Part shown: piece after piece, positions 1-64,000 of the stretch | How positions within the stretch are numbered: the stretch's first letter is position 1 | Layout of the letters: each line of letters starts with the position of its first letter | Source of the DNA: Streptomyces sp. RPT161 | GTDB lineage: Bacteria > Actinomycetota > Actinomycetes > Streptomycetales > Streptomycetaceae | Length of the DNA: 64,000 nucleotides | NCBI RefSeq assembly: GCF_027533845.1 | Contig: NZ_JAPZVN010000016.1 | Location: forward strand, 1-64,000 | Direction: 5' to 3' | Position numbers and translations under genes: made by a program | Notes under the pieces: generated by a model | Told to the model about the DNA's origin: nothing | The model's database searches: none | What the model saw: the letters and a program-made list of their open reading frames with translations, nothing else

Positions 1-1
1 T

Positions 2-193
2 GGCCTGCAGCACTCCGCCGAGGCTCACCCCGTCGGCATGACGTGGCCGGACAACACACCGACCCCGGTCACCGACCCGCAGCCGCCCGCCCTGCCGACG
101 CCGCGCCAAGACCTCGATCCCGACGGGCCGTTCGAGCCGGCGGGTGACGTCGGCCGGGCCTGGTACTGGGCGAACTCTTCCGAAGCGCTCTGA
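2..193 (+). CDS. C-terminal end of an unidentified protein (partial, runs off left edge)
   Basis: An open frame enters from the left edge and ends at TGA 191-193, giving 63 residues rich in proline and aspartate and ending in a WYWANSSEAL-like tail. Codon use has the strong G/C third-position bias of neighbouring genes, and it lies 64 bases upstream of the next gene on the same strand, so it is probably the end of an upstream gene of the same conjugation operon. The start is outside the window and no family is recognisable. Confidence 0.5.
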   Translation, partial: GLQHSAEAHPVGMTWPDNTPTPVTDPQPPALPTPRQDLDPDGPFEPAGDVGRAWYWANSSEAL

Positions 194-257
194 CTCGCAC
201 CGTGCCCCGCCCGCACGCCGGGCGGGGCCCCTACTCCCCCGCAGAGGACTCCCTGAC

Positions 258-455
258 ATGAAGTACGTCGCCCTGGGCCTGTTGCTGGCCCTGCTCGTCC
301 ACTTTCCCCACCTGGCCGCGTTCCTCGCCGCCGCGGTGCCCGTGCTCGCCATCGCGGCCGTGTCCTGGGCGCTGGGCAAGCCGTGGCTGCTCGCCGCCGC
401 GCTGGCCGTCATCGTTGTTCGCTCCGGCCGTCAGCGGATGCGGGGGTGGCTGTGA
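258..455 (+). CDS. Small hydrophobic membrane protein of the conjugation cluster
   Basis: This 65-residue protein is mostly two hydrophobic stretches (about residues 4-32 and 36-56) followed by an arginine-rich tail. I chose ATG 258 rather than the in-frame start at 144 because the earlier part has non-coding-like composition and overlaps the end of the preceding gene, while AGAGGA lies a few bases before 258. Its stop overlaps the next start (TGATG), so the two are translationally coupled. Small membrane proteins of this kind are common beside Tra/Spd genes of Streptomyces conjugative elements. A spread-type role is inference from context. Confidence 0.65.
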   Translation: MKYVALGLLLALLVHFPHLAAFLAAAVPVLAIAAVSWALGKPWLLAAALAVIVVRSGRQRMRGWL

Positions 456-991
456 TGAGGACCGTCACCACCGTGCCGGAACGGCTGGAGCGAGCTGCCG
501 CCGTTGCCCGTCGCTTTGTTGAGGCGCGCCTGGGTGAGCCGCTGCCGCCCATCTGCATCGCTGTCGCCACCCGCTTTCAACTCGCCCGCTGTGCGGCCCG
601 TACCGCTGCCGCTGTCGTGGGTGGCCGGGCGCCGCGGCTGGGCCAGTTCCTCTACGGGCTGTGCATGTGGCGCGAGGCCCGTACCGGTCTGGCGTGCACG
701 CTGCTGGCCCCCGCTGGGGTGCTGGTCATCGTCACCCGTCAGGCCGTTGGTGACCCGCGGCTGACCGACTATCTGGTGCACGAGTTCGTGCACGCGGTAC
801 AGGCCCACCGTCCCGGGCGTCGCGAGCAGATGACCGAGCGCCTGCGGTTCGACCTTGGCATGGCCCACCTCGACGAGGCCCGCCAGTACGGCGAGTTCCT
901 GCGGCACGAGGCCGAGGAGGGCGAGGCGTACCGGATCCAGGCCGAACACGCCGGTCTTTCCCCCCTGATCCCGACGCGGAGGTCCGCATGA
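455..991 (+). CDS. HExxH metallopeptidase-like protein
   Basis: This 178-residue protein has an HEFVH zinc-binding motif (an HExxH motif) at about residues 108-112, inside a helix preceded by a short hydrophobic strand, which suggests a small zincin-type fold. A third metal ligand is not obvious; acidic residues about 30-40 residues downstream are possible. The start at 455 overlaps the previous stop, and the stop overlaps the next start (ATGA), so it belongs to a tightly packed operon ending in the Tra pump. A wall- or protein-processing role in conjugation is possible, but the substrate is unknown and enzymatic activity is not proven. Confidence 0.7.
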   Translation: MRTVTTVPERLERAAAVARRFVEARLGEPLPPICIAVATRFQLARCAARTAAAVVGGRAPRLGQFLYGLCMWREARTGLACTLLAPAGVLVIVTRQAVGDPRLTDYLVHEFVHAVQAHRPGRREQMTERLRFDLGMAHLDEARQYGEFLRHEAEEGEAYRIQAEHAGLSPLIPTRRSA

Positions 992-1974
992 ACCGCAATG
1001 CCTGGCGCCTGGCGCTGACCGTCGTGTCGGTCGCCGCCATCGCCACCACCGGCTGGTCGTTGTACGCCGTCGCCCGCCACTACCAGGCCCCCGAGGTCAT
1101 CGCGGGTGCCGCTGTCGCCGTGTTCGACGGCATCGCCTACGCCTGCCTGCACCTTGCCTCGGAAGCCTCGGCTGCTGGCCGCAGCGCGTTCGGGGCGCGC
1201 CTGACCGCCTTGTTCATGGCGAGCGTGTCGGTGTACCTCAACATCACGCACTCCAACTTGATCGGCGGCGGAATCCCGGCCGCGGTCTTCTTCGCGGTGC
1301 CGACCATCGGTTTGCTGGCCGTCTCGGAGATGTCCTGGGCCGGCCCCCGTGCCGCCAAGCGGGCCGAGCTGGGTGAGCAGCCTTACCGGCTGCCCGCGTT
1401 CGGCGGATGGGCGTGGCTGCTGGCCCCGCACCGTGCCGGAAAGGCCGTCAAGTCCCGGGCAGTCGCCCACATCGAGGGCGCCGGACAGCCCTCCCCCAAG
1501 GAGGCCAGTGCCGACCGGTACAGCGCGTCGGAGCGGCTGCGGGAACACTTCGCTTCCATGGATCCGGCCGAGGCGATCCGCATCGCGCATGATGCGCAGC
1601 CCGATATGCCCCCCGCGGAGCTGGCCTCACTGCTGATCGGCTACGGCGTGGTCGTCAACGCGGTTCAGGTCGCTCTCGTCCTCGGTACCCGGCCGCCAGA
1701 GGTCACCGTCGAACGCGGTGATGCGGGTGATGCGCATCATGATGCGCCCCAGGTCGGCGGTGGTGCGCCGGAGTTGCCGGAGATCACGAAAAGCGCCGCG
1801 ATCCGGTCCGCTGAAGCAGCTCTCGGACCTGATGCGCCCGCCGTCGACATCGCCTTGTGGGTCCGCGATCGGCACGGCCTCGATGTCGAACCGAACTACG
1901 TCCGCACCGTCCTGTCCCGCGACGCGAAGAAGCCTGCGGCCGACAAGCCGAAGATGGAAGGGGGCTACGCGTGA
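988..1974 (+). CDS. DUF2637-type integral membrane protein (Spd-like)
   Basis: This 328-residue protein has an N-terminal half with about four membrane segments (near residues 6-27, 37-58, 70-88 and 98-118) and a soluble C-terminal half. The end of the protein has a helix-turn-helix-like segment (ALWVRDRHGLDVEPNYVRT). The N-terminus resembles the DUF2637 membrane proteins found next to Tra genes in Streptomyces plasmids and integrative elements. It overlaps the previous stop by four bases, and its own stop overlaps the GTG of the Tra gene by four. The likely role is as a membrane partner of Tra in mycelial spread; that is inferred from family and context. Confidence 0.75.
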   Translation: MNRNAWRLALTVVSVAAIATTGWSLYAVARHYQAPEVIAGAAVAVFDGIAYACLHLASEASAAGRSAFGARLTALFMASVSVYLNITHSNLIGGGIPAAVFFAVPTIGLLAVSEMSWAGPRAAKRAELGEQPYRLPAFGGWAWLLAPHRAGKAVKSRAVAHIEGAGQPSPKEASADRYSASERLREHFASMDPAEAIRIAHDAQPDMPPAELASLLIGYGVVVNAVQVALVLGTRPPEVTVERGDAGDAHHDAPQVGGGAPELPEITKSAAIRSAEAALGPDAPAVDIALWVRDRHGLDVEPNYVRTVLSRDAKKPAADKPKMEGGYA

Positions 1975-4082
1975 CCACGTTCGCTGAACCCGTCAGCCTC
2001 ATCAAAGACACCGCACCGGATGACGCGGTCGTCGCTGCTGCCGAGGAGATCGTCGAAGCCGTCGACCGGCCGGACAACGAGCTGGCGGACTGGCTGACCG
2101 TCCCCGACGCCCCGATTCTCCCCGCATGGGCGCGGAGTTGGGCCAGCGTGCGCGCCAACTCCGGCGCGTTCGCCAAGCTGACCTGGTGGCACGCCCGCTA
2201 TCACTCGGTGCGGATCCCGAAGTACGCGATCCGCCTCGCGTGGTTGACCGCCCGCGGCACCTGGCGGGGCGGCCGGGCTCTGTGGCCGGTGCTGTCCGCC
2301 GCGGACCACTCCAAGACCGTCAAGGCGCTGGCCGAGCAGGTCAAGGCCCGGCCGGAGGACGTCGAGTTGGCGATCCGGCACCAGATGGCGCACCGTACCC
2401 GGACCGAGGCCCGCCGCTGGCGGTTCGGGTCCGCTCTGGCCGGTACCGCCGCGGGGGCAGCTGTGCTGGCCTGGGCGTCCCTCGGCGTCGACATCATGAC
2501 GTCGTGCGTGCTGTGTGGTGGCCTGGCCACGCTCGGCTGGGGCGACTCCTCGCAGCTGCTCGACGAGGCCACTCCCCCGCTGCGTATCGACATGTCCGCC
2601 CAGCAGCTCAACGACGCGCTACGGGCCGCCGGGCTGCTCAAGGCGGGCAAGGGCGAGGACGAAGGGCCGAAGGTCACCTGTGTCATGGGCCCGTTGCGGG
2701 AGGGCAATGGCTGGTCGGTCGTCTTCGACCTGCCGCGCGGCGGCGGGAAGACTGCCGCGGACGTGCTCGCCAAACGGACCACGATCGCCGCTGAACTGGG
2801 CGTCGATGAGATCCAGGTCATCATGTCCCGGGTGCGCGCGGCTAAGGGCGGCCACGCGGGGCGGGTGTCGATGTGGGTGGCCGACGACGACCCGTACCTG
2901 ATCGACGGTGAGCCGGAGAACAACTCCCCACTGCTCAAGCTCGACCGGTTCTCGGTGTGGGAGCCGATCCCGTTCGGCCGGGACGCCCGCGGCAACCGCA
3001 TCAACGTGCCCGTGATCTGGCAATCCATGTTCTTCGGGGGCCTGCCACGGCGCGGGAAGACCTTCAGCCAGCGGCTGCTGACGGTGGCTGGCCTGCTGGA
3101 TCCGTGGGTGCGCCACTACGTCGCAGACGGCAAGGGCGGCGCCGACTGGATGCCCACGCGGGCCGTGGCGCACCGCCTGGTCATGGGCGCCGAGGACGAC
3201 GCGTTGGAAGCGCTCAAGGCCATGCTGAAGGAGTTGCTGGCGGAGATGGAGCGCCGCTTCGCTCTCTTCCGGACGCTGCCGACGAGCATCTGCCCGCAGG
3301 GCAAGCTGACCCGTCAGGTTCAGGAGCGCTACAAGCTGCCGTGGATCTTCGTCACGATCGACGAGCTGCAGGAGTTCCTGGTCGCGCTGGAGAAGGACGA
3401 GCGCGAGCAAGTCATCAACGACCTGTGCCGGATCGCCCGCCGCGGCCCGGCTGCCGGTTTTATCTGCAACTTCGCCTCGCAGAGGCCGGACGCCGAGTCG
3501 GTGCCGACGAAGCTGCGGGAGATCATCACCATCCGGTACTCGACGCAGGTCGTCGACCAGACCAGCTCGGACATGGTGTTGGGCAAGGGCAAGGCCGCCC
3601 AGGGCGCGGACGCCTCGGTCCTGTCCGAGGACCACAAGGGCGTTGGGGTGCTGGTCACCGGCCCGGCATCGTTCGTCACCGTGCTCGCCGACTACCTCGA
3701 CGGTCCGGCGTTCGCCGAGGTCTGCGGCAAGGGCAGGGCGCTGCGCCAAGCGAACGGCCAGCTGACCGGCGAGGCCGCCGAGGACTACGTCACCCGTGCC
3801 GACGAGCAGGGCGTCACCGTCCCGGCGATCATCTCCGACGTCCTCGACGCGATGAAGCACTCGATCCGGATGTTCACCACGGACCTGCTCGACGCGCTGG
3901 TGCGCCTCGATGAGAACACCTACGGCGACTACGACGCCGAACGCCTCGCGAAGGAGCTGGAAGCGGCCGGGGTGAAGCGATCCAGCAAGCAAGTGAAGAT
4001 CAACAACGTGAACCGGGCCGGATACCAGCGCCGCGACATCGAGGACGCCGTCCCCCTCGAACTGCTCCAGCCCGTCGCCTGA
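1971..4082 (+). CDS. tra: FtsK/SpoIIIE-type DNA translocase, Streptomyces Tra protein
   Basis: This 703-residue protein would pump double-stranded DNA during Streptomyces-type conjugation, which uses a single FtsK-like translocase rather than a relaxase and type IV channel. A Walker A motif (GLPRRGKTF) lies near residue 358, a Walker B/DEXX motif (VTIDELQEF) near 461, and a sensor-like QRPDAES stretch follows. Two membrane segments lie near residues 155-195. A second glycine-rich GGGKT sequence near residue 256 precedes the main motor. I start it at GTG 1971, which overlaps the previous TGA; the longer frame from 1857 only reads through the preceding gene. The C-terminal 80 residues look like a winged-helix DNA-recognition domain, as in TraB. 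Confidence 0.9.
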   Translation: MTTFAEPVSLIKDTAPDDAVVAAAEEIVEAVDRPDNELADWLTVPDAPILPAWARSWASVRANSGAFAKLTWWHARYHSVRIPKYAIRLAWLTARGTWRGGRALWPVLSAADHSKTVKALAEQVKARPEDVELAIRHQMAHRTRTEARRWRFGSALAGTAAGAAVLAWASLGVDIMTSCVLCGGLATLGWGDSSQLLDEATPPLRIDMSAQQLNDALRAAGLLKAGKGEDEGPKVTCVMGPLREGNGWSVVFDLPRGGGKTAADVLAKRTTIAAELGVDEIQVIMSRVRAAKGGHAGRVSMWVADDDPYLIDGEPENNSPLLKLDRFSVWEPIPFGRDARGNRINVPVIWQSMFFGGLPRRGKTFSQRLLTVAGLLDPWVRHYVADGKGGADWMPTRAVAHRLVMGAEDDALEALKAMLKELLAEMERRFALFRTLPTSICPQGKLTRQVQERYKLPWIFVTIDELQEFLVALEKDEREQVINDLCRIARRGPAAGFICNFASQRPDAESVPTKLREIITIRYSTQVVDQTSSDMVLGKGKAAQGADASVLSEDHKGVGVLVTGPASFVTVLADYLDGPAFAEVCGKGRALRQANGQLTGEAAEDYVTRADEQGVTVPAIISDVLDAMKHSIRMFTTDLLDALVRLDENTYGDYDAERLAKELEAAGVKRSSKQVKINNVNRAGYQRRDIEDAVPLELLQPVA

Positions 4083-4085
4083 CCC

Positions 4086-4221
4086 GGGTGGGTAGAGGCC
4101 CCCGCCGCTACCCACCCCACTACTTCGACACCGTCCGGCACCCCGCTACCCACCCCGCGAAGTAGACGGGGCTCATTACCCCGGTAGCGCCCCCGGTAAA
4201 GGCCGCTGACCTGCGAAGTAG
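4086..4221 (+). repeat. Repeat-rich spacer after tra, candidate clt/transfer locus
   Basis: Directly after the tra stop there is a perfect 10-bp hairpin: GGGTGGGTAG (4086-4095) with CTACCCACCC (4108-4117). CTACCCACCCC recurs at 4146-4156. Each copy is followed by an 8-bp element: CTACTTCG at 4120-4127, then the inverse CGAAGTAG at 4158-4165 and again at 4214-4221. Streptomyces Tra proteins act on a cis locus (clt) made of short repeats and usually close to tra, so this is a candidate. A terminator explains the first hairpin but not the additional repeats. Confidence 0.5.
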
Positions 4222-4301
4222 CGCCGGTAGAGGGGGCCGTCCAGCCCTGCTCTGCACCCCCGTGTTTCCCGTTTCCTCGATCCCTGAAGGAGTCACCCGC
4301 C

Positions 4302-4589
4302 ATGCCGATCAACGACCGCGACGACGTCAACCACCGCGAGGCCGCGCAGATCACCGCCCTGGCCGTGCGGATCGCCTACCGCGAGACCCGCGGCAAGCGC
4401 ACCGGCCGCCTGGAACAGCGCGTCGAGCGAATCCTGGAGCAGGCCGCCGGCCGCGAAGCCGACAAGGCCACGATCCGCCGCGCCGCCCAACAGGCCGCCA
4501 AGCAAGCCACGTTCGAGGCGAAGAAGGCCGAGGCCGTCGAGAAGGCCCGGCAGAAGGCGCTCAAGCGGCAGCAGCGCAGCTGGTGGTGA
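4302..4589 (+). CDS. Small highly charged helical protein
   Basis: This 95-residue protein is composed almost entirely of K, R, E, A and Q and should form one long amphipathic helix or coiled coil, ending in RSWW. A clear ribosome site (GAAGGAG) lies ten bases before ATG 4302, and codon bias matches neighbouring genes. It follows the repeat-rich spacer after tra, on the same strand. I do not recognise a family. Charged helical proteins of this kind often bind nucleic acid, but that is speculation. Confidence 0.6.
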   Translation: MPINDRDDVNHREAAQITALAVRIAYRETRGKRTGRLEQRVERILEQAAGREADKATIRRAAQQAAKQATFEAKKAEAVEKARQKALKRQQRSWW

Positions 4590-4674
4590 GCGGTCTGACG
4601 GCTGCCTGTGGCCCCGGACAGACGCCCGGGGCTGCGGAGAGCCGGACAGCCCGCCCGGCCCGAAGGAGGACGAC

Positions 4675-4914
4675 ATGAACGAACCGACCACCGTTGCCGA
4701 CCACATCCGCGAGGCCCAGCGGCTGCTCCAGCTCGCCAACCGGCCCGACACGCCTGCCGCTCAGCAGGAGGCCTACGCCCACCGCGCCGCCGCCCACATC
4801 GCGACCGCCCGGGAACTTCGCGAGGCCGCCGAACTCGTCCACGACAACCGATGGGCCGCCGCGCAGACCACCGGCCTGAGCGAACTGCTCAGCAACAAGA
4901 CCGGAGGCCGGTAA
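4675..4914 (+). CDS. Small helical hypothetical protein
   Basis: This 79-residue, alanine-rich protein (start MNEPTTVADHIREAQ) has a strong AAGGAGG ribosome site before ATG 4675. The predicted structure is two or three helices, reminiscent of small TPR-like or helical-hairpin proteins, with no catalytic motif. It sits in the series of small plus-strand genes after tra and is probably co-transcribed with them. Function unknown. Confidence 0.6.
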   Translation: MNEPTTVADHIREAQRLLQLANRPDTPAAQQEAYAHRAAAHIATARELREAAELVHDNRWAAAQTTGLSELLSNKTGGR

Positions 4915-5025
4915 GGCCATCCGCCGCACCGAATTGTGACCACGCCCCGGGACGGCCGTCTGGCCGGCAAGCACGTCGGCCGCCCCGGGCTCCCACACCC
5001 CTTCAAGAGAGCAGGAACACCCATC

Positions 5026-5439
5026 ATGAACCCGAACCCGCTGCCCGAGCCGGTGCAGCCCGCCAATGTCATCCCCGGGACCGTCCCTGGCGCCCCGCTC
5101 CAGCCGGTTCAGTTGCCGTCCGGTCAGTGGGTGTACGCGCCGCAGCCGCAGCCCCAGGTCGTCACCGTGCAGATGCCCGCGGCGCAGCCCTCGATGCCGC
5201 AGTGGCTCCGCGACATGATCGTGGTCACCATCCTGGTCCTGGCCGTCGTCACCGTGTGCACCGCCGGAGTGTGCGCCGTCGTGGTCGTCGCTGGCGGAAC
5301 GCTGATCGGCGTCCTAGGCACCCTCGGCGCCAACCTCCCGTTCATTGGCGTCACCCTCGTCGGCCTGGTCCTCGCCGCCGGATGGGCCGCCAACAAGTTC
5401 AAGAACGCGAGCGGTTCCAAAGGTTCGCCCCAGCAGTAA
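5026..5439 (+). CDS. Proline-rich small membrane protein, Spd-like
   Basis: This 137-residue protein has a proline/glutamine-rich N-terminal half (residues 1-60) followed by two membrane segments (about 64-92 and 96-124) and a short basic tail. The start at 5026 is preferred over the frame opening at 4936 because it lies behind a plausible ribosome site (AGAGAGCAGGA) and the upstream part looks like leader. Small two-segment proteins of this build occur next to tra in Streptomyces mobile elements, where Spd proteins help spread DNA through the mycelium. The family assignment is by build and context only. Confidence 0.6.
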   Translation: MNPNPLPEPVQPANVIPGTVPGAPLQPVQLPSGQWVYAPQPQPQVVTVQMPAAQPSMPQWLRDMIVVTILVLAVVTVCTAGVCAVVVVAGGTLIGVLGTLGANLPFIGVTLVGLVLAAGWAANKFKNASGSKGSPQQ

Positions 5440-5475
5440 GAATTCCGATCACCCTGCTGCCGAGGAGGTCAGCTC

Positions 5476-5763
5476 ATGCTGCACGCCCGTGAAATCGCAT
5501 TCGCCACACCGAAGGATCTCGGTGGGACGGCCGGATATCGCCGCGTCTGCCAGGTAGCCGGGCTCCGGCCGGTGCCGGACGGCTACGGTCTCCTACTGGC
5601 TGTTGACGACGACGGGGCACAAGTCACGTTGGTGACCGCCGACGTGGAATACGTCCGAGCCATCGCCTCCGCGGGGCCGTCTGCCTTGGCGGGCCTCGAA
5701 CTGTCCGGCGAGGCCGCGGAGAAGTTCATCTGGCGGGATGGCTGGCCCGACGAGTGGATCTGA
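5476..5763 (+). CDS. Small hypothetical protein, last gene of the conjugation operon
   Basis: This 95-residue protein has an excellent GAGGAG ribosome site before ATG 5476. It is rich in beta-forming residues and ends in WRDGWPDEWI. No catalytic motif is visible. It is the last plus-strand gene before a strong hairpin (5770-5803) and a switch to minus-strand genes, so it closes this transcription unit. Confidence 0.6.
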   Translation: MLHAREIAFATPKDLGGTAGYRRVCQVAGLRPVPDGYGLLLAVDDDGAQVTLVTADVEYVRAIASAGPSALAGLELSGEAAEKFIWRDGWPDEWI

Positions 5764-5769
5764 CGCCAG

Positions 5770-5803
5770 GAGGCCCCGCCCGGATCATCCGGTGCGGGGC
5801 CTC
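5770..5803. terminator. Bidirectional hairpin terminator
   Basis: GAGGCCCCGC (5770-5779) pairs perfectly with GCGGGGCCTC (5794-5803) across a 14-base loop. It lies between two converging genes (stops at 5763 and 5825) and so could end both units. Confidence 0.7.
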
Positions 5804-5824
5804 GCGCGTTCCAGGCTGGCGGGG

Positions 5825-6430
5825 TTATTCGCCTTTCGGCTTCTCCCCCATGGCTGTCCGTAGCCAATCCAGGGGCCCCATGGACAGCAGTTCGTCCGCA
5901 AGGCGCTTCGCCGTCTCCGTGACGAGCCTGCCGCGGCTGTTGTCGATCCACCGTTGCGCTGCCTCGTAACCCTGCGCCCGGTACTCGATGCCCTGCAGCA
6001 GACACTCAAGCTTGTCCGCGTCCCGCGCGCAGATCGCCTCTGGTGTCTCCTTCGCCTCGTATTCGGCCACGGTCGCACGCACCGCGCGGACAAGCACTTC
6101 CGGCATGCCCGCGACCTGGTCGGCCGTCACCGCCTCCGGGTCAGCAGATGGCGCGTACTTCTTGGCCAGGTGGTTCACGTCACCGGTCCGGGATTCCTGG
6201 GAGTCGTGCCACACCGCGAGATGCGCTGATCGCGCCGGATCGGCACCCTCCAGCGTGGCGATCACCGAGGCCAGCAGGGATGTCCGCCAAGCATGCTCCG
6301 CGACGCTCTCCGGGTCACGTACTCCCGCCATCCACCAGCCAGTGCGACGGGCCTGCTTGAGCGTTCCCGCTTCAAACAGAAAGTGCGCCACCGCCGTCAG
6401 GTCCTCGCCCACAGCTGCCTCTTCTCTCAC
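5825..6430 (-). CDS. HD-domain phosphohydrolase (YfbR/HDDC2-like)
   Basis: This 201-residue protein has the HD-superfamily pattern: a first histidine in SVAEHAW (near residue 46), then an HD pair followed by the ESRTGD acidic stretch near residues 74-82, and a later DADKLE with the final aspartate. This arrangement is that of small HD hydrolases such as 5'-deoxynucleotidase YfbR/HDDC2. Dephosphorylation of a nucleotide is therefore the likely reaction; the substrate is not known. The GTG start overlaps the stop of the upstream XRE gene (GTGA), so the two form an operon with coupled translation. Confidence 0.8.
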   Translation of the reverse strand: MREEAAVGEDLTAVAHFLFEAGTLKQARRTGWWMAGVRDPESVAEHAWRTSLLASVIATLEGADPARSAHLAVWHDSQESRTGDVNHLAKKYAPSADPEAVTADQVAGMPEVLVRAVRATVAEYEAKETPEAICARDADKLECLLQGIEYRAQGYEAAQRWIDNSRGRLVTETAKRLADELLSMGPLDWLRTAMGEKPKGE

Positions 6431-7539
6431 GCCTCAGCGAGGCGGATCGCGTACCGGATGCTGTCGAGTTCTCGGCGTGCTGATGCCGAGACCTCCCGGC
6501 TATCCAACATCACCGGAAGTCGCTCCCGCAGCTGTGCCGGGGCGCCATCCCGCAGAAGGTCGGGGCGCGCGGCGAGGAGCGCCCACAGGGTGTGCACGTA
6601 CAGATCGGTGTACCCGTGGCGGGGGTCGAGGCGCGTGATCAGGTGATGCAGGAGCTTCCGGCCTGGCCATGGTCCGGGGCGGCCTGCGGCCATGAACGCG
6701 TCGGTGACCTCGATCTGCTGCGTCTCCCCCACCCAGTAGGCCCAGTAGTTGAGGTTCGCCGCCTCGGCCTTGTCGTCGTCAACTTGCTGCTGCACGAAGT
6801 GCGCTAAGCGCTCCCGGTCACCGTGCCGGGTTGCCACGGAGGCCAGAGAGCGAGCAGTAAGCCACTGAGACAGCCAGTCTGCCCCGGGGTCTTTGCGCTG
6901 CTGGCGCGTGAGCCATTCCGCGGCTTCCGGGCGCCCGTCGTACCCGGAGAGGTAGAGCGCTTGCCGACGCAGCAGGAACTGGTCGGGATTTCGGGCCTGT
7001 TCGACTGTCTGCTGCAGCCGGTCGAAGACCCGCCGGCGCTCGTCCGCGGGGAGTTCCGGACCGGCCGCTACAGGTCCGCGCCGCGGGCGCGGTGGCTTCG
7101 GCAGCTCCCTGGCAAACGCGGGTGGATGGTTGCTCAGGGGCCACGCCAGGATCTCGACGAGGTCTCGCTGCATCACCCAGGCCCCGAACGGATCGGCGGC
7201 TGCCGTTGGTGGCTTGTCGTCGAGCGCACTGGCGAGCAACACGTCGGCTTCCATGGCCCGCTCAAGGGCGAGCAGCAACGCGGGTGGGGTGCCCAGGTGC
7301 AAAAGCCGGTGGCGGTGGACGAGCATCTGCCCGACGGGAACCGCGGTGAGCGGGCGTCGTCCAGACTCCCATCCGGCGATGGTGTCGATCGAAACCGCGA
7401 ATTGCTCCGCAAGGCCGTCCTGCGTGAGGTCGAGCTGCTCGCGTATGAGCCGGAATACGTAGCCCGAGATGAGGCCGCTACGCGGGCGGCTGGTCGTTCC
7501 CTGACCGGCAGTCGGGGTTGTTCGCGCTCTAGTCGGCAT
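6427..7539 (-). CDS. XRE-family regulator with long C-terminal domain
   Basis: This 370-residue protein has an N-terminal helix-turn-helix (about residues 22-75, with LDLTQDGLAEQFAVSIDTIAG) typical of Cro/C1-type regulators. A roughly 280-residue helical, tryptophan-rich C-terminal region follows, as in Streptomyces XRE proteins with ligand-sensing or TPR-like tails. I start it at ATG 7539 because the longer frame to 8058 runs antisense through the divergent resolvase-like gene. It is translated into the HD gene downstream. The divergent 130-bp spacer with a repeated decamer (7589-7618) is the natural operator. Confidence 0.75.
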   Translation of the reverse strand: MPTRARTTPTAGQGTTSRPRSGLISGYVFRLIREQLDLTQDGLAEQFAVSIDTIAGWESGRRPLTAVPVGQMLVHRHRLLHLGTPPALLLALERAMEADVLLASALDDKPPTAAADPFGAWVMQRDLVEILAWPLSNHPPAFARELPKPPRPRRGPVAAGPELPADERRRVFDRLQQTVEQARNPDQFLLRRQALYLSGYDGRPEAAEWLTRQQRKDPGADWLSQWLTARSLASVATRHGDRERLAHFVQQQVDDDKAEAANLNYWAYWVGETQQIEVTDAFMAAGRPGPWPGRKLLHHLITRLDPRHGYTDLYVHTLWALLAARPDLLRDGAPAQLRERLPVMLDSREVSASARRELDSIRYAIRLAEA

Positions 7540-7588
7540 GGCGGTCCCCCTGGGGTTGTGGTCCGCGGCTGTACCCGTACTCGCGGTC

Positions 7589-7618
7589 GCTTCTAGCGCT
7601 GATTGCTGGCTTCTACCG
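7589..7618. promoter_or_regulatory. Direct decamer repeat, candidate operator of the divergent cluster
   Basis: GCTTCTAGCG (7589-7598) and GCTTCTACCG (7609-7618) match at nine of ten bases and start exactly 20 bp apart, about two helical turns, in the spacer between the XRE gene and the divergent resolvase-like gene. Spacing on one face of the helix suggests a regulator site. The binding protein is a guess; the XRE product is the obvious candidate. Confidence 0.4.
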
Positions 7619-7669
7619 TCGGAGCACAGCGACAGGCAGGAACTCAGCGTAGTAGGAAAGGACGTTTGC

Positions 7670-8104
7670 GTGAGCGCCAAGGCGTTGGAGCCCCCACGAG
7701 ACGCAAGCCAGCACGCTCTCGTGTTCGTGTACGACCGGCACGCCACGCTAGCGCGCGACATGCTGCTTATGCGCCTTGAAACCTGCGCCGAGTACGCGGA
7801 GAAAAAGGGATGGCGGATCGCGGGCTGGTGGGTTGACCAGGGCGACGATGCCCTCACCAACGACAAGCGCCCCGCTTTCGGGTTGATGCTCAACACCATC
7901 CGGGCAGCTGGCACCGACGTCCCCCGCGTGGTCTTGGTCCACGACTGGCACCGCTTCTCCCGCGACGACGCAGCCCGCGGACTGTTCACCCGCAAGGTGC
8001 TGCATCTCGGCGGCTGGGTCGAGACCTGCCAAGGCGAAAAACGCTTGCCGGACGGCACCTACGTACAGAGGCCGTGCCCAAACGGGACCGCGATCACAAC
8101 ATGA
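7670..8104 (+). CDS. Resolvase-fold protein lacking the usual catalytic serine
   Basis: This 144-residue protein follows the N-terminal fold of serine recombinases: a first strand (FVYDRHATLARD), a WRIAGWWVDQG stretch, an RPAFGLML segment and the VVLVHDWHRFSRD motif near the domain end. The position that should read Y-x-R-x-S reads YDRHATL, so the nucleophilic serine is replaced, and no DNA-binding domain follows. It could be a non-catalytic regulator or a decayed recombinase. The start is GTG 7670 behind AGGAAAGG. The synthetase-like gene follows 36 bases later on the same strand. Confidence 0.65.
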   Translation: MSAKALEPPRDASQHALVFVYDRHATLARDMLLMRLETCAEYAEKKGWRIAGWWVDQGDDALTNDKRPAFGLMLNTIRAAGTDVPRVVLVHDWHRFSRDDAARGLFTRKVLHLGGWVETCQGEKRLPDGTYVQRPCPNGTAITT

Positions 8105-8140
8105 CGAACTCCCACCTACCTCATGGAAGGCGATTGATCG

Positions 8141-9256
8141 GTGAACCTTTACCCCGCCTCACCGAACACCGTGCTCGCCAATGCGCTCACCAGCGCTGAG
8201 GACGTCCTCACACCGCGCATCGTCCACATCAAGCCCGAGCGGATCGTGTTCGTGGTCGGCACGCAGATCAACGGCGCGCCGCACATCGGCACTTCGCTCG
8301 TGCAGTCCCTGACCTTCGCCGCAGCTGCCCGTGTCCGGGAGCGGTTCGGGCGCCCCGTCGAGGTGGTGTTCAGCGCACTGGATAATGCGCCCTACGAGAT
8401 CGTCTCCGACCCCGCTACCGGCCACTCGTACCAGCGGGCCTACGCCCAGGCCCTCGGCGAACAGGCCATCCTCGACTCGGTCAACACCCTGTACCGGCCC
8501 CTGTTCTCCGCGCTGGCCAACCGCCTGCGCGTCCCCTGCCGCATCGAGACCTACTCGACGCAGCAGGCCAGCGAGCACTACCGGCGCACTTGGTTACGGC
8601 TGTTGCGGCGCGTCGAAGCCGCCCGCTGGTGGCTGGCACCTTCGAGCGGCACCCCGCACGTGCGCATCCCGTGCCCGGAGACGGGGTGTGGTTGGGCTGA
8701 GAAGCACGCCGAGCGGACCCAGGTCGGCATGGTCTCGCCGGAGCACGCCAGGGTCAGCGCGGTGTGCCTGCACCACGGCGCGTACAGCGTCGACGTCCAA
8801 CCAGGCGGCGGTGGCTACCTCGACCTCGCCACGTTGTACCGGAACTTGGTCAAGGAAGCTGCCCTCGCCGACCACGGCGGCAGGCTGTATGTGATGGTCA
8901 AGGGTGGCGACTGGGTGTTCGGCTCGCACCTGGTCGACGGTGCACTGCAGGCTGTTGGTCTCACCAGTGGCCAGCTGCCGGCCCGGCTGTTCTGCCCGCA
9001 GGTGGTCACGGACGCCGGAGCGAAGCTGTCGAAGTCCCTCATCCGTGAGGGTCATGCCAGCTTGCCCCCGGGCGCCGAGCCGTGGATGCTCGACTCCCGA
9101 CTGTGGCCCGGCTCATCTGCCGACTACGCCGAGCGGCTGCTCATGCTGGCCGAGGTGCTGCTGTCCGACCCGCGGCACTTCTTCCGCTCGTACTCGGCCG
9201 CCGAGCTTGGCCGCTTGATGACCACACCAGCCGCTAGGAGCGTTCACGCCCCATGA
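8141..9256 (+). CDS. Stand-alone class I aminoacyl-tRNA synthetase-like protein
   Basis: This 371-residue protein has both signatures of the class I synthetase fold: a HIGH-type motif in NGAPHIGTS (HIG at residues 48-50) and a KMSKS-type motif, KLSKS, at residues 295-299. Four cysteine/histidine ligands around residues 173-207 (CPETGCGW, then CLHHG) suggest a zinc module. The pattern is closest to class I lysyl- or methionyl-type cores. Only about 70 residues follow KLSKS, too few for a full anticodon-binding domain. The GTG start is at 8141, and the stop overlaps the next ATG (ATGA). It may charge a non-tRNA acceptor or an unusual RNA; its role is unknown. Confidence 0.7.
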   Translation: MNLYPASPNTVLANALTSAEDVLTPRIVHIKPERIVFVVGTQINGAPHIGTSLVQSLTFAAAARVRERFGRPVEVVFSALDNAPYEIVSDPATGHSYQRAYAQALGEQAILDSVNTLYRPLFSALANRLRVPCRIETYSTQQASEHYRRTWLRLLRRVEAARWWLAPSSGTPHVRIPCPETGCGWAEKHAERTQVGMVSPEHARVSAVCLHHGAYSVDVQPGGGGYLDLATLYRNLVKEAALADHGGRLYVMVKGGDWVFGSHLVDGALQAVGLTSGQLPARLFCPQVVTDAGAKLSKSLIREGHASLPPGAEPWMLDSRLWPGSSADYAERLLMLAEVLLSDPRHFFRSYSAAELGRLMTTPAARSVHAP

Positions 9257-9609
9257 CCGGAACCGCCGCTCGCGTCCACGAGCTGAACCTCTACCGCCGC
9301 TACTTCGATCTGGTTGCCTCTGGGCGCAAGACGATCGAGGTGCGTGTGCGCTATCCCCACCTCGAAGATCTAGCCGTAGGGCATGTGATCCGCTTCCGGA
9401 TCAAGGGCACTGACGAGACGTGCGACGTGCGCGTGAAGCGGGTCACCGCTTACCAGGACTTCGAGGCACTCCTCGATGGCGAGGGCCCGTCGAACGTGAA
9501 CCCGACCGCGAGCCGCGACGAGCAGTTGGTCAACATCCGCAGCATCTACCCCGCGGAGAAGGAAGCCCTTGGCGCCCTCGCGATCGAGGTCGAACTGCTC
9601 GACCAGTAA
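9253..9609 (+). CDS. ASCH-domain protein
   Basis: This 118-residue protein matches the ASCH build: a short strand, then the RRYFDLVASGRKTIEVR stretch near residues 14-30 in which lysine and glutamate are conserved. A GHVIRFR strand, a central beta barrel and an IYPAEKEALG helix follow near the end. ASCH proteins are PUA-like RNA-binding modules, and some, such as YqfB, hydrolyse modified cytidine. It overlaps the synthetase-like gene by four bases, so the two should be made together. A joint action on a modified RNA or nucleoside is an attractive inference, not shown. Confidence 0.75.
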   Translation: MTGTAARVHELNLYRRYFDLVASGRKTIEVRVRYPHLEDLAVGHVIRFRIKGTDETCDVRVKRVTAYQDFEALLDGEGPSNVNPTASRDEQLVNIRSIYPAEKEALGALAIEVELLDQ

Positions 9610-9718
9610 CCGAGATCGCCGCGAAACTCCCGCCGCCCCTGCCCATCCAGGCGAACCCCCGGGGGCGGCGGGGCTGCCCGGTGACCAGCTGGCGGAGGCA
9701 CGTCACCCGGGCAGTACG

Positions 9719-9752
9719 AGGCCCCGGCCGGATTCACGTCCGGCCGGGGCCT
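9719..9752. terminator. Strong hairpin terminator after the ASCH gene
   Basis: AGGCCCCGGCCGG (9719-9731) pairs perfectly over 13 bp with CCGGCCGGGGCCT (9740-9752) around an 8-base loop, followed by TCG. It lies between the converging ASCH gene and the minus-strand gene ending at 9856. Confidence 0.7.
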
Positions 9753-9855
9753 TCGTCATGCCCAGGTGCTGCCCGGAGCACCCACACGCGCCCGTAGTAG
9801 GAATCAGGCCCGGCATCACCAGAGCAAGCGTAAGCCCAGGGGGCGTCTGTCGCCC

Positions 9856-10389
9856 TCAGCAGGCGGGGCCGACCACCATCTGCACCTTCTTCAGGCGCGG
9901 GGCCGGGGTGGCATCGACGTTGTAACCCGGGTTGTCGCTCGCCCACGCCGCTTCCGTACAGTCCCCTGCCTCGGTCGGTGACGTGTGCTGGAGCCACTGG
10001 AACGTGGGCTCGCAGTCCATCTGGCTGTAATTCCCCAGTTCCTGCGCACTGTCGGGTACGCCGGGGACCTTCATCCAAACGAGGACGTCCCGGGTGGGCG
10101 GACACTTATCCGCCGACGACGAGGACGGCTTCGCCTTGTTCGCAGCCGGTGTACTACTGGCGGGCGTCGACGCGGGACGATGGCTCGTCGCGGGTGACGG
10201 CTTCGATGCTGCTGGCGCCGACGACTTGGCCTCGGTCTTGGCCGTGCCGTTCTTTCCCCCGCCAGCGATTCCCGCGACGACGGCAGACAGTACGAACAGG
10301 CCCACGATCGCGGCAGCGAAGATGCCGCAGCCCTTTGCCAGGCTCCGCTTCTTCGGCGGCGCGGCGGGAGGCGATGGCGGAACGGTCAC
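9856..10389 (-). CDS. Membrane-anchored extracellular protein
   Basis: This 177-residue protein has a short proline-rich cytoplasmic start, one membrane segment (about residues 21-43), and a serine/threonine/alanine/proline-rich linker (50-95). A compact cysteine-containing C-terminal domain of about 80 residues follows, ending in GPAC. The topology suggests an anchored domain outside the cell. I do not recognise the C-terminal domain. The gene is alone on its strand, converging with the ASCH operon. Confidence 0.6.
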   Translation of the reverse strand: MTVPPSPPAAPPKKRSLAKGCGIFAAAIVGLFVLSAVVAGIAGGGKNGTAKTEAKSSAPAASKPSPATSHRPASTPASSTPAANKAKPSSSSADKCPPTRDVLVWMKVPGVPDSAQELGNYSQMDCEPTFQWLQHTSPTEAGDCTEAAWASDNPGYNVDATPAPRLKKVQMVVGPAC

Positions 10390-10515
10390 AGGTGCCCCCT
10401 TGGTGGAGATGAAGTGTGGTAACTGTGGCAGCCGTGTACCGAGCGCGGGCCGTTGTTGCCAGACCGTGACGGTTCAACTTCTGGTGTTACTTGGCCGCGC
10501 CCTACCCTGCTCTCC

Positions 10516-11241
10516 ATGAAACGCCTTCGGGACCTACGGGTCTGGATTGCCATCCTGACTGTCGTCGCCGTGGCCGTTGGTCCTGGAGCCCTGTGCGGCG
10601 TGGCCTTCGGCGGATGGAAGTTCGGCCTTCACACCGACGATCAGGTAGCAATCATTAACACGGTGATCGCCGCGGCCTCATGGCTGCTCGTCGCTGTGGC
10701 TGGCGTGGTGGCGCTCTTGGCGTACTTGGCTGCCAGTGGGCGCCCGGACCTGAGCATCGAGATAACGTTCAACTTCAGCTTCCCGAACCAGCCGGTCTTC
10801 CTGGCCCGCGAGGACCCGGACTCCGAGGGGTGGCTGCAGATCAGGTCGTACAAGCAGACGCGGGCCACGGTGACGCTGCACAACGCCAGCGTCTACGCAG
10901 CCAAGAATCCAGGCGTCCGCATCGAGTTCGAAGGCCTCTACGGGATGGCTGAGCCGCCAAGCGGGTGGAATGCGGTCTTGTTCGTCACCACGGTCGGAAT
11001 TCAGGCTCTCCAGTGGGACGGCGGGACCGACAGCATCGTTCACGGGCAGTGGTCGCGGGCACTCCCCGCGCTGGACCTCGATGGCATGCGCTTGGCGCAG
11101 GCAGGCAAGGATGGCGCGCTCGTCGTGACGCTTGCAGCGGACGGTATGCCGCCGGTCCGCTCCCGCATGCCCGTGCGCGTCCTGGACTCGCAGGCCTACG
11201 ACGCTTACACCGCGGACCGTGCAACACGGATGAGCAACTGA
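10516..11241 (+). CDS. Two-segment membrane protein with soluble C-terminal domain
   Basis: This 241-residue protein has two membrane segments (about residues 8-32 and 46-72) and a 165-residue, beta-rich soluble domain. The start at 10516 was chosen because the membrane segment begins right after it (MKRLRDLRVWIAILT), and the preceding residues of the longer frame have no coding character. No strong ribosome site is visible, so translation may be leaderless. Unknown function; similar membrane proteins with a hydrophobic hairpin and extracellular-looking beta domain are common hypothetical proteins in Streptomyces. Confidence 0.55.
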   Translation: MKRLRDLRVWIAILTVVAVAVGPGALCGVAFGGWKFGLHTDDQVAIINTVIAAASWLLVAVAGVVALLAYLAASGRPDLSIEITFNFSFPNQPVFLAREDPDSEGWLQIRSYKQTRATVTLHNASVYAAKNPGVRIEFEGLYGMAEPPSGWNAVLFVTTVGIQALQWDGGTDSIVHGQWSRALPALDLDGMRLAQAGKDGALVVTLAADGMPPVRSRMPVRVLDSQAYDAYTADRATRMSN

Positions 11242-11257
11242 GACGCGCTGCGTGCGG

Positions 11258-12286
11258 CTACCCGGTCGTGTTCATGGCCTGCGTCAGGGACTCTGCGAGC
11301 CGGTAGCTCGGCGAACGGTGCAGCGCGCCGCGGGCCCGGTCGTAGCGGCGAGTGGTGCGCGGGTCAGCGTGCCCAAGGGCGTCCTGGACGTCCGCCAGTG
11401 GCACGCCCTTGTCGAGCAGCGCAGTGGCATAGCTGTGCCGCAGGCTGTGGGGCGAGAGCTGGTCGGCGTGCGGGATCCCGGCCGCGTTCGCAACCCGCCG
11501 CAGCGTCCGCAGAGCGGCCGGCTCGTCCATCGGCCGTCCGTTGCTGGTGGCGAAAAGGTAAGCGTCCGGGGCGACTTCCCCGCGCGTACCCAGGTACGTC
11601 TCCAGCGCCTCGACGGCGAGCGGCACCAGCACGACGCGCTTCGTCTTGTTGCCCTTCACGACCAGGTCGAGCACGCGGTGCCCTTGGTCCTGCCCCATGG
11701 CGCCGACGGTCACGGCGAGGATCGAGCCGATCCGGCCCGCGGTCGTGGCCAGCACAGCCAACAAGGCGTAGGTGCGCGGGCTTTCGTGTGCGCGGGCGTG
11801 TGCCAGCAGCGCGCCAAGCTGCTCGGCGGTCAGGCCACGGGTGGGCGAGGAGTCGACGTCGGCTGATGGGCGGTCCATCCCGGCGAACGGGTTGCGCTCG
11901 GCGACCTCGGCGCGCACCAGGTATGCGTACCAGGATGAGGCGACGGCCAGGCGACGGCCGCGGGTCGACTTGGCAAGCTTGGCCTCGCGCAGGGCGGCGC
12001 CGTACTGATCGGCGTGGATCGCACGGGCGGCGGCTGGGTCGGTGCCGGTGGCCGCGCACCAGGAAAGCCACCAGGATGCGTCTTTGGCGTAGGCAGTGCG
12101 CGAGTGCTCGGACTCTCGGGCCATCAGCCATGTGCCGGTCGCCTCGATGACAGTGGGTGCGGCACCCGCGGTGCGGAGGAGTTCGACGAGGGCGGTCGGG
12201 GTGGACGCGGGCGGCGTGCCGCGCAGGCTGGCCGCCGGAACTGTCGCGGGTTCAACTACTGGGCGGGGCGCGGGAAGCAGCGTCAT
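11258..12286 (-). CDS. int: Tyrosine recombinase (integrase)
   Basis: This 342-residue integrase has a SAM-like N-terminal core-binding domain (about residues 35-125) and a C-terminal catalytic domain. The catalytic set is complete by eye: arginine in TTAGRIGS, lysine in VKGNKTKR, HSLRH, LGHAD and the nucleophile tyrosine in TTRRYDRA. It lies 19 bases downstream of a small XRE regulator on the same strand, so the pair is probably one operon. No tRNA or obvious attachment site adjoins it within the window. It may serve the left conjugative element or be a XerC-like resolution enzyme. Confidence 0.88.
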   Translation of the reverse strand: MTLLPAPRPVVEPATVPAASLRGTPPASTPTALVELLRTAGAAPTVIEATGTWLMARESEHSRTAYAKDASWWLSWCAATGTDPAAARAIHADQYGAALREAKLAKSTRGRRLAVASSWYAYLVRAEVAERNPFAGMDRPSADVDSSPTRGLTAEQLGALLAHARAHESPRTYALLAVLATTAGRIGSILAVTVGAMGQDQGHRVLDLVVKGNKTKRVVLVPLAVEALETYLGTRGEVAPDAYLFATSNGRPMDEPAALRTLRRVANAAGIPHADQLSPHSLRHSYATALLDKGVPLADVQDALGHADPRTTRRYDRARGALHRSPSYRLAESLTQAMNTTG

Positions 12287-12305
12287 GACTACAGGATAAG
12301 GGTCA

Positions 12306-12644
12306 TTATTCTGTAGCGAGTTGGTGTCCATGGGCACCGGTCCGCGTGCCGATTTTCGACCCCGGTCGACGCCTGCCCGGGTAGTCCCGACCGGCGTCGG
12401 GTAGCGCCGCGGCGAGCAACACCGCCCGCTCCGCCTCGTCGAGCGCCAACACCTCGGCGAGTACCTTCGCGACCGACATCGACGGCACCCGCTGTCCGGT
12501 CTCCAGCCGCTGCAGGTACTGGTGGTTGAGCCCGGCGCGCCGGGCCGTCTCCCGCAGGCCGAGCCCGGACCGCTGCCGGGCCGCGGCGAGCAGCGGGCCC
12601 AGCTCCGGCGGCGGGGTGTGGCGCTTCCTGCTGATCGGATCCAT
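12306..12644 (-). CDS. Small XRE-family regulator upstream of the integrase
   Basis: This 112-residue protein has a helix-turn-helix at about residues 15-70 (ELGPLLAAARQRSGLGLRET, followed by LNHQYLQRLETGQR). It begins at ATG 12644 behind GAGAGGAAC. The tail is basic and disordered. It precedes the integrase gene in the same direction, so control of excision or integration is likely. The longer frame up to 12887 lacks a ribosome site and runs into the preceding gene. Confidence 0.75.
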   Translation of the reverse strand: MDPISRKRHTPPPELGPLLAAARQRSGLGLRETARRAGLNHQYLQRLETGQRVPSMSVAKVLAEVLALDEAERAVLLAAALPDAGRDYPGRRRPGSKIGTRTGAHGHQLATE

Positions 12645-12671
12645 GGGGATGTTCCTCTCGAACGTGCACAA

Positions 12672-12710
12672 CGCCCCGCCACCCGGACCGGAGTCGCCGG
12701 GGGCGGGGCG
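12672..12710 (-). terminator. Hairpin terminator between the coiled-coil gene and the XRE gene
   Basis: CGCCCCGCC (12672-12680) pairs with GGCGGGGCG (12702-12710), and the loop itself contains a smaller CCCGG/CCGGG pair. On the minus strand it comes after the stop at 12781 and before the XRE start, so it ends the tape-measure transcription unit. Confidence 0.55.
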
Positions 12711-12780
12711 CTGCCCAACCACATGCCGGGGCTGGGCATCCCGCCGACGGAAAGAAGAACATCGGCGAGGGGCTTGGGGA

Positions 12781-13779
12781 TTAGCGCCTCGCGCGCTTCT
12801 GGATCTGCTGGAACACCTCGACGGCCACGGCCTGCTTGGTGACGTCGTCCATGTCCGCAACGGGGATGACGTGCTTGGGGTCGACAAGGCCGACGAGATT
12901 TCCGCTCACGTCGTACACGGCGACCTGGTCCGCGGCTTCGGCCTTGAGGAGTCGGGCGTTCTTGCGGGTGCTCACAGGGTTCTCCTGATTCGTGGGTACG
13001 GGCCGAAGGTCGTGGATGGTGTGCCGTGGCGTGGCCGGCTGCTGGGTCATGTCGGCGACCTGGGCCTGGAGCACGTCGAGCAGCTCGTCGACCTGGGCCT
13101 CGATGCGTTCGGGATCGAGGGCGTTGCGGATGCGGCGCAGCTCGGTACGCGCAGCCTGGGCCTGGGTGAGCACCTGGGCAAGTTCCCCGGCGGGGTCGTC
13201 AGGTCCGCCGATCGCCAGCAAACGGCCTTGCAGGGCTTCCCGCTGGCCGGTCAGCACCTTGACGACCTCGTCGACCGCAGCGAGTTGGTTGCGGTGCTTG
13301 ATGACCGAATCGACCTCCCCGGCCTCCCGAGCGGCCGTCAGGGCAGTGGTCGTGTCCTCCCGCTGCTCCCCCAGCTCGTCGAGCCGGACGGTCAGAGCCT
13401 CGATCTGCTCGGCGACGTCATCGGCCTCGGCCCGCAGCTCGGTCGCCTGCTGCTCCGCGTCCTCGATCCGGCCGCGCAACTGGTCGGCGTGCTGAAGGTA
13501 GCCAGCCCGCTCGTCGAAGGCGGCAGCGTTCCGCTCGGCCTGCTGCGCCTGGGCGGAGAGCGTTCGGGCTTCGGCTTCGGCTTCGGCGACCAGACGCTGC
13601 GCCTCGGCGCGGGCGGTGGCGACCAGCGTCTCGGCCTCGGCACGCGCCCTGTGGGCGTCGGCACGGGCCTGCTCCGCTTGGGCGCGGACGGCGGTCGTCT
13701 CGTCGACCAGCTCCGTGTCCTCGGCGGGGTCGTCCTGCTCTACCGGCTCGGCGGTCGGCGCACTCTTACGCAAGCGCAT
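12781..13779 (-). CDS. Long coiled-coil protein with small C-terminal domain
   Basis: This 332-residue protein is dominated by heptad-like A/E/Q/R repeats (about residues 20-235), a long coiled coil. A basic linker and a C-terminal segment of 60 residues follow, containing a small beta unit (AVYDVSGNLVGLVDPKHVIPV). It overlaps the preceding gene by 14 bases (start ATG 13779), so it is read from the same message as the tape-measure protein. A scaffold, cytoskeletal or tail-associated role fits its build. I recognise no named family. Confidence 0.65.
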   Translation of the reverse strand: MRLRKSAPTAEPVEQDDPAEDTELVDETTAVRAQAEQARADAHRARAEAETLVATARAEAQRLVAEAEAEARTLSAQAQQAERNAAAFDERAGYLQHADQLRGRIEDAEQQATELRAEADDVAEQIEALTVRLDELGEQREDTTTALTAAREAGEVDSVIKHRNQLAAVDEVVKVLTGQREALQGRLLAIGGPDDPAGELAQVLTQAQAARTELRRIRNALDPERIEAQVDELLDVLQAQVADMTQQPATPRHTIHDLRPVPTNQENPVSTRKNARLLKAEAADQVAVYDVSGNLVGLVDPKHVIPVADMDDVTKQAVAVEVFQQIQKRARR

Positions 13780-14083
13780 GGTGTCCCCCTTCGGGGTTGG
13801 TCGTTTCGGGAAAGGTCAGTGGCAAGCGGCACTTGTCGAGCTGGGCGTACCACCGGCAGCCCGCCTCATGCTCGATGAGCACGCGCTCGACGCGGCCGAA
13901 CGCGTCCCGGTACAGGTACGGGCGGTTAGCGCAGCCGCACCCGGCGAGGTCGGCGGCACCGTCCTCGACTTCGAGGACCGGCCGGTCGGCGTCGATGATG
14001 ATGAACGGGCGGGGCGCGGTGGCGTCCAGCGTGTGCCCGAGGCCGATCTGCGGACCCGCGGGGATGAACGAGGTTGCGGACAC
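13766..14083 (-). CDS. Small cysteine-containing protein downstream of the tape-measure gene
   Basis: This 105-residue protein has a CGC pair near residue 50 and further cysteines near 75 and 84 (GCRWYAQLDKC), possibly metal-binding. It starts six bases after the tape-measure stop and overlaps the coiled-coil gene. In phages this position usually holds a distal-tail gene; nothing here resembles one. Confidence 0.6.
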   Translation of the reverse strand: MSATSFIPAGPQIGLGHTLDATAPRPFIIIDADRPVLEVEDGAADLAGCGCANRPYLYRDAFGRVERVLIEHEAGCRWYAQLDKCRLPLTFPETTNPEGGHHALA

Positions 14084-14089
14084 TGGCGA

Positions 14090-16963
14090 TTACCCCCGGA
14101 TCCTGACGCCACCCGCAGGCAGGAGCGTGGTCGCCACACGGGTGCCGATCTTGTTGACGAGCTGGTCCATATCCCTCTCGCTCATCACGTGCGCCTGGCG
14201 GAAGTCGAAGTTCTGCACGATCGTCGACCCTCCGCCCGCCCCGGCTCCGACCAGACCTGGCGTGCCGTAGGAGAACCCGGAAGGGGACAGCCCAGCCGGA
14301 ACGACTCCCCGGGCGGCCGCGCCGGTGACCGTCGCCATGGCGGCCTGCACGTACCCGGTGCCGCTAGTCATGCCCTGCGCCATCTGGCGAACGATGTTCC
14401 GACCACCGATCGCCGGCGAGCCATTCCCGGACAGCGGGCCCTTCTTCGCCGGAGACCAGGGCAGGAACGACTTGACCTCGTTGACGACGTCGCCGATGGC
14501 GTTACCGACACCGCCGATCATCGACCTGATGCCGTTGATCAGGCCCTTGATGATGTTCGCTCCGGCGTCCCAGAGCAGGTCCCCGAAACCGGAAGCGATG
14601 GACGTGATCGTGCTCACCATGTCATGGAGGGCTTGTCCGACCAGCCGCTTCAAGTCGCCCCACACCCGCCCCCACTTGCCCGTGATCACGTCGAGGACGA
14701 GAGAAATCGTGTTCTCCACCAGGTGAATAGCTGTGGTCACAATGCCGGAGATCGCAGCCCATACGACCTTCAGCGCGTCCCGGATCGCGTCCCACACGGT
14801 GGTCCACACCGACTTGATGACCGACAGGGTCGGCCGCATGTAGCCGTCCCACCACACCTTGACGACGGTCTTCGCCGCAGCCCATAGGGCGTCCCAGATT
14901 TCCTTGATCTGGGCGCTGTGCTGGTGCCACCAGTCCACAAGCTCGGCGACGCGGGCCTTCACCCAGTCCAGAACATTCGTCTTGAACCACTTCACCAGCC
15001 CGTCGACGGCCTTGACCACGTCGTTCCAGGCGTCGACGAACACCTGCTTGTGGGCCTGGAACCAGTTGAAGACGTCCTGGATTACCTTCCGCACCTCGGG
15101 CATCACGTTCTTGGAGAACCAGGAGATGACCGCACCGATCGCGTGCCATGCCTGGGCGAAGACGCCGCCGAGGAACTTCGCCACCTCGTTGACGACGTCG
15201 CGGAACGCCTTGAAATGGCTGTAGGCGTAGATCAGGGCAATCACGATCAGGGTTATCGCCGCGACCACTGGGTTGGCGGCCAACAGCTTGAACGCGCCCT
15301 GGACCAGGTTGATGGCCTTCACGACCCCTACGACCGCGAGGATCAGTCCGCTGGTCGCGCCAACCACCGTCAGGATCGAACCGGCGAGCTTCTGGTGATT
15401 CTGGATCCATGTGGCGATCGGCACCAGGATCTTGTTCACCGCCTCCATGACCCTGGTGACCATCGGCAGCAGCGCGGTGCCCAGGGCTATACCGGTGTTG
15501 TGGATCGCTTGCTTCGCCTGGTCCATCTTGAACCCGAGCGTCTGCTGCACCTGGGCAAAGCCTTGTACGTTGCCCTTGGAGTCCGCGGAGGCTTGACCGA
15601 TGTCCTTGATCGCCTTGTTGGTGTCGCGGGCATTCTCCCCGGTGGTCATCAAGGCGACGCTGAGGCCAGCTGAGGTGCCCATCAGCTTCGCCAAAGCAGC
15701 AGGGTATGTCTGCCCGAGCCTCGCTGCGTTGTCCTTGGCGAGGCCGGAGAGCCATTGCATGGTGCCGCCCAGGCCCTGGCTGCTGAGGTGCTTTTGAACG
15801 TCCTGGGCGTTGATGCCGACGGCCTTGAACTCCTTCGTCATCACTGACGTCGGGTTCTCCAAGGACCGCATGGCGTTCGCCATGTTCTGCGACGCCCTCT
15901 GCGCGGTGACGCCGTGCGAGGTCATCTCCGCCAGCACACCCGCGAGGTCGTTGAACTTCAGGCCCACGGCCGAGCCCATCGGCAGAATGTTGCTCAACGC
16001 CGCAGAGAACTGCTGGAAGTTCGCCTTTCCGTGGCCGACGGCGACAACCAACTGGCTGGTCATGTTCGCGGCATCGCCAGCACCCTTGTGGTAGTCCTTC
16101 AGGATGTCAGTGACCCCGTTGGCCACTGTCTTGAAGTCGGAGTTCTCCAGCCGGGCGCCCTCGGTCGCGGCCTTCAGGACGTCCAGACCACCGTGCGCGG
16201 CGTTGTAGCCCGACGCCTCCACCACGTACATCGACTGAGCCAGGCTGTTGGCGGAGGTGGCCGTCTGGTTGGAGATGTTGAGGATGCCGTCCTGCACCTG
16301 CTTCAGCGCCGACGGAGCCTCACCTGCGGTCGTCACGAGCTGCGTCGTCAGCGTCTGAAAGCTCGTGGCGGCCTTGACCGACTCATAGCCGATCGCCGCC
16401 ACCGCCACACCGGTGTACGCGGCGGCCTTCGTGGCACCGGCCATCAGGCTGCTGCCCCTGGCCATCGCGCCACTGAACCGGCCTTGCGAAACAGACGCCG
16501 CGTCGGTCTTCGCAGCCGCGGCCTCCGCCGTGTCGGCCTGCAACTTCTGGGCCGTGCCGAGTTCCTTGCCAGCGGCGGCGGCATCACGCTCCGCCGCCTG
16601 CAACCGAGCGTAAGCCGCGGCCTGCTTGTCCGCAGCCTCGGCCGCATCCAGCTCACCCGCGGCGACCTGGCGCTGTACGTCGATGAGTTCTTGTTCAGCC
16701 ACGGCCTGCTCGCGGGTCGCGGCGGCGAGTTTGGCCTGTGTGGCTTCGACCCGGGCGGACGCCAGATCGAGGGCGTCAGCACCCGATGCGGTCTGTAGAA
16801 GGGATTCGTCGACCCGCGCGCCGGACTCCTCGGAGACCCCTGCCATGCGCTGCAACGAGTTGGTGAACTGGTCGACGTGCGCCTCGGCCTTCTCCAGCGT
16901 GGCCGAGATCTTGTCGCGGGCCTCGATGACCGCCATCACCGTGAACATCTCGGCTCCGGCCAT
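14090..16963 (-). CDS. Phage tail tape-measure protein
   Basis: This 957-residue protein has the features of TP901-type tape-measure proteins. The N-terminus is a long coiled coil (residues 15-165), followed by the conserved helical core (about 190-430, with LAQSMYVVEASGYNA and the MASHGVTAQRAS-like region). Hydrophobic segments lie at about 520-610, tryptophan-rich repeats at 620-790, and PWSPAKKGPL near 860. Such proteins set tail length in siphoviruses and enter the host membrane. No capsid, portal, terminase, tube or baseplate genes are visible within 10 kb, so it is either a relic or has been put to another use. Confidence 0.85.
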   Translation of the reverse strand: MAGAEMFTVMAVIEARDKISATLEKAEAHVDQFTNSLQRMAGVSEESGARVDESLLQTASGADALDLASARVEATQAKLAAATREQAVAEQELIDVQRQVAAGELDAAEAADKQAAAYARLQAAERDAAAAGKELGTAQKLQADTAEAAAAKTDAASVSQGRFSGAMARGSSLMAGATKAAAYTGVAVAAIGYESVKAATSFQTLTTQLVTTAGEAPSALKQVQDGILNISNQTATSANSLAQSMYVVEASGYNAAHGGLDVLKAATEGARLENSDFKTVANGVTDILKDYHKGAGDAANMTSQLVVAVGHGKANFQQFSAALSNILPMGSAVGLKFNDLAGVLAEMTSHGVTAQRASQNMANAMRSLENPTSVMTKEFKAVGINAQDVQKHLSSQGLGGTMQWLSGLAKDNAARLGQTYPAALAKLMGTSAGLSVALMTTGENARDTNKAIKDIGQASADSKGNVQGFAQVQQTLGFKMDQAKQAIHNTGIALGTALLPMVTRVMEAVNKILVPIATWIQNHQKLAGSILTVVGATSGLILAVVGVVKAINLVQGAFKLLAANPVVAAITLIVIALIYAYSHFKAFRDVVNEVAKFLGGVFAQAWHAIGAVISWFSKNVMPEVRKVIQDVFNWFQAHKQVFVDAWNDVVKAVDGLVKWFKTNVLDWVKARVAELVDWWHQHSAQIKEIWDALWAAAKTVVKVWWDGYMRPTLSVIKSVWTTVWDAIRDALKVVWAAISGIVTTAIHLVENTISLVLDVITGKWGRVWGDLKRLVGQALHDMVSTITSIASGFGDLLWDAGANIIKGLINGIRSMIGGVGNAIGDVVNEVKSFLPWSPAKKGPLSGNGSPAIGGRNIVRQMAQGMTSGTGYVQAAMATVTGAAARGVVPAGLSPSGFSYGTPGLVGAGAGGGSTIVQNFDFRQAHVMSERDMDQLVNKIGTRVATTLLPAGGVRIRG

Positions 16964-16966
16964 TAC

Positions 16967-17167
16967 TCACCTCCCTCCGGTCGTGTTCCTGGCCGGCCTG
17001 CTCCGGGCGTAGCGCGTCGCGATCGCGGAACGCCATCGGGCTATGCCGACCTCATACGGTTCGGGGGTCTCATCCGCCAGCTCGTCCGCCTCGGCCTCGA
17101 CCCGCAGGGCACGCCTACTCGGTCGCTCTCGGCCCGGCTTCTGCGTCTTCGGTGACGACCCGCTCAT
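16967..17167 (-). CDS. Small basic protein upstream of the tape-measure gene
   Basis: This 66-residue protein is basic and lacks recognisable motifs. Its ATG follows the previous stop by one base (TGAGATG) and its own stop precedes the tape-measure start by three bases, so it sits where phages often encode a tail-assembly chaperone. It shows no sign of the usual programmed frameshift. Confidence 0.5.
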   Translation of the reverse strand: MSGSSPKTQKPGRERPSRRALRVEAEADELADETPEPYEVGIARWRSAIATRYARSRPARNTTGGR

Positions 17168-17168
17168 C

Positions 17169-17597
17169 TCACGCTGCTTCGTTGGTTCGTTCGCCGAGGC
17201 GCTCCAGAACCGCTACCTCATCCACCAGCCACGCGTTCCCTGCCGCTTTGACGCTTCGCAGCGTCCCCTCGCGGCAGAGGCGTCGCGTGAACCCGGTGGA
17301 GACTCCGAGCCGTTCCGCTGTCTCCTCGACGCTCAGCCACCTGCTGGCTGACGTGACGCAGGTTGCCTCAAGTGCCTCGTTGCGGAACCTTTCCGTTCCG
17401 GCATCGGAACCTGCGAGCAGCTCGATCCGGTACTGCAGGGCTGCAGCCTGCACGATCTTCGTTATCTCCTGCAGCCGTGGCGGAACCCCGCCGTCCCGCT
17501 GGGCGCGGGCCTTCAGCGCCGCAGCGAGCACATCAGCGACGTACATGACGTCGGACCCGGTGAGGAGAACGGACGTGCCTCGAATCAGTTCCGCCAT
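17169..17597 (-). CDS. Helix-turn-helix (excisionase-like) DNA-binding protein
   Basis: This 142-residue protein has a C-terminal MerR/excisionase-type helix-turn-helix (about residues 92-137, WLSVEETAERLGVSTGFTRR, then a basic wing). The N-terminal 90 residues are helical and of unknown role. I start it at ATG 17597 because the upstream part of the longer frame is low-complexity. It is the first DNA-binding gene upstream of the tape-measure unit and could regulate it. Confidence 0.65.
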   Translation of the reverse strand: MAELIRGTSVLLTGSDVMYVADVLAAALKARAQRDGGVPPRLQEITKIVQAAALQYRIELLAGSDAGTERFRNEALEATCVTSASRWLSVEETAERLGVSTGFTRRLCREGTLRSVKAAGNAWLVDEVAVLERLGERTNEAA

Positions 17598-17620
17598 GGC
17601 GTTACGTTTCTGCGTGGTGG

Positions 17621-17821
17621 TCAGGCAGCGACCGACAGGCCCGTGCGGGCCTCCGGGATACGGACGATGTAGGTGGCCCCGCACGGCGCCGTGCGAAGCC
17701 CCACGGCCAAATGCCGGTGCGCTGCAGAGCAGTTGGGGCAGTCGGCGACGGCGACCTGCGCGGCTCCGGACGTGCGCAGCAACGTGCCGGTGACGACGAG
17801 CGGTTCAGGGTTGGCGAGCAT
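17621..17821 (-). CDS. Small CxxC protein
   Basis: This 66-residue protein contains CPNCSAAH near residue 28 and a further cysteine near 48, a half zinc-ribbon pattern, embedded in beta-type sequence. It lies between two genes of the same strand in the small-protein series. Unknown function. Confidence 0.55.
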   Translation of the reverse strand: MLANPEPLVVTGTLLRTSGAAQVAVADCPNCSAAHRHLAVGLRTAPCGATYIVRIPEARTGLSVAA

Positions 17822-17875
17822 GGTTCTCCAATCTGGTCTATGGGTTGGACTGGTCGGGGTTGTGCGACAGGTGCC

Positions 17876-18205
17876 CTACGGATCCGTAGGCGCGTACTCG
17901 TCGACCAGCTCGGCGAGCCGTCCCGTAAGGCGCCCGGCCTGGCGGTAGCTGAGCAGCCGCCAACAGGTGTTCAGGGCTTTACGGGCGCGCAGAGCAGCGG
18001 CCTGGGTCATCCCCTCGATCTCCACCGTGGGAACGGACTGCAGCCGGACGGCCATGTCCATCAGCTCGTCGAATCCGGCGCGCCAGCCGCGGCCGACGTA
18101 CAGCACGGGCCACCCGGGAGGGGCGGTGGTGAGCGTGCCCGGTTTCGGGCCTGGGTTCGGGTCGTGACGCGGGGGCCGGTCAACGGTGATGATCACTCGT
18201 GGCAT
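17876..18205 (-). CDS. Hypothetical protein of the small-protein series
   Basis: This 109-residue protein starts with a short strand (MPRVIITVDRPPRHD), has a proline/glycine-rich section and ends in a helical C-terminal half (residues 50-105). No recognisable motif. Codon bias is that of a real gene and it lies in line with the minus-strand series. Confidence 0.55.
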   Translation of the reverse strand: MPRVIITVDRPPRHDPNPGPKPGTLTTAPPGWPVLYVGRGWRAGFDELMDMAVRLQSVPTVEIEGMTQAAALRARKALNTCWRLLSYRQAGRLTGRLAELVDEYAPTDP

Positions 18206-18281
18206 GGCTTTTAGCTCCTGACCTGGGGGTGGTGCCCACGCGCGCGCACGCGCGAGGCTGCGGCGTTCCTGATGTGCGGCA

Positions 18282-18479
18282 TCAGGCCGCCGTTTCTGCC
18301 GTGTTCGGGATGTGGGTGCGGGCGGGTACCCACTGCAGTCCGCAGTCGTCTGCGGTGCACTCCAGAACCTCGCGGCGGCGGCGTCCGATGGTGGCGACTC
18401 CGATGGGCTTGCAGCGGCGGGCGGTTCGGCAGCTGGGGCAGTGGAGCAGGACCACCGGCACCTTGACGGGGCGGGTCAT
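18282..18479 (-). CDS. Small zinc-ribbon protein
   Basis: This 65-residue protein has a four-cysteine pattern: CPSC near residue 14, another C at 22, then C and C in LECTADDCGLQW, typical of a treble-clef or ribbon zinc site. Its ATG overlaps the upstream stop (ATGA). Such small ribbons are common on actinophages and plasmids; function unknown. Confidence 0.65.
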   Translation of the reverse strand: MTRPVKVPVVLLHCPSCRTARRCKPIGVATIGRRRREVLECTADDCGLQWVPARTHIPNTAETAA

Positions 18480-18628
18480 GCTTCGGCCTTCCTGGTGTCG
18501 ACCTCGGCGGCGGCCTGGCGGCGGGTGCGGCGGCGCCAGCGGATTTCGGCGGCGAGTTCGACGCTGGCCAGGGCGAGGAGGACGAGCAGCGCGCCGAGGA
18601 AGAGAAGCAGGAGATCGTGGCGGGTCAC
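18476..18628 (-). CDS. Single-span membrane microprotein
   Basis: This 50-residue protein has one leucine-rich membrane segment (about residues 5-27) and an arginine-rich cytoplasmic tail. The start is GTG 18628, overlapping the upstream stop by three bases, while the stop overlaps the next start. Codon bias and two-sided overlap support it as real. Confidence 0.6.
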   Translation of the reverse strand: MTRHDLLLLFLGALLVLLALASVELAAEIRWRRRTRRQAAAEVDTRKAEA

Positions 18629-18873
18629 CGGCTCGTCTCCTTCGAGACGAGGTGGAACTGGTCGCGGAGCCAAGCGGCCTGCTCGTCGGGTGCGGTGCGG
18701 GCGATGTAGTCGTACTCAGCCTGCAGCGGGCTGTCGGACGTCGGCTCGATGTACCGGCCACAGTCGTAGCAGTACGGGCTGGGCCCGCTTGCTTCCGGAT
18801 CGCCAACGGCACGGCCGCAGGTCTCGCATGGCTTGTTCATGGCTCGCTGGGCGAGCGAAACGACGGTGGTCAT
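18625..18873 (-). CDS. Small zinc-ribbon protein
   Basis: This 82-residue protein carries two CxxC pairs (CETC near residue 16 and CYDC near residue 35), a classical zinc ribbon, then a short helical C-terminal part. The start ATG 18873 overlaps the upstream stop by four bases. It is one of a run of overlapping small genes (18.3-19.9 kb) that must be translated from one message. Confidence 0.65.
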   Translation of the reverse strand: MTTVVSLAQRAMNKPCETCGRAVGDPEASGPSPYCYDCGRYIEPTSDSPLQAEYDYIARTAPDEQAAWLRDQFHLVSKETSR

Positions 18874-19067
18874 GACGCTTGGCCCTCCGAGGTGTTGGTC
18901 ATGGCGGTCTGGTCGGTCTCGGCCTGGTGCCGGAGCTTGGCGGCGTGCCGTCGGGCGAGGCCGGCCTGGCGGGCGGCGTCGAGTTCGGTGCGGCGCTTGC
19001 GGGCGGCCTCGACCTTGCGGCGGGCTTCCTCGATCTTGATGCGGACTATGTCGTTCACGTTGGTCAT
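18870..19067 (-). CDS. Small charged helical protein
   Basis: This 65-residue protein is nearly all helix-forming charged residues (VRIKIEEARRKVEAARKRR) and would form a coiled coil. The start overlaps the upstream J-domain gene stop by four bases, and its stop overlaps the following start. No family recognised. Confidence 0.6.
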   Translation of the reverse strand: MTNVNDIVRIKIEEARRKVEAARKRRTELDAARQAGLARRHAAKLRHQAETDQTAMTNTSEGQAS

Positions 19068-19906
19068 CGGTGTCCTGCCTTCCGCTTGGCGGCGACGTAC
19101 CGGGCACGGGCAGCTATGAACTCGGCATCCGTGCCGCCGCGGTCGGGGTGGGATGAGGCCATCGCGGCCTTGAGCTGCTTGAGGTCCGGCTCCGGCTCGC
19201 GCCGGTAGGCGGGCCGCCGATTCACCTCGGGCGGAGTGGCGTATAGGTGGAAGTCGGCGGCCCACCAGCCGCGCGCACGGTTGTGCGCCTCGCCTTTGGC
19301 CTCGATGTCCTGCCGGTTGACGAACCCGATCTCCGGGTCCTCGCCTTCGTGGTGGTGGCGGATGTAGTAGATCCGCTTCGGGGTCTTCTTCGTGATCCGG
19401 AAGGACACGACGCGGTCTTCGAGGTACCCGTTGGCGTTCTCGCCGGTGTAGGTGCCGTACAGGTACTCGACTTCACCGGTGTCGGTGATGCCGGATGCTG
19501 GGCGCTGCTTGCGCTTGGCGGCGTTGACGCGCTTGAGGACGCTGGTCGCGGCTCCGACGCGCATAGTGGCGTAGGCGGTCCGTCCGGCGGCGAGGCGGAC
19601 GACTGCGGTACGGGCGGCGGTGGCGGCCTGGTCTTCGCTGTCGGCCCATCCGTGCTCGGCCGCGGCGTCGGTGGCTCCGATCGAGACGGCGGTCGCGGCC
19701 CAGAACCAGCGCTTGCCGGAGCGGCAGCGGCCCCAGTAGACGTGCATCTGGTGCTCGTGGTCGTGGTCGCAGACGCGGTAGCCGCCGGGCTGGCGCCAGC
19801 AGATGCCGTTGTGGTCGGGGACGGTGGTGGGCCACCGCTTGCGACGCGGGTGGACGGGTCGCGGCCTGACTGCGGTGGGCCCTCCGAACAGCGAAGTCTG
19901 TTCCAT
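19064..19906 (-). CDS. Protein with C-terminal J-domain-like segment
   Basis: This 280-residue protein ends in a segment (about residues 243-278) with the J-domain core pattern: a helix, HPDRGG, then FIAARARYVAAKRK. J-domains stimulate Hsp70, and viral J-proteins recruit the host DnaK. The N-terminal 240 residues contain a CxxHxH-like stretch (VCDHDHEHQMHV) and tryptophan-rich sequence of unknown fold. Codon bias is good and it heads the overlapping run of small genes. The J-domain call rests on the HPD motif and flanking helices only. Confidence 0.6.
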   Translation of the reverse strand: MEQTSLFGGPTAVRPRPVHPRRKRWPTTVPDHNGICWRQPGGYRVCDHDHEHQMHVYWGRCRSGKRWFWAATAVSIGATDAAAEHGWADSEDQAATAARTAVVRLAAGRTAYATMRVGAATSVLKRVNAAKRKQRPASGITDTGEVEYLYGTYTGENANGYLEDRVVSFRITKKTPKRIYYIRHHHEGEDPEIGFVNRQDIEAKGEAHNRARGWWAADFHLYATPPEVNRRPAYRREPEPDLKQLKAAMASSHPDRGGTDAEFIAARARYVAAKRKAGHR

Positions 19907-20029
19907 GACGGTGTCCTTCGTGGATGCTGGTGAGGTGCCGGGCCCGAATGCCGCGGGCCCGGTTGGTTGCGCGCGGGTCAGGCGTCGGCGCCCTGGGCGA
20001 GGTGCCGGTGCTCGGCGGGCAGGTGACCG

Positions 20030-20749
20030 TCACACCAAGTGCTGAGAGTGAGGACCAGGCCGGTGCTGGACGAGCTTCCACACAGCTGTGGCCGAGCAGC
20101 TCTGCCTGCCCTCGCTCTCGGGCACGCGGTTGATCGTGCAGGGCTGCTTGCCTGGCTCGAAGGAGAACACCCAGCCGTCCGCGCGGTGGAAGACACGCAC
20201 CTCCGGCCCCGCCTCGTCCTCGCCTGTGCCGTTGGCGCCGTCGAGGTCCTCGACGACTTCCAGGTCGAGAGTGGTGGCGATGTCGCCGAGCGCCGTGAAG
20301 GTGTCCTCGTCGAGCTTGTTGGCGAGGGTGTGTACGACCTGGTTGATGGCGGCTGCGGCGTAGGAGCGGCCCACTTCGGCGAGCACGGCGGACAGAGCGT
20401 GCTCGTGTGCCGCCTGTCCTTCGAGGTTCAGGTAGTGCGCGGCGTCGTGGTGCCCGCGGCTGTATGCCTCGACCGCCCTGGCGTGGATGCGCTTGTGGGC
20501 GAGCTGGCTGTAGGGGTTGCCGTACTCGTTGATGACGAACTCGGTGATTGGTGCGCCGCAGTCGGCGTGGTCGATGAGCTTGGCGCCGGCCTTGATGTCG
20601 CAGGCGCAGCAGCGGAGGAAGTTGCCGCTCTCGCCGGTCTTCGGGTCGTACCAGCTGCCGAAGTGGACGTTCTCGGTGGTGCCGCAGTCCTGGCAGTTGG
20701 TGGGCCCGTTGTAGCCGTGGGCGCGGGCGATCTCGGTCGTCGTGGTCAC
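20030..20749 (-). CDS. Cysteine-rich protein at the head of the small-gene series
   Basis: This 239-residue protein starts at GTG 20749 behind GAGGAG. It has a zinc-binding-looking N-terminus with CQDC, then CCACD, then a later cysteine in HADCGAP (residues 18-65), and a helical middle section. Function is unknown. The insertion sequence begins 128 bases upstream of its start, so the element may have separated it from earlier genes or now supplies its promoter. Confidence 0.6.
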   Translation of the reverse strand: MTTTTEIARAHGYNGPTNCQDCGTTENVHFGSWYDPKTGESGNFLRCCACDIKAGAKLIDHADCGAPITEFVINEYGNPYSQLAHKRIHARAVEAYSRGHHDAAHYLNLEGQAAHEHALSAVLAEVGRSYAAAAINQVVHTLANKLDEDTFTALGDIATTLDLEVVEDLDGANGTGEDEAGPEVRVFHRADGWVFSFEPGKQPCTINRVPESEGRQSCSATAVWKLVQHRPGPHSQHLV

Positions 20750-20876
20750 GGTGTTCTCCTCACACACGCTGCGAGGTGACGAGATTGATGAGAATGGATA
20801 TGACCTGCTGTTTTGTGTTGATGAAATTGGTGACGGGATTGGGTGTCGGGGCGACGAGATTGGTGAGATTGAGGCC

Positions 20877-22096
20877 TGTCCCGCGTAAAAACTCGGGTTC
20901 GGCCGCTGAGCTGGACGGTTCCTCTGCGTGGGGCGGTGTCGGCCCGAGGATGATCGGAGTCCATGCGGTGGTCATGGATCTATCTCCTGGCGCGCAGGTC
21001 GCTGGAACTGGCGGGCCTGCGGCTGATGGGCAACGCGGCCAAGGACGTCGAGCTGCTGGTGCTGCGGCATCAGCTCGCAGTGCTCCAACGCCACGTCGGC
21101 CGGCCGAAGCTGGAACCGGGTGACCGGGTACTGCTGGCAGCCCTGTCGAGGCTATTGCCCAAAAAACGCTGGAGCAGCTTCATCGTCACCCCGGCAACAC
21201 TGCTCCGTTGGCACCGGGAGTTGGTCGCGGACGCGTGGACGTACCCCCACAAGAGGCTTGGTCGGCCACCGATACCCGAGGAAACAAGGGAGTTGGTCCT
21301 GCGCCTCGCGCGGGAGAACCCGCTGTGGGGCCACCGGCGCGTCCAGGGGGAGCTGGCCCGGTTAGGCATTACCGTCTCGGCTGCCACCGTGCGGGCAGTG
21401 CTGCGGCAAGGCAATGTTCCGCCCGCGCCCCAGCGGGCGCGCGACACGTGGGCCTCCTTCCTACGAGCCCAAGCATCTGGGCTGTTGACTTGCGACTTTT
21501 TCCATGTGGATACCGTGTTCTGCCGACGCCTGTATGTGCTGTTCGTCATGGAGGTGGCAACGCGCCGGGTGCACGTCCTCGGCATCACCGCGCACCCGAA
21601 CCGGGACTGGGTGACCCAGCAGGTGCGGAACTTGATGATGGACCTGAAAGACCGGGTGGACCGCTTCCGATTCTTCCTGCGCGACCGGGATGGGAAGTTC
21701 TCCGACGCCTTCGACGCCGTGCTCACCGGCGCGGGCATGCAGGTCCTCCTCTCACCGCCGAGATCGCCGAAGGCGAACGCCTTCGCGGAACGCTGGGTCG
21801 GCACCGTCCGCCGCGAGTGCACCGACCGCATGCTCATCATGAACGAGCGGCACCTGCGCACCGTCCTGGACGCCTACACCGACCACTACAACCAACACCG
21901 CCCCCACCAATCCCTAAGTCAACGACCTCCCCAAGCCGTGGAGATCGACCAGCCGGCTCCTGTGATCCCGCACGGTGGCCGCATCCGCCGCGCCCAACTA
22001 CTGGGCGGCCTCATCAACGAGTACCGACGAGTCGCCTGACTACGCCCAAGACAAACGACCTGGTCAACAGCTCAACCGGAGTTTTCACGCGGCACA
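20877..22096 (+). mobile_element. Insertion sequence with imperfect terminal inverted repeats
   Basis: The left end (20877-20899) begins TGTCCCGCGTAAAAACTC and the right end (22074-22096) is its inverted copy with 20 of 23 matches. The ends are TG...CA, as in IS3/IS481-type elements. The element is about 1.2 kb and encodes one complete integrase-core transposase. No convincing target-site duplication is visible, and a 9-bp palindrome (22093-22113) abuts the right end, so the exact right border may be off by a few bases. Confidence 0.75.
20963..22039 (+). CDS. Integrase-core (DDE) transposase
   Basis: This 358-residue transposase has an HTH_21-like helical region (about residues 105-150, NPLWGHRRVQGELARLGI) and an rve integrase core. 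The core carries the catalytic acids: D in CDFFHVDTVF near 177, D in RDRDGKF near 237, and E in AFAERWVGTVRREC near 276. The C-terminal YNQHRPHQSLSQRPP motif is typical of the family. It appears intact. It cuts and joins the ends of the surrounding element. No upstream orfA or frameshift site was seen. Confidence 0.9.
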   Translation: MRWSWIYLLARRSLELAGLRLMGNAAKDVELLVLRHQLAVLQRHVGRPKLEPGDRVLLAALSRLLPKKRWSSFIVTPATLLRWHRELVADAWTYPHKRLGRPPIPEETRELVLRLARENPLWGHRRVQGELARLGITVSAATVRAVLRQGNVPPAPQRARDTWASFLRAQASGLLTCDFFHVDTVFCRRLYVLFVMEVATRRVHVLGITAHPNRDWVTQQVRNLMMDLKDRVDRFRFFLRDRDGKFSDAFDAVLTGAGMQVLLSPPRSPKANAFAERWVGTVRRECTDRMLIMNERHLRTVLDAYTDHYNQHRPHQSLSQRPPQAVEIDQPAPVIPHGGRIRRAQLLGGLINEYRRVA

Positions 22097-22313
22097 GGCG
22101 GCTACCGCCTGTGTCAATGCGGCCAGCGCCCGCGCCCTCCATTCTTCGCCGGTGATTACCTGGGCTATGCGCTCGGCGTGCTGGAGAAAGCCGTGATTGT
22201 GGCGGCGCCGTCCGTCTTTGTCCGGCAGTTGCGCCTCCTGCCTCCGGGCGGCGAATTCGGGCGGCTCGGTGTGGCGTCAGCCGCTCGGATATCGGCCGTA
22301 TAGCTATCGGGGC

Positions 22314-22391
22314 GTCATGTACTTCGCTCGCGTGGGAGGGCCTGTCGTCACGCTGCTTGGCCAGCAGGTCAAACACCAGGCGGTCCAGGGC
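22314..22391 (-). pseudogene. Remnant of a Ser/Thr protein kinase C-lobe
   Basis: On the minus strand a short stretch reads ALDRLVFDLLAKQRDDRPSH, the conserved end of bacterial Hanks-type kinases (P-ALDRLV-LLAK-P-DRP). Upstream and downstream of it the frame has no kinase motifs, so only this fragment survives, next to the insertion sequence. The surrounding 22097-22537 holds no other gene I can support. Confidence 0.45.
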
Positions 22392-22537
22392 GGGCGGAAC
22401 ATCGTAACGATTGCCCGCGCCGCTGGCATCGGTTCGTACCGTCGTAAGCGGGGTGCTCCAAGGGGTACTGGCACATCCCATTGGGGGCTCTGTCGGCCGC
22501 GGGGACGGGATGAGCCGATGCTGGCGCTACGGATTCG

Positions 22538-23677
22538 TCACAGAATCGGCCGTTGATGGCGATCGAGGAGTACCGAGAAGAATTCGGTGAGCATCTGGCG
22601 TGCCCCCGCCGCTTCGAGTTCCTTCCCGCCGAATCGGAAAACTTCGTAGCCGTCCAGGCGGAGCCGGCGGTCCTCCGCCACCATGTCGGAATACAGCTGG
22701 GTTGAGGCGAACCAACGGGGGAACTTCTCGCCTTCTCTGGGCGCGGCCTGTACCGCGTAGTGCTGAATACCATCGACCTCAATGACTATGCGGCTGCGGT
22801 CCGGCGTCAGGAGGAGGAAGTCCATGCGCTCGCGAGCCAGGGCCCCGGAGTGCTTGGCGCTCTTACGGGTGTAGGGGTCGTAGTGGAGGTAGACCTGCGG
22901 GACCAGAGCGGGTAGCTCGAAGCCGTCGGGCTCCGCGTAGCGGGCGCAGTAGGTCTGCATCACCAGTCGCTCAGGGTCCGACGCCAGGCTCGCGAACAGG
23001 CGTCTGTACAGCAAGTCAGCTGCGGTAGCCTCATCGACGCCGAGGTTCTGGTCCTCGATCCACCAGGCGACCAGCTGTCGCCAGGCGAGACCGCCGGGTG
23101 GCAGGGGCCGGTCGTAGATGAGGCAGTACTCGGCGTTCTCTACGATCTCGACGCGGTTGTTGACGGCATCCCGAAGAACGATCTTGGGCTTAGGTCCATC
23201 AGCGGCGAAGATGAGGTTCTTGAAGTGCCCGGCGGGCCCCTTCTTGAAGCGGCTCTCGTACTCGATCTCCTGCAACTGCTCCAACGCGTCGCGGGTGGGC
23301 CCGAGCAGGTGCTCGATGCACTCGCGCCGGGCCTGCCAACTGCCCTTCATGTCGTTCGCGATCCAGTAGTCGTAGAAGCCGCTGAAGTGTCGGAAGGGCC
23401 ACTGCGGGGGCTCCAGGCCCAGGCGTTCCACCACAGAGCGGTGGCCCTTGATCGCCAGGACGACGCCTTGATCATCCATCCGCTCACCTCCGCGAGTGCC
23501 CTTGGCGAGGAAGTCATCGATCAAGAGCCGGGTCAAGGCGACCGCCACCTCCAGATCGGCGTGATCAGCGAGCGGGCCGAAGCGCAGCTCCTCCAAAAGC
23601 TTGATGTTCAAGGGCCAGTGTGACCATCCGCCAGGCTGGCTAACGAAGAAGTCGTCGGGCTGCACGCCTGCCTCCAA
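22538..23677 (-). CDS. PD-(D/E)XK nuclease-fold protein
   Basis: This 379-residue protein has a C-terminal nuclease-like domain (about residues 284-345): a core acid in ERMDFLL, then IVIEVDGIQHY as the E-x-D/Q-H core, and YSDMVAEDRRLRLDGYEVFRF, as in Vsr/DUF559-type endonucleases. The N-terminal 280 residues are helical and of unknown family. Proteins built this way often act in phage defence; DNA cleavage is probable, the trigger unknown. It is followed on the same strand by the DUF4238 gene and lies beside the insertion sequence, so it looks like cargo. Confidence 0.7.
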   Translation of the reverse strand: MEAGVQPDDFFVSQPGGWSHWPLNIKLLEELRFGPLADHADLEVAVALTRLLIDDFLAKGTRGGERMDDQGVVLAIKGHRSVVERLGLEPPQWPFRHFSGFYDYWIANDMKGSWQARRECIEHLLGPTRDALEQLQEIEYESRFKKGPAGHFKNLIFAADGPKPKIVLRDAVNNRVEIVENAEYCLIYDRPLPPGGLAWRQLVAWWIEDQNLGVDEATAADLLYRRLFASLASDPERLVMQTYCARYAEPDGFELPALVPQVYLHYDPYTRKSAKHSGALARERMDFLLLTPDRSRIVIEVDGIQHYAVQAAPREGEKFPRWFASTQLYSDMVAEDRRLRLDGYEVFRFGGKELEAAGARQMLTEFFSVLLDRHQRPIL

Positions 23678-23773
23678 GCTTCGCCGTGGGCTGTGCAGTG
23701 ATTCTCACCGATGGGACCGACAAGGGCCCGGCTTCTGTCGGTATCTGCCTACGCGAGAGGACTCCTGGGCCGC

Positions 23774-24778
23774 CTATGCGGGCTGCCGCCCGGCTGAGAG
23801 TTGGTCGAGTTCCCGTTTGCGGTGACAGATGTTGCGCACCAGTTCCTGGAGCCCGCTGCTGGGGCGTAGGAAGACGCGGTCGTGGGCGGTGAGTACCTGG
23901 AGGGTGTTGATCTCCATGACCACCGGCCAGGGGACGGTGAGTGTTTCGTTGCTTGGCGAAAGTGCCAGCAGGTGCCAGGGTCCGAGGGGCAAGACTGCCG
24001 TAATGGCGTCCCCGAGTGCTACTCGGATGGTCCGGCCCTGGGGTCCGGTTCCGCGAGTGAAGGCGGGCGTGTCGCCGATCAGGAACTCGCTGTCGTCCTG
24101 CGGCGTGACGATCTGGAGGCCGGCGTTGGCGACCTGGCGCCGGGCCATGGCGTAGATCTCCTCGATACGGGCCCGGAGCAGGGCCCAGGACCCGAACAGC
24201 TCGACGGACGGTTCCAGGTAGCGATGGGCGAAGTACTCGATGCCGCTGGGCCCCACCACATGCAGCCCGCGTTCGCGCAGCACCGCGCCCCGCAACTCCT
24301 CACGTCGCTCCCCGGTGAGCCTGGCCAGCGTCCACAGGTACGCGCGGATGAACGACTGGACGTGCAGATCCCGGTAGGTGCGCGAGCGCGTGAGATGAAG
24401 TGCCAGCAAGTCACGCAGCACCGCGACGTGAGCCGGGTCGTCCAGCGCGGTTCCGGCGTCGACGGCCGTGAACACGGCTGGCAGGTGCTGCTCGGTATCG
24501 TTCCACAACTGCTCCAGCGAGCCCGAAGCGTAAGGGACGAAGTCCTTCATCCAGCCAACGCCGTTGACGCCCTTGAGGGTGTGCCTCCTGTCGGGCCAGT
24601 TCACGTCGAAGGGGTAGAGCGCCGGGCCTCCGGGGCTCGACTCGGTGAAGCGCTCCAGCAGGACAGAGGAGATCAGGTGCTGCTTGTGAACAGGGCTCGC
24701 CGTCTCGGGAGCCAGCTCACGAATGCGGGCGAGCGTACCATCCACGACCATCGGGGTGATGACCCGATTAGCGTTCAT
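23774..24778 (-). CDS. DUF4238-family protein
   Basis: This 334-residue protein has the DUF4238 signature near the N-terminus: a VHKQHLISSVLLERF stretch (residues 30-44), then a central helical bundle and a conserved FLIGDTPAF-type segment near residue 231. The molecular role of the family is not known; members are scattered and often lie in mobile regions. It is transcribed toward the nuclease gene 96 bases away and may be its partner. ATG 24778 follows a 330-base region without genes. Confidence 0.65.
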   Translation of the reverse strand: MNANRVITPMVVDGTLARIRELAPETASPVHKQHLISSVLLERFTESSPGGPALYPFDVNWPDRRHTLKGVNGVGWMKDFVPYASGSLEQLWNDTEQHLPAVFTAVDAGTALDDPAHVAVLRDLLALHLTRSRTYRDLHVQSFIRAYLWTLARLTGERREELRGAVLRERGLHVVGPSGIEYFAHRYLEPSVELFGSWALLRARIEEIYAMARRQVANAGLQIVTPQDDSEFLIGDTPAFTRGTGPQGRTIRVALGDAITAVLPLGPWHLLALSPSNETLTVPWPVVMEINTLQVLTAHDRVFLRPSSGLQELVRNICHRKRELDQLSAGRQPA

Positions 24779-25108
24779 AGCTCGATGGTCGCATCATTCT
24801 CCGACAACCAGCACTCCTATATCCAGGAAAACCTGACTGATACTCACGGGCTGAGCCCGGAGCAGGTCGGGGGATGTGCCCTTGGCTATCGCCCAGCGGC
24901 AAGGGCAGGTCCGTCGACCGCTCCTGTCCTGCACTGCCGCGACACGCAACACCGCCACCGCCCCCGGCCACAACGACCCACCTCCACTGTCGCGATCAAC
25001 AGACAGCCCTCACCAGCTCTCCCTAAAGGTCAACCCAACGCCATCCCAGACTTTTTCAGGGGCAAGTAGCTAGGAGTCGGCAGCTCAGCCAACTTAACTC
25101 AGCAGTCC
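24779..25108. other. Gene-free spacer
   Basis: 330 bases between divergent genes. Short frames here lack coding bias and ribosome sites. It must hold the promoters of the DUF4238 gene and the 25109 gene, but I see no clear motif. Confidence 0.4.
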
Positions 25109-25798
25109 GTGGGTTGGCCTACGCTCCTCGCCGTGATAACTCTGCTCCTCGCCGCCGCGCAGCCTGTGCCGGCCGCCACCAACCACAGCCCGAACGGTGT
25201 CGACATCGCCACCGCTGTCGGCACCGTCGCCACCGCCGTCGTGGCCGTTGCAGCCCTGATCACCACCATCGTTCTGTCCGTCCAGGAGCGCAAGCGAGCG
25301 GCCACCGAGCTTGAGAGGACGCGGGCGGACGCGGACGCCAGGGTCCAAGAGGAACGTGACCGCTTCGAGACGCAGCGGGTTGAGGCCGCAGCAAAGTTCC
25401 AGGAGGAGCGCGAGCGGTATCAAGCCGACATCGCCCGCGCTGAAGAGCAACTGGCCAACGAGCAACGCCGTGTCGAAGCCCAGCGGGTGAAGGAGTACCG
25501 GTTGCGCACCCTCGAATCAGTAGCCGAGCAGTATGCCCGGTGGGAGGCAAACAAGGGCCAGCCTGAGGCATCGGAAGCGGCCGGCCGACTACAGGTCCTG
25601 CTCCGGTTGCTGCCCGACGGCATCGCGCCGATCCTCAAGAACGAACTCAGCCTCGTGGAGGAGCCGCTCGACCGAGCGTTCATCGATCAACTCTTCTTGG
25701 AGAAGAGCGGCAATATCCCAAAGCCGTTCCCCAGCACGGGGATCTACGCCGACCTGGCCCGGTGTGCCCAGCAGATCGCCGGGCCTTCCGCGTCGTAG
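25109..25798 (+). CDS. Membrane protein with long coiled coil
   Basis: This 229-residue protein has a signal-like hydrophobic N-terminus (residues 5-22), a second membrane segment (about 32-56), and a long charged coiled coil (58-135, alternating E/R/A/Q), then a compact helical end. Either GTG 25109 or GTG 25133 could be the start. The layout (anchor, coiled coil, small head) is shared by several hypothetical proteins in this window (30562, 60010). Function unknown. Confidence 0.55.
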   Translation: MGWPTLLAVITLLLAAAQPVPAATNHSPNGVDIATAVGTVATAVVAVAALITTIVLSVQERKRAATELERTRADADARVQEERDRFETQRVEAAAKFQEERERYQADIARAEEQLANEQRRVEAQRVKEYRLRTLESVAEQYARWEANKGQPEASEAAGRLQVLLRLLPDGIAPILKNELSLVEEPLDRAFIDQLFLEKSGNIPKPFPSTGIYADLARCAQQIAGPSAS

Positions 25799-25981
25799 CG
25801 CAGGTGAGCGCTCAGCCAGCTGCTGGCGGGGTTTCCTTACTCCTCAGGAACGCGGCTCGGAGCACGACCGCCGCCCATCGTGCCCAAGATTGGGCACCGG
25901 CTCTGCCTGTCCCAGGTGACCCACTGCCCCAGAAAGCCGGTGGCCCGCGGCAACTGATGAGGTAGCCGAGACCGAGCTCAA

Positions 25982-26025
25982 CAAGGGCTGAAACATCGGC
26001 CTGATTGCTCTGCTGATTCAGCCCT
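25982..26025. terminator. Inverted repeat, possible terminator
   Basis: AAGGGCTGAA (25982-25991) and TTCAGCCCTT (26016-26025) are perfect complements around 24 bases, in the 457-base gene-free stretch 25799-26255. It could terminate the 25109 gene. The rest of the stretch holds only the tRNA-Thr remnant. Confidence 0.45.
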
Positions 26026-26158
26026 TAGAACGACTACGACCTGACGGCACTATGCAAGGGCAACGTGCCGGGGGCCCCAGGGGCACCGAAGGAGGGTCCG
26101 AGAGGTTGCGTATGCCGGAGCAGACCAAGCAGGTAGGTACGCCGAACGGATGAGCGAG

Positions 26159-26205
26159 CTTGTAAGGCAGGGGGCGCGGTTCGAACCCGACAGGTGGTCA
26201 CTCCA
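26159..26205 (+). pseudogene. tRNA-Thr(UGU) 3'-half remnant
   Basis: The sequence CTTGTAAGGCAG (loop with TGT anticodon plus 3' stem) is followed by GCGGTTCGAACCCG, a T-arm. This matches the second half of a bacterial tRNA-Thr(UGU). No matching D-arm or acceptor 5' strand lies upstream, and the stems are imperfect, so it is not a working tRNA. Fragments that begin at the anticodon loop are what tRNA-targeting integrases leave as attachment sites. Confidence 0.5.
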
Positions 26206-26255
26206 CCCGCTCAGCTCGCCGGCCAGGTTCATTCGGCGCTGTGATCAGCTTGTGC

Positions 26256-26459
26256 TCACGAGTAGAAACCCTGGCCGTACTCCTCAGGACCGACAGCGAA
26301 GTCGTCGGTTCGGTCACGGCGCAGTTCCTCGTACCGGGCAGCGAAGATGTCGATCGCCTCGGGGATCGAGCAGTCCAAGGTGTCGCGGATCGTTCTTAGC
26401 GCGAACAGGATCCGGTGACCCAGGATGTCGCGGTCCACCCTCGCCGGCAGTTCGGTCAT
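26256..26459 (-). CDS. Small acidic hypothetical protein
   Basis: This 67-residue protein (start MTELPARVDRDILGHRIL) has an excellent GGAGGA ribosome site before ATG 26459 and good codon bias. It is helical, acidic and ends in EEYGQGFYS. No family recognised. It is isolated between tRNA fragments, so it may be the residue of a lost element. Confidence 0.6.
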   Translation of the reverse strand: MTELPARVDRDILGHRILFALRTIRDTLDCSIPEAIDIFAARYEELRRDRTDDFAVGPEEYGQGFYS

Positions 26460-26576
26460 GGCTCCTCCAAGCGCTGTACCAGTGAAGCACAGCAACCCCA
26501 GCAACCGACCCCGACTCCTGGCACCCGCCAGCGACCCAATCGCGACGTGTATGACCCCAATCAACCGTTCTCTCTC

Positions 26577-26593
26577 TAGAGCTACGGATCAGA
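26577..26593 (+). repeat. 17-bp direct repeat, copy 1 (tRNA-Arg anticodon-like)
   Basis: TAGAGCTACGGATCAGA occurs here and again, identical, at 30455-30471. The core CTACGGATCAGA equals the anticodon loop (ACG) and 3' anticodon stem of a tRNA-Arg(ACG). Imperfect similarity (around ACAGCAACCCC) extends upstream of both copies. Two copies 3.9 kb apart look like left and right attachment sites. Confidence 0.6.
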
Positions 26594-26778
26594 AGTCGCT
26601 GTGGGCGTAACCACGGGTCGGCTGTGGTGGGTTGCTCTCGTCGACGGCAACTACCTGGCACAGTGGCTGAGGCTGGCAGCCGATACCGCAAGGCACAGGC
26701 GTAACTTTATGATCACTTTTTGCTACTGTGATGTAACAGTGGGTGCCTGCTTCCCGGTGCTCGCCATAGGTTCGCCGC

Positions 26779-27261
26779 GTGAAGTATGCGTACTTGATGC
26801 CTAGGTCTCGATCTATCCGACGGTGGATGGCCGGGCAATTAGCGAAGCGTGTCTCTATCGCGTGTCTGCTGGTCTGCGCCCCCACCGCAGCGGGAACGGC
26901 CGCATGGGCTGAGCGTGTGCTCGGCCTTGACCGGCAGTCAGGACCATCGTCTGGTTACACCCAGACGATTCAGAGGGTTCATGCCGATATACTCGAAATG
27001 ACAACCCTGACGTCATTGGTGCGTGTTCGACGAGCCGCTTCGGCGGCTCATGTAAGCCCGATTACCGTTCCGAATACTGGTGGGGCGACACCGGCGCAGG
27101 TGCAGAACCTTCTTGCCGCCCAGGCCCGCAGTTCCCGTCAAGCACAGATCATCACCAGTACAGTCTCGTTCGCGGCCGCTGCCGAGTGGGCGGCGATCTT
27201 CAACTTTTACCTGTTGCCGTGGTGGAAGCGTCGCAAGGCTGGCTCCCTGGCTGCTGGGTAG
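26779..27261 (+). CDS. Small exported or membrane hypothetical protein
   Basis: This 160-residue protein starts at GTG 26779. It has an N-terminal hydrophobic segment (about 24-45), an exposed central part of 90 residues and a C-terminal membrane segment (about 133-152) followed by a basic tail. An unusually AT-rich stretch (26705-26745) with an ACTGT/ACAGT inverted repeat lies just upstream and may be its promoter or operator. Function unknown. Confidence 0.55.
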   Translation: MKYAYLMPRSRSIRRWMAGQLAKRVSIACLLVCAPTAAGTAAWAERVLGLDRQSGPSSGYTQTIQRVHADILEMTTLTSLVRVRRAASAAHVSPITVPNTGGATPAQVQNLLAAQARSSRQAQIITSTVSFAAAAEWAAIFNFYLLPWWKRRKAGSLAAG

Positions 27262-27577
27262 CAGCGCCGACGTCCCTTGTCCTAGGTTGCGGCCGACGCC
27301 AGGCATACGCGCGCCCGGCCGGACTTCGCACCCGCCGTCGTGGCTGACTTTCGTCGGCTGAGGTCGTGGCGGGGCAGCACCGAACAGACCTGCCATCACC
27401 CGGCCGCGACTCGTACGGCGGTGGGGGACGAGCGCAGGGCCTCTGCCCGGCGCATGCCACTACCGCGCCAGATCCAGCGGTCAACCACGGTCAACACCGG
27501 AGAACCACTCCAACACCCCCCGACGTTCGCCCAGGTGACGAACCCCCAGCTCAGCAGCCATGCGCCCCTGCCTCTCT

Positions 27578-27624
27578 TACAAAGCAGATGTCGGCGGTTC
27601 GAATCCGTCTGTGCCCACCGACTG
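27578..27624 (+). pseudogene. tRNA-Val(UAC) 3'-half remnant, attachment-site-like
   Basis: CTTACAAAGCAG (a 7-base loop with TAC plus 3' stem) is followed by a five-base variable region and a complete T-arm, GGCGG-TTCGAAT-CCGTC. The 3' acceptor strand TGTGCCCA and CC then follow. The 5' half does not pair, so this is the 3' half of a tRNA-Val, as created by integrase recombination. The surrounding stretch 27262-27945 contains no gene I can support. Confidence 0.6.
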
Positions 27625-27945
27625 ACAACTACGACGAAGGCCCAGGCTATCCGGTATGAACCCGGAAACCTGAGCCTTGATCTCACCCACGCCTGCACCG
27701 CATCGAGTGGACCGCCCGACCAGTGCTCTTCCTGGTGCTGGCGCACCGGTAGGCCGTCAACTTCCCAGTGTGTGCGGAGCCGTTCGCCAGCGCCAGGGCA
27801 TGATTGTTGGGCGCTGGCTGGCTGTTCATGCGTCGCAGTCGGCAAGCCCAGATGACTCTGACTCAGATTGGCAATTGCGCAGGGTGCGCACAAACGCTCC
27901 GAGGCCCCATCCCGGCTGAGCGCGGCGGGCTTCGGAGCGAGAGCG

Positions 27946-28659
27946 TCAGTTCCTGCTTTCAGCGCGCAACTGTCTGAGATAATCCGTCATCTGCTTGCGC
28001 ACAGTGCTCCGCTGCTGCGAGTCCTTAAGGAGACCTTGACGCGTGCGTCCGCCGAGATCCTCACGTAGCCAGGCAATGCATTCAGCGAAGGCCTCCTCGC
28101 TCTTGACATCCCGGTCTTCTCGTTCGAGGCACCAGTCCTCAATCAGGTCTGCCTCCTCGTAAACTCCGAGGTTGGCCTCGTTGAACTTGTGGGTCTCAAC
28201 CGTGACGCGACTGAAGTGCTTGACCCTGCGCTGCAGCATCAGGTTGATACCGGCAGGGGTTAGGCATGCTATCCGTGTACCGGCTTCGAGCTGGCTGGGG
28301 GAGACCTGGAAGCAGGAGTCAAAGAAGGCCGCGCAGGGGTTCGCCTTGCCATCAGCCCCGGGGAATGGAGCTGGAAGGAACATGCGGTTGTAGTGGCCGG
28401 TCCTCCAACTTCCAGGCTGGGTGCGACGTACCTGGGCGACGACGAGTCTGGCCGCCAGGTTGACGCCGTCCTCGCCGCGGAGTGAACAGGGGTGGTCCAG
28501 GACCATGACGGTCTCGACGGTCGAGCTTCCGTCCGTGTCGATGACCGCGACGTTCTCGAACACATCCCCGGTCAGAATGGGGCGGGCGGGGTTCACGTCC
28601 TCGCCCAGGGCGCGATACAACTCTGCTGGGTCCCGCGGCTTCTCCATTTCTATCGGCAC
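27946..28659 (-). CDS. Hypothetical protein, third gene of the TIGR04255-type operon
   Basis: This 237-residue acidic protein begins MPIEMEKPRDPAELYRALGE and follows the HTH gene by three bases. It has a beta-rich N-terminal half (VMVLDHPCSL is a conserved-looking strand with cysteine) and a helical C-terminus rich in E, R and Q. No catalytic motif is clear. Tight packing with the two upstream genes makes a common function likely; I do not recognise the family. Confidence 0.6.
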   Translation of the reverse strand: MPIEMEKPRDPAELYRALGEDVNPARPILTGDVFENVAVIDTDGSSTVETVMVLDHPCSLRGEDGVNLAARLVVAQVRRTQPGSWRTGHYNRMFLPAPFPGADGKANPCAAFFDSCFQVSPSQLEAGTRIACLTPAGINLMLQRRVKHFSRVTVETHKFNEANLGVYEEADLIEDWCLEREDRDVKSEEAFAECIAWLREDLGGRTRQGLLKDSQQRSTVRKQMTDYLRQLRAESRN

Positions 28660-28662
28660 GAA

Positions 28663-29313
28663 TCACGCGTCCTTGGGACGGATAGACATCTCGCCGTCGT
28701 GGTCTAGGTAAACCTCGAAGGAGGAGCGGTATTGTTCGCGCCACTCAGGGTCGTAGGCGGTAAGGATCTGCTCGGCGTCGCTGTGACCGTTAGCGTGTTC
28801 CAGGACTAGGTCTGGGTGACCGTCAGAATAAAGGTCGATGGGGGTCACGGGAGCGCTTGCGGAGATCGGCATCTCGAACCATGAGGCGGCCTCCTGGATC
28901 ATGTACTTTTCCATGATCAAGTCGCACATGGCCAAGAGGCTCGCGAGTCGTCGGCGGTTCTCGCCAGTGACTCCTCCCGCCCGGCGCCACTTCTGCACAG
29001 CGGGCACGCTGACACCGATCATGCGGGCGACGTCGCGCCAGGCGAAGCCGAGGTCAGCGATCTGCTCCAGCAGGGTCTTCGGCGCTAGCCTCCCGCGCTG
29101 ATTCGTGCGCAGCTGCCAGTCATGGAATAGGAGGTTCTTGTGCAGTTCGGTGGTGGTCTCGGCGGCCTTCTTGGTCTGGTAGCGCAGCGAGCCTGCGGCT
29201 TCCGCCAGCTCGCCGAGTTGGCTGGCTGAGGTGGACACCGGCTCCAGCGGTTCCACGAGGCTGGCTGTCGTGCCGGTGGTAGACGGTACGAGGCGGGCGA
29301 TGTTACTGGTCAC
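28663..29313 (-). CDS. Helix-turn-helix protein, middle gene of the TIGR04255-type operon
   Basis: This 216-residue protein has a helix-turn-helix near residues 88-115 (WRDVARMIGVSVPAVQKWRR) followed by helices resembling the toxin-binding part of MbcA/ParS-type antitoxins (RRRLASLLAMCDLIMEKY). I start it at GTG 29313, behind GGGAGG, overlapping the upstream gene by 11 bases. It could regulate the operon or act as an antitoxin-like partner of the downstream protein. Both ideas are inference from build. Confidence 0.6.
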   Translation of the reverse strand: MTSNIARLVPSTTGTTASLVEPLEPVSTSASQLGELAEAAGSLRYQTKKAAETTTELHKNLLFHDWQLRTNQRGRLAPKTLLEQIADLGFAWRDVARMIGVSVPAVQKWRRAGGVTGENRRRLASLLAMCDLIMEKYMIQEAASWFEMPISASAPVTPIDLYSDGHPDLVLEHANGHSDAEQILTAYDPEWREQYRSSFEVYLDHDGEMSIRPKDA

Positions 29314-30094
29314 GGCGTAGAACCTCCCGGCAGTCCTTGGTGACGAGCTGCTCAAAGAGCTCGTAAGCACTTAGTGCGACAGCGTCGTAGCGGCGTTCGA
29401 TGTCGCTCCAGTCGACCGGGGGTGTCTCAGCGGCTGGGCTCCAGTAGCTGTCCAGGTCCAGCAGGTAGAAGGGGCCGGGTGGGGGTGTAGCACTGCGCCG
29501 GAGATCACCACTCGGGTCGACCGCGTAGCCCTCCAGGTTTCCGTGCCGGAGCGCCACTCCACAGTCTTGATCACCGAAGACTGCCAGCCCCTGCCAGGAC
29601 TGCGCCTGCACGTCGGTTCCTGCCTGAAGAGCGGAGATGCTGGTGAGGGCCGGGGCAATCCATGCCGCCCAGTCTGTGGGGCGCTCGATGCCTACGCGGA
29701 TCTCGTTGATGTAGCGAACCCCAAGCCGTGTGATGCCGTCGGCTGGCGCTACCTTCTGGCGTGCGGCTACCGCCAGATGCACGAGCTCACGCAGGCTGCT
29801 ACGCCTGTGGTAGCGAGTGGTCTCCACGACGATGGCATCCGGCCTATACGTGATAGAAGCCGTATTGTCGCGGGTCATGTACCTGGGATCGGTTGTCTGC
29901 TGCGGCGCGATGCCCGCAGGCGTCATAGAGAAGTTGACCATCCTGTCGATGGGCCTGAACAGCGGAAACCTCTCCGCGAGCACAGCCTTCAACGACGCCT
30001 GATCAGAGTCCGTCAGGGCGGGTGTGGCTGTGTGACGTAGCTCGACGATGGTCAGAACCAGCGGTGGACTTGGATAAATCTCGCGATTCCCCAT
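29303..30094 (-). CDS. TIGR04255-family protein
   Basis: This 263-residue protein has the layout of the TIGR04255 family. It opens with the YPSPPLVLTIVELRH strand, has a central YRPDAIVVETTRYHR stretch, and GVRYINEIRV in the middle; these are the conserved positions I remember for the family. The biochemical role is unknown, but members often sit in defence-rich or mobile regions beside small partners. I start it at ATG 30094; the longer frame begins with TTG and a poor context. First gene of a three-gene operon flanked by the 17-bp repeats. Confidence 0.65.
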   Translation of the reverse strand: MGNREIYPSPPLVLTIVELRHTATPALTDSDQASLKAVLAERFPLFRPIDRMVNFSMTPAGIAPQQTTDPRYMTRDNTASITYRPDAIVVETTRYHRRSSLRELVHLAVAARQKVAPADGITRLGVRYINEIRVGIERPTDWAAWIAPALTSISALQAGTDVQAQSWQGLAVFGDQDCGVALRHGNLEGYAVDPSGDLRRSATPPPGPFYLLDLDSYWSPAAETPPVDWSDIERRYDAVALSAYELFEQLVTKDCREVLRRDQ

Positions 30095-30454
30095 GCTTGT
30101 CAACCTACCGCGCTGAAACCAGAACGACAACTGATCTGACAACCGTGGCCGGAACGCGATGGGCTGAGTGGAGCCATCTCTGGGCCATTCGAAACCGCTC
30201 AGTGATCTCTATGCGGAAACCGTCCAATCCGACATATTGTGGGTAGCGCCACCGCAGAGGGCAGCAAAGGCAGCCACGGACACGTCGTCGTTGTCACCGA
30301 CCAGCAAGTGCATCAACAGATGCCGTTCCACAGGCACCCCGCCGAGATCCTGCGGTACAGCAGCGAAATAGCGCAACCACAGCAACCCCCCACACCAGTA
30401 GCGCCCTTGTACGACCCAGCAAGGGCCGCTCTGCCCCTCTGCGACCGATCCGCA

Positions 30455-30471
30455 TAGAGCTACGGATCAGA
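30455..30471 (+). repeat. 17-bp direct repeat, copy 2 (tRNA-Arg anticodon-like)
   Basis: Identical to 26577-26593 and in the same orientation. It sits in the 467-base stretch 30095-30561, which holds no other supported feature and supplies the promoter of the TIGR04255 operon on one side and of the 30562 gene on the other. Confidence 0.6.
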
Positions 30472-30561
30472 CGGTCGTTGTCAGCTCGGTGGCCGTCAAA
30501 TTGCCTACGGATGCTTGGGTTTCATGCAGAGGGGCGCCCGGCTCCGCCAAGAATGAGGAGC

Positions 30562-31098
30562 ATGGACCAAGGGACGGCTGCCGTGCTCGGCGGACTGGTC
30601 GGGGTTGGCGGAGCAACCGCGACAGCAGTGATAACCACCCGGGGACTGCGCTGGCAGACCCGAGCGCAGGCTCGTGCCTCGCACCAGCAGTGGAGGTGCC
30701 AGGTCCGTCGCGCCGCCTACATGGACTTTCTGACTGCTGCAAGGGCGGTGTCGCGGGGATGTGCTCAGCTCAGGGCCGCTCTACAGAGTGGAGCATCCGT
30801 AACACTCGTTGAGCACGCTGCCACTGTGTCCGAGGCGAAGGCTCAGCTCACAGATGCGTCCCAGGTTGTTGAGCTAGAGGGTCCTGAGCAGTTGGTCGAT
30901 GTGGTCGTCGAAGTGTTCGCGCGTGCGGGTGAGCTAGAGGAGCTCGCTCGAAAGTTGGCCATCGACGCCCGGCAAGCCGGCTTCACTGGAGGCCCAGACC
31001 AAGATCAGTTCGAGTGGGCTCATGAGGCCTTCTCGGTGTCGCTGCAAAGGTTTCGCAGCTTGGCACGCGATGTCCTTGAGGATCTTGCGGCTCCCTAA
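30562..31098 (+). CDS. Membrane-anchored helical protein
   Basis: This 178-residue protein has an N-terminal membrane segment (residues 5-25) followed by a long helical, charged domain. ATG 30562 lies directly behind GAGGAG. Its architecture resembles the 60010 protein in this window. No family name or catalytic residues recognised. Confidence 0.55.
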   Translation: MDQGTAAVLGGLVGVGGATATAVITTRGLRWQTRAQARASHQQWRCQVRRAAYMDFLTAARAVSRGCAQLRAALQSGASVTLVEHAATVSEAKAQLTDASQVVELEGPEQLVDVVVEVFARAGELEELARKLAIDARQAGFTGGPDQDQFEWAHEAFSVSLQRFRSLARDVLEDLAAP

Positions 31099-31136
31099 CC
31101 GCTGCCTCGTGCGATGGCGAAGCTGCCTTCTCGCAT

Positions 31137-31168
31137 GACATCCACCGGTGACATCAACGACAGTGAAC
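31137..31168 (+). repeat. 32-bp imperfect direct repeat, copy 1
   Basis: GACATCCACCGGTGACATCA and the following 12 bases match 33321-33352 at 27 of 32 positions. Each copy lies about 20-40 bases after the end of a small plus-strand gene. It may be a duplicated 3' tail or an attachment-site relic. Confidence 0.45.
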
Positions 31169-31268
31169 AGCGGCAGACAAGAGCGCACGAGGGCGGACGT
31201 TCCCTCACCGGCGGCAGCGGTCCGGGCGGCGCGGAGCCAGCATGTGGACCGAACTCCTAAAGCGGTGC

Positions 31269-31802
31269 TCAGGAGCGGCTGCGGGTGGTGGAGCGGAGCC
31301 AGCGGACGAGCTCGGCGAAATCGTCGTCAGTAAGGGCTGCGACCGGGTCGACACGGTGTAGCAGCGACTGCCCTTCGTGCTGGGCAGAAACCCAGAGGCG
31401 GTCCATAGCACTGATCTCGTCGTCGACCCAGATGAACGAGCGGTGGCCGGCCCACGCGACAAGATGGCGAGTCTTCCAGTGCAAGCCGCGCGGCCCCTCA
31501 TCGGTAAGCACTTCTGGCCACTTGACCACAGGCAGCCGCGGCAGCCCGATGCGCGGAGCGACAGCCTCGTTCGCATCGTCCATCCAGGTGGAGGCCCACA
31601 CCAACTCGCAGCCCAGCGCCATCAGGCGCGGCCCAACAGCGGGGTCGAGGCGCTCCAGCAGCGGGTTCCCCGAAACGCAGGACAGATCGGAACTGGAAGT
31701 AGGGGCCGCGGCTCCTCGGGGCTGCCCAGCTGACGGCCCGAACGGGATGAGTGGCCCGTCGACGTCGAGGAAGAGAATGGGGCGCTCCGTTGAGCCGGTC
31801 AC
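31269..31802 (-). CDS. HAD-superfamily protein (secretory/PLP-type HAD domain)
   Basis: This 177-residue protein has the HAD motif I, ILFLDVDGPLIPFG (residues 9-22), and a later WVDDE acidic pair (near residue 130) that fits motif IV. A WASTWMDDAN motif near residue 71 is typical of small HAD proteins of actinobacteria. It probably hydrolyses a phosphate ester; the substrate is unknown. GTG 31802 is the start; the longer frame opens upstream without a site. It is followed upstream on the same strand by the 31820 gene. Confidence 0.7.
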   Translation of the reverse strand: MTGSTERPILFLDVDGPLIPFGPSAGQPRGAAAPTSSSDLSCVSGNPLLERLDPAVGPRLMALGCELVWASTWMDDANEAVAPRIGLPRLPVVKWPEVLTDEGPRGLHWKTRHLVAWAGHRSFIWVDDEISAMDRLWVSAQHEGQSLLHRVDPVAALTDDDFAELVRWLRSTTRSRS

Positions 31803-31819
31803 AGTAGAACGGTAGCCCG

Positions 31820-32521
31820 CTATGGCGTCAATGAGGTCAAAGCGTTGCTGATCTCCCGCAGGCGCTCCTCCGGCAGAGCGAAGGTGTTGCAGGGGTTTCG
31901 GTAGGAGTGCCCGCCGTCGTTGATCCAGACGGCATCCGCCAGCCTCCAGTAGGCAGGCTCCCACTGGCCCTGGTTCTCCAGGAGCATCCCCGCTACTTCG
32001 GCGGGCTCTTCGATCAAGGTGAGAGCGGCAAGCGCGGCAGTGAGGGGAGCAGCCGCGTCGTCGGGGAGCCGCGCGTCACCGAGTGTCGGGAAGAGCAGCA
32101 GGAGGCGAGCGTGGGCATCGCCCATGCCCGCTGGTGTCGACTGTCGGGCAGCGGACAGCAGTTCCGGCCAGGCGGTTCCGGGCCCCATGAAGTGGCCGTC
32201 GTCCACTGCGAGGGTTTCCGCCGCGGGCCAAGCCGGGTGATGTATCAGGTAGTCCACCCCTTGATCTCCGTCGAAGTTGCGGTAGACGACGTAGATGGTG
32301 TGGCCGGAACGCAGGGGCACGTTGAACACCGGCCACTCGTGCTCGGCGGACAGTGCGCGGTAGAGATCCATGGCCGCGTCCCAGTCGGCACCGAACGCAG
32401 CCCGTTGCGCGTCCTCGCCACGCAAGCAAGAACCGAGGTGCACCGGCCAGAACAAGGGCTCGTCCAGATAGGCGCTCCCCTCGACCAAAGGGCCGCCTTC
32501 GTATCCCGGGATCTCCAGCAC
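31820..32521 (-). CDS. Conserved-looking hypothetical protein
   Basis: This 233-residue acidic protein has tryptophan-rich, beta-type sequence in its first half (YVVYRNFDGDQGVDYLIHHP) and a helical middle, ending in a short helix. It lies 17 bases upstream of the HAD gene, probably in one operon. Proteins of this style are common hypothetical proteins in Streptomyces; no function known to me. Confidence 0.6.
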   Translation of the reverse strand: MLEIPGYEGGPLVEGSAYLDEPLFWPVHLGSCLRGEDAQRAAFGADWDAAMDLYRALSAEHEWPVFNVPLRSGHTIYVVYRNFDGDQGVDYLIHHPAWPAAETLAVDDGHFMGPGTAWPELLSAARQSTPAGMGDAHARLLLLFPTLGDARLPDDAAAPLTAALAALTLIEEPAEVAGMLLENQGQWEPAYWRLADAVWINDGGHSYRNPCNTFALPEERLREISNALTSLTP

Positions 32522-32701
32522 CCGAGGATCATGGCACGAGGCACGGGCACTCCTGCCTCCACGCCTTCGACAGGATGCACCACAAGCGCACCAGAACGAG
32601 CGGGGAACAGCGGGGAACCACGGTGAAAGCAGCCGAGTCCGACGGGGGCCGCTCCCTCACCGTTCGCCCAGGTCAGCGCCCGGACCGGCTGCAAAAGCTC
32701 G

Positions 32702-32720
32702 CAGCTTCCCAAGCTGATGG
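32702..32720 (+). pseudogene. tRNA-Gly(CCC) anticodon-arm remnant
   Basis: CAGCTTCCCAAGCTGATGG equals the anticodon arm of a bacterial tRNA-Gly(CCC): stem CAGC/GCTG around TTCCCAA, then GAT. No T-arm or acceptor follows, so it is a fragment. The 566-base stretch 32522-33087 around it has no gene; it also contains a 10-bp tandem duplication AGCGGGGAAC at 32599-32618. Confidence 0.5.
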
Positions 32721-33087
32721 CCCCGCATCGTTGTCACGGGGAGGCCGTCACGGCTTGCTCTGGTCGACGGCATTGGCAACGTGACTTGAGGCCGGCGGGG
32801 GTGCAGCGAGGCACACGCGTGCGTGGTCGGTCGGCGTTCTCGCCGTCGTGGCTGACTGTCCTCGGCTGAGGTTCAGACGGGGCGCATCGAGCGCTGGCCG
32901 TCAGCTGAGCGCGCCGAAGCTGGGCCGTCCCTGGGCCGTCCGAGGCCGCTCGACAGTGGCCAAGGACGACCAACGACGACCACCAGGCGCACGAGCCCAC
33001 CGCTCCTGACCAGGGAAAACCCAGCTCACCGAGATCCCCGGCAAGACCCAGGGCGAGAAGAAGTCCCCCGGGGCCTACGCTTTGGCC

Positions 33088-33303
33088 ATGAGCGGCGTAA
33101 GCGGAAGGGCCCTATCAGACGGCGAGCTTCAAACGTTCTGGAAGTTGCTGCAACGAGTTTGCGACTACGAGGTGGACCAGTGGGCGAACTGGAAAGTCGA
33201 GACTCAACACGGGCCGGTGTACGTCACGGTAAGTCGTGCACTTCCGCCAGGGTTGGTCAGCGACGAAGCCTACTTCAGCCTGCCCGTCAAGCCGGAACAG
33301 TGA
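33088..33303 (+). CDS. Small hypothetical protein
   Basis: This 71-residue protein (MSGVSGRALSDGELQTFWKL) has a helical first half with QTFWKLLQRVCDYEVDQWANW and a beta-type second half. Codon bias is weaker than in core genes, and no strong ribosome site precedes it. It looks like a real but isolated small protein. Confidence 0.45.
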   Translation: MSGVSGRALSDGELQTFWKLLQRVCDYEVDQWANWKVETQHGPVYVTVSRALPPGLVSDEAYFSLPVKPEQ

Positions 33304-33320
33304 GCGTCGCCGTGTCTGCT

Positions 33321-33352
33321 GACATCCATTGCTGACATCAACGACGGTGGAC
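33321..33352 (+). repeat. 32-bp imperfect direct repeat, copy 2
   Basis: Matches 31137-31168 at 27 of 32 positions, in the same orientation, 18 bases after the 33303 stop. Confidence 0.45.
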
Positions 33353-34371
33353 ATGCGCGGACTCCGGCGGATGACCCTAGACAGCGCCACTCAGCAGACG
33401 GGTGCTTCGGCAGCACCGATGCGCATACAGGACCGCTCTTGTAGAGCGGTGCTCAGCGCGTGGTCCAGTATGGGGACGTACTGCGGCGTGTTCGCGTCGC
33501 TGGGCGGCCCTCGACGGACGGCGCGTCAGAGGGGCACCGTTGCCTCCACGGTTACTTGCGACCCTGAAAACCGCGGGTGGCTCCGGTTCCCATCTGCGTT
33601 GAACCCCGCCCGGGACTCGAGCCTGCGGCCAACTCCGAATGAACCCCCGGCCAGCAGAGCTGATGCACAATCACTTCTCTTCCATGCCACGACGCGTACG
33701 CCATTGGAAGGCCAGCATGCGCGGAGCGCGGTAGCTACTTCCCCACCCCTCGGAGAGTCGGGCCACCGAGGCAAGTGCGACCGAGCATGATCGCCGACAA
33801 GGACTACTCGAGAGGTGAGCGCGCATGCCCATGCACCCCTGCGACGAACAGGGGCGCACGCCCCGATGTCCATTCCCGGAGTCCGCCCGATCGGGCGTCC
33901 CATGGCCGAGCGAAGGGCGTCGTACGGCACGCAGCTGCGCCCCACCGCGTTCCGGTTCTGGGAGTGCCCCGTCTGCAGGAGAGCGCCAAGGGGCTTTGCC
34001 TGGGCATTACGGCACGCCGAGCGCAGCATCGAGGGTAGGCGAGGAGGGCTGACCTGCGAGAATTGAGGCTCATGGTCACACGAGCTAGCTCGCCGCCCCG
34101 GCCCATGGGGAGCATCGCCCCCCGCTCCCTTGGCCAAAGGTCGGCCAGAAGCCGCCAAGGGTCATTTAGGCCTCTCGATGCCCACTACATCAACATCATC
34201 CCGGGTGACCTCGCCGCCCACCGGTTGACGACGGCGCGCAACGTCCCCGTACCGCGTCCCACATCAACCCGACCGGGCGACGGACAAATCGGTCCCGATT
34301 GACCCCACTTGAGGCTGGGAGCAAGAGCGCTCCCAGAGGGCTCCCCGTTCGCTCCCACCGCAAACACGACA
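33353..34371. other. About 1 kb without confident genes
   Basis: Frames exist on both strands but overlap each other and lack ribosome sites. The least unlikely is 33815-34066 on the plus strand (83 residues, with WECPVCRRAPRG, a possible half zinc site). The end of the stretch has a hairpin, CTGGGAGC (34315-34322) with GCTCCCAG (34329-34336). Confidence 0.4.
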
Positions 34372-34404
34372 AAGGCCGCTTCCGTTACTCACGGAAACGG
34401 CCTT
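34372..34404 (-). terminator. Terminator of the tRNA-Pro gene
   Basis: AAGGCCGCTTCCGT (34372-34385) pairs with ACGGAAACGGCCTT (34391-34404) with one mismatch around a 5-base loop. On the minus strand it begins about 20 bases after the tRNA 3' end. Confidence 0.7.
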
Positions 34405-34423
34405 CGACCTGCGGTTTCGCAAG

Positions 34424-34497
<74 letters not shown>

Positions 34498-34619
34498 GTG
34501 CTTGATCGGCTGGGGGTTTCCCCCGGCTGACCGCGCACGAGAACAATACCGCACTTCGGGTGGTGGCTGCTCACACCCCGGGGTTCCGACAGGGCAAGTA
34601 GTCAAATGAGCACGCAGCG

Positions 34620-35087
34620 TCACGACTGCTCGGGGGGTGCCCCCTCCAGAAGGTAGCGGGCGCCCGGGCCGGACTGGGCGGCGGTGTCGGCGGGGTTGTA
34701 CAGGCGGCACCTGGTCAGTGACAGGCAGCCGCAGCCGATGCAGCCGGTGAGGCGGGTGCGTAGCCGCTCCAGGTCGGCGATCTGGGCGTCGATGCGGCGT
34801 TGCCAGGCGCGGGCGACCTGGGCCCATTCGGTGGCGTTGGGGGTGCGCTCGGCGGGCAGCTCCGCCAGGGCCGCGCGAGCCTCGTCCAGGGTGAGGCCGA
34901 CCTGCTGGGCGGCGCGGATGAAGGCGACGCGGCGCAGGGTGGCGCGCTTGTAGCGGCGCTGGCCGCCCGCGGTGCGCTCGGAGTGGATCAGGCCCAGCTC
35001 CTCGTAGTAGCGCAGAGCCGAAGTGGCCAGGCCGCTGCGGGCGGCGAGTTCGCCGATGGTCAGCCGGTCGTGGGCGTTGGGCGACAT
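34620..35087 (-). CDS. soxR: SoxR redox-sensing regulator
   Basis: This 155-residue MerR-family protein has the N-terminal winged helix (residues 9-50), a dimerisation helix (84-112) and the [2Fe-2S] motif CIGCGCLSLTRC (C116, C119, C121, C127). That spacing, CX2CXCX5C, is diagnostic of SoxR. Oxidation of the cluster by redox-active compounds turns on target promoters by DNA distortion. It is divergent from the split transketolase, with a clear SoxR box between them. In Streptomyces SoxR answers to the organism's own redox-active metabolites rather than driving SoxS. Confidence 0.92.
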   Translation of the reverse strand: MSPNAHDRLTIGELAARSGLATSALRYYEELGLIHSERTAGGQRRYKRATLRRVAFIRAAQQVGLTLDEARAALAELPAERTPNATEWAQVARAWQRRIDAQIADLERLRTRLTGCIGCGCLSLTRCRLYNPADTAAQSGPGARYLLEGAPPEQS

Positions 35088-35119
35088 GAGGCCGACGATA
35101 GCCGGTGAGCGCCGCTTGA

Positions 35120-35137
35120 CTTCAAGCGAGCTTGAAG
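35120..35137. promoter_or_regulatory. SoxR box
   Basis: CTTCAAGCGAGCTTGAAG is a near-perfect palindrome close to the known SoxR consensus (CCTCAAGYTWRCTTGAGG). With the flanking bases it makes perfect 9-bp arms, ACTTCAAGC and GCTTGAAGT, at 35119-35138. It overlaps the downstream side of a TTGACT -35-like box (35116-35121). A 19-base spacer puts a weak -10 at 35141-35146, the long spacing MerR-family activators need. Confidence 0.85.
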
Positions 35138-35152
35138 TTGCACGCTCATCGC

Positions 35153-35851
35153 ATGACTTCCACCAGCAGTGTTCATGACTTCGCGGATCTTTCCGGACTG
35201 ATGTCGCTCATGACCGGTGACGAGAAGCACGGCCCGGCCGCCACCTCCACGCTCGACGTGCTGTGGGTGCTCTACGACCGGGTGCTGCGGGTCTCCCCGC
35301 AGACCGCCGACGCCCCCGACCGGGACCGTTTCCTGCTCTCCAAGGGGCACGGCCCGATGGCCTACTACGCCGTGCTCGCCGCCAAGGGGTACATCCCGCA
35401 GGAATGGCTGCCGGGCTTCGGGGCGTACGAGTCGCGGCTCGGGTACCACCCGGACCGGACGCTCGTCCCCGGCGTCGAGATCGGGTCCGGTTCACTCGGG
35501 CACGGGCTGCCGCTCGCGGTCGGCACCGCGCTCGGGCTGAAGGCGCGGGGGCTGTACCACCCCCGCACCTGGGTGCTGGTCGGTGACGCCGAGATGGACG
35601 AGGGCAGCAACCACGAGGCGGTCGCCTTCGCGGGCGCGGTGGGCCTGGAGGGGCTGCATGTGGTGGCCGTCGACAACTCCTCGGCCACCTACGGCTGGCG
35701 CGGCGGGCTCGCTTCGCGCTTCGCGGCGGAAGGCTGGTCGACGCTCACCGTCGACGGGCGCGACCACGAGGCGCTGTACGAGGCGTTCACCACACCGCAC
35801 CCCGGCCGACCGCACGCCGTCGTGGCCCGCGTTGAGCCCAAGGACGCCTGA
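35153..35851 (+). CDS. Transketolase, N-terminal (TPP-binding) subunit
   Basis: This 232-residue protein is the N-terminal half of a split transketolase. SKGHGPMAYYAVL (near residue 62), GSGSLGHGLPLAVG and the GDAEMDEGSNHEA TPP/metal motif (near residue 145) are visible. Transketolase moves two-carbon units in the pentose phosphate pathway and needs both subunits. I chose ATG 35153 over 35132: it lies seven bases after the predicted -10, so the message may be leaderless. The C-terminal subunit follows after 73 bases containing a tandem repeat. Confidence 0.9.
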   Translation: MTSTSSVHDFADLSGLMSLMTGDEKHGPAATSTLDVLWVLYDRVLRVSPQTADAPDRDRFLLSKGHGPMAYYAVLAAKGYIPQEWLPGFGAYESRLGYHPDRTLVPGVEIGSGSLGHGLPLAVGTALGLKARGLYHPRTWVLVGDAEMDEGSNHEAVAFAGAVGLEGLHVVAVDNSSATYGWRGGLASRFAAEGWSTLTVDGRDHEALYEAFTTPHPGRPHAVVARVEPKDA

Positions 35852-35859
35852 TCGCGTCC

Positions 35860-35907
35860 GTTGCCAGCAAACCCCGTTGCCAGCAAACACACTGCCCGCA
35901 AACCCTG
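35860..35907 (+). repeat. Tandem 16-bp repeat between transketolase subunits
   Basis: GTTGCCAGCAAACCCC (35860-35875) is followed by GTTGCCAGCAAACACA (35876-35891) and a third, more diverged unit, CTGCCCGCAAACCCTG (35892-35907). It fills the spacer before the second subunit start. Confidence 0.7.
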
Positions 35908-35924
35908 TTGATCGGACATCAGTT

Positions 35925-36824
35925 ATGGACACCATGCGTGAACGATTCGCCGCCGTCGCCACCCGCCTTCTCGACGAGGACCCCCGGCTGGCACTGGCCC
36001 TCGCGGTCATCTCCGCCGACCGGTTCAAGGACGCGGCCCGCGCCCACCCCGACCGGGTGATCGACGTAGGTATCCGCGAGCAGCTGCTGGTGGGGGTGAC
36101 CGGTGGGCTGGCACTCGCCGGGATGCGGCCCATCGCGCACACCTTCGCCAGCTTCCTGGTCGAGCGACCCTTCGAGCAGGTCAAGCTCGACCTCGGTCAC
36201 CAGGGCGTCGGGGCGGTGCTGGTGAGCTCGGGCGGCTCGTACGACATCGCGTCCGGCGGGCGTACCCACCAGGCGCCCGGCGATGTGGCGCTGCTCGACA
36301 CGCTGGACGGCTGGACGGTGCACGTACCGGGTCATCCGGACGAGGCCGAGGCACTGCTCCGGCATGCCGCCGCGGACGGTGACAACCGCGTCTACCTGCG
36401 GCTGAGCGACCAGTCCAACCCTGAACCGCTGCCGGTCTCCCCCGGCCGTCTCCGGTTGCTGCGCGCGGGGCGGTCAGGCGTGGTGCTGGCGGTCGGGCTC
36501 ATGCTGGACGCCGTACTGGAGGCGGTCGAGGGGCTGGACGTGACCGTGTTGTACGCCTCCACGGTGCGGCCGTTCGACGCGCACACACTGCGCGCGGAGG
36601 CGCGGAGCGCCGAGGCGGCGGACGTGGTGCTGGTGGAGCCGTATCTGGCCGGCACGTCCGTGTCGTACGTCGCCGAGGCGCTGGCCGATGTGCCGCACCG
36701 CGTCCTGGGCCTGGGCACCGCGCGCGAGGAGCTCCGCCGGTATGGCACCTGGCAGGAGCACGTCGCCGCGCACGGGCTGGACGCGGGAGGGCTGCGCAAG
36801 AGGATCACTGGGTTCTTGCGGTGA
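35925..36824 (+). CDS. Transketolase, C-terminal subunit
   Basis: This 299-residue protein carries the pyrimidine-binding and C-terminal domains. VIDVGIREQLLVGVTGGLALAG contains the invariant glutamate (near residue 52) that activates the cofactor, and a TFASFLVERPFEQVK segment follows. ATG 35925 starts 74 bases after the end of the N-terminal subunit, consistent with one operon under SoxR. The spacer repeat could affect its expression. Confidence 0.9.
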   Translation: MDTMRERFAAVATRLLDEDPRLALALAVISADRFKDAARAHPDRVIDVGIREQLLVGVTGGLALAGMRPIAHTFASFLVERPFEQVKLDLGHQGVGAVLVSSGGSYDIASGGRTHQAPGDVALLDTLDGWTVHVPGHPDEAEALLRHAAADGDNRVYLRLSDQSNPEPLPVSPGRLRLLRAGRSGVVLAVGLMLDAVLEAVEGLDVTVLYASTVRPFDAHTLRAEARSAEAADVVLVEPYLAGTSVSYVAEALADVPHRVLGLGTAREELRRYGTWQEHVAAHGLDAGGLRKRITGFLR

Positions 36825-37012
36825 GGACGGGCGGCCGCCGCCTCACCGGCGGCGCGAGGCCCGCGGCGGCGGGACTGCGGTCGTCAGCCGCGGCCCCGAA
36901 AGCCACGGCGGCGGACGGCGGCGGGGCGCGGCCCCATCAGTGGCAGCCTCACCCACCAGGGAGCACGCGGCCCTCGTTCCGGCGCGCCGCCACACCCCGG
37001 GCGCCGCGCCTC

Positions 37013-37183
37013 TCAGCGACTCCGCCCCCGTGGCTTGAGCGGCACGGAAGGGAGTGTGGGGGCGGGGATCGGCGGACCGGCGTAGCCGTGAACCGTGCCG
37101 TAGTCCCGCTCCGGCACCGTCATCCAGGCCTCGCGGGCGGCGGCGATCTCGTCCCCGGTGCGCCCGACGAAGTTCCACCACAT
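37013..37183 (-). pseudogene. 3' fragment of a pirin-like gene, cut by integration
   Basis: The minus strand reads MWWNFVGRTGDEIAAAREAW and continues to PPIPAPTLP before its stop. This is the C-terminal end of actinobacterial pirin-family proteins, where MWWNFV-R-h-EI is conserved. The upstream sequence (beyond 37183) no longer matches pirin, and an integrase gene begins 97 bases away. The break therefore marks an element end in which the gene was the target. The N-terminal part should lie past the right edge of the window. Confidence 0.7.
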
Positions 37184-37279
37184 ACCACGAGTTTCCCGGC
37201 TCTGCCCAGCTCAGGGGTGTACCGAACCATCGGCGGTCAGCAAACCGTCAGCATCAGCGTTCGGAGATTCGACGAGACC

Positions 37280-38434
37280 ATGGCAACCAAGAGCCTGGCC
37301 CGCGGGATGGGCACCTTCTTCAAGGACTGCGAGCACCCCAGCTCGAGGTGGTCCAAGTGTCCCCACGATTACAAAATCAGGTACCGCAACGCGGCCGGGA
37401 AGCAGACCGAGGAGTCTGGGTTCACGACCCAGGACAAGGCCATCGCCCGGCTTACGGAGGTCTACGCCGCCAAGAAGGCGGCCCAGCACAACCAGAGCAA
37501 GGCAGAACGCATCCGCAAGTACGGAGCAATGCGCTTCGAGGACTACACCGCTCAGTGGCGGGAAGGCCAGCGGCACCTCGCCGCCGCGTCGATGCGGCAC
37601 CTCGACTCCCTACTGGAGCACCATCTCTTTCCCGCCCTTGCCAGTCGCAGGATGAACAGCTTCGACCACAAGGTCGTCGACAGCTTCATCCAGGCCATGG
37701 AACGGGAGGGAGCTGGTCTGGCAACCCAATCCAACGCTTTTCAACAGCTCAAGGCGATACTCCTCGACGCACACAGGCTGGGAATCTTCTCCGAGAACCC
37801 GCTGGAAGGCGTCAAGCCACCCCAGTACGACCCGAGCAAGGCGGTCATCCCCTCCAAGGAACAGCTCCGCGAGATACGCACCGCTGGCGACGACACATTC
37901 CGGCTGATCACTGACCTCATGAGCGGCTGCGGCATGCGAAATGGTGAGGCAGCCGCCGTAAACACCAACAACATCGTGGCTAACGACACCTACCGGATAT
38001 CGGAGCAGGTGAACCAGACCACCAAGCAGTACGCACGACTGAAGCACCGGAAACCTGGTGAGTACCGCGACGTGCCGCTCCCCGCTCGGGTCAAGGAGAC
38101 CATCGAGTGGTACGCAGACAAATACGGCACCGTCGAGGGGTACCTCCTCCGTCACCCAAAGGACCCGAGCAAAACGTTCCCCGAGTACTACATCTCGAAT
38201 CAGTGGAGGAGCATCAAGAAGGCCGGGGAGGTCGACATCCCCGAGGGCATGGTCATCTACGGCTTCCGCCACTTCTTCGCCTCGAACTGCCTTACCAACG
38301 GAATCCCGATCACCGACGTCGCGGAGTGGATGGGCCACAAGAGCCTGGACATCACCTTCAAGATCTACCGGCACCTCATGCCCGGGTCTATCGGCAAGGC
38401 CGCGAAGATACTTGATCTCGGTCTTGCCGCGTAA
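37280..38434 (+). CDS. int: Tyrosine integrase of the right-hand element
   Basis: This 384-residue protein has an AP2-like/SAM-like N-terminal part (residues 1-160) and a catalytic domain from about 185. Catalytic positions are GCGMRNGEA (arginine), LKHRKPGEYR (lysine), FRHFFASN (arginine), MGHKSLD and IYRH (tyrosine nucleophile). The first histidine of the usual HxxRH motif is tyrosine here (IYGFRH). ATG 37280 is preferred over the longer frame that runs through the intergenic region. It sits right inside the pirin break and converges with an excisionase gene, the normal layout of an integrative element end. Confidence 0.9.
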   Translation: MATKSLARGMGTFFKDCEHPSSRWSKCPHDYKIRYRNAAGKQTEESGFTTQDKAIARLTEVYAAKKAAQHNQSKAERIRKYGAMRFEDYTAQWREGQRHLAAASMRHLDSLLEHHLFPALASRRMNSFDHKVVDSFIQAMEREGAGLATQSNAFQQLKAILLDAHRLGIFSENPLEGVKPPQYDPSKAVIPSKEQLREIRTAGDDTFRLITDLMSGCGMRNGEAAAVNTNNIVANDTYRISEQVNQTTKQYARLKHRKPGEYRDVPLPARVKETIEWYADKYGTVEGYLLRHPKDPSKTFPEYYISNQWRSIKKAGEVDIPEGMVIYGFRHFFASNCLTNGIPITDVAEWMGHKSLDITFKIYRHLMPGSIGKAAKILDLGLAA

Positions 38435-38439
38435 CGCGC

Positions 38440-38473
38440 ACGGCCTCCCGCTCTGGCCGGAGCGGGAGGCCGT
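38440..38473. terminator. Strong bidirectional terminator
   Basis: ACGGCCTCCCGCTC (38440-38453) pairs perfectly over 14 bp with GAGCGGGAGGCCGT (38460-38473) around TGGCCG. It lies between the converging integrase and excisionase genes. Confidence 0.85.
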
Positions 38474-38491
38474 CATCGAGGCTTTCGGGCC

Positions 38492-38680
38492 CTACCCGGA
38501 GACCGTCCGCTGCTTGACCCACGCCTGGACGTCGGAGACCTTGAACTGAATCTTCGCATTGCGCCCTCGCCCAAACTTGTAGGGAACCAACCCCAGCTGC
38601 GGAGCCTCCCTGTACACCCACGGCACGGACATGTTCAAGTACTCCGCCGTCTGTTTGACGTCCATGAACTGCGTCCCCAT
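38492..38680 (-). CDS. xis: Excisionase-like helix-turn-helix protein
   Basis: This 62-residue protein has the excisionase/HTH_17 pattern MDVKQTAEYLNMSVPWVYRE, then a basic wing and a C-terminal helix (SDVQAWVKQRTVSG). It bends attachment-site DNA to let integrase excise the element. The start is ATG 38680; an earlier start at 38710 lacks a site. Its location opposite the integrase supports this role. Confidence 0.8.
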   Translation of the reverse strand: MGTQFMDVKQTAEYLNMSVPWVYREAPQLGLVPYKFGRGRNAKIQFKVSDVQAWVKQRTVSG

Positions 38681-38977
38681 ACGCAACTCCACAATGATTG
38701 GTGCGAGCACCTGGGCGGATTCCCAGATTGAGCTTCATTCTTGGGGCGATGGCCGACTTGGATCAGCCGCCATGTTCTGCTATGTCGGAGTGCGACGTCT
38801 GGAGACCTACGCAGCCGGGTGGCCTTACACCCGGGCATGGGCCGCTCCAATCGCCCACCGCTCCTCTCAGGCACCCCCGGCTCATTCGCCAGGCTTCGCC
38901 GGGATGCTGGTCGCGTGTGGGAGCGGACCTGGCTGGAAGGTTCCCGGTCCGCGTTGTACGCCGGTAGTTGCAACGAC

Positions 38978-39097
38978 ATGGCCTCCGTCAAGGTGGTCAC
39001 CGCCGCCCGCGCGACCAAGGACACGGGGGCGGACATGAAGGTCAAGTGCAAGGAGACCGCCCGCGGAGGACTCGCGGTGAACGTCATCGAGTGCTAG
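38978..39097 (+). pseudogene. 3' fragment of L-serine ammonia-lyase gene (sdaA)
   Basis: The frame ends with ADMKVKCKETARGGLAVNVI-E-C and a stop. This is, from memory, the conserved C-terminus of actinobacterial L-serine dehydratase (…ETARGGLAVNVIEC), with one tyrosine changed to cysteine. Nothing upstream of about 38978 continues the gene. Elements that integrate into a gene's 3' end carry such a copy to restore it, so this is probably an attachment-site relic. 38681-38977 holds nothing else I can support. Confidence 0.6.
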
Positions 39098-40394
39098 GCG
39101 GATAGGCCCTGACCTGCGGCTTTGAGTCTTTCAGCGTTGTCAGCGCCTTCCCTGCTTACCTGGCGGATTGTCCCCGAAAAGTCCCCGGGAAATCCCCCCG
39201 GCTCAGGCCACCCTGACCAGCGCTTCAGGCCAGGCGACGAACACCGCGCGACACGTGGATCACCCTTGTGGCGGTGCTGCTCCACCTCATCCAATTGTTC
39301 TTGCTCCGGCGCTCCGGTGGTCCAGGCGGTGCTGGAGCGGCTCATTACTGCCAGCCGCCGGTTAGCCGTCGCGCACACGGTGAACCGCTCCGAGGGTCTA
39401 TGCCCAGGCCACTCCCGCTGAGGGCAGTTCGTGCGGCCGCCTTCACCTTCCCCCAAGTAGCGGCACCGGCCCCGCATACGTCCAGGTGATCCCAGGCAGC
39501 AGCTATGCCATCCTGGTCGATGGCGGCGTGTGCCAGCGGAGGCCCCTCCGACATGGACACCATCTACTAACGCACAGTCAAAAGCTGCCGCCCTCCGGTA
39601 TCACTTCGGGGACGGCAGCGTCGCGCTGTTCAAGCCCAGGCAAGGCGAACAGCCCGAGGGACTCGCCCACGGCAATGACGGCTGCCCCGCCCTCCGGCTG
39701 CCGTCAATCAGCAGGGTCTCGGGCACGACTTCGACCGCCACGAGGGGCGGGTCGCCTGGGCGGTCAGCCACTCCTCCACATCAGCCTCCGTCACCAGGTG
39801 AGGGGCTTGAGGGAAGGAAGCGATCGCGTCGTTCAGCAGGTCCGCCATCGTTACTCCCGGTCGTACCGACGACGGGTGCCAGATGGTCTTCCTCCACCCG
39901 TGGGTAGCGAACGTGGATCTCCCACGTCTCTTCCGGCCCATCGGGCAGACTGGCCGCCGCGTAACCGATCTGCCCTATCGGCTCGTTGACCAGGACAGCG
40001 ATGCGCCGTCCTAACGCCGTATGCGCCCATGCCACCGTCCGTACCGGATGAGACGGCGACTCCTCGTTGCTGAACTGCATGTTCACTCCGAGTAGTTGGC
40101 GTCCTGCACGAGTGTTCTCGCTCCCGTCTCCGCCTGACCCAGTAGGACCGCAGGGATCAAGTCACTTCGAGTGGTAGGCGCTGATCCGGTGAACGAGGCC
40201 CGCCTCTCGGCATCGCTCACAGCAGACGGTCATGACTGGAGACACTGCTCGAGAGCATGCCAACGTACAGGTGCCGGCAAAAGACCAGGTCAGCAAGGCG
40301 ACGGTTAAGGGAGCGCGCCCCCTGGTCGCCTGCTGTATCCACTCCGAGCGGTTCACCCCACGGGACATGCCGCCGGTATCTGGAAGGACGGAAC
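39098..40394. other. 1.3 kb of degraded sequence after the sdaA fragment
   Basis: No complete confident gene. On the minus strand 39094-39300 reads like the C-terminal tail of a tyrosine integrase (FPGDFSGTIRQVSREG), which would suit the sdaA attachment relic. A further minus-strand frame at 39781-40086 (MNMQFSNEESPSHPVRTVAW) may be a broken small gene. It is followed by a short frame at 39708-39848 with a good GGGAG site (MADLLNDAIASFPQAPHLVT). None has clear function. Confidence 0.35.
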
Positions 40395-41234
40395 GTGACG
40401 AAAGATCTCCGCGGTGCCGCTGCCGTGCGGCACATCGATCAAGCGAAGGAGCTCAAGGTCTCACCGGTGTATCTGGCAGGCGAGGACCGCAGCGGGGCTG
40501 CGCGCGTTCTCCTCCCTCTGCGGGATGACCTCGGGTGGTCGGTCGGCTCCACAGGCATCGCGAACGTAGTGCTAGACAGCCCCTGCCGTCGAGCACGGAT
40601 CGGCTACCTGCCCACGCATCCTCTTTACAGCTCCTTGTGGGTTGTCCGGATCGCCCCAGGGCCGCTACACCCGTACCAGTGGTCTGCCGTCTTCTCTCAC
40701 GGCACCCCCAGTGAGATCGTTGCCGATTTTGCAGAAGCGCTCGCCTACGACCTCGTTGGCGGAGGTCGAGATGCGCTACGCCCCGAGCGAGAATTCGACC
40801 GGGTGCTCTCGGCGCTCATCCGTGCAGGCTGGCACAAGGTTCAGGAAGTCCGGGGAGCGGAAGGAGCAGAGGGTGTTCGCGACGGTGGCAAGTTGACCTT
40901 CAACTCGCCGGACAGCTTGGCGCGTATACGCTGGATCGATGGATCGGAAGTCGATGCTGATACAAGGGAGTTGGGACCTCACACAGGGTGGGCCTTCAGC
41001 GCTGGTCTGCCAGGCGCAGGCTGGAGTGCGCTCTTTTCACCGGAGGTTCCCGACCATCTCGTCGCAGCCGCCAGCCGCCGATTGGCAGTTGTCCAGCCGG
41101 TTTTCCGCGATGAACGCGAGTTGGTCCCGGAGCTCCGCAAGCACCTGACCATCAGCCTGGTGTCCACTGATCAGCGAACAGCCACAGGACGGGACTGGAG
41201 CCGAAGGCGTCGCGAGCCTCGACACGGCAGCTGA
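40395..41234 (+). CDS. DUF317-family protein
   Basis: This 279-residue protein looks like two copies of the Streptomyces DUF317 unit: SPVYLAGEDRSG near the start, a WSAVFSHGTPSEIVADFAEAL segment near residue 105, and a second SPDSLARIRWI/WSALFSPEVPDHLV set. DUF317 proteins are almost confined to Streptomyces and are abundant in mobile DNA; their function is unknown. GTG 40395 sits behind GGAAGGACGG. It ends at a hairpin shared with the convergent dnd-associated operon. Confidence 0.7.
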   Translation: MTKDLRGAAAVRHIDQAKELKVSPVYLAGEDRSGAARVLLPLRDDLGWSVGSTGIANVVLDSPCRRARIGYLPTHPLYSSLWVVRIAPGPLHPYQWSAVFSHGTPSEIVADFAEALAYDLVGGGRDALRPEREFDRVLSALIRAGWHKVQEVRGAEGAEGVRDGGKLTFNSPDSLARIRWIDGSEVDADTRELGPHTGWAFSAGLPGAGWSALFSPEVPDHLVAAASRRLAVVQPVFRDERELVPELRKHLTISLVSTDQRTATGRDWSRRRREPRHGS

Positions 41235-41245
41235 TCGACCGCCTC

Positions 41246-41276
41246 GGTAGGGGGAGAGGCCGTGACTCCCCCTACC
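41246..41276. terminator. Bidirectional terminator at the end of the restriction operon
   Basis: GGTAGGGGGAG (41246-41256) pairs perfectly with CTCCCCCTACC (41266-41276) around nine bases. It separates the converging DUF317 gene and the last gene of the dnd-associated operon. Confidence 0.8.
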
Positions 41277-41307
41277 ACCGGTGCTACGTCAATGTAAAAC
41301 TGCGCCT

Positions 41308-41775
41308 CTACCAGTCAAGGTCGCCCGTGGTGAGGATCTCGGTCGCCACGTCTGCCTCGTCACCCTGCGGTGCTGTGAGTGCCTCCATGACTAGTGAACT
41401 GAGAATGCCCGTCAGGTCACGCCCTCCACTGGCGTTCAGCTGGCCTTGGATGTAATTCAGGCCGCAGTTGGCGTACTCCTCGAAAATCTGAACGCGTTCC
41501 TTGAGTCGGTCATCTGCGAGAATCTTGGCATCCTCCGGCTTCTCGGACGCAGCGAGCAAGTCCAGGAGCACGTCGCCGAACGAGCGGTTCTCCACACGAG
41601 AGAGGTTGATGGGTTCCCCCGACTTGTCGAAGGGCTCCCGCCGCCCCTTTTGCTTGCCAAGGGCGGCGGCGAACATCATCGCCTCGTACATGGCTGTGAA
41701 TGGGCCGCTCTTGCCTGCGAGGGCAGCCAAGAGCTCTTCGTGGTCGGCTGGGCGCCGAAACCGCTCTTCGGCCAT
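41308..41775 (-). CDS. Small dnd-system-associated protein
   Basis: This 155-residue protein begins MAEERFRRPADHEELLAALA and contains the YEAMMFAAALGKQKGRREPF segment, which matches my memory of the family annotated as dnd system-associated protein 4. It is helical and acidic at the end. The ATG overlaps the stop of the DndD-like ATPase (TGATG), so it is made with it. It probably forms part of the complex that restricts DNA lacking phosphorothioate marks; its own activity is unknown. Confidence 0.7.
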   Translation of the reverse strand: MAEERFRRPADHEELLAALAGKSGPFTAMYEAMMFAAALGKQKGRREPFDKSGEPINLSRVENRSFGDVLLDLLAASEKPEDAKILADDRLKERVQIFEEYANCGLNYIQGQLNASGGRDLTGILSSLVMEALTAPQGDEADVATEILTTGDLDW

Positions 41776-43832
41776 CAGACGGTCACCTCTTCCAGGACGG
41801 TGTGTTCGAAGTCGCCTCGGCTCACATACGGAACGGCACGATCGTTGATGGTGATGTTCTGCTCCTTGGCACCTTCCTTGGAGGTGACTGACCGCAGGAC
41901 GTAGATACGGGAGGCTGCCGTCTGGAGATGCTCCAGGACGCGCCCCCGCGCCTGGGACTGAGAGAGCAGGGTCACGATCTGCGAGGTCAGTTGCGGCAGG
42001 GATTCGGCGACCTGGTCCTGGTACTCGATGTCAAGGTTGCCGAACGGGGCATCCATGACGACGGGATAGATGCCGCCCTCGTCAAGGTTGGCCTCATCGG
42101 TCTTTTGCTTACGGTTGTGGATCTCCTTGGCCATCTCGGAGACCGCGCCGACGAATGACAGGCCAAGGATCTGGTTCTCTCCGGTGCTCCGGATCGCGGC
42201 GGGTCCTGCGGTGGTCGCGTGGAGTTTGAGCTCGAAGTTAGGAGTGAGCTCCGGGGTGAACGGCTTGATGCAGATCCGGGAGAAGACGCCTTTGACCTTG
42301 GCGTCGAGCTGCTGGCGCACCTCGGCGGTGCGTACTTCGAGGATGCGGCGGAACGCCTCCAGGACCTCGTCCACGAGAGCCACCTGCCGCTGAAGGTTCT
42401 GCGCCTCGGTATCTTCGACCTTAGCGGCATGGAACTGTCGGCGCAGCCGGGTGATCTCTTCGTCCAAGTGCTCCTTGCCCCGCTTAGCGTCGCGGTGAGC
42501 GCCGAGGGCTTCGATGCGCTTGTCGTCGAACTCCTTACGCCGGTCTTCCAGTTTCTGGACGTCGACGACGTCGACACCCTTCAACTGGCGGGCGATGTCA
42601 CTCTCCTCAGCATCGAGGTCGTTGATCTTGGCTTCGATGGCCTGAAGTTCGGCGCTGATCTCACGAAGTTCGTCCAAAAGAGCCTTGCGTGCGTCGATGA
42701 GCCGGGCTGCGTTGCCGCGTAGGTTCATCCATCGCGCCTGGACGTCCGCCAGTCCGGCATTCTCCAGACGTTCCAGCAAGGCCGTATGGGCGGGCGATCC
42801 GGCAGGAACGGGGGTTCCGCACATGCAGTACCCGTCCTCCAAGAGCCCGGTGATGTAGTCGCGCTGGATGCCGGAAGGGAGCTCCTGACGCCTCCTCATG
42901 CCCTCAGCGAGGTCGATCACGGCCTGGTCGATGCCTGCGGTGAAGGCGATGAAGCCCCGCTCCGCCAGCACCCGTCGCTGCTTGTCCTGTAGCTCCTGGT
43001 AGCGGTTCTTCTCCTGCTCTAGCTCCTTGGCCAACCGCACCCGGCGCTTCTGCAGCGGAGCGGCTTGGCCGTTCTCGAGAAGGGCCTTTTCGGCTGCTTC
43101 GACCTCCCGCTGGTAGGCGGAGACGTCCGCGGAGAGCTTGAGTAGTTCGCGGTCGATGGCCAGCTTCTGCTGTTCGAGCTGATCCTGCGTATCGGCAATC
43201 TGCTGAAGGCGCCCGCCACCGAGCTTCTTGGCAGCAGCAGTGAGCTTGCGAGATGCCGCAGGCAAGTGGACATCGATGGCTCGCTCGATCATCTCCAGAC
43301 CCATGAGGGTCTTGATTGCGTCCTGGACGTCGCCGGTGCCGTCACCGGTGAACATCCTCTCCATGCGTTCGCCGTTGAAGAAGAAGAAGCGACGGAGCCC
43401 CTCGGGGAGGATCTTCTCGATCCGGTCCTGGCCGTTCTTAACCTCTGAGCTCTCGCCGTGGCGCGTCTCGGTCACCGTTAGCGTCGGACGGGGCAGGTCC
43501 TGCCCCTCGGAATCCTTGATCGCGCGAACCTCCCGTAGAACTGTGACCAGCACCCCCTCGTGCTCGAACTCAAGCTTGACCCCTGCGTGCACGGAGGCGC
43601 CGAATGCCGCATCCGCCCATGCGCGATCGTTGATGATCCGTTCCTGGTGCTCGACGTCACTGGTAAAGGTCCCGTACAGAGCCCAGGTGAAGGCGTTGAG
43701 CAGGGTCGTCTTGCCCGCGCCGTTCATGCCAAAGATCAAGACAGCTGGCTTGCCGTCGGTGACGTCAAGCCTCAGCACATGCCGACCGTGGAAGACACGG
43801 AAGTTGTCGACGGTCAACTTAAGCAGCTTCAC
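41775..43832 (-). CDS. DndD-like SMC-type ATPase of the restriction operon
   Basis: This 685-residue protein is built like Rad50/SMC and DndD. It has an N-terminal Walker A (GMNGAGKTT, residues 35-43), an RFFFFNGERMERMF signature near residue 153, and long coiled coils. A CxC zinc-hook-like turn, YCMCGTPV, lies near residue 334, and a C-terminal VVMDAPFGNLDIEY Walker B/D-loop near residue 600. It is distinct from the dndD in the modification operon. It overlaps the small upstream gene by four bases. It likely couples ATP use to DNA binding in phosphorothioate-dependent restriction. Confidence 0.85.
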   Translation of the reverse strand: MKLLKLTVDNFRVFHGRHVLRLDVTDGKPAVLIFGMNGAGKTTLLNAFTWALYGTFTSDVEHQERIINDRAWADAAFGASVHAGVKLEFEHEGVLVTVLREVRAIKDSEGQDLPRPTLTVTETRHGESSEVKNGQDRIEKILPEGLRRFFFFNGERMERMFTGDGTGDVQDAIKTLMGLEMIERAIDVHLPAASRKLTAAAKKLGGGRLQQIADTQDQLEQQKLAIDRELLKLSADVSAYQREVEAAEKALLENGQAAPLQKRRVRLAKELEQEKNRYQELQDKQRRVLAERGFIAFTAGIDQAVIDLAEGMRRRQELPSGIQRDYITGLLEDGYCMCGTPVPAGSPAHTALLERLENAGLADVQARWMNLRGNAARLIDARKALLDELREISAELQAIEAKINDLDAEESDIARQLKGVDVVDVQKLEDRRKEFDDKRIEALGAHRDAKRGKEHLDEEITRLRRQFHAAKVEDTEAQNLQRQVALVDEVLEAFRRILEVRTAEVRQQLDAKVKGVFSRICIKPFTPELTPNFELKLHATTAGPAAIRSTGENQILGLSFVGAVSEMAKEIHNRKQKTDEANLDEGGIYPVVMDAPFGNLDIEYQDQVAESLPQLTSQIVTLLSQSQARGRVLEHLQTAASRIYVLRSVTSKEGAKEQNITINDRAVPYVSRGDFEHTVLEEVTV

Positions 43833-43993
43833 TTGGCGAGCTCCTTGACCGCTTCGATGATCTTGGGGGTGAGTAGGGTCGGGTTCTTCACGTGCAGGAA
43901 CTCACGCTCCAACTCCAGCACACGTTTGGCCAGTATGCGGGCTTCCGGCGACAAGCTGTTCAGGATCTCCTTCGCGGTCTCCTGAGCGTTCAC
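43829..43993 (-). CDS. Small helical protein of the restriction operon
   Basis: This 54-residue protein begins at GTG 43993 behind a strong AAGGAGGGGG site (an alternative start is GTG 44011). It is one helical segment, AKEILNSLSPEARILAKRVL, continuing to a basic end. It sits between the helicase and the ATPase and overlaps the latter. The size suggests an adaptor. Confidence 0.65.
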   Translation of the reverse strand: MNAQETAKEILNSLSPEARILAKRVLELEREFLHVKNPTLLTPKIIEAVKELAK

Positions 43994-44035
43994 GGCCCCC
44001 TCCTTGCTCACTCGTTCCTCGGATCATCTCAATGA

Positions 44036-46192
44036 TCAAGCGTCCATGAGCCCGTAGCGCTGCCGCAGCGGGCGCAGGATGTCTAGGGTGGCAGCCTCGT
44101 TCTCCGCGAGGCAGGCGAACTCGGTGACTCGGGCGAGCTCGCGGGCCACCATTCGGCGCTCGGTCTCGCGGTGCAATAGCTCCATACCGTCTGGAGGGAC
44201 GACGATGAAGTCGACGATGTCGGCCATGTCCTTGCCAGGTGCGCGGCGCAGTACGCGTCCGCGGCGCTGGATGAACTGACGAGGGTTGGACGAGCTGGCT
44301 ACGAGGTAAGCGGTGCGGGCAGCCGGCACATCCACCCCTTCGTCCAGGCAGCGCATGGACAGCAGGACCTGGAGATCATTCCCTGTGCTGAAGCGGCGCA
44401 GGATCGCGCGGCGCTGCTCGCGTGGCGTTTCGGAAACGTACTTGGCAGCGGGCATGCGAAGTTCGCGACCGACCATGTGCAGTGCCTGGTCAAGCTGGGT
44501 CAGCTCGTCGAGTTCTCCGTGGATCCCGTCTGCGAGGGGGTGTCTGCCCTCCGCGCAGTACAGGAGTTGGAACCAATCGTTCTCGCGCTTGACGATCTCC
44601 CGCCGCAGCGCGGGGAGCTTGGCGCGCGCGTGTCCCAGGATGTTGGCACGTTTTCGCAGCAGTCTGCCCAGGGGGCTGTCGTCGTCGGCGTCGTCGCTGA
44701 ACTGCTGCGTGGCGAGCACCTTGGCGATCTTCTCGGTGACCTCGGCGTACAGCTCGGTCTCTTCGGCATCCAGTTCTACCAGTACCGGGGTGTAGGTGTA
44801 GCGGCACAGCGCGCCGACCCGGATGGCATCCGCGATGCCCATCTCGAAGATAACGTCACCGAAGTACCCCTGAAGGGCGGCGGTGCCGTCGTCGTCAAAC
44901 CAGCGCTCCGGTGTGGCCGACAGCCCAAGCCGATAGGCAGCGGCGCCGGGCAGCTGGCTGCGTAGGCGTCGGGCTCCCAGGTTGTGCACCTCGTCGCCGA
45001 TGAGTAGGAAATGCCCCCGGTATCGGGCCAGTAGGGGCTGGAGGATATCCCTGCCAAAGGTCGCGTTGGTGGTTACGATGACTCCCCCGCGAGCGGTGCC
45101 GAGGGTGAGCGCATCCAGGAGGTAGGAGGCTCTGCGGTACCACGCGTCCGTGGACTCGTAGGCACGGATGGCAGTGATGCCAAACCGCTCGACGTCGTCG
45201 ACCCACTGGTCGACCAAGTGCTGATACGGAACCACGATGACAGTCAGCAGGGGAAGTTCGGCTTGCTGCTTGAGTCGTTTCGCAAGCTGAGCCGCCGCAG
45301 ACAGCGCGGTTAGCGTCTTGCCAATTCCCGTGGCCATGCGCAGGATGCCGCGAAGGCCATTGGTGAACCAGCGCTGTACTGCCTGCTTCTGGTAGTCACG
45401 CACCTGCAAGTCCGCAGGGATGGCGAGGATGCCGTCAGTGTCGGGTCGCGGCAGTGTGATGACCGTGCCGTCACCAGGCGGCACCTGCGTGACGGTCTTG
45501 CTCTTCGCTCTCCGCGCATATTCCTCGATGAGAGGCCGGGCGGCATCGGTGAAGTCGAAAACGCGTAGCAATGGAGTCTGGTCTTGCCACAGGTCTTCGA
45601 AGTCCCGACTGATGCGGACTGCCCGTTCGCTGTCACCGGAGTGCCAGCTACGGAAGACTTCGACGGACTCGAAGTTGCCAGCGAGCCCCGGCAGGGTCTC
45701 ATTGGCACTGCCTTTGAACGCGACCAAGTCACGGCTGTCGCGGAACACGCCGATCTTCTCGTGATACATGCCGACGCGGTCGTCAGCTGAGACGTACGCC
45801 AGCTTGATGTCCAAACGCCCCTCGGCGACGAGCGCGCCAAGCTGACCCAGCCCATGTGCCGCAACGGGATCCTGGCAAGCCTCCTTGAGATTGCGGAGCG
45901 CGGCACGCTCCAATACGGCGCGCAGTGCGTACCCTGCTTGGATCTGGGTGACATCCTCCTGGTTGAGTTGAGGCGAGGCAACGATACGAAGTTGTCCGCC
46001 ACGGGAAGCGAAATCATCCAGCCCCTGGCCAAGAACCGCAAGTACGGAGGCACTGAAGTACCCGACTGCGCGGTCATATTGCGTCGACGCCGCCAGAGCG
46101 GGAACATAGAAGTCCTTCACTAGATCCGCGCGATCGCTGCGGTAGTCGCTGTGAAGGTTGGTCATATGCAACGCACGAGCCGCAGGTGTCAT
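44036..46192 (-). CDS. PLD-nuclease/DEAH helicase, phosphorothioation-associated restriction enzyme
   Basis: This 718-residue protein joins an N-terminal phospholipase-D-type nuclease domain (H144 and K146 in YHEKIGVF, GSANET at 161) to a superfamily 2 helicase. Helicase motifs are ATGIGKT near 288, DEVH near 400, LSATPERW and QRRGRVLRR. This matches the family annotated as DNA phosphorothioation system restriction enzyme, usually found with dnd genes. It probably moves on DNA and cuts when phosphorothioates are missing. Only one half of an HKD pair is seen, as in dimeric PLD nucleases. Start ATG 46192 overlaps the upstream stop. Confidence 0.85.
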   Translation of the reverse strand: MTPAARALHMTNLHSDYRSDRADLVKDFYVPALAASTQYDRAVGYFSASVLAVLGQGLDDFASRGGQLRIVASPQLNQEDVTQIQAGYALRAVLERAALRNLKEACQDPVAAHGLGQLGALVAEGRLDIKLAYVSADDRVGMYHEKIGVFRDSRDLVAFKGSANETLPGLAGNFESVEVFRSWHSGDSERAVRISRDFEDLWQDQTPLLRVFDFTDAARPLIEEYARRAKSKTVTQVPPGDGTVITLPRPDTDGILAIPADLQVRDYQKQAVQRWFTNGLRGILRMATGIGKTLTALSAAAQLAKRLKQQAELPLLTVIVVPYQHLVDQWVDDVERFGITAIRAYESTDAWYRRASYLLDALTLGTARGGVIVTTNATFGRDILQPLLARYRGHFLLIGDEVHNLGARRLRSQLPGAAAYRLGLSATPERWFDDDGTAALQGYFGDVIFEMGIADAIRVGALCRYTYTPVLVELDAEETELYAEVTEKIAKVLATQQFSDDADDDSPLGRLLRKRANILGHARAKLPALRREIVKRENDWFQLLYCAEGRHPLADGIHGELDELTQLDQALHMVGRELRMPAAKYVSETPREQRRAILRRFSTGNDLQVLLSMRCLDEGVDVPAARTAYLVASSSNPRQFIQRRGRVLRRAPGKDMADIVDFIVVPPDGMELLHRETERRMVARELARVTEFACLAENEAATLDILRPLRQRYGLMDA

Positions 46193-47148
46193 CGCAGCCC
46201 CATCAGCTCGATAATCTCATCCGTCGAGGCACCACTTACACCCGCCTCGGCAGCTTCCTCACTATCCACACGGTGAAGCTGAACGGCAGGCAGGTGCTCA
46301 TCCCGCATGATCCGGGCACCGTTCCCCCGTCGGACAACGCCAGCGTTCGTTGTGAATGGCGCCGTGGAGGACACCTGTCGAAGAGTGGCCAGGTTGATAG
46401 TGAAGTCCCGGGTGAGGTTTCGCTCCAGGTCAGCCAACGAGATAGACCCTCCTGCGCGATCTACCTCTTCAGTCACGAGTTCCTTGACGGATGTGTAGCG
46501 CCGCATCCCCCAGCGTGTGAGAGCCCACTCACATATATCGCTGCGCATAAAAGAGTCATCCGCGGACAGTTGGGCTTTCAGAGAATCAACGTTGATGTCC
46601 CCTCCCATCCGGTCGGCAAGTTCTTGAAGGGACATTGGATGGCCAGCTTGCAGCAGGCATATCTCCGCGCGCGCCTTCAATGACCTACGGCGTCTCCCAT
46701 TCGGCCGCGAGCAGGAGCCTACCGGTGATGGCATTTCAAATAGCTGAAGTTCTTGGCCCTGGCCCGGCTCCTCCTTGACAAGAGTCCAGCTATTGACGTC
46801 CGTCATAGCAGTCCTGTTGTCGCAAAGGAGCATGCGACGAATGTTCTTCGCATCCCCTACTTCAGGAATGCGCTGCAAGATCTCTTCTTCTGTGAGACAC
46901 CCCTCCACAGCCAGCACGGCTACCACTCGATCCGCCAGAGAGGCAGACAGCGCCACAGGAACCATCGGCTCCTCATCCGCCAGCACCCAACCTCCTCGAC
47001 TGGGACGTGCCCGAAGAACCCGCGACGCGAGTCGGTCAAGATCGGGAGGAAGTTGGTCAGCCTCTGCCAGAAGCTCACCAAGCGTCGTTCGTCCACCTTG
47101 CGCTGCCGCATGAGCCGCGAGACGAGCTAAGGCGGACGCTAGGGACAT
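46189..47148 (-). CDS. Multi-winged-helix protein at the head of the restriction operon
   Basis: This 319-residue protein looks like repeated winged-helix units: one near 15-75 (LARLAAHAAAQGGRTTLGEL), one near 82-130 and a pair near 160-270 (MSLQELADRMGGDINVDSLK and AGGSISLADLERNLTRDF). This resembles the HARE-HTH or RNA-polymerase-delta type of fold. ATG 47148 lies behind AAGGA, and the stop overlaps the helicase start. A role in DNA recognition or regulation of the restriction complex is inferred. I do not know it as a named dnd component. Confidence 0.65.
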   Translation of the reverse strand: MSLASALARLAAHAAAQGGRTTLGELLAEADQLPPDLDRLASRVLRARPSRGGWVLADEEPMVPVALSASLADRVVAVLAVEGCLTEEEILQRIPEVGDAKNIRRMLLCDNRTAMTDVNSWTLVKEEPGQGQELQLFEMPSPVGSCSRPNGRRRRSLKARAEICLLQAGHPMSLQELADRMGGDINVDSLKAQLSADDSFMRSDICEWALTRWGMRRYTSVKELVTEEVDRAGGSISLADLERNLTRDFTINLATLRQVSSTAPFTTNAGVVRRGNGARIMRDEHLPAVQLHRVDSEEAAEAGVSGASTDEIIELMGLR

Positions 47149-47606
47149 TTCCGTTCCTTCTGATGGACTGTGCTCACGTTCAGGGGCACCCGGCGGGATC
47201 ACCTCGCGAGCATACGATGTCGCAGTGCCAGCGTGCCCTGTTACGGCACGAGCATCGTGATCGACAACAGGGCACCCAGCTAGGTGAGACTCGGCGCTGC
47301 GCGGACCGCTTGCGCGCTTGCTGAGCTGACTCACGCGCGGGCTCGTTGACGCGGAGGTACCTCACTTCACCTCCCAACTTTGCGCCGCAAGCTGGTGCTT
47401 CGCAGTCTGCACAGCACACGATGGCGCAGAGGAGCGCAATCCTCGGGGCTCCAGGCCGCCCTCCCCTAGCGCAAGGAATTTTGGAGCAACGCCCCACCGC
47501 CGCAAGGTGGTTGGGTTAGCCTCGATCGAGCCACAACAGAACACACCTCCGTCACTTCAACCGCGTCCTACCGCATGGGGGCCGCAGTTAGACCAGGAGA
47601 CCCAGC
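47149..47606. promoter_or_regulatory. Divergent promoter region between restriction operon and HTH-GIY-GHKL operon
   Basis: 458 bases without genes, flanked by two operons that start away from each other. It must hold both promoters. An inverted repeat built on GCCCTGTT/AACAGGGC lies at about 47237-47273. No textbook -35/-10 pair is obvious. Confidence 0.45.
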
Positions 47607-48077
47607 ATGCTCACGGAGCAGGCGCAGCGCGCCCTTGTTCTGCTGACCCGTCACGCCGACAAGACGGGCGACCAGTTTGTTCTTGACCGCGTGGACCGGG
47701 CAAAGGATGAGATCATCCGGCTAAACTCCAGCAGCCCGGCGCCTTTCCAGGTACGCAGTGCCTTAGCGCACGCCGGAGCAGTACTTCGGCAGCGTCGAGC
47801 GCTCGTGCCGTCGGTTCAACTGAGTGAGGTTCAGCCACAGGACGAGCCCGGGAAAGATGATCTGTCGTTCGCTGCGATCGAGATCTACGAATGGCTCCGA
47901 ACTACCCCCTCCCTCAGCACACCACAGCGCCACCTCCTGCAGGAACTGGCGAGCGGCTACCAGATCGAGGCTCTCGCATCTCGGCGAGACGTTCCCTTGC
48001 AACGCATGCGTGAGTCCATCTCCCGCGTCCGGAAGCGCGCTCGCAACGCATACGCAGTCGAAGGGACTGCGGCATGA
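47607..48077 (+). CDS. Sigma-region-4-like helix-turn-helix protein
   Basis: This 156-residue protein has a C-terminal helix-turn-helix (about residues 100-148: LSTPQRHLLQELASGYQIEA, then a recognition helix and RVRKRARNAY), as in sigma region 4 or LuxR domains. The N-terminal 95 residues are helical. The start ATG 47607 follows CAGGAG. The stop overlaps the next start (ATGA). It may regulate the operon or bring it to transcribing or damaged DNA; no partner sigma domain is present. Confidence 0.65.
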   Translation: MLTEQAQRALVLLTRHADKTGDQFVLDRVDRAKDEIIRLNSSSPAPFQVRSALAHAGAVLRQRRALVPSVQLSEVQPQDEPGKDDLSFAAIEIYEWLRTTPSLSTPQRHLLQELASGYQIEALASRRDVPLQRMRESISRVRKRARNAYAVEGTAA

Positions 48078-48472
48078 GCACGACTCGGCTGTATCGCCTC
48101 GCTCCCTGGGTGGTGCGTGCCCTAATCCCAACGAGAGTCATCGGCACGTATGTGCTCTACATCCAAGGGAAAGCCAACTACATCGGACGGAGTGACACAT
48201 GTATACGGCGTCGGCTACTCCACCACTGCGGGACGGCGCGCGGTGAGTACTTCACGTACGACGTACACGCCTCCCCTGAGCAAGCTTTCGCGGGCGAGTG
48301 CAGCCTATTCCATGCTCTGCGCCGCCAACTGACCAACATCCGCCACCCCGACCGTCCCGACTTCACCCAGACGGTATGCCCCTTTTGCTGGTCCACTCTG
48401 CAAGCTACACGCCAGCACCGACTCAGCATGCCCGTGCTCAGATCACCCCAAGATGCGAAGGAAAAAAGATGA
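48074..48472 (+). CDS. GIY-YIG nuclease-domain protein
   Basis: This 132-residue protein has the GIY-YIG core: GTYVLYIQG (G24-Y26) as the first strand, YIGRS (36-40), arginine 45-47 and the catalytic-looking glutamate E75 in AFAGECSLFH, each in proper order. A CPFCW zinc-like turn follows near residue 102. GIY-YIG domains cut one DNA strand in repair, homing and restriction. It overlaps both neighbours by four bases, so all three proteins are made from one message. Cleavage by this protein is inferred. Confidence 0.75.
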   Translation: MSTTRLYRLAPWVVRALIPTRVIGTYVLYIQGKANYIGRSDTCIRRRLLHHCGTARGEYFTYDVHASPEQAFAGECSLFHALRRQLTNIRHPDRPDFTQTVCPFCWSTLQATRQHRLSMPVLRSPQDAKEKR

Positions 48473-50202
48473 ACGCCGAACCGCTGTTCCATCCCCCTGC
48501 GCCCAGCACGAACACGACGGGTTGGACGTCCCACGCGGACATCATCAAGATCGACACTGCATTGGAGGCGATGCGGGATTCAGGATTCGACCTGACCGCG
48601 GCAATCGGTGAACCCATCGACAACTCAATCGAGGCTGGTGCGACCATCATTCAGGTCCTGCCCAGTTTCGCCCCCAAGAAGAGTAGAATTAATGAGATCG
48701 CCATCCTCGACAATGGCCGGGGAATCAAAGGAGAAATCCTCGCCCGAGTACTATCGATGGGCTACAGCACCCGATATGGACAGCGAGGAAGCCTGGGTCG
48801 CTTCGGAGTGGGCATGAAGCTGGCCGGACTCAGTCTTGGACGGCGCATTGACGTCTACACCAAGCAGGTCGGCGATGATGCTATCGGGCACGCCTACCTC
48901 GATATCGAGGAGATCGCAGCCGGACAGCAGACACACATCGAAGCACGCAAAGTGGATTCCTGGCCATCTCCCTACTCGGAGGTGATGAATTCATTCGATT
49001 CAGGCACGCTGGTTGTCTATGGAAAGATTGATCGCCTAACCGATGGCGGTCACTACGGCACCAGCCTCAGCCAGAAGCTCACAGATCTCCGCACCTTCAT
49101 CTCCCGCACGTATCGAAAGTTCCTGGATCAAGGGTTGACGATTAAGCTCAACACGACAACGATCACCCTCCTTGATCCACTGTTCCTCCTGGACAACCCG
49201 CGTATTCTTAAGGATTACCCTGATGGCACAGTACGCGGCCGAATTATCGAGGAGGACGACATCCACATCACCAATGGGCACTCTATCCACGTCACCGTCA
49301 CGACCGCGCCACGCGAGTTTCGCTGGCGAGAAGGAGAAGGCGGCCATAAGGACCGCTACGGTAGGGACATCGACAGCTACCAGATCCCCGACAGCGCCGG
49401 GAAGATCAGCATGGTGCGGAACGGCCGCGAGATCAACTACGACATTGTCCCTCGACTGCTTCCATCCGGTATCGACAAGATCGATCGCTACATCGGTATC
49501 GAGGTCACATTTCCGGCCGAGTTGGATGAATTCTTCCAGGTCCGCAACGTCAAGCGCGGCGCCGTTCCGGTCGACAAGCTTCGAAGCGAGCTCCGCCTCT
49601 GGCTTGACCGTCCAGTGAGGGTTGCACGAAAGGAGATTCGTGCGCATTGGGGGAGCGTCAAAACGAGAGAACGAGAAAATGATCGACAACATACAGAGGC
49701 GACGAACGCCGCAACACGCGCCAACAAAACCGCACCAATGGGGCAGGCAGGCAAGAACCTCACCGATGAAGACACCGAGCAGATTGTGCAGGAACTGCTC
49801 CACGACCTCGGCATGGCTGACGACCGCGAGCAGGCGGAACAAGTCCGCGAGCAAATTCAGCAGAATCCCTTCACGCTAGTCGACGGCGCCTGGCCGGGAA
49901 AAGAGATGTTTGAGATTGATCACCTAAACGGTAAGGCGATCATCCGCCTAAACCATAGGCACCCTTTCATGCAGGACATCTATCTTCGACTCAAGGAAGT
50001 CGCCGACGGGGGCACCAATGGTGCGGACGTTGACGAACTCGTCAGGCTAATCCGCAAAACGGAGACGGCCCTCGACATCCTGATCCTGGCTTACGCGAAG
50101 GCCGAGAATATGGACCCCAAAACCGAAAAATACGAAGATCTCCGAAGCTACTGGGGGCAGTTCACCCATTCCTTCATGCGGGAACTGCCTAACGATGAAT
50201 GA
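48469..50202 (+). CDS. GHKL (Hsp90/MutL-type) ATPase
   Basis: This 577-residue protein has a full Bergerat ATP-binding fold: N-box GEPIDNSIEAG (E48, N52), DNGRG (81-85) and GRFGVGMK (110-117). A long middle region resembles the transducer domain, and a helical C-terminus follows. ATP-driven dimer closure, as in MutL, MORC or topoisomerase, is expected. ATG 48469 overlaps the GIY-YIG stop. Paired with a GIY-YIG nuclease and placed between the two dnd operons, it is probably a defence or DNA-surveillance ATPase. I do not recognise the exact family. Confidence 0.8.
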   Translation: MNAEPLFHPPAPSTNTTGWTSHADIIKIDTALEAMRDSGFDLTAAIGEPIDNSIEAGATIIQVLPSFAPKKSRINEIAILDNGRGIKGEILARVLSMGYSTRYGQRGSLGRFGVGMKLAGLSLGRRIDVYTKQVGDDAIGHAYLDIEEIAAGQQTHIEARKVDSWPSPYSEVMNSFDSGTLVVYGKIDRLTDGGHYGTSLSQKLTDLRTFISRTYRKFLDQGLTIKLNTTTITLLDPLFLLDNPRILKDYPDGTVRGRIIEEDDIHITNGHSIHVTVTTAPREFRWREGEGGHKDRYGRDIDSYQIPDSAGKISMVRNGREINYDIVPRLLPSGIDKIDRYIGIEVTFPAELDEFFQVRNVKRGAVPVDKLRSELRLWLDRPVRVARKEIRAHWGSVKTRERENDRQHTEATNAATRANKTAPMGQAGKNLTDEDTEQIVQELLHDLGMADDREQAEQVREQIQQNPFTLVDGAWPGKEMFEIDHLNGKAIIRLNHRHPFMQDIYLRLKEVADGGTNGADVDELVRLIRKTETALDILILAYAKAENMDPKTEKYEDLRSYWGQFTHSFMRELPNDE

Positions 50203-50207
50203 TCCGT

Positions 50208-50247
50208 CGTGGCCGCACGCCAACTTCAAGCAAGGCGTGCGGCCACG
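50208..50247 (+). terminator. Terminator of the HTH-GIY-GHKL operon
   Basis: CGTGGCCGCACGCC (50208-50221) and GGCGTGCGGCCACG (50234-50247) pair perfectly over 14 bp around 12 bases, five bases after the GHKL stop. Confidence 0.85.
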
Positions 50248-50293
50248 GGAAGCCTTCACCGTCAGCCTCAATTTCAATCCCCGTATAAAAGTG

Positions 50294-50330
50294 GTAAATG
50301 GCCGGGCCACTCGTGAGCCCGGCCATTTAC
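50294..50330 (-). terminator. Terminator of the dndBCDE operon
   Basis: GTAAATGGCCGGGC (50294-50307) and GCCCGGCCATTTAC (50317-50330) pair perfectly over 14 bp. On the minus strand the hairpin begins 13 bases after the dndE stop and is followed by CACTTTTATAC, a short T-rich stretch. Confidence 0.85.
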
Positions 50331-50342
50331 GACTAATCGGGG

Positions 50343-50729
50343 CTACTTAGCTGTTACTGCCGAGTCCACGAGTTCGCGAATCGTGCGTACCTCCTTGTTG
50401 CCTGCCAAGTAGCCGATGCCGCGATGCAGATGGATGGTGAGAGTGCGGCTGATCGATTTCTCGTCCAGCGGCAGACCATCCGCAGCGCAGCGTTGTTTGA
50501 GCAGAGCAAGGTAAACGTGGCCGTGCTGAGTACCGGCGAAGGTATCCCAGTCCATTTCCACGTTGGAGTCGGTGGTGATCTCCTTGACCAGGGGGGTAGA
50601 CGGGTCGGAGAGAGAAACAGTCAGGGCCCAGCGGCAGAGCACGTTCCAATGCTTGATGCCGGTTGTGCGCTTCAGCCGGACTAGCTGGTCACGTGCGGCC
50701 TGGGAGAGTCGAATATTGTCAAGCGACAT
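50343..50729 (-). CDS. dndE: DNA phosphorothioation protein DndE
   Basis: This 128-residue protein opens with NIRLSQAARDQLVRLKRTTG, followed by WNVLCRWAL, which is the DndE signature. It ends in a helical segment. DndE is a small tetrameric protein that binds nicked DNA and is needed with DndC and DndD for sulfur insertion. ATG 50729 overlaps the end of dndD by 11 bases; the longer frame has no separate site. Confidence 0.9.
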   Translation of the reverse strand: MSLDNIRLSQAARDQLVRLKRTTGIKHWNVLCRWALTVSLSDPSTPLVKEITTDSNVEMDWDTFAGTQHGHVYLALLKQRCAADGLPLDEKSISRTLTIHLHRGIGYLAGNKEVRTIRELVDSAVTAK

Positions 50730-52710
50730 GCGCTGCTCCGGACGTCCACCAGTAGCCAGATTCGACCGAGGTGGTGAAGTTGGCGTCGTCATGGACGAGG
50801 GTGTAGGTGCGGGCAATCGAGGGCTTCAGGCGCTGAAGCAGGTGCTTGTCGATCTCCTCGTCCGTAGAGAGGAGGAGCACCTGGTGGCTGGCGTGAGGGA
50901 AGTACCGGTCGACCAGGTGTTCACGGTGACGGCTGTCCAGGCGTCCGAGTGGGGTGTCGATGACGCTGGGCAGCCAGTTGCCGGCGACACGGGCAAGCCC
51001 CCACAGCAGGGACACTGCAAGAAGCTGGCGTTCACCTGCGCTCAAGCGCCCAGGATCCAGCACCTCACCTTCCGCGTCGATGAGAGTGAGCGCGAACCTT
51101 TCGGTGTCGATGCGGAGGTCCTTCACCAGCCCGCTCTTGCGCATCAGCCGGGTGAAGCTATCGAGGACAGCGACTTCGAGGCGATCGATCTGCCGCTGCA
51201 ACAGCATGCCCTTGAACCTGGCAAAAGCAGCACGGTGACGCTCGCAGTGGTCGATGATCCGCTCGGTCTCTTCCACCCTCATTAGGGTCTCGACGCGCTC
51301 TTCGTGAGCGCGCTTCAGTTGTTGGGCGAGCGCCGCCTGTCGATTCTTGCTTGTCTCATACGCCGCATCAGCCCTGTCCAAATCGGCCATGGCATGATGC
51401 AGGACTTGCCTGGCCTCGTCGCGCTTCTTCAGGCTTCTCGCGATCAAGTCAGCGTCAGGCACGCTCTCGAGCTGGGCCTTGAGATCCTCCAAGGCTGCTG
51501 CTTGCTCCGCCGCCTGCTTGAGTAGTTCCTCGGCGCGCCGCTTTTCGAGCGCAAGGATGGAGTCGATCGCAGCAAGCTGTGCAGCGCCTTCCGCGGTGAG
51601 GTTCAGCACGCGCTCTGCCTGGCCGGCCATCTCGCGTCCGCGGCGGTCGGCCTCAAGATGCTCCTGCAGGAGCTGACGCTCACGCTCTGAGAGGGCCTCA
51701 CCGAGCTGGTCCATGAGCTCTTTGTCTCGACTGGTGAGCACGTCGAGGACTTGGGCTGCAGCGTTTGCTTGTTGCTCGATATCAGCCTGCTTGTGGAGTG
51801 CAGTGATCTGCTCGGCCACCAGCCGAAGTGGGAGGGCACCACCGGCGAGCTTAACCAGCGCCCCATCGGTGGCCTCCAACTGTTCGGTGATTACGGCTTG
51901 GCGTTCTTCCAGTTCGGTGCGCCTGGTGAAGAATTCGCCTCCGTTCTTCTCGAAGTCGTGCTCGGCCTTCTCTAGGGTGCGCTTGGCGTCATCTACGACC
52001 GACTGCAGCTCGCCTTGTCTATCCTTGGCGGCGTCCACGTCGTCCTGGATGGCCTCCAGCTGTTCCTCCAACTCGCGGATCCGTGTCAGCGCGCTTTGGT
52101 CCGCTTCGGTAAGTTTTTTGCGCCGCTGCAGGGTCTGCAGATCGGCGCGAAGCTGCTCCACACTCCTCACGCCCAGCAGGGACTGCACGGCAGACTCGAT
52201 AACGGCCGAGGCACGCTCGGGGTCGGCGAGGGACTCGACCTTTTCTCCATCGAAGAAGAACAGAGAGCCAATCTCCAGCGGCAGTAGGTCTTCTACGTGG
52301 TCGGCCCATCCCTCGCTGATCGACTTCTGCCACTCGTCGTCGACCTTAACGTTGACGTACTCGTGCAGGGACTTGCCGTTGACTGACCAGTTTCGGGTCA
52401 GTTTGTAGACGCGTTCTTCGCCCTCGTCGGTTACGGAGAACTCCAGGGTGATGGAGGCGCCGTGTTTGGGGTCTGCCTGGCGGTTGATCGACTCGCGCAG
52501 GAAGGTCTCGTACGAGCGCGTGCCTCGGCTACTGCATCGAGCTCGGGGCCCGTACAAGACGAGCTGGATGGCGTCCAGCAGTGTCGTCTTGCCGCAGCCA
52601 TTGAGCCCGCCGATAAGCACGATTGGCTTGCCGGGCTTGGTGGTCAGGTCGAGACTCTGCTTGCCTCGGTAGGCCCCGAAGTCCTCAAGCGTGATGTGGT
52701 GCAGAAGCAT
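50719..52710 (-). CDS. dndD: DNA phosphorothioation ATPase DndD
   Basis: This 663-residue Rad50-like ATPase has Walker A GGLNGCGKTT (residues 34-43), an SLFFFDGEKVESL stretch near residue 148 and long coiled coils. An LSAGERQLLAV ABC-signature lies near residue 555 and a Walker B/D-loop SVIDTPLGRLDSRH follows. DndD hydrolyses ATP while the modification complex inserts sulfur. It overlaps dndC by 26 bases and dndE by 11. Confidence 0.92.
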   Translation of the reverse strand: MLLHHITLEDFGAYRGKQSLDLTTKPGKPIVLIGGLNGCGKTTLLDAIQLVLYGPRARCSSRGTRSYETFLRESINRQADPKHGASITLEFSVTDEGEERVYKLTRNWSVNGKSLHEYVNVKVDDEWQKSISEGWADHVEDLLPLEIGSLFFFDGEKVESLADPERASAVIESAVQSLLGVRSVEQLRADLQTLQRRKKLTEADQSALTRIRELEEQLEAIQDDVDAAKDRQGELQSVVDDAKRTLEKAEHDFEKNGGEFFTRRTELEERQAVITEQLEATDGALVKLAGGALPLRLVAEQITALHKQADIEQQANAAAQVLDVLTSRDKELMDQLGEALSERERQLLQEHLEADRRGREMAGQAERVLNLTAEGAAQLAAIDSILALEKRRAEELLKQAAEQAAALEDLKAQLESVPDADLIARSLKKRDEARQVLHHAMADLDRADAAYETSKNRQAALAQQLKRAHEERVETLMRVEETERIIDHCERHRAAFARFKGMLLQRQIDRLEVAVLDSFTRLMRKSGLVKDLRIDTERFALTLIDAEGEVLDPGRLSAGERQLLAVSLLWGLARVAGNWLPSVIDTPLGRLDSRHREHLVDRYFPHASHQVLLLSTDEEIDKHLLQRLKPSIARTYTLVHDDANFTTSVESGYWWTSGAAHVA

Positions 52711-54202
52711 CGGCGTTCTCGTCGTCCTTGGTCAGGGGCAGCTGCCCGGGGATCTGGTCGCGCAGCTGCTTCTTGCGCACGGCGTAGGCGTAGGCGTCTT
52801 CCTTGTTGTCGAAGAAGCCTCGTTTGATGGTGTCCTCCAGAGCGTCGAACAGTCCTGCTCGCCGCGTCATGGTACGGAACTTGCGCTCCACGCCCAGGAG
52901 CTCCCGAGCGGTCGTGAAGAGCAGTTCATCGCCCTCGCATGCTTCGCGTAGCAGGTCGATCTCGTCTGCTCCGAGCGCCAGATGCTCATCCAAGGGCCTG
53001 CCGGGGAAGTCCTCCCCTGTCTCTTCCTTGAAAATGCGTGGAAGTGAATCTTCGACCTCGTGCTTGTCGAAGACCCAGATTCGGCGGATCTCGTGCAGCT
53101 CGGGCATGGTGATCAGCTCGATGCCGCGGACGTGTTCGGGGGCGTGCCGACGGACCCAGGTCTGCGCCTTCAGCAGCTCGCGCAGCCAAGTTTCCCTGGA
53201 TTGCTGGGTATAGGGGCCGTGGACCAGCCTGTTGTCCTGGCCGAAGATCTGGATCTTGCCGTTCATCTTGCGGAAGTCCCGCAGATGTGTGTCGTCGGCC
53301 ACGTCCAACTTATTGCGGAGGTCTAGGAGCGGCTGCATCCACTCCTTCTCTTCGTCGTTCTGGATCATTGCAGCCATCGACTTGTCCTGCTCGACCAGCG
53401 TGCAGGTCCAGCAGCCGAAGCGGCTGTCGCCGCATGAAGGCGTGGTGTCGTCTACGACAAGCGGGCACTCCGAGTCCTCGGACGCAGACTGATACATGGT
53501 CAGCAGGTCCTTGTTGGAGTAGCCCCAAGGATTCTCCTGTTGCATCAGGAAGGTCCACACCTCATCGCTGGACCAGTCCTCGATTGGGCTGTAGACAAGT
53601 GAGTTTGGCAGGTTGGCGTTCGGTGAAAGCCGGTCACGCACCCGTCGCTTTTCGTGCTTCGCCATCGTCTTGGCCCGAATTTGGCTCTCCTGCTTGCGAA
53701 TTCCCAGCACGAGGATCGCTTCGCCATGCCGACGCACAACGCTGCGGATGAACTTGTTGGATGGCTTGATCTTCATCCGCTCGGTGCACCAGCGGAACTT
53801 GGGGCGCGGGGCTGGGTAGCCTCGGCCGATCAACCCGACCCAGAAGGTGTCCTTGACCTCTGGTGTCAGCCTGTTTGGCTCGATGGGCAGATGTTGCCCG
53901 ACGGCGGCCTGGCGCATCGTCTCCAACGACTGAGTCACCCACGAGGCAACGATGGGGTTTTCGACGAGCGTGTCGGTAGAAATTACGTATACAGGCTTCG
54001 TGCGTTGCTCCTGTGGCAGCTCATTCAGCGCGAGCCACACTAGTTGCAGGACGGCCGTCGAGTCCTTGCCGCCGCTGTAACCCACCACCCAGGGAACCTC
54101 GTCCGCGGTGTAGAGCTCGCGGATCTCGGCCGTGAGCTTGGCGACGACTTCCTTGAGACTGCTGCCCTCGAACGCCGAGGTACCTCGTGTCGCGGTACTC
54201 AT
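52685..54202 (-). CDS. dndC: DNA phosphorothioation sulfurtransferase DndC
   Basis: This 505-residue protein has the PAPS-reductase/ATP-pyrophosphatase P-loop, YSGGKDSTA (residues 42-50). It also has cysteines in RWCTERMKIKP and PSCGDSRFGCWTC that should hold the iron-sulfur cluster. It activates the DNA backbone with ATP and delivers sulfur from DndA. ATG 54202 overlaps the dndB stop by four bases. Confidence 0.93.
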   Translation of the reverse strand: MSTATRGTSAFEGSSLKEVVAKLTAEIRELYTADEVPWVVGYSGGKDSTAVLQLVWLALNELPQEQRTKPVYVISTDTLVENPIVASWVTQSLETMRQAAVGQHLPIEPNRLTPEVKDTFWVGLIGRGYPAPRPKFRWCTERMKIKPSNKFIRSVVRRHGEAILVLGIRKQESQIRAKTMAKHEKRRVRDRLSPNANLPNSLVYSPIEDWSSDEVWTFLMQQENPWGYSNKDLLTMYQSASEDSECPLVVDDTTPSCGDSRFGCWTCTLVEQDKSMAAMIQNDEEKEWMQPLLDLRNKLDVADDTHLRDFRKMNGKIQIFGQDNRLVHGPYTQQSRETWLRELLKAQTWVRRHAPEHVRGIELITMPELHEIRRIWVFDKHEVEDSLPRIFKEETGEDFPGRPLDEHLALGADEIDLLREACEGDELLFTTARELLGVERKFRTMTRRAGLFDALEDTIKRGFFDNKEDAYAYAVRKKQLRDQIPGQLPLTKDDENADASAPHHA

Positions 54203-55305
54203 GCCTCTCCTCGCTGGTATGCGTCTTCGGCGCGCTGCTCCTCCGGGCTGAGCGGGAGGCCGAGTGCGTGCCGCAGGTAGTTCACGGTAAGGGTCACCTG
54301 GGTGTGGCTCTTGGATACCTTGCCACCGATGATCGCCCGGCCTTCCCAGGCAGGGTTGGACCTCGCCCAGTCAACCTTGGACAGAGGGTCAAGGCGCGGA
54401 GCCCACTTCTGCGGATCAACTGATTCGCGAAGCAGGGTGTTCCCGATGCGGCCGAGTGCGTGCAAGGCGATGCCATGGCTGTGGATGTAGTCGCGGCGTA
54501 CGTCAGCAGCGGTCATCGCGCGGTTACGGACCATCTGCCACTCAGGGACCAGGGTGTCAATCCGCTCCCAGAACACCTGGGCCACCTCTTCGGCTGCCTT
54601 CTTCTTCAGCTTGAGTCCCTGCAGGAGTGACTGGTTGGCCGAGTGAAGGGCGCTCAAAGTGAAGAGTTTGCTGGAACGCGCGGACAGGGTGCTGCTGGCC
54701 ATCTCAACGTGCTGTTTGAAAACAGGTGACTTGAGAGCAAGAAGTCGGGTAAGCCCGGCTAGGTCGTCGCGGTGGTCGTACAACACGCCGATGGAGCGCG
54801 AAGGACGCACCGCGTGCCGGTTGAGATCAGCGAACATCTGCTGCGAGCGCGCGAGCCCGGCATCGTGGAAGAAGACGACCGCGATGGTCTCGTCCCCGAG
54901 GTCGGGGTTGTCCTTCAGCGCGAGCTCAATGGCGGCGCGGCGGTGCTGCCCGTCGTTGATCAGGAAGCGGGCTGCCATCGGAACACGGATCTGCCCGGCG
55001 CGCATACCTGCGCCCTGATCGCCGATGCTCTCGAACGTAACGTCGCCGTCGATGGACGCGGTGAGGGCACTGAAGACGTAGTCGTCCGGGTTGTCCAGAA
55101 TATACCTGGCTAGAGCCGGTAGTCTTCCCTTGTTCAGCACTCGCTGGGCCCGCACCTCGGGGGCAATCTCGTCCTCGTCAAACAGGAAGATCCTAGGGAT
55201 CAGTCTCAGGGGACACATCGAGACAAAGTACTCACGTCCTGCCTGAACCCCCCGAATGGCAGGGAAGACGTACTCGAACCCAACTGATGTTGCCTCGCCC
55301 GCCAC
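54199..55305 (-). CDS. dndB: DGQHR-domain regulator DndB
   Basis: This 368-residue protein carries the DGQHR signature in INDGQHRRAAIE near residue 121, and FADLNRHAVRPSRSI downstream. DndB is not essential for modification but restrains the level of phosphorothioates and represses the cluster. GTG 55305 follows GGGAGAAGG. It begins the dndBCDE operon, 94 bases from the divergent dndA. Confidence 0.9.
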   Translation of the reverse strand: MAGEATSVGFEYVFPAIRGVQAGREYFVSMCPLRLIPRIFLFDEDEIAPEVRAQRVLNKGRLPALARYILDNPDDYVFSALTASIDGDVTFESIGDQGAGMRAGQIRVPMAARFLINDGQHRRAAIELALKDNPDLGDETIAVVFFHDAGLARSQQMFADLNRHAVRPSRSIGVLYDHRDDLAGLTRLLALKSPVFKQHVEMASSTLSARSSKLFTLSALHSANQSLLQGLKLKKKAAEEVAQVFWERIDTLVPEWQMVRNRAMTAADVRRDYIHSHGIALHALGRIGNTLLRESVDPQKWAPRLDPLSKVDWARSNPAWEGRAIIGGKVSKSHTQVTLTVNYLRHALGLPLSPEEQRAEDAYQRGEA

Positions 55306-55347
55306 AGGCGCACCTTCTCCCTCAACGACAGCGGTATCGTAGCAGCA

Positions 55348-55369
55348 GTACGTTATCTGAGAGACGTAC
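55348..55369. promoter_or_regulatory. Inverted repeat in the dndA-dndB divergent promoter
   Basis: GTACGT (55348-55353) and ACGTAC (55364-55369) are a perfect inverted pair with a 10-base gap, and a second GACGT motif follows at 55371. It lies in the middle of the 94-base spacer that must hold both promoters, so it is a good operator candidate. DndB has been reported to repress its own cluster elsewhere. Confidence 0.5.
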
Positions 55370-55399
55370 CGACGTTAAATGCGGGGAGAGGGCTGAGGG

Positions 55400-56536
55400 A
55401 TGCCAGCGACGTACCTAGATGCAGCTGCCACTACACGTGTCGACGAGCGCGTCGCGGAGGTCGTGTTGCACTGGATGACGGAGGAGTTCGGCAACGCGGG
55501 CAGCCGGACACACGATTATGGCAACCGGGCCAAGAAGGCTGTTCAGCGAGCGCGTGAGCAGCTCGCTGCCCAACTCGGAGCCCGAGCCGATGAGTTGATC
55601 TTCACCAGTGGCGCCACCGAGAGCAATAACATCGCCCTGCTTGGGCTCGCGACTCACGGCCAGGAGGTGGGGCGCCGACACATCATCAGTTCAGCGATCG
55701 AGCACAAGGCGGTCATCGAGCCGCTAGAACACCTGCAGACGCGGGGCTTCGAGGTGGACTTCATCAAGCCCGACTGCCGCGGCAGGATCCACACGGAAGC
55801 CGTCAAGGAGCTACTGCGCCCAGATACGCTCCTGGTCTCTCTGATGCACGTCAACAACGAGACCGGGGTCGTCCAGCCCGTTGCCGAACTCGCAAGGCAT
55901 CTCCGGGAATCGGCCACCTACCTGCACGTCGACGCCGCCCAGGGATTCGCAAAACTGCCAGACGACTTGACCGCCCCGATCGACATGATCAGCATCAGCG
56001 GACACAAGATTGGGGCGCCCAAGGGTGTGGGCGCGTTGCTTATCCGTCGCCGTGGCTGGGACCGGATCCCCCTGCAGCCGATCATGTTCGGCGGCGGACA
56101 GGAGCGGAAGCTTCGCCCGGGCACGCTGCCGGTTCCCCTGGTGGTCGGACTGGCCAAGGCGGAGGAGATCTTCCGAACGGAACGCGACCAGTGGGTTGCA
56201 GGGGCGCAGAAGGTGCGCGAGGAAATCCTTGCGGCTCTATCCGGAACTCGGTACCACCTCAACGGTGACCCAGACCACAGCGTGCCTCACATCCTCAATG
56301 TGTCCTTCGAGGGTGTGGATGCGGAAGCCCTCATTGTGAGGCTTAGGGATATCGCCGCGGTTGCGACGGGCTCGGCATGCACCAGCGCCTCCTACACTCC
56401 GAGTCACGTCCTCACCGCTATGGGACTGCCGGAGAAGGTCGCAGCGAATGGCCTGCGCCTGTCCTGGTTCCCCTCTCAAGCTGACAATCTGGACATGCAG
56501 CAAATTGCAACGGTTGTCCGATCACTTCAAGACTGA
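55400..56536 (+). CDS. dndA: Cysteine desulfurase DndA
   Basis: This 378-residue IscS/NifS-type enzyme has the PLP lysine in SISGHKIG (K203) and the sulfur-carrying cysteine in TGSACTSASYTPSHVL (C327). It frees sulfur from L-cysteine and passes it to DndC. ATG 55400 lies downstream of GGGGAGAGGG. It is divergent from dndBCDE, the same layout as the Streptomyces lividans dnd cluster. The last ten bases overlap the 3' end of the converging methyltransferase gene. Confidence 0.93.
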   Translation: MPATYLDAAATTRVDERVAEVVLHWMTEEFGNAGSRTHDYGNRAKKAVQRAREQLAAQLGARADELIFTSGATESNNIALLGLATHGQEVGRRHIISSAIEHKAVIEPLEHLQTRGFEVDFIKPDCRGRIHTEAVKELLRPDTLLVSLMHVNNETGVVQPVAELARHLRESATYLHVDAAQGFAKLPDDLTAPIDMISISGHKIGAPKGVGALLIRRRGWDRIPLQPIMFGGGQERKLRPGTLPVPLVVGLAKAEEIFRTERDQWVAGAQKVREEILAALSGTRYHLNGDPDHSVPHILNVSFEGVDAEALIVRLRDIAAVATGSACTSASYTPSHVLTAMGLPEKVAANGLRLSWFPSQADNLDMQQIATVVRSLQD

Positions 56537-57993
56537 TCCTCGGGCTGGCGCACCGGCTCTTGCGCGTTGCGGCGCACCAAGCGGTGCCCGCGCAATTCCC
56601 GACCGCAACGGACCAGCTCGGCCTCCCAACCTCGCTCGGTCCCAATGAGGTGCGGCCGCTCATACAGTCCTGCACGCACCTCGGCTTCAGTGAGCCGCCG
56701 GTACTTGGGTACGTCCGGGTCGTCAGCCGCCAGAAACTCGTGCTTTCGGTGCAACAGGGGGCGGTTCGTAGAGTCCGTATAGGAGGTGTGCGTGGTTTCT
56801 AGGCTCTTCATCTCCACCGCGTATGACGTCGCTAGCTTCGGGTGCGGATCGCGGTCAAACTCCGGGTAGTCCAGCCAGCTCACCGACCTCCCCTGATGCC
56901 GGAGTTTGACGACGTTCCAGGCAGTCGGCCGCCCGGCTGCGATGGCAGCGCAGTGCTCATACAAACGAAGTACGGTCGGAATTTGCTCCACCGCGCGAAA
57001 ATGAACATAAAGGGCAGTGGGCGTGAGCTTGCCAGCCTTCGAGGCCCGCATGGCCCCGCGAACGTAGGCATCATCGCGGAGCTTGAGCATGAGGCGGTCG
57101 GCGCGCTTGCATGCCTCTGCGTAGGAGGAGAAGCAAGCGCGGATGTCCAACTGCACAGACAGCGGCAAGCTACCGAAGGGGCCCCGGCCGTTGAACAGCT
57201 CAACCGCAAGAAACAGCAGAGTGTTGAGTGTTGTCCGGTTGACTCCAACTGACACCTTCTCCGGTGCAGCGGTTCGCCGCACCAGACGTTGGAGATCAGC
57301 ACCGCTTAGGTGCCCCAGGAGCTCCGCCAAGGGGTCCGGCATCTCTTCGAGGCGAGGCAAACGTCCACGGCGCTCCGTGTAATCAACAACCGCAGTGATG
57401 GCGGAGGCAGTATCGTCGGAGGTCATCCAATCCACATTAGGGACGATCCTGCGCGCGAGGAATGCGATGCGCGACGAGTCCTCACGGAACGCATATACAA
57501 TTCCGGGAGCGGCCGAAACACAACGGACTCCTGTGACATCTTCTACGAAGGCTCGCAACTCTCCAGTGCCAAAGAGGTGCTGGAAAGTCTGGCGGCTGGT
57601 AAGCACACCGTCCGCATACTCCTCGCCGCGCACCTTGCTCCGTTCCCAAGTCAATCGAGCCGCGACGACCAAGACAGAGCGAGCGAGCCCCCATGCGCGG
57701 ACCAACGTCATGCGACGTTCAGTCGGATCTTCGATCACGTTGAGTACGTATGTCAGCAGAACAGCGTCCGACACCTCCTGGGCGTTGCCAGGGAAAAAGT
57801 AAGGGTCCCAGCCCTTGGCGTTCACCTGCATTTGCTGGAGGCCGTGGACGTCGTCGCCACGGCCACAGCCGTAGTCCAAGACACTGACGCCGGGTCGGAG
57901 CTGGCCATCGACAACCGCCTGGCGGGCTGGAACTGACAGGCCAACACGGCCAATGGCCGTCAGACGCCGCTCTGTATCCCACCCTGCCGCCAT
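56527..57993 (-). CDS. DNA-phosphorothioation-associated methyltransferase
   Basis: This 488-residue protein has a Rossmann SAM motif VLDYGCGRGDDV near residue 40 and a region with FPGNAQEVSDAVLLTYVLNV. The remainder is a long helical region whose role I do not know. It matches the family annotated as DNA phosphorothioation-associated putative methyltransferase, usually near dnd genes. The substrate is not known. I start at ATG 57993, behind GGTGGAG; alternatives upstream lack a site. It converges with and overlaps dndA. Confidence 0.8.
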   Translation of the reverse strand: MAAGWDTERRLTAIGRVGLSVPARQAVVDGQLRPGVSVLDYGCGRGDDVHGLQQMQVNAKGWDPYFFPGNAQEVSDAVLLTYVLNVIEDPTERRMTLVRAWGLARSVLVVAARLTWERSKVRGEEYADGVLTSRQTFQHLFGTGELRAFVEDVTGVRCVSAAPGIVYAFREDSSRIAFLARRIVPNVDWMTSDDTASAITAVVDYTERRGRLPRLEEMPDPLAELLGHLSGADLQRLVRRTAAPEKVSVGVNRTTLNTLLFLAVELFNGRGPFGSLPLSVQLDIRACFSSYAEACKRADRLMLKLRDDAYVRGAMRASKAGKLTPTALYVHFRAVEQIPTVLRLYEHCAAIAAGRPTAWNVVKLRHQGRSVSWLDYPEFDRDPHPKLATSYAVEMKSLETTHTSYTDSTNRPLLHRKHEFLAADDPDVPKYRRLTEAEVRAGLYERPHLIGTERGWEAELVRCGRELRGHRLVRRNAQEPVRQPEDQS

Positions 57994-58293
57994 AGCACTC
58001 CACCGCCACATGCCCGCCCTCACCACACATGCCCACCAAGCGTATTGATTGGCTGCACTCGTGGCGACAGATGACGGCGGCGACGCCCGCACTAGGGACC
58101 CTAGACCGAGTGAAGGCCCTCACACTGACAGTGGCATCCGCCGGTGACGGCTGTGCCCCTGACTCGCTGCTCAGCAGAGAGCTACTGGCCGGTTGGAGTC
58201 TCAGCCAGCCAGTCGAGCACTCAGTCGTGGCAGTGCCGGAATCACCGGTTCGAGCGATGGCCCCACAATTCGAACATATGCTTGAATCTGGCC
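57994..58293. other. Spacer upstream of two genes
   Basis: 300 bases between divergent genes. Frames here have no ribosome sites and show no recognisable family. It should carry the promoters of the methyltransferase gene and of the 58294 gene. Confidence 0.4.
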
Positions 58294-58572
58294 ATGGTCC
58301 ACACCTTCCCCGACGACCTCATGCAGGCCCAGCGCGACTGGTACCGCGTGTATCAGCAGCTCGCGGGGGCGGAGCACGAGGCGCAGCTAACGGTTTTGCG
58401 GCGTGCATTGATTCAATTGTCCGTGCAGATCTCGACCCATACGTACTGGGCGAGCCTGCCCGGCACGGCGCCAGCCGCCCGACTGGAACTGAAGCAGGCA
58501 GCCTGGGACGCGCTCTCCCAAGAGCAGGCCACCGCCTCACAGCGTCCACCTGCTAGCTGCGGGCATGGCTGA
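58294..58572 (+). CDS. Small helical hypothetical protein
   Basis: This 92-residue protein begins MVHTFPDDLMQAQRDWYRVY, a helical start I associate with a short conserved family of Streptomyces proteins. It has no catalytic motif. The start is ATG 58294 because upstream residues of the longer frame (from 58144) look non-coding. Unknown function. Confidence 0.6.
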   Translation: MVHTFPDDLMQAQRDWYRVYQQLAGAEHEAQLTVLRRALIQLSVQISTHTYWASLPGTAPAARLELKQAAWDALSQEQATASQRPPASCGHG

Positions 58573-58704
58573 GGCCCGTCCCGGGGACCGCGCGTCGTCG
58601 TGGTGACGCCGGATGGCGAGGAGGTTCGAGCCGGCCTGCCGGAATACAGGTGTGCGGTTTGCACTTGGGTCTTCTCGTAACGCCAGCAGGAGGGGGAGGC
58701 CCAG

Positions 58705-59634
58705 GTGACCGACCTGAAGTTGTTCCGTCTCGACGACGAGGGACGCGATGTCGAGATGCGCGGCTCAACGGCGCCGCTGGAGCGCGATCTGCAGCGGCGG
58801 ATCGAAGCGGGCATGGAGGCGATGCTGGGCATCCGCTTCCTGGCGTCGGAGTACCCGACGGGTCCGTGGCACCGAGGACGGGTCGACTCGCTCGGGCTGG
58901 ACGAGAACGGGACTCCGGTGGTCATCGAGTACAAGAAGGCCAGTCATGCCGGAGTCGTATCCCAGGCGGTCTCCTACCTATCTTGGCTCAAGAGCGCGCG
59001 CCACGAGTTCCACGCCCTGGTGAAGGAGCGGCTTGGCGATGACGCCGCCGAGTCGATCGATTGGCGCACCCCGAGAGTGGTGTGCATCGCCAGCGACTTC
59101 TACCAGCACGACCGGATTGCTGTGCGGGAGTTGGGCAAGCGTATCGACCTGGTGCGGTATCGCTTGTTCGACGGGGGCTTGCTGAGCCTGCTGTTGGTGG
59201 AGTCCGTGTCGGGCTCTGCGGAGCCGGTGAGCGAGCCGTCGCTGCCTGACCGTGGCGTGCTGCCGTCTGCTGGAGGCGGTGGGAGGACGGTGTTGGCCAC
59301 GTTGTACGGTGCGCCGTCGTCGCTGCGCGCGCTCTATGACGAGTTGCATGAGGTGCTGACCGCCTCGGGTGAGGTGGAGGTGGAGGCGAAGCTGCATTAC
59401 ATCGCCTACCGGCGGATGGTGAACGTGGCGTGTGTGCAGTTCCGTCCTGCTCAGTCCGCGATCGTGGTCTACCTGAAGCTGGACCCGGACTCCATCGACT
59501 TGGAGGATGGGTTTACCCGGGACATGCGGGGTGTCGGGCATCATGGCACCGGTGATCTGCAGGTGCGGATCACTTCAGCCGCTGCTCTGGAGAAGGCGAC
59601 CCCCTTGATTCAGCGGGCTTTCGAGGCGGCATGA
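58705..59634 (+). CDS. NucS-like endonuclease domain with DUF5655-like tail
   Basis: This 309-residue protein has a PD-(D/E)XK core in its first third, GRVDSLGLDENGTPVVIEYKK, with D61, E75 and K77 in the right order and E33 upstream. This is as in NucS/RecB-like nuclease domains. The last 120 residues (YDELHEVLTASGEVEVEAKL, then a FTRDMRGVGHHGTGDL stretch) match the DUF5655 tail. GTG 58705 has an excellent AGGAGG site. It probably cuts DNA of particular structure or modification. It lies near the dnd genes but on its own promoter. Confidence 0.75.
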   Translation: MTDLKLFRLDDEGRDVEMRGSTAPLERDLQRRIEAGMEAMLGIRFLASEYPTGPWHRGRVDSLGLDENGTPVVIEYKKASHAGVVSQAVSYLSWLKSARHEFHALVKERLGDDAAESIDWRTPRVVCIASDFYQHDRIAVRELGKRIDLVRYRLFDGGLLSLLLVESVSGSAEPVSEPSLPDRGVLPSAGGGGRTVLATLYGAPSSLRALYDELHEVLTASGEVEVEAKLHYIAYRRMVNVACVQFRPAQSAIVVYLKLDPDSIDLEDGFTRDMRGVGHHGTGDLQVRITSAAALEKATPLIQRAFEAA

Positions 59635-59754
59635 GTGAACGATGCAGGTCGGCTGGTGCACCGGTTACGGCGGTGCACCAGCCGCCGGGTGTGTGGGGAC
59701 CTAGCTGGTGGTGGTCTGGCTCAACCATGCGACCAGCCCCGCGCGCAGCGCTGG

Positions 59755-59955
59755 TCAGTCGCGTGGTTTCAACTGTTCTATGGAGTTAACGAACTCCGAC
59801 CATGCAGTGGGCTCAAAGGCGAGAGTGGGGCTGAATGGGTCTTTGGAGTCCCGCACGCAGACAGTGGGTGCAGGGCCAGGGCCCATCGCAACTTCGACGC
59901 AGTCGAGCCCTGCCGAGTCGCAGTAGCGGGACCTAGTCCAATGCATGGGCCTCAT
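59755..59955 (-). CDS. Orphan DUF397 protein
   Basis: This 66-residue protein has the DUF397 pattern: W-T-R-S-R-Y, DCVEVA, VCVRDSKDP, then WSEFVNSI. DUF397 genes nearly always sit beside a BldB-style or XRE regulator, forming an antitoxin-like pair in Streptomyces. No such partner is visible next to this one. ATG 59955 follows GGAGGAAAG. It may be left over from a broken pair. Confidence 0.75.
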   Translation of the reverse strand: MRPMHWTRSRYCDSAGLDCVEVAMGPGPAPTVCVRDSKDPFSPTLAFEPTAWSEFVNSIEQLKPRD

Positions 59956-60009
59956 CTTTCCTCCTCCATTGACTGCACAGCCTGGCAGGGCACTTGTCGT
60001 TCGAAGGTG

Positions 60010-60588
60010 TCACGTAGCGCCATAGTCGTTGGGCCGCTGGATCGGGAGCTCCGAGATGCCGAGATCTCTTCGCATGGTCTGCCTCACCTCGTACAAGCCC
60101 TCCGAGGCGCGTTCCAGTCTGTCCTTGATTTCTTCCAAGGACTCCTCAGTTCTGATCGCCTGCTCGTGCTGGCCGAGTAAGGCGTGGAGGCGATGAAGTT
60201 GATGCACGATGTTGCCTGCGACAGCAAGTACGTCATCGCTGATCACCATCTGCGCCTCAGCGTATACGTCGCGTAGGATGCGACGAGGTTCTTCGCGCTC
60301 TCGGGCCTGTTGAGGGCTCGCCTGCCCAGATGCAAGAGCGAGGTAGTCTCTCGACAGAACCGAGTGGAACTGCCGTAAGCGCTGGTTGAACGCCGCGTAC
60401 GAGGCTCTCCGCGCGCTGAGGGCCTCACGGCGTTCTACCGCCAGTTGTTCTTCCCGCCTCTGCCTCTCTGCATGGTCAAGTTCCACCGTCTTGGTCTGAA
60501 GCGCGCTCCGGTGTGCCAGTAGCCCGGACGCAAGTGTGCCGATCACCCCGACCACAGAGACGACCAAGGCGCTCATGGAAGGGTCCAT
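60010..60588 (-). CDS. Membrane-anchored coiled-coil protein
   Basis: This 192-residue protein has one membrane segment (about residues 5-25) followed by a long charged helix (30-190). It resembles the 25109 and 30562 proteins in layout. The start at 60588 was chosen because the membrane segment follows it directly, whereas the upstream part of the longer frame looks non-coding. No family known to me. Confidence 0.55.
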   Translation of the reverse strand: MDPSMSALVVSVVGVIGTLASGLLAHRSALQTKTVELDHAERQRREEQLAVERREALSARRASYAAFNQRLRQFHSVLSRDYLALASGQASPQQAREREEPRRILRDVYAEAQMVISDDVLAVAGNIVHQLHRLHALLGQHEQAIRTEESLEEIKDRLERASEGLYEVRQTMRRDLGISELPIQRPNDYGAT

Positions 60589-61011
60589 GGCCTGAATGTA
60601 GCCCAAAGGCGAGCCATGGGTCCCTGGGTTATGACGATCGCAATTGCTGGTAGTGATCAAGTCAACCGGGCAGATCCCGCCTTCAAAGCCCGCGTCGCCG
60701 CAGCCCGGCTGGGTGGTAGCGCTCCGGTCGTGCTGGGCATAACGGGTCCCCACGGGTACTGGCCCTAGAACGCGGCGAACCGGCGTGTCATCGGGGTCCG
60801 CGGAGCGATCGTCTGGGGCCTCCTGCAAGAAGCGGGCGCGCTGCTGACCGGCTTACCCCGACTGCAGCGCCTCGAACACAGCGGATGCCGAACCCAGCAG
60901 GACAGCACCCTCTATCAGCTCCAGGCGGTCGGAACCGGCCGACTCGTCTACGTTCGGCACCTCAGCCTCCGTTGCATTGAATGCAACATTGTTGAGGCTT
61001 GCCCATCCCAT
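60589..61011. other. Gene-free stretch
   Basis: About 420 bases with several short frames and no ribosome site that would favour one. I see no conserved motif, tRNA fragment or strong repeat. Confidence 0.4.
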
Positions 61012-61049
61012 AAGGCAACACCCGAGGCACGGGCTTCGGGTGCTGCCTT
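61012..61049 (-). terminator. Terminator of the DNA methyltransferase gene
   Basis: AAGGCAACACCCGA (61012-61025) pairs with TCGGGTGCTGCCTT (61036-61049) with one mismatch. On the minus strand it lies ten bases after the stop. Confidence 0.75.
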
Positions 61050-61058
61050 GACGCTCTG

Positions 61059-61820
61059 TCAGTCACATCCGGGACCTGCAAGGGCGAAGTCCTCGCGCGT
61101 CAGAGTAGGTTGCGCTGCCCGCAACAGACGCTCTTCCGCAACATCGGCGTAGTGCGGGGACAGTTCGACACCGATGAAGTCGCGGCCTTCGCGTAGGGCG
61201 GCGACGCCGGTGGAGCCGCTGCCGGTGAACGGGTCGAGCACGGTGCCGCCTTCGGGGCATATCCGGACGAGCTGCTGCATGACCTCTACGGGCTTTTGTG
61301 TGATGTGGACTCGGTCCTTGCGGGGCTGGGAGGCAATGAAGTGGCCGGGCAGGTAGAGGTCACGGTCCTTGTCTAGGGTGCCCTTGACGCCCCAGAGGAT
61401 GAACTCGGACGACTGTTTGAAGCCGCCCTTGCGGGGACGGGACGCGGGCTTGATCCAGGGAATGGTGCCCGTCCAGGTCCAGCCTGCCATCTGCAGCGCG
61501 TCGCTGGTGGTCGGCTCCTGCCGCCAGTCGGTGAAGACCATCGCAACGGAGTGCTCGGTGGCTGCTCGGTACGCCTCGGTGAGCAGTTCGGTCAGCCAGG
61601 ACCGGTAGCTCCTCTGGTCGCGGTTCTCGCCAGGGAAGTTGGCCAGGTCGTGTGCTGCGTCGCCGGAGGTGTACTTCGCGCGGGCGGTGCGGCTGGTGCG
61701 CTCAGAGCTGGTACGTCCGCCACTGTTGTACGGGGGGTCGGTGATGACGGCGTCGATACTCTCGTCGGGCAGGGCCTTCAGCACGGTCAGGGCGTCGCCT
61801 CGGTGCAGGGTGTAGCTCAT
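61059..61820 (-). CDS. Beta-class DNA methyltransferase (N4-C or N6-A)
   Basis: This 253-residue enzyme has DPPYNSGG near the start (residues 28-35), a central region that should recognise DNA, and the SAM motif VLDPFTGSGSTG near 205. DPPY before FxGxG defines the beta class. No cognate restriction nuclease is adjacent, so it is an orphan that may protect the element. ATG 61820 follows AGAGGTTCC; the longer frame (to 61937) lacks a site. Confidence 0.9.
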   Translation of the reverse strand: MSYTLHRGDALTVLKALPDESIDAVITDPPYNSGGRTSSERTSRTARAKYTSGDAAHDLANFPGENRDQRSYRSWLTELLTEAYRAATEHSVAMVFTDWRQEPTTSDALQMAGWTWTGTIPWIKPASRPRKGGFKQSSEFILWGVKGTLDKDRDLYLPGHFIASQPRKDRVHITQKPVEVMQQLVRICPEGGTVLDPFTGSGSTGVAALREGRDFIGVELSPHYADVAEERLLRAAQPTLTREDFALAGPGCD

Positions 61821-61924
61821 CGCTAGGAACCTCTCGGGTAACGGTTTGGGCCAGGCTTCGAACGCCGCCGTAGGGGGGCCACTGGAGTGCTCGAAGTGGG
61901 GAGTGCGCCGGAGGTTAGCTGTGT

Positions 61925-62053
61925 TTTCCGGCCGCACCTAACGCGGCGGTCCGGGCCCAGGTGGGCTGCTCGGGTGGTCGTTTGGTGCGGCCGGAAATCG
62001 CGTCTACTGTCTCGCTTCGTCAGCGCGACGGAGCCCTGCTCCACCGCGCTGAC
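61925..62053 (+). repeat. Cluster of inverted repeats, candidate origin of transfer
   Basis: TTTCCGGCCGCACC (61925-61938) and GGTGCGGCCGGAAA (61984-61997) are perfect 14-bp arms 45 bases apart. GTCAGCGCG (62019-62027) and CGCGCTGAC (62045-62053) form a second pair. They lie in the 320-base gene-free region in front of the conjugation operon, where an oriT is often found, between divergent genes. Operator function is an alternative. Confidence 0.45.
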
Positions 62054-62142
62054 CTGTGCCGATGCATGATTTCGCGCGTCCAATCGCGCCACTGCATCAG
62101 CTCGTTGTCCGCACCCATACATCCGCACAAGGAGGCGCCTGC

Positions 62143-62187
62143 ATGCACAGGCTGAGATTACGAGGGCGGCTGGCTGCCGCTGACTGA
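62143..62187 (+). CDS. Possible 14-residue leader peptide
   Basis: ATG 62143 has a near-perfect AAGGAGG ribosome site and a frame of only 14 codons (MHRLRLRGRLAAAD). Its TGA overlaps the ATG of a second short frame, 62187-62246 (MYVWRSGTTNSVAGPALRG). The strong site with so short a frame suggests a translated leader controlling the following operon. Very small, so uncertain. Confidence 0.35.
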   Translation: MHRLRLRGRLAAAD

Positions 62188-62254
62188 TGTACGTCTGGCG
62201 TTCCGGGACTACCAACTCCGTTGCCGGGCCAGCCCTCCGGGGCTGATTCACACC

Positions 62255-62297
62255 GGCGCGGTGCCGACGACTTTCCACAAGGAGTTGGCACCGCGCC
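62255..62297 (+). promoter_or_regulatory. Perfect hairpin in the leader of the conjugation operon
   Basis: GGCGCGGTGCC (62255-62265) pairs with GGCACCGCGCC (62287-62297) across 21 bases. It stands in the leader, between the short peptides and the first conjugation gene, where it could work as an attenuator or as part of oriT. Confidence 0.45.
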
Positions 62298-62324
62298 TCC
62301 TACGACCAGCAAGGAGACGATGCG

Positions 62325-62411
62325 ATGCAGCACGCTCTCATACACCCGTCGCCCGGCCCAATGCCGGCTACAGCTCCGGCTGTTCGCTGCGGCGTTGGGC
62401 GGTGGCAGTGA
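62325..62411 (+). CDS. 28-residue peptide coupled to the wall-hydrolase gene
   Basis: ATG 62325 lies eight bases behind AAGGAG, and the TGA at 62409-62411 overlaps the GTG of the next gene. The peptide (MQHALIHPSPGPMPATAPAV, then eight more residues) has no clear fold. Its position suggests translational coupling rather than a protein function. Confidence 0.35.
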   Translation: MQHALIHPSPGPMPATAPAVRCGVGRWQ

Positions 62412-63538
62412 AGAAGACCTCAGCCGCAGCGGCCGTCGGGCTCGTCGCCGCCGGTCCGCTGATGCTGGCCCTGCCTGTCGTGGTGGCCGCAGCGGCAAGT
62501 GCACAGGCTGTCTCCTGTTCAACTGGCAGTCCGCGGTCTGTTGATGCTGCGGTGGTCGCCGCCCAGGTGAAGACCACCTTGGGCGGAGGCGCCAAGACAT
62601 CGGTTTCGGTTCCGGGGCTGGATGATCCGGCAGAGCAGGTGCCGAACGCCGAGACGATCGTTGCCACCGGGTTGGCGATGCATATCCCGACCCGTGGGCA
62701 GATCGTGGCGTTGGCGACCGCGTTGCAGGAGAGCGGCCTGCGTAATCTGAACTACGGCGACCGCGACAGCCTTGGGTTGTTCCAGCAGCGGCCGTCTGCG
62801 GGATGGGGCACGCCTGAGCAGATCATGGACCCGGTGCACGCCAGTACCGAGCTCTACTCGGCGCTGGAGGAGGTCTCCGGCTGGCAGTCGATGACTGTCG
62901 CTCAGGCCGCCCAGGCGGTGCAGCGGTCAGCATTCCCGGATGCCTACGCGAAGTGGGAGCCGCTGGCCACGACTCTGCAGAAGGCGATCGAACCGTTGCT
63001 GGCGAAGGCCAGTGGTCCGAGTGCCGGCCCGTCACCGAGCGGCTCGTCGCCGAGCGGCAGCGGTGGCTGTTCGACCAGTGACGGCAGCAGTTTTGGTCCT
63101 ATTCCCGCCGGGGCGGTGCCGTCCGAGTATTCGATCCCGGCGGATGCTTCGCCGCACGTGCGTACCGCGATCCGGTGGGCGCTGGGGCAGCTTGGCACTC
63201 CGTATCAGTGGGGTGGTAGCTGCACTGATCCGCATGGTTCGGACCCGATGGGGCGCTGTGACTGCTCGTCGCTGATGCAGATGGCCTACAAGGCGGCGGG
63301 GGTCTCGCTGCCGCGTACGACCTACGAGCAGGTCGTAGTCGGCCAGCCGGTGCCGGTGAGCGCCCTGAAGCCAGGTGACTTGCTGTTCACGCGAGGCACT
63401 GCGGCGGCGCCCGAGCACGTCGGCATGTACATCGGTGACGGGCTCGTCATCAACGCCCCACACACCGGTGACGTGGTCCGCATCGCCACGCTCGCCGCCT
63501 GGAAGCCGCAGATCCTCGCGGCTCGCCGCGTCGTCTGA
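62408..63538 (+). CDS. Bifunctional cell-wall hydrolase: lysozyme-like plus NlpC/P60
   Basis: This 376-residue protein starts at GTG 62408 with a signal sequence (KKTSAAAAVGLVAAG). A lytic transglycosylase-like domain contains ALATALQESGLRNLNYGDRD and SLGLFQQRP, with the glutamate near residue 105. A serine/proline linker leads to a C-terminal NlpC/P60 domain with CDCSSLMQMAYKAAG, EHVGMYIGDG and NAPHTG as the Cys-His-His set. Such double hydrolases open peptidoglycan for actinobacterial type IV-type conjugation machines. It heads an operon running out of the window. Confidence 0.88.
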   Translation: MKKTSAAAAVGLVAAGPLMLALPVVVAAAASAQAVSCSTGSPRSVDAAVVAAQVKTTLGGGAKTSVSVPGLDDPAEQVPNAETIVATGLAMHIPTRGQIVALATALQESGLRNLNYGDRDSLGLFQQRPSAGWGTPEQIMDPVHASTELYSALEEVSGWQSMTVAQAAQAVQRSAFPDAYAKWEPLATTLQKAIEPLLAKASGPSAGPSPSGSSPSGSGGCSTSDGSSFGPIPAGAVPSEYSIPADASPHVRTAIRWALGQLGTPYQWGGSCTDPHGSDPMGRCDCSSLMQMAYKAAGVSLPRTTYEQVVVGQPVPVSALKPGDLLFTRGTAAAPEHVGMYIGDGLVINAPHTGDVVRIATLAAWKPQILAARRVV

Positions 63539-63614
63539 CCGGCGCTTCCTCTTCCCCCTTCCTCTCTTCACGGCGTGCTTCCGCGCGCCCACTTCCGAAC
63601 TGGAGTTCGCAGTG

Positions 63615-63920
63615 ATGCTCGCTGATAAGGCCATCCAGCTCGCCTACGATCCCGGTATCAGTCCCAATAGCGGCGGCCTGCCTGGCTTGCCGGTCTTGAA
63701 GCAGGTGATCGGCTCGATCAACCTGTTCGGCATCATCGCCGTGGTCGGCGCGCTCGCGGTCAGCGCGGGCGTGTGGGCCTGGGGCCACCACTCCGGCGGC
63801 CACCAGGCGGAGGCGAACGGTAAGAAGGGCGTGCTGGTCTCCGCCGGTGCGGCCCTCCTGCTGGGCGCGGCGAACGGCGTGGTCGCGTTCTTCAGCACGC
63901 TGGGGACGCAGGTCCACTGA
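63615..63920 (+). CDS. Small two-segment membrane protein (DUF6112/TrbC-like)
   Basis: This 101-residue protein has an amphipathic start (MLADKAIQLAYDPGISPNSG), then two membrane segments (about residues 31-55 and 72-96). Layout and neighbours match the DUF6112-type proteins, VirB2/TrbC-like pilin or pore candidates, in actinobacterial integrative and conjugative elements. GTG 63612 is an alternative start. It follows the wall hydrolase and overlaps the next start by one base (TGATG). Confidence 0.7.
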   Translation: MLADKAIQLAYDPGISPNSGGLPGLPVLKQVIGSINLFGIIAVVGALAVSAGVWAWGHHSGGHQAEANGKKGVLVSAGAALLLGAANGVVAFFSTLGTQVH

Positions 63921-64000
63921 TGTCCACCCGCAGCAATGACTCCTCCGGCGGCGCACCGCGAATGCGCCGCCGGGCGCTGATCGGCACCGCCGTCCTGGTC
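63920..64000 (+). CDS. N-terminus of a conjugation membrane protein (partial)
   Basis: A frame starts at ATG 63920, overlapping the previous stop, and is open to the window edge (27 codons: MSTRSNDSSGGAPRMRRRAL, then IGTAVLV, the start of a membrane segment). It is probably the next protein of the type IV secretion operon; too little remains to name it. Confidence 0.6.
   Translation, partial: MSTRSNDSSGGAPRMRRRALIGTAVLV

Follow-up and report, generated by a model that had tools for sequence, protein, structure and literature searches.

A conserved HTH-GHKL unit, usually with a GIY-YIG nuclease gene, as a probable restriction partner of DNA sulfuration

A three-gene unit between pbe and dnd genes

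The window, i.e., the whole 64,000-nucleotide stretch of Streptomyces sp. RPT161 DNA analysed here, carries three plus-strand open reading frames at positions 47607-48077, 48074-48472 and 48469-50202, encoding proteins of 156, 132 and 577 residues, respectively. Gene 1 encodes N-terminal helices followed by a predicted C-terminal sigma-4-like helix-turn-helix (HTH), gene 2 a putative GIY-YIG-type nuclease with an additional invariant HP...CxxC tail, and gene 3 a predicted GHKL ATPase with an S5/transducer domain and a helical C-terminal part, resembling MORC and MutL. The two ATGA overlaps reported in the initial annotation of this DNA are borne out by the coordinates (48074-48077 between genes 1 and 2, and 48469-48472 between genes 2 and 3). 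The GC content of the trio region is low when compared to the remaining window (58% vs 67%).

The trio lies, as previously noted, between a minus-strand restriction operon, from which it diverges, and dndBCDE. The former had not been recognized as a PbeABCD-type operon. It comprises PbeA (44036-46192), a PLD nuclease fused to an SF2 helicase that matches the PADLOC PbeA model at 4.6e-247 and scores 571.6 bits with TIGR04095, under its cut-off of 600; PbeC (41775-43832), a DndD-like ABC ATPase (PADLOC PbeC, 9.1e-290); and, at the PbeD position (41308-41775), dnd-associated protein 4 (TIGR04062, 88.3 bits, above the cut-off). The gene at the pbeB position (46189-47334, also on the minus strand) has no family match, and its homologues are found near PbeA in L004, L005, L048, L051 and L089; a spacer of 272 bases separates its first listed start (47334) from the divergently oriented gene 1. 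On the other side of the trio, dndE (50343-50816; PF08870, 3.6e-40, and TIGR03184), dndD (50719-52710; TIGR03185), dndC (52685-54202; TIGR03183) and dndB (54199-55305; TIGR03233) are encoded on the minus strand, followed by dndA on the plus strand (55400-56536; TIGR03235) and a putative phosphorothioate (PT)-associated methyltransferase on the minus strand (56527-58092; TIGR04096), all TIGR matches being above cut-off. None of genes 1-3 matched a Pbe model of PADLOC; the Pbe genes belong to the adjoining operon.

A hairpin at 47563-47585 (plus strand), in which a stem, a bulged A, a CC-tetraloop-GG segment and the stem follow one another, ends 21 bases before the ATG of gene 1. This conserved bulged-A hairpin ahead of the HTH gene is new: it precedes gene 1 in 21/21 loci and in both loci added later (23/23), its stem shows compensatory changes across loci, and nothing in Rfam matches the leader. 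The initial annotation had not mentioned it. The element may be a plain DNA palindrome rather than an RNA hairpin, a view in keeping with the inner CC/GG pairs, which never vary; the unpaired A, however, is confined to one side in 21/21 loci, which suits RNA. One possible stem pair (alignment columns 47/63) is mismatched in 10 of the 15 group A leaders and was left out of the structure counted, which was derived from the same sequences. Taken singly, not all leaders fold better than their shuffles (z of -0.2 for the window and +0.3 for L049, and between -2.2 and -3.3 for five others). Base pairing between the ribosome site and a leader segment lying upstream of it has weak support, with a combined p of 0.02 over rows that are related.

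A hairpin model was trained on 21 hairpins including that of L041, leaving L089 as the only separate test among the later loci; the L089 hairpin scores 27.8 bits, not above chance genome matches (up to 29 bits), and was counted for its position. In a scan that scored, for each genome, the best 150 candidates from a first look, the window's own site reached 38.4 bits. It is outscored by a match of 41.5 bits at G000:C1:173428, between an atpC-like open reading frame and the following gene, while a match of 33.2 bits in a coding-looking stretch of genome G474 equals the score of the M. asiaticum site. Both matches are taken as chance GC-rich stems, and the model is not fully specific.

Further upstream, TAGCCT at 47517-47522 (plus strand) may be the -10 element of a promoter for the trio. 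In 12 of the 15 group A leaders, the pattern TANNNT precedes a CAAC-like word by 6-19 bases, against 1.4 expected from base shuffling, with the anchor word misplaced in L002 and L007. Downstream of the trio, a perfect 14-bp inverted repeat spans 50208-50247 on the plus strand (stem 50208-50221 with 50234-50247; -33.9 kcal/mol, z -4.8). The repeat is as real as first described; its designation as a private terminator was an inference, and no T-run follows the stem.

Predicted proteins of the unit

Gene 3 matches HATPase_c_3 in Pfam at 1.2e-20 and MORC2 in a profile search at 7e-13. Residues E48, N52, D81, G83, G85, G110, F112, G113 and G115 are invariant in the 11 aligned GHKL proteins, and four ATP-binding motifs are followed by a predicted S5-fold domain. 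The predicted model (pLDDT of 66) resembles MutL (Z about 15) and MORC (Z 15.6-19.5), the closest being MORC3 with Z of 19.5 over 302 residues at an rmsd of 4.9 (aligned span, residues 3-390). By its predicted fold, gene 3 would thus encode a MORC/MutL-type GHKL+S5 ATPase. Neither the MORC signature of the S5 domain (GhXhhpXXRhl, strict or relaxed, 0/21) nor a conserved ExxxH of paraMORC2 is found among the 21 GHKL proteins from trio or pair loci, and gene 3 has no Shedu-type C-terminal DUF4263 nuclease, the two HATPase models being its only Pfam matches at E 1. An assignment as MzaB was discarded, with 64.6 bits against a curated cut-off of 850. In a phage collection, GHKL matches were partial only and came from three records.

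Gene 1 has relatives in all 23 distinct loci. The model of its residues 82-156 points to a sigma-4-type HTH, aligning with sigma-4 domains (ECF region 4) at Z of about 7-8 and rmsd of about 3; a Z below 8 can mean a common arrangement, but sigma factors make up nearly all of the top-ranking matches. Sigma70_ECF was matched by 2/21 members (best, 1.5e-4). As regards a complete ECF sigma factor, with a region 2 that binds the -10 element, whole-length matches have an rmsd near 20, the N-terminal part showing no coherent match, and a PDB profile search with the HTH alignment was uninformative (best E 0.45).

The GIY-YIG catalytic set comprises the GIY and YIG strands together with Tyr, Arg and Glu (and Asn) residues. 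In gene 2, 21 residues are invariant in 16/16 aligned members, some rows being trimmed N-terminally; they cover the catalytic set and include G24, Y26, Y36, G38, R47, H51, E75, N88, C102 and C105. The earlier description of the nuclease and ATPase motifs as intact thus holds at the residues named, which are invariant in relatives of both proteins. PF01541 matches 10 of 16 family members (best, 4.5e-6), and the GIY-YIG label rests on these matches and the conserved motifs, since the window's own 132-residue protein has no Pfam match at E 1. A PDB profile search with the GIY alignment gave 0 matches at E 10, and genes 1 and 2 of the window on their own yielded nothing useful from Pfam, PADLOC or NCBIfam.

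The presence of a sigma-4-like HTH in every locus could indicate that the HTH and GHKL proteins, together with a partner resembling a nuclease, govern expression of the dnd or pbe operons and cut no foreign DNA. In this regard, a second hairpin site in L066 precedes a gene of the YbjN type that is oriented divergently from pbeBA. Within the window, however, the hairpin model finds no copy before dnd or pbe genes, and the catalytic set of the nuclease is invariant wherever the gene is present, which a regulator would not need; we regard a purely regulatory role as highly improbable.

Conservation and association with DNA phosphorothioation genes

A search for homologues, as the initial annotation had proposed, shows the trio to be conserved as a unit with a core of HTH and GHKL genes, always together in 23 distinct loci (window included), to which the GIY-YIG nuclease gene is usually added (17/23). 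The total is 23 rather than 24, given that L041 (an IMG/VR contig) and L088 (genome G858) share 17.4 kb at 100% identity and were counted once; identity to relatives is 91% for L087 and 87% for L052/L054, and groups A and B of loci were pooled in the counts.

Gene 2 is missing from 6 of the 23 loci, and at least four changes between its presence and absence are counted on starred branches of the tree, indicating that it is not required everywhere. As a consequence, the notion of an obligatory pair in which the ATPase senses and the nuclease cuts does not stand, and the sensing of damaged DNA by the ATPase found no support either. We rejected the rule that GIY-YIG is swapped for another nuclease: only three of the six loci have another nuclease-like gene right after GHKL, namely L048 (GIY-like; PF01541, 0.0049), L006 (Mrr_cat, 3.1e-4) and L057 (57% identical to an Mrr_cat protein of L041), while L005 and L046 have none there and L089 carries pbe genes instead. 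Islands carrying the module are rich in nucleases anyway, which weakens the swap reading.

Full-length GHKL proteins (identity of 34% or more and a span of 545 or more of the 577 residues; a threshold chosen after seeing a gap between E 6e-84 and 1e-25) occur in 13 of 394 genomes of the window's family. All 13 carry dndC, against 25/394 overall (hypergeometric 7e-18, ignoring kinship), whereas dndC is found in 0/13 genomes with weaker GHKL relatives. Five named genomes with the unit from another collection carry dndC as well (5/5), and a further draw, of 392 genomes, yielded three GHKL carriers, all with dndC, versus 0/18 comparison genomes without a GHKL match from the same draw; one of the three, G858, holds the locus already known as L041. 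In total, dndC is present in all 21 tested genomes carrying the core. The dnd genes lie on the same examined stretch in 17/23 loci, and at least 3 of the 21 genomes keep the unit apart from dndC (0.93 Mb away in G620, 2.4 Mb in G474 and on another contig in G778). L007 is on a plasmid without dndC, a result that covers the plasmid alone. Among 11 plasmid records with distant GHKL relatives, a gene labelled PAPS reductase by the depositors is within about 10 kb in six and absent in five; these distant relatives are not generally tied to PT, and neither gene 1 nor gene 2 was found in the distant loci scanned. PT status may guide the proteins, as was suggested, the support for this being co-occurrence with PT genes.

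Defence genes cluster and move together, and the unit might be an unrelated passenger of the same mobile islands. Co-occurrence could also reflect co-mobile cargo, which counts against reading the trio as a PT-dependent restriction module. Nonetheless, the genomes in which dnd lies elsewhere (G620, G474 and G778) still have dndC, and the weaker GHKL relatives lack the dndC tie; to the passenger explanation we give hardly any credence.

PbeA is absent from 9/18 tested genomes with unit and dndC, so that the unit may be their restriction arm. One such genome, G719, has an island in the order methyltransferase-dndABCDE-HTH-GIY-GHKL-DndB-like, flanked by PADLOC matches to PDC-S07 (7.5e-13, about 7 kb away) and mad2 (9.4e-5), which places other defence genes near it; the flank scan covered selected open reading frames, five in G719 and three in G728. 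TIGR03238 (DndH) matched in 0/30 genomes and likewise in no control, so that it shows nothing and DndFGH may be present.

The GIY-YIG domain also occurs in the repair nuclease UvrC, and the predicted fold of gene 3 matches MutL as well as MORC. These precedents would suit a maintenance role in which a MutL-like clamp and a nicking enzyme repair or trim damage at PT sites, with no part in defence. Against it stand the patchy distribution of the module, its low GC content and the islands in which it lies, with PbeABCD or Mrr enzymes as neighbours. Moreover, 12 of the 25 dndC genomes in the 394-genome sample manage without the module, implying that dnd does not need it, a point that also tells against a restriction module. 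Maintenance thus appears very unlikely to us.

Another explanation is a back-up suicide effector, kept off by the hairpin and the HTH protein and silent while PT works, that would cut host DNA or otherwise kill the cell when a phage has put PT modification or PbeABCD out of action. The same role has been proposed for standalone URI/GIY-YIG nucleases bordering dnd systems, sometimes on the opposite strand, in the available part of Iyer et al. 2024 (PMC10853773). The window trio, on the strand opposite dndBCDE, fits this reading, and a tightly controlled leader suits a dangerous effector. In group A loci such as L005, L041, L047-L050 and L087, however, the unit is co-directional and directly after dndE, and HTH-GHKL often persists where there is no GIY-YIG gene. 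We consider a suicide effector unlikely.

Proposed function and relation to known systems

The invariance of the catalytic residues and the co-occurrence with dndC argue for the trio being a PT-dependent restriction module, the reading to which we incline with modest confidence, and the unit probably serves DNA sulfuration as its restriction partner. By analogy with MORC and MutL, the GHKL+S5 protein would dimerise on ATP and form a clamp on DNA, the PT state of which may set how long the clamp resides. The closed clamp could then recruit or license a nuclease, usually the co-translated GIY-YIG protein and elsewhere perhaps a second GIY-YIG, PbeA or an enzyme of the Mrr type. Expression is probably restrained by the leader hairpin and the HTH protein, a safeguard that would be necessary for a nuclease directed at under-modified DNA, and translational coupling would extend the control of gene 1 to all three genes.

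A bolder proposal, which we put forward as doubtful but conceivable, is that HTH-GHKL (with GIY-YIG) represents a separate PT-reading restriction class: a MORC-like clamp reading backbone sulfur and held by a translational RNA operator, in which the module's HTH protein, or another factor, binds the bulged-A hairpin next to the ribosome site, the control being passed on by coupling to all three genes. If so, one Mycobacterium island would hold a further gene under hairpin control, and the system would amount to a small regulon.

MORC-type ATPases silence foreign DNA in eukaryotes. If correct, the restriction reading would be the first link, within the searches made, between such ATPases and a bacterial backbone mark, and the leader hairpin would offer a simple handle on how these systems might avoid self-attack. 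DndFGH is found in only 806 of 3416 nuclease-bearing PT taxa, according to the part of Iyer et al. available (PMC10853773), and the unit is a specific, testable candidate for what uses the PT mark in genomes without PbeA or DndFGH.

The libraries and literature searched yielded no named defence system with this gene order, in agreement with the initial annotation, and no paper found in that literature describes an HTH-GIY-GHKL unit with dnd. The Mza system shares a similar GHKL domain (MzaB; residues 31-255 of gene 3), and no other Mza gene is among the neighbours scanned. SspH of Streptomyces, a 15-kDa single-domain protein in the available portion of PMC9137472, was set aside as unrelated. 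In DndFGH, SspE, SspFGH and DndI, as proposed for the trio, PT marks self and an ATPase-nuclease attacks according to PT state; their folds, however, are others (HerA/FtsK-like, or HNH with another NTPase), and the term GHKL does not appear in the accessible portions of the literature searched on them. PbeABCD, among the CxC ABC ATPase systems (PMC10853773), is likewise PT-linked, combines nuclease and ATPase and adjoins the trio here, but consists of entirely other proteins.

Two precedents had been overlooked when the locus was first annotated, namely the standalone GIY-YIG/URI nucleases at dnd borders (PMC10853773) and the prokaryotic MORC/paraMORC restriction operons (PMC2292703). The former, as far as the available text goes, sit like gene 2 at the edge of a dnd locus and may be gene 2 itself; given that GHKL, MORC, MutL, Hsp90, gyrase and HATPase are unmentioned in the main text of PMC10853773, the linked HTH-GHKL unit is undescribed there. 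In VcSduA, a GHKL-Shedu protein (paraMORC3), the GHKL ATPase controls a nuclease and has been shown to stop phage, protection being obtained only with both sites intact; in contrast to the trio, with its separate nuclease, VcSduA is a single gene with a fused nuclease (DUF4263) and is not reported as PT-dependent in the portion of PMC12137116 available.

The MORC/paraMORC operons, as the trio, place a GHKL+S5 ATPase beside nucleases, helicases and modification genes, and a mechanism in which ATP drives the looping of DNA from the mark to the cut site has been proposed for them (PMC2292703, partial text). They use methylases and mostly SF2 helicases, whereas the trio has no helicase gene and its GHKL family lacks the MORC signature (21/21); the terms GIY-YIG, phosphorothio and dnd do not occur in the available text of PMC2292703. 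The best reading of the trio is that of a PT-dependent restriction module, a variant of the MORC/paraMORC restriction systems.

The unit and its surroundings in the window

The three plus-strand genes of the unit encode a sigma-4-like HTH protein (gene 1, 47607-48077), a GIY-YIG protein (gene 2, 48074-48472) and a GHKL protein (gene 3, 48469-50202), and the three open reading frames, the two ATGA overlaps and the motifs claimed in the initial annotation were confirmed in the window sequence. In gene 1, the HTH is preceded by three helices of unknown kin. Gene 2 holds a full GIY-YIG catalytic set as well as an invariant tail, HP...CxxC, with a possible zinc-binding role. Gene 3 is a GHKL protein with an S5/transducer region, whose closest solved structures by sequence profile are MORC ATPases (MORC2, 7e-13). 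Its predicted model scores Z 19.5 with MORC3 and 18.0 with SMCHD1, as compared with 15-16 for Topo VI, Hsp90 and MutL; the model is good in the ATPase core alone (mean pLDDT 66).

On one side of the trio, the minus strand encodes PbeA, PbeC and a PbeD-type protein, together with a gene in the PbeB position that received no family assignment. On the other side lie dndE, dndD, dndC and dndB, in that order on the minus strand, then dndA on the plus strand and, beyond it, a methyltransferase associated with phosphorothioation (PT). Between the trio and dndE there is a second inverted repeat (50290-50334; 18 nt, 94%), which probably serves the convergent dnd operon as terminator. The GC content of the trio is 58%, against 67% for window bases 1-40000, which suggests that the trio was acquired from elsewhere. 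Four dnd-island proteins share 76-81% identity with Streptomyces aidingensis.

The dnd islands of the window and of the comparison locus L047 both carry at their outer edge a gene for a DUF5655 protein (window 58705-59634, L047 13469-14662; 62% identity to each other) that weakly matches a NucS-type nuclease (PF01939, 0.0047). The window also holds an N6/N4 DNA methylase gene (61059-61937) and an NlpC/P60 gene (62261-63538). Since the L047 island is followed by a gene whose start resembles, by eye, that of the NlpC/P60 gene, the two islands may belong to mobile elements that are related. Elsewhere in the window, a phage minor tail protein gene (14090-16963; PhageMin_Tail, 3.8e-23) indicates that prophage remains may flank the island, and a DUF4238 gene adjoining one that weakly matches the N-terminal part of AbiJ (0.0024; 22538-24778) is possibly another defence locus.

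Conservation of the unit and its tie to phosphorothioation

Close GHKL relatives came from five named actinobacterial genomes, one Nocardiopsis plasmid, one IMG/VR contig, 12 other genomes of the window's family (one with a second copy) and three genomes of a second draw. As L041, the IMG/VR contig, and L088, from genome G858, are one and the same sequence and were counted once, this amounts to 23 distinct loci, window included. The unit is conserved: at 23/23 loci the GHKL gene has a relative of gene 1 ahead of it, and at 17 a relative of gene 2 lies in between, being missing in L005, L006, L046, L048, L057 and L089. Its presence or absence forces at least four changes on a tree of 33 GHKL proteins, which does not include the later-found L087-L089. 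By GHKL identity to the window, the loci fall into group A (~50-71%) and group B (34-37%), the HTH proteins of the latter sharing only 15-18% identity with the window HTH protein.

A DndB-like (DGQHR) protein of 720-750 aa, with a TIGR03187 domain below cut-off (1.4e-7), is encoded after or near the GHKL gene at nine of the 23 loci, and is possibly a fourth component of the unit. Its gene lies directly 3' of the GHKL gene in L005, L041/L088, L047 (11038-13206), L049, L050, L051 and L087, one gene further on in L048 and nearby in L053; none was seen adjoining the window trio.

Whether the trio occurs with or without dnd genes, as the initial annotation had asked, could be answered with the PT marker dndC, present in 21/21 genomes carrying the unit. 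In a 394-genome sample, the full-length GHKL family occurred in 13 genomes and dndC in 25, all 13 falling within the 25; dndC was not found in the 13 genomes with a weaker best GHKL match (E 1e-25 to 2e-17). The named genomes carrying the unit had dndC in 5/5 cases. In the second draw, where 21 of 392 genomes were tested, it was present in 3/3 unit genomes vs 0/18 comparison genomes. At 17/23 loci, dnd genes share the fetched stretch with the unit. Shared position alone is nevertheless insufficient to explain the tie, because unit and dndC are 0.93 Mb apart in G620, 2.4 Mb apart in G474 and on separate contigs in G778. G414 has two copies, one ~20 kb from dndC and the other on a different contig, and the plasmid record (L007, covering the plasmid and not the host chromosome) lacks dndC.

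PbeA is present in nine (once in two pieces) and absent in nine of 18 unit genomes searched, a set without the three second-draw genomes; pbe genes are also present at L089. In G719, the island reads methyltransferase-dndABCDE-HTH-GIY-GHKL-DndB-like. Two of five flanking ORFs scanned there match PADLOC (PDC-S07, 7.5e-13; mad2, 9.4e-5), and the unit is therefore not claimed as the sole defence gene.

More distant GHKL proteins (27-32% identity) occur in an arrangement SF2 helicase - GHKL - PLD nuclease (L013, L014, L042, L043, L061, L064), which resembles PbeA split in two with the GHKL gene between the halves. It adjoins genes for DUF4007 (in L014, beyond the stretch read), a large SspC-like protein, PAPS reductase and, in most, cysteine desulfurase. 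In PT systems, SspB is DUF4007, SspC the BrxC/SspC ATPase and SspD a PAPS reductase (PMC12839542); an association of GHKL ATPases with PT systems has thus probably arisen repeatedly. It does not hold throughout, as PAPS reductase is nearby in just 6/11 distant plasmid records inspected, and relatives are also present in the vicinity of genes for cytosine methylase, DruA or FtsK. When 16 distant GHKL loci were scanned with profiles of gene 1 and gene 2, neither gave a match at E 1.

The leader hairpin

A hairpin precedes gene 1 in 21/21 loci of the leader comparison (window 47563-47585, plus strand), 19-25 bases upstream in group A and 71-78 in group B. It consists of a stem, one unpaired A, CC, a 3-4-base loop, GG and the returning stem. 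Across 15 group A leaders, eight pairs are kept in 120/120 cells, three of them changed on both sides; a ninth position, mismatched in 10/15, was omitted from this count. With group B and the ninth position added, nine pairs are kept in 90.6% of 180 cells. The group A covariation score was reached by 0/500 shuffles, and the 9-pair score was 0.411, as compared with 0.115 for shuffled and no more than 0.130 for slid versions, although the rows are related and these shuffle figures are not probabilities.

A covariance model, scoring 150 candidates per genome, placed the element as expected in 18/18 unit genomes at 34.6 bits or more, these being its training set; in 12 dndC genomes that lack the unit, no match exceeded 29 bits. 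Among later loci, L087 and L088 scored 39.1 bits and L089 27.8 bits; L088 equals the training row L041, which makes L089 the sole separate test. Two sites look like chance and count against the model's specificity, one of 41.5 bits that follows an atpC-like gene in the genome of the window and one of 33.2 bits in G474. Rfam gave no match to the hairpin.

In 12/15 leaders, TANNNT stands upstream of a CAAC-like word and transcription likely starts 5' of the hairpin, which therefore probably belongs to the mRNA; the A unpaired on one side is more in keeping with RNA than with a DNA dyad. In group B (L052-L057), the hairpin seems to lie within a larger conserved structure, CTGCT...CAAAGG...AGCAG, with a second hairpin before the ribosome site (folded for L052 and L053, by eye for the others). 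An extra copy occurs in a Mycobacterium asiaticum PT island (L066 8414-8444, 33.0 bits), 5' of a YbjN/TY-Chap1 gene divergent from pbeB-pbeA.

Proposed mechanism and relation to known systems

Taken together, our findings establish the unit, its motifs, its co-occurrence with dnd and its conserved leader: the module is real, conserved and PT-tied. GHKL+S5 proteins are known DNA clamps that close on ATP, and GIY-YIG enzymes are known to nick DNA. In DndFGH, SspE and DndI, ATPases are gated by PT marks (PMC11662687). The GHKL clamp may read PT sites, or be cleared by them, and would license a nuclease, while the HTH protein and the hairpin would keep expression low. GIY-YIG is not claimed as the sole cutter, because gene 2 is dispensable.

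The module is most likely a candidate new variant of GHKL-nuclease restriction systems, and its hairpin most likely a new cis-element. A description of the HTH-(GIY-YIG)-GHKL unit was not found in the open-licence PMC literature searched, supplements excluded. Prokaryotic MORC/paraMORC restriction operons have been known since 2008 (PMC2292703); the unit would be of this GHKL restriction kind, but the published MORC signature was not found in the gene 3 protein. A 2024 paper (PMC10853773) pointed out URI/GIY-YIG genes at the borders of dnd loci, and its main text does not mention GHKL, MORC, MutL, Hsp90, gyrase or HATPase; GIY-YIG at dnd loci is common to both, whereas the GHKL partner is a feature of the unit.
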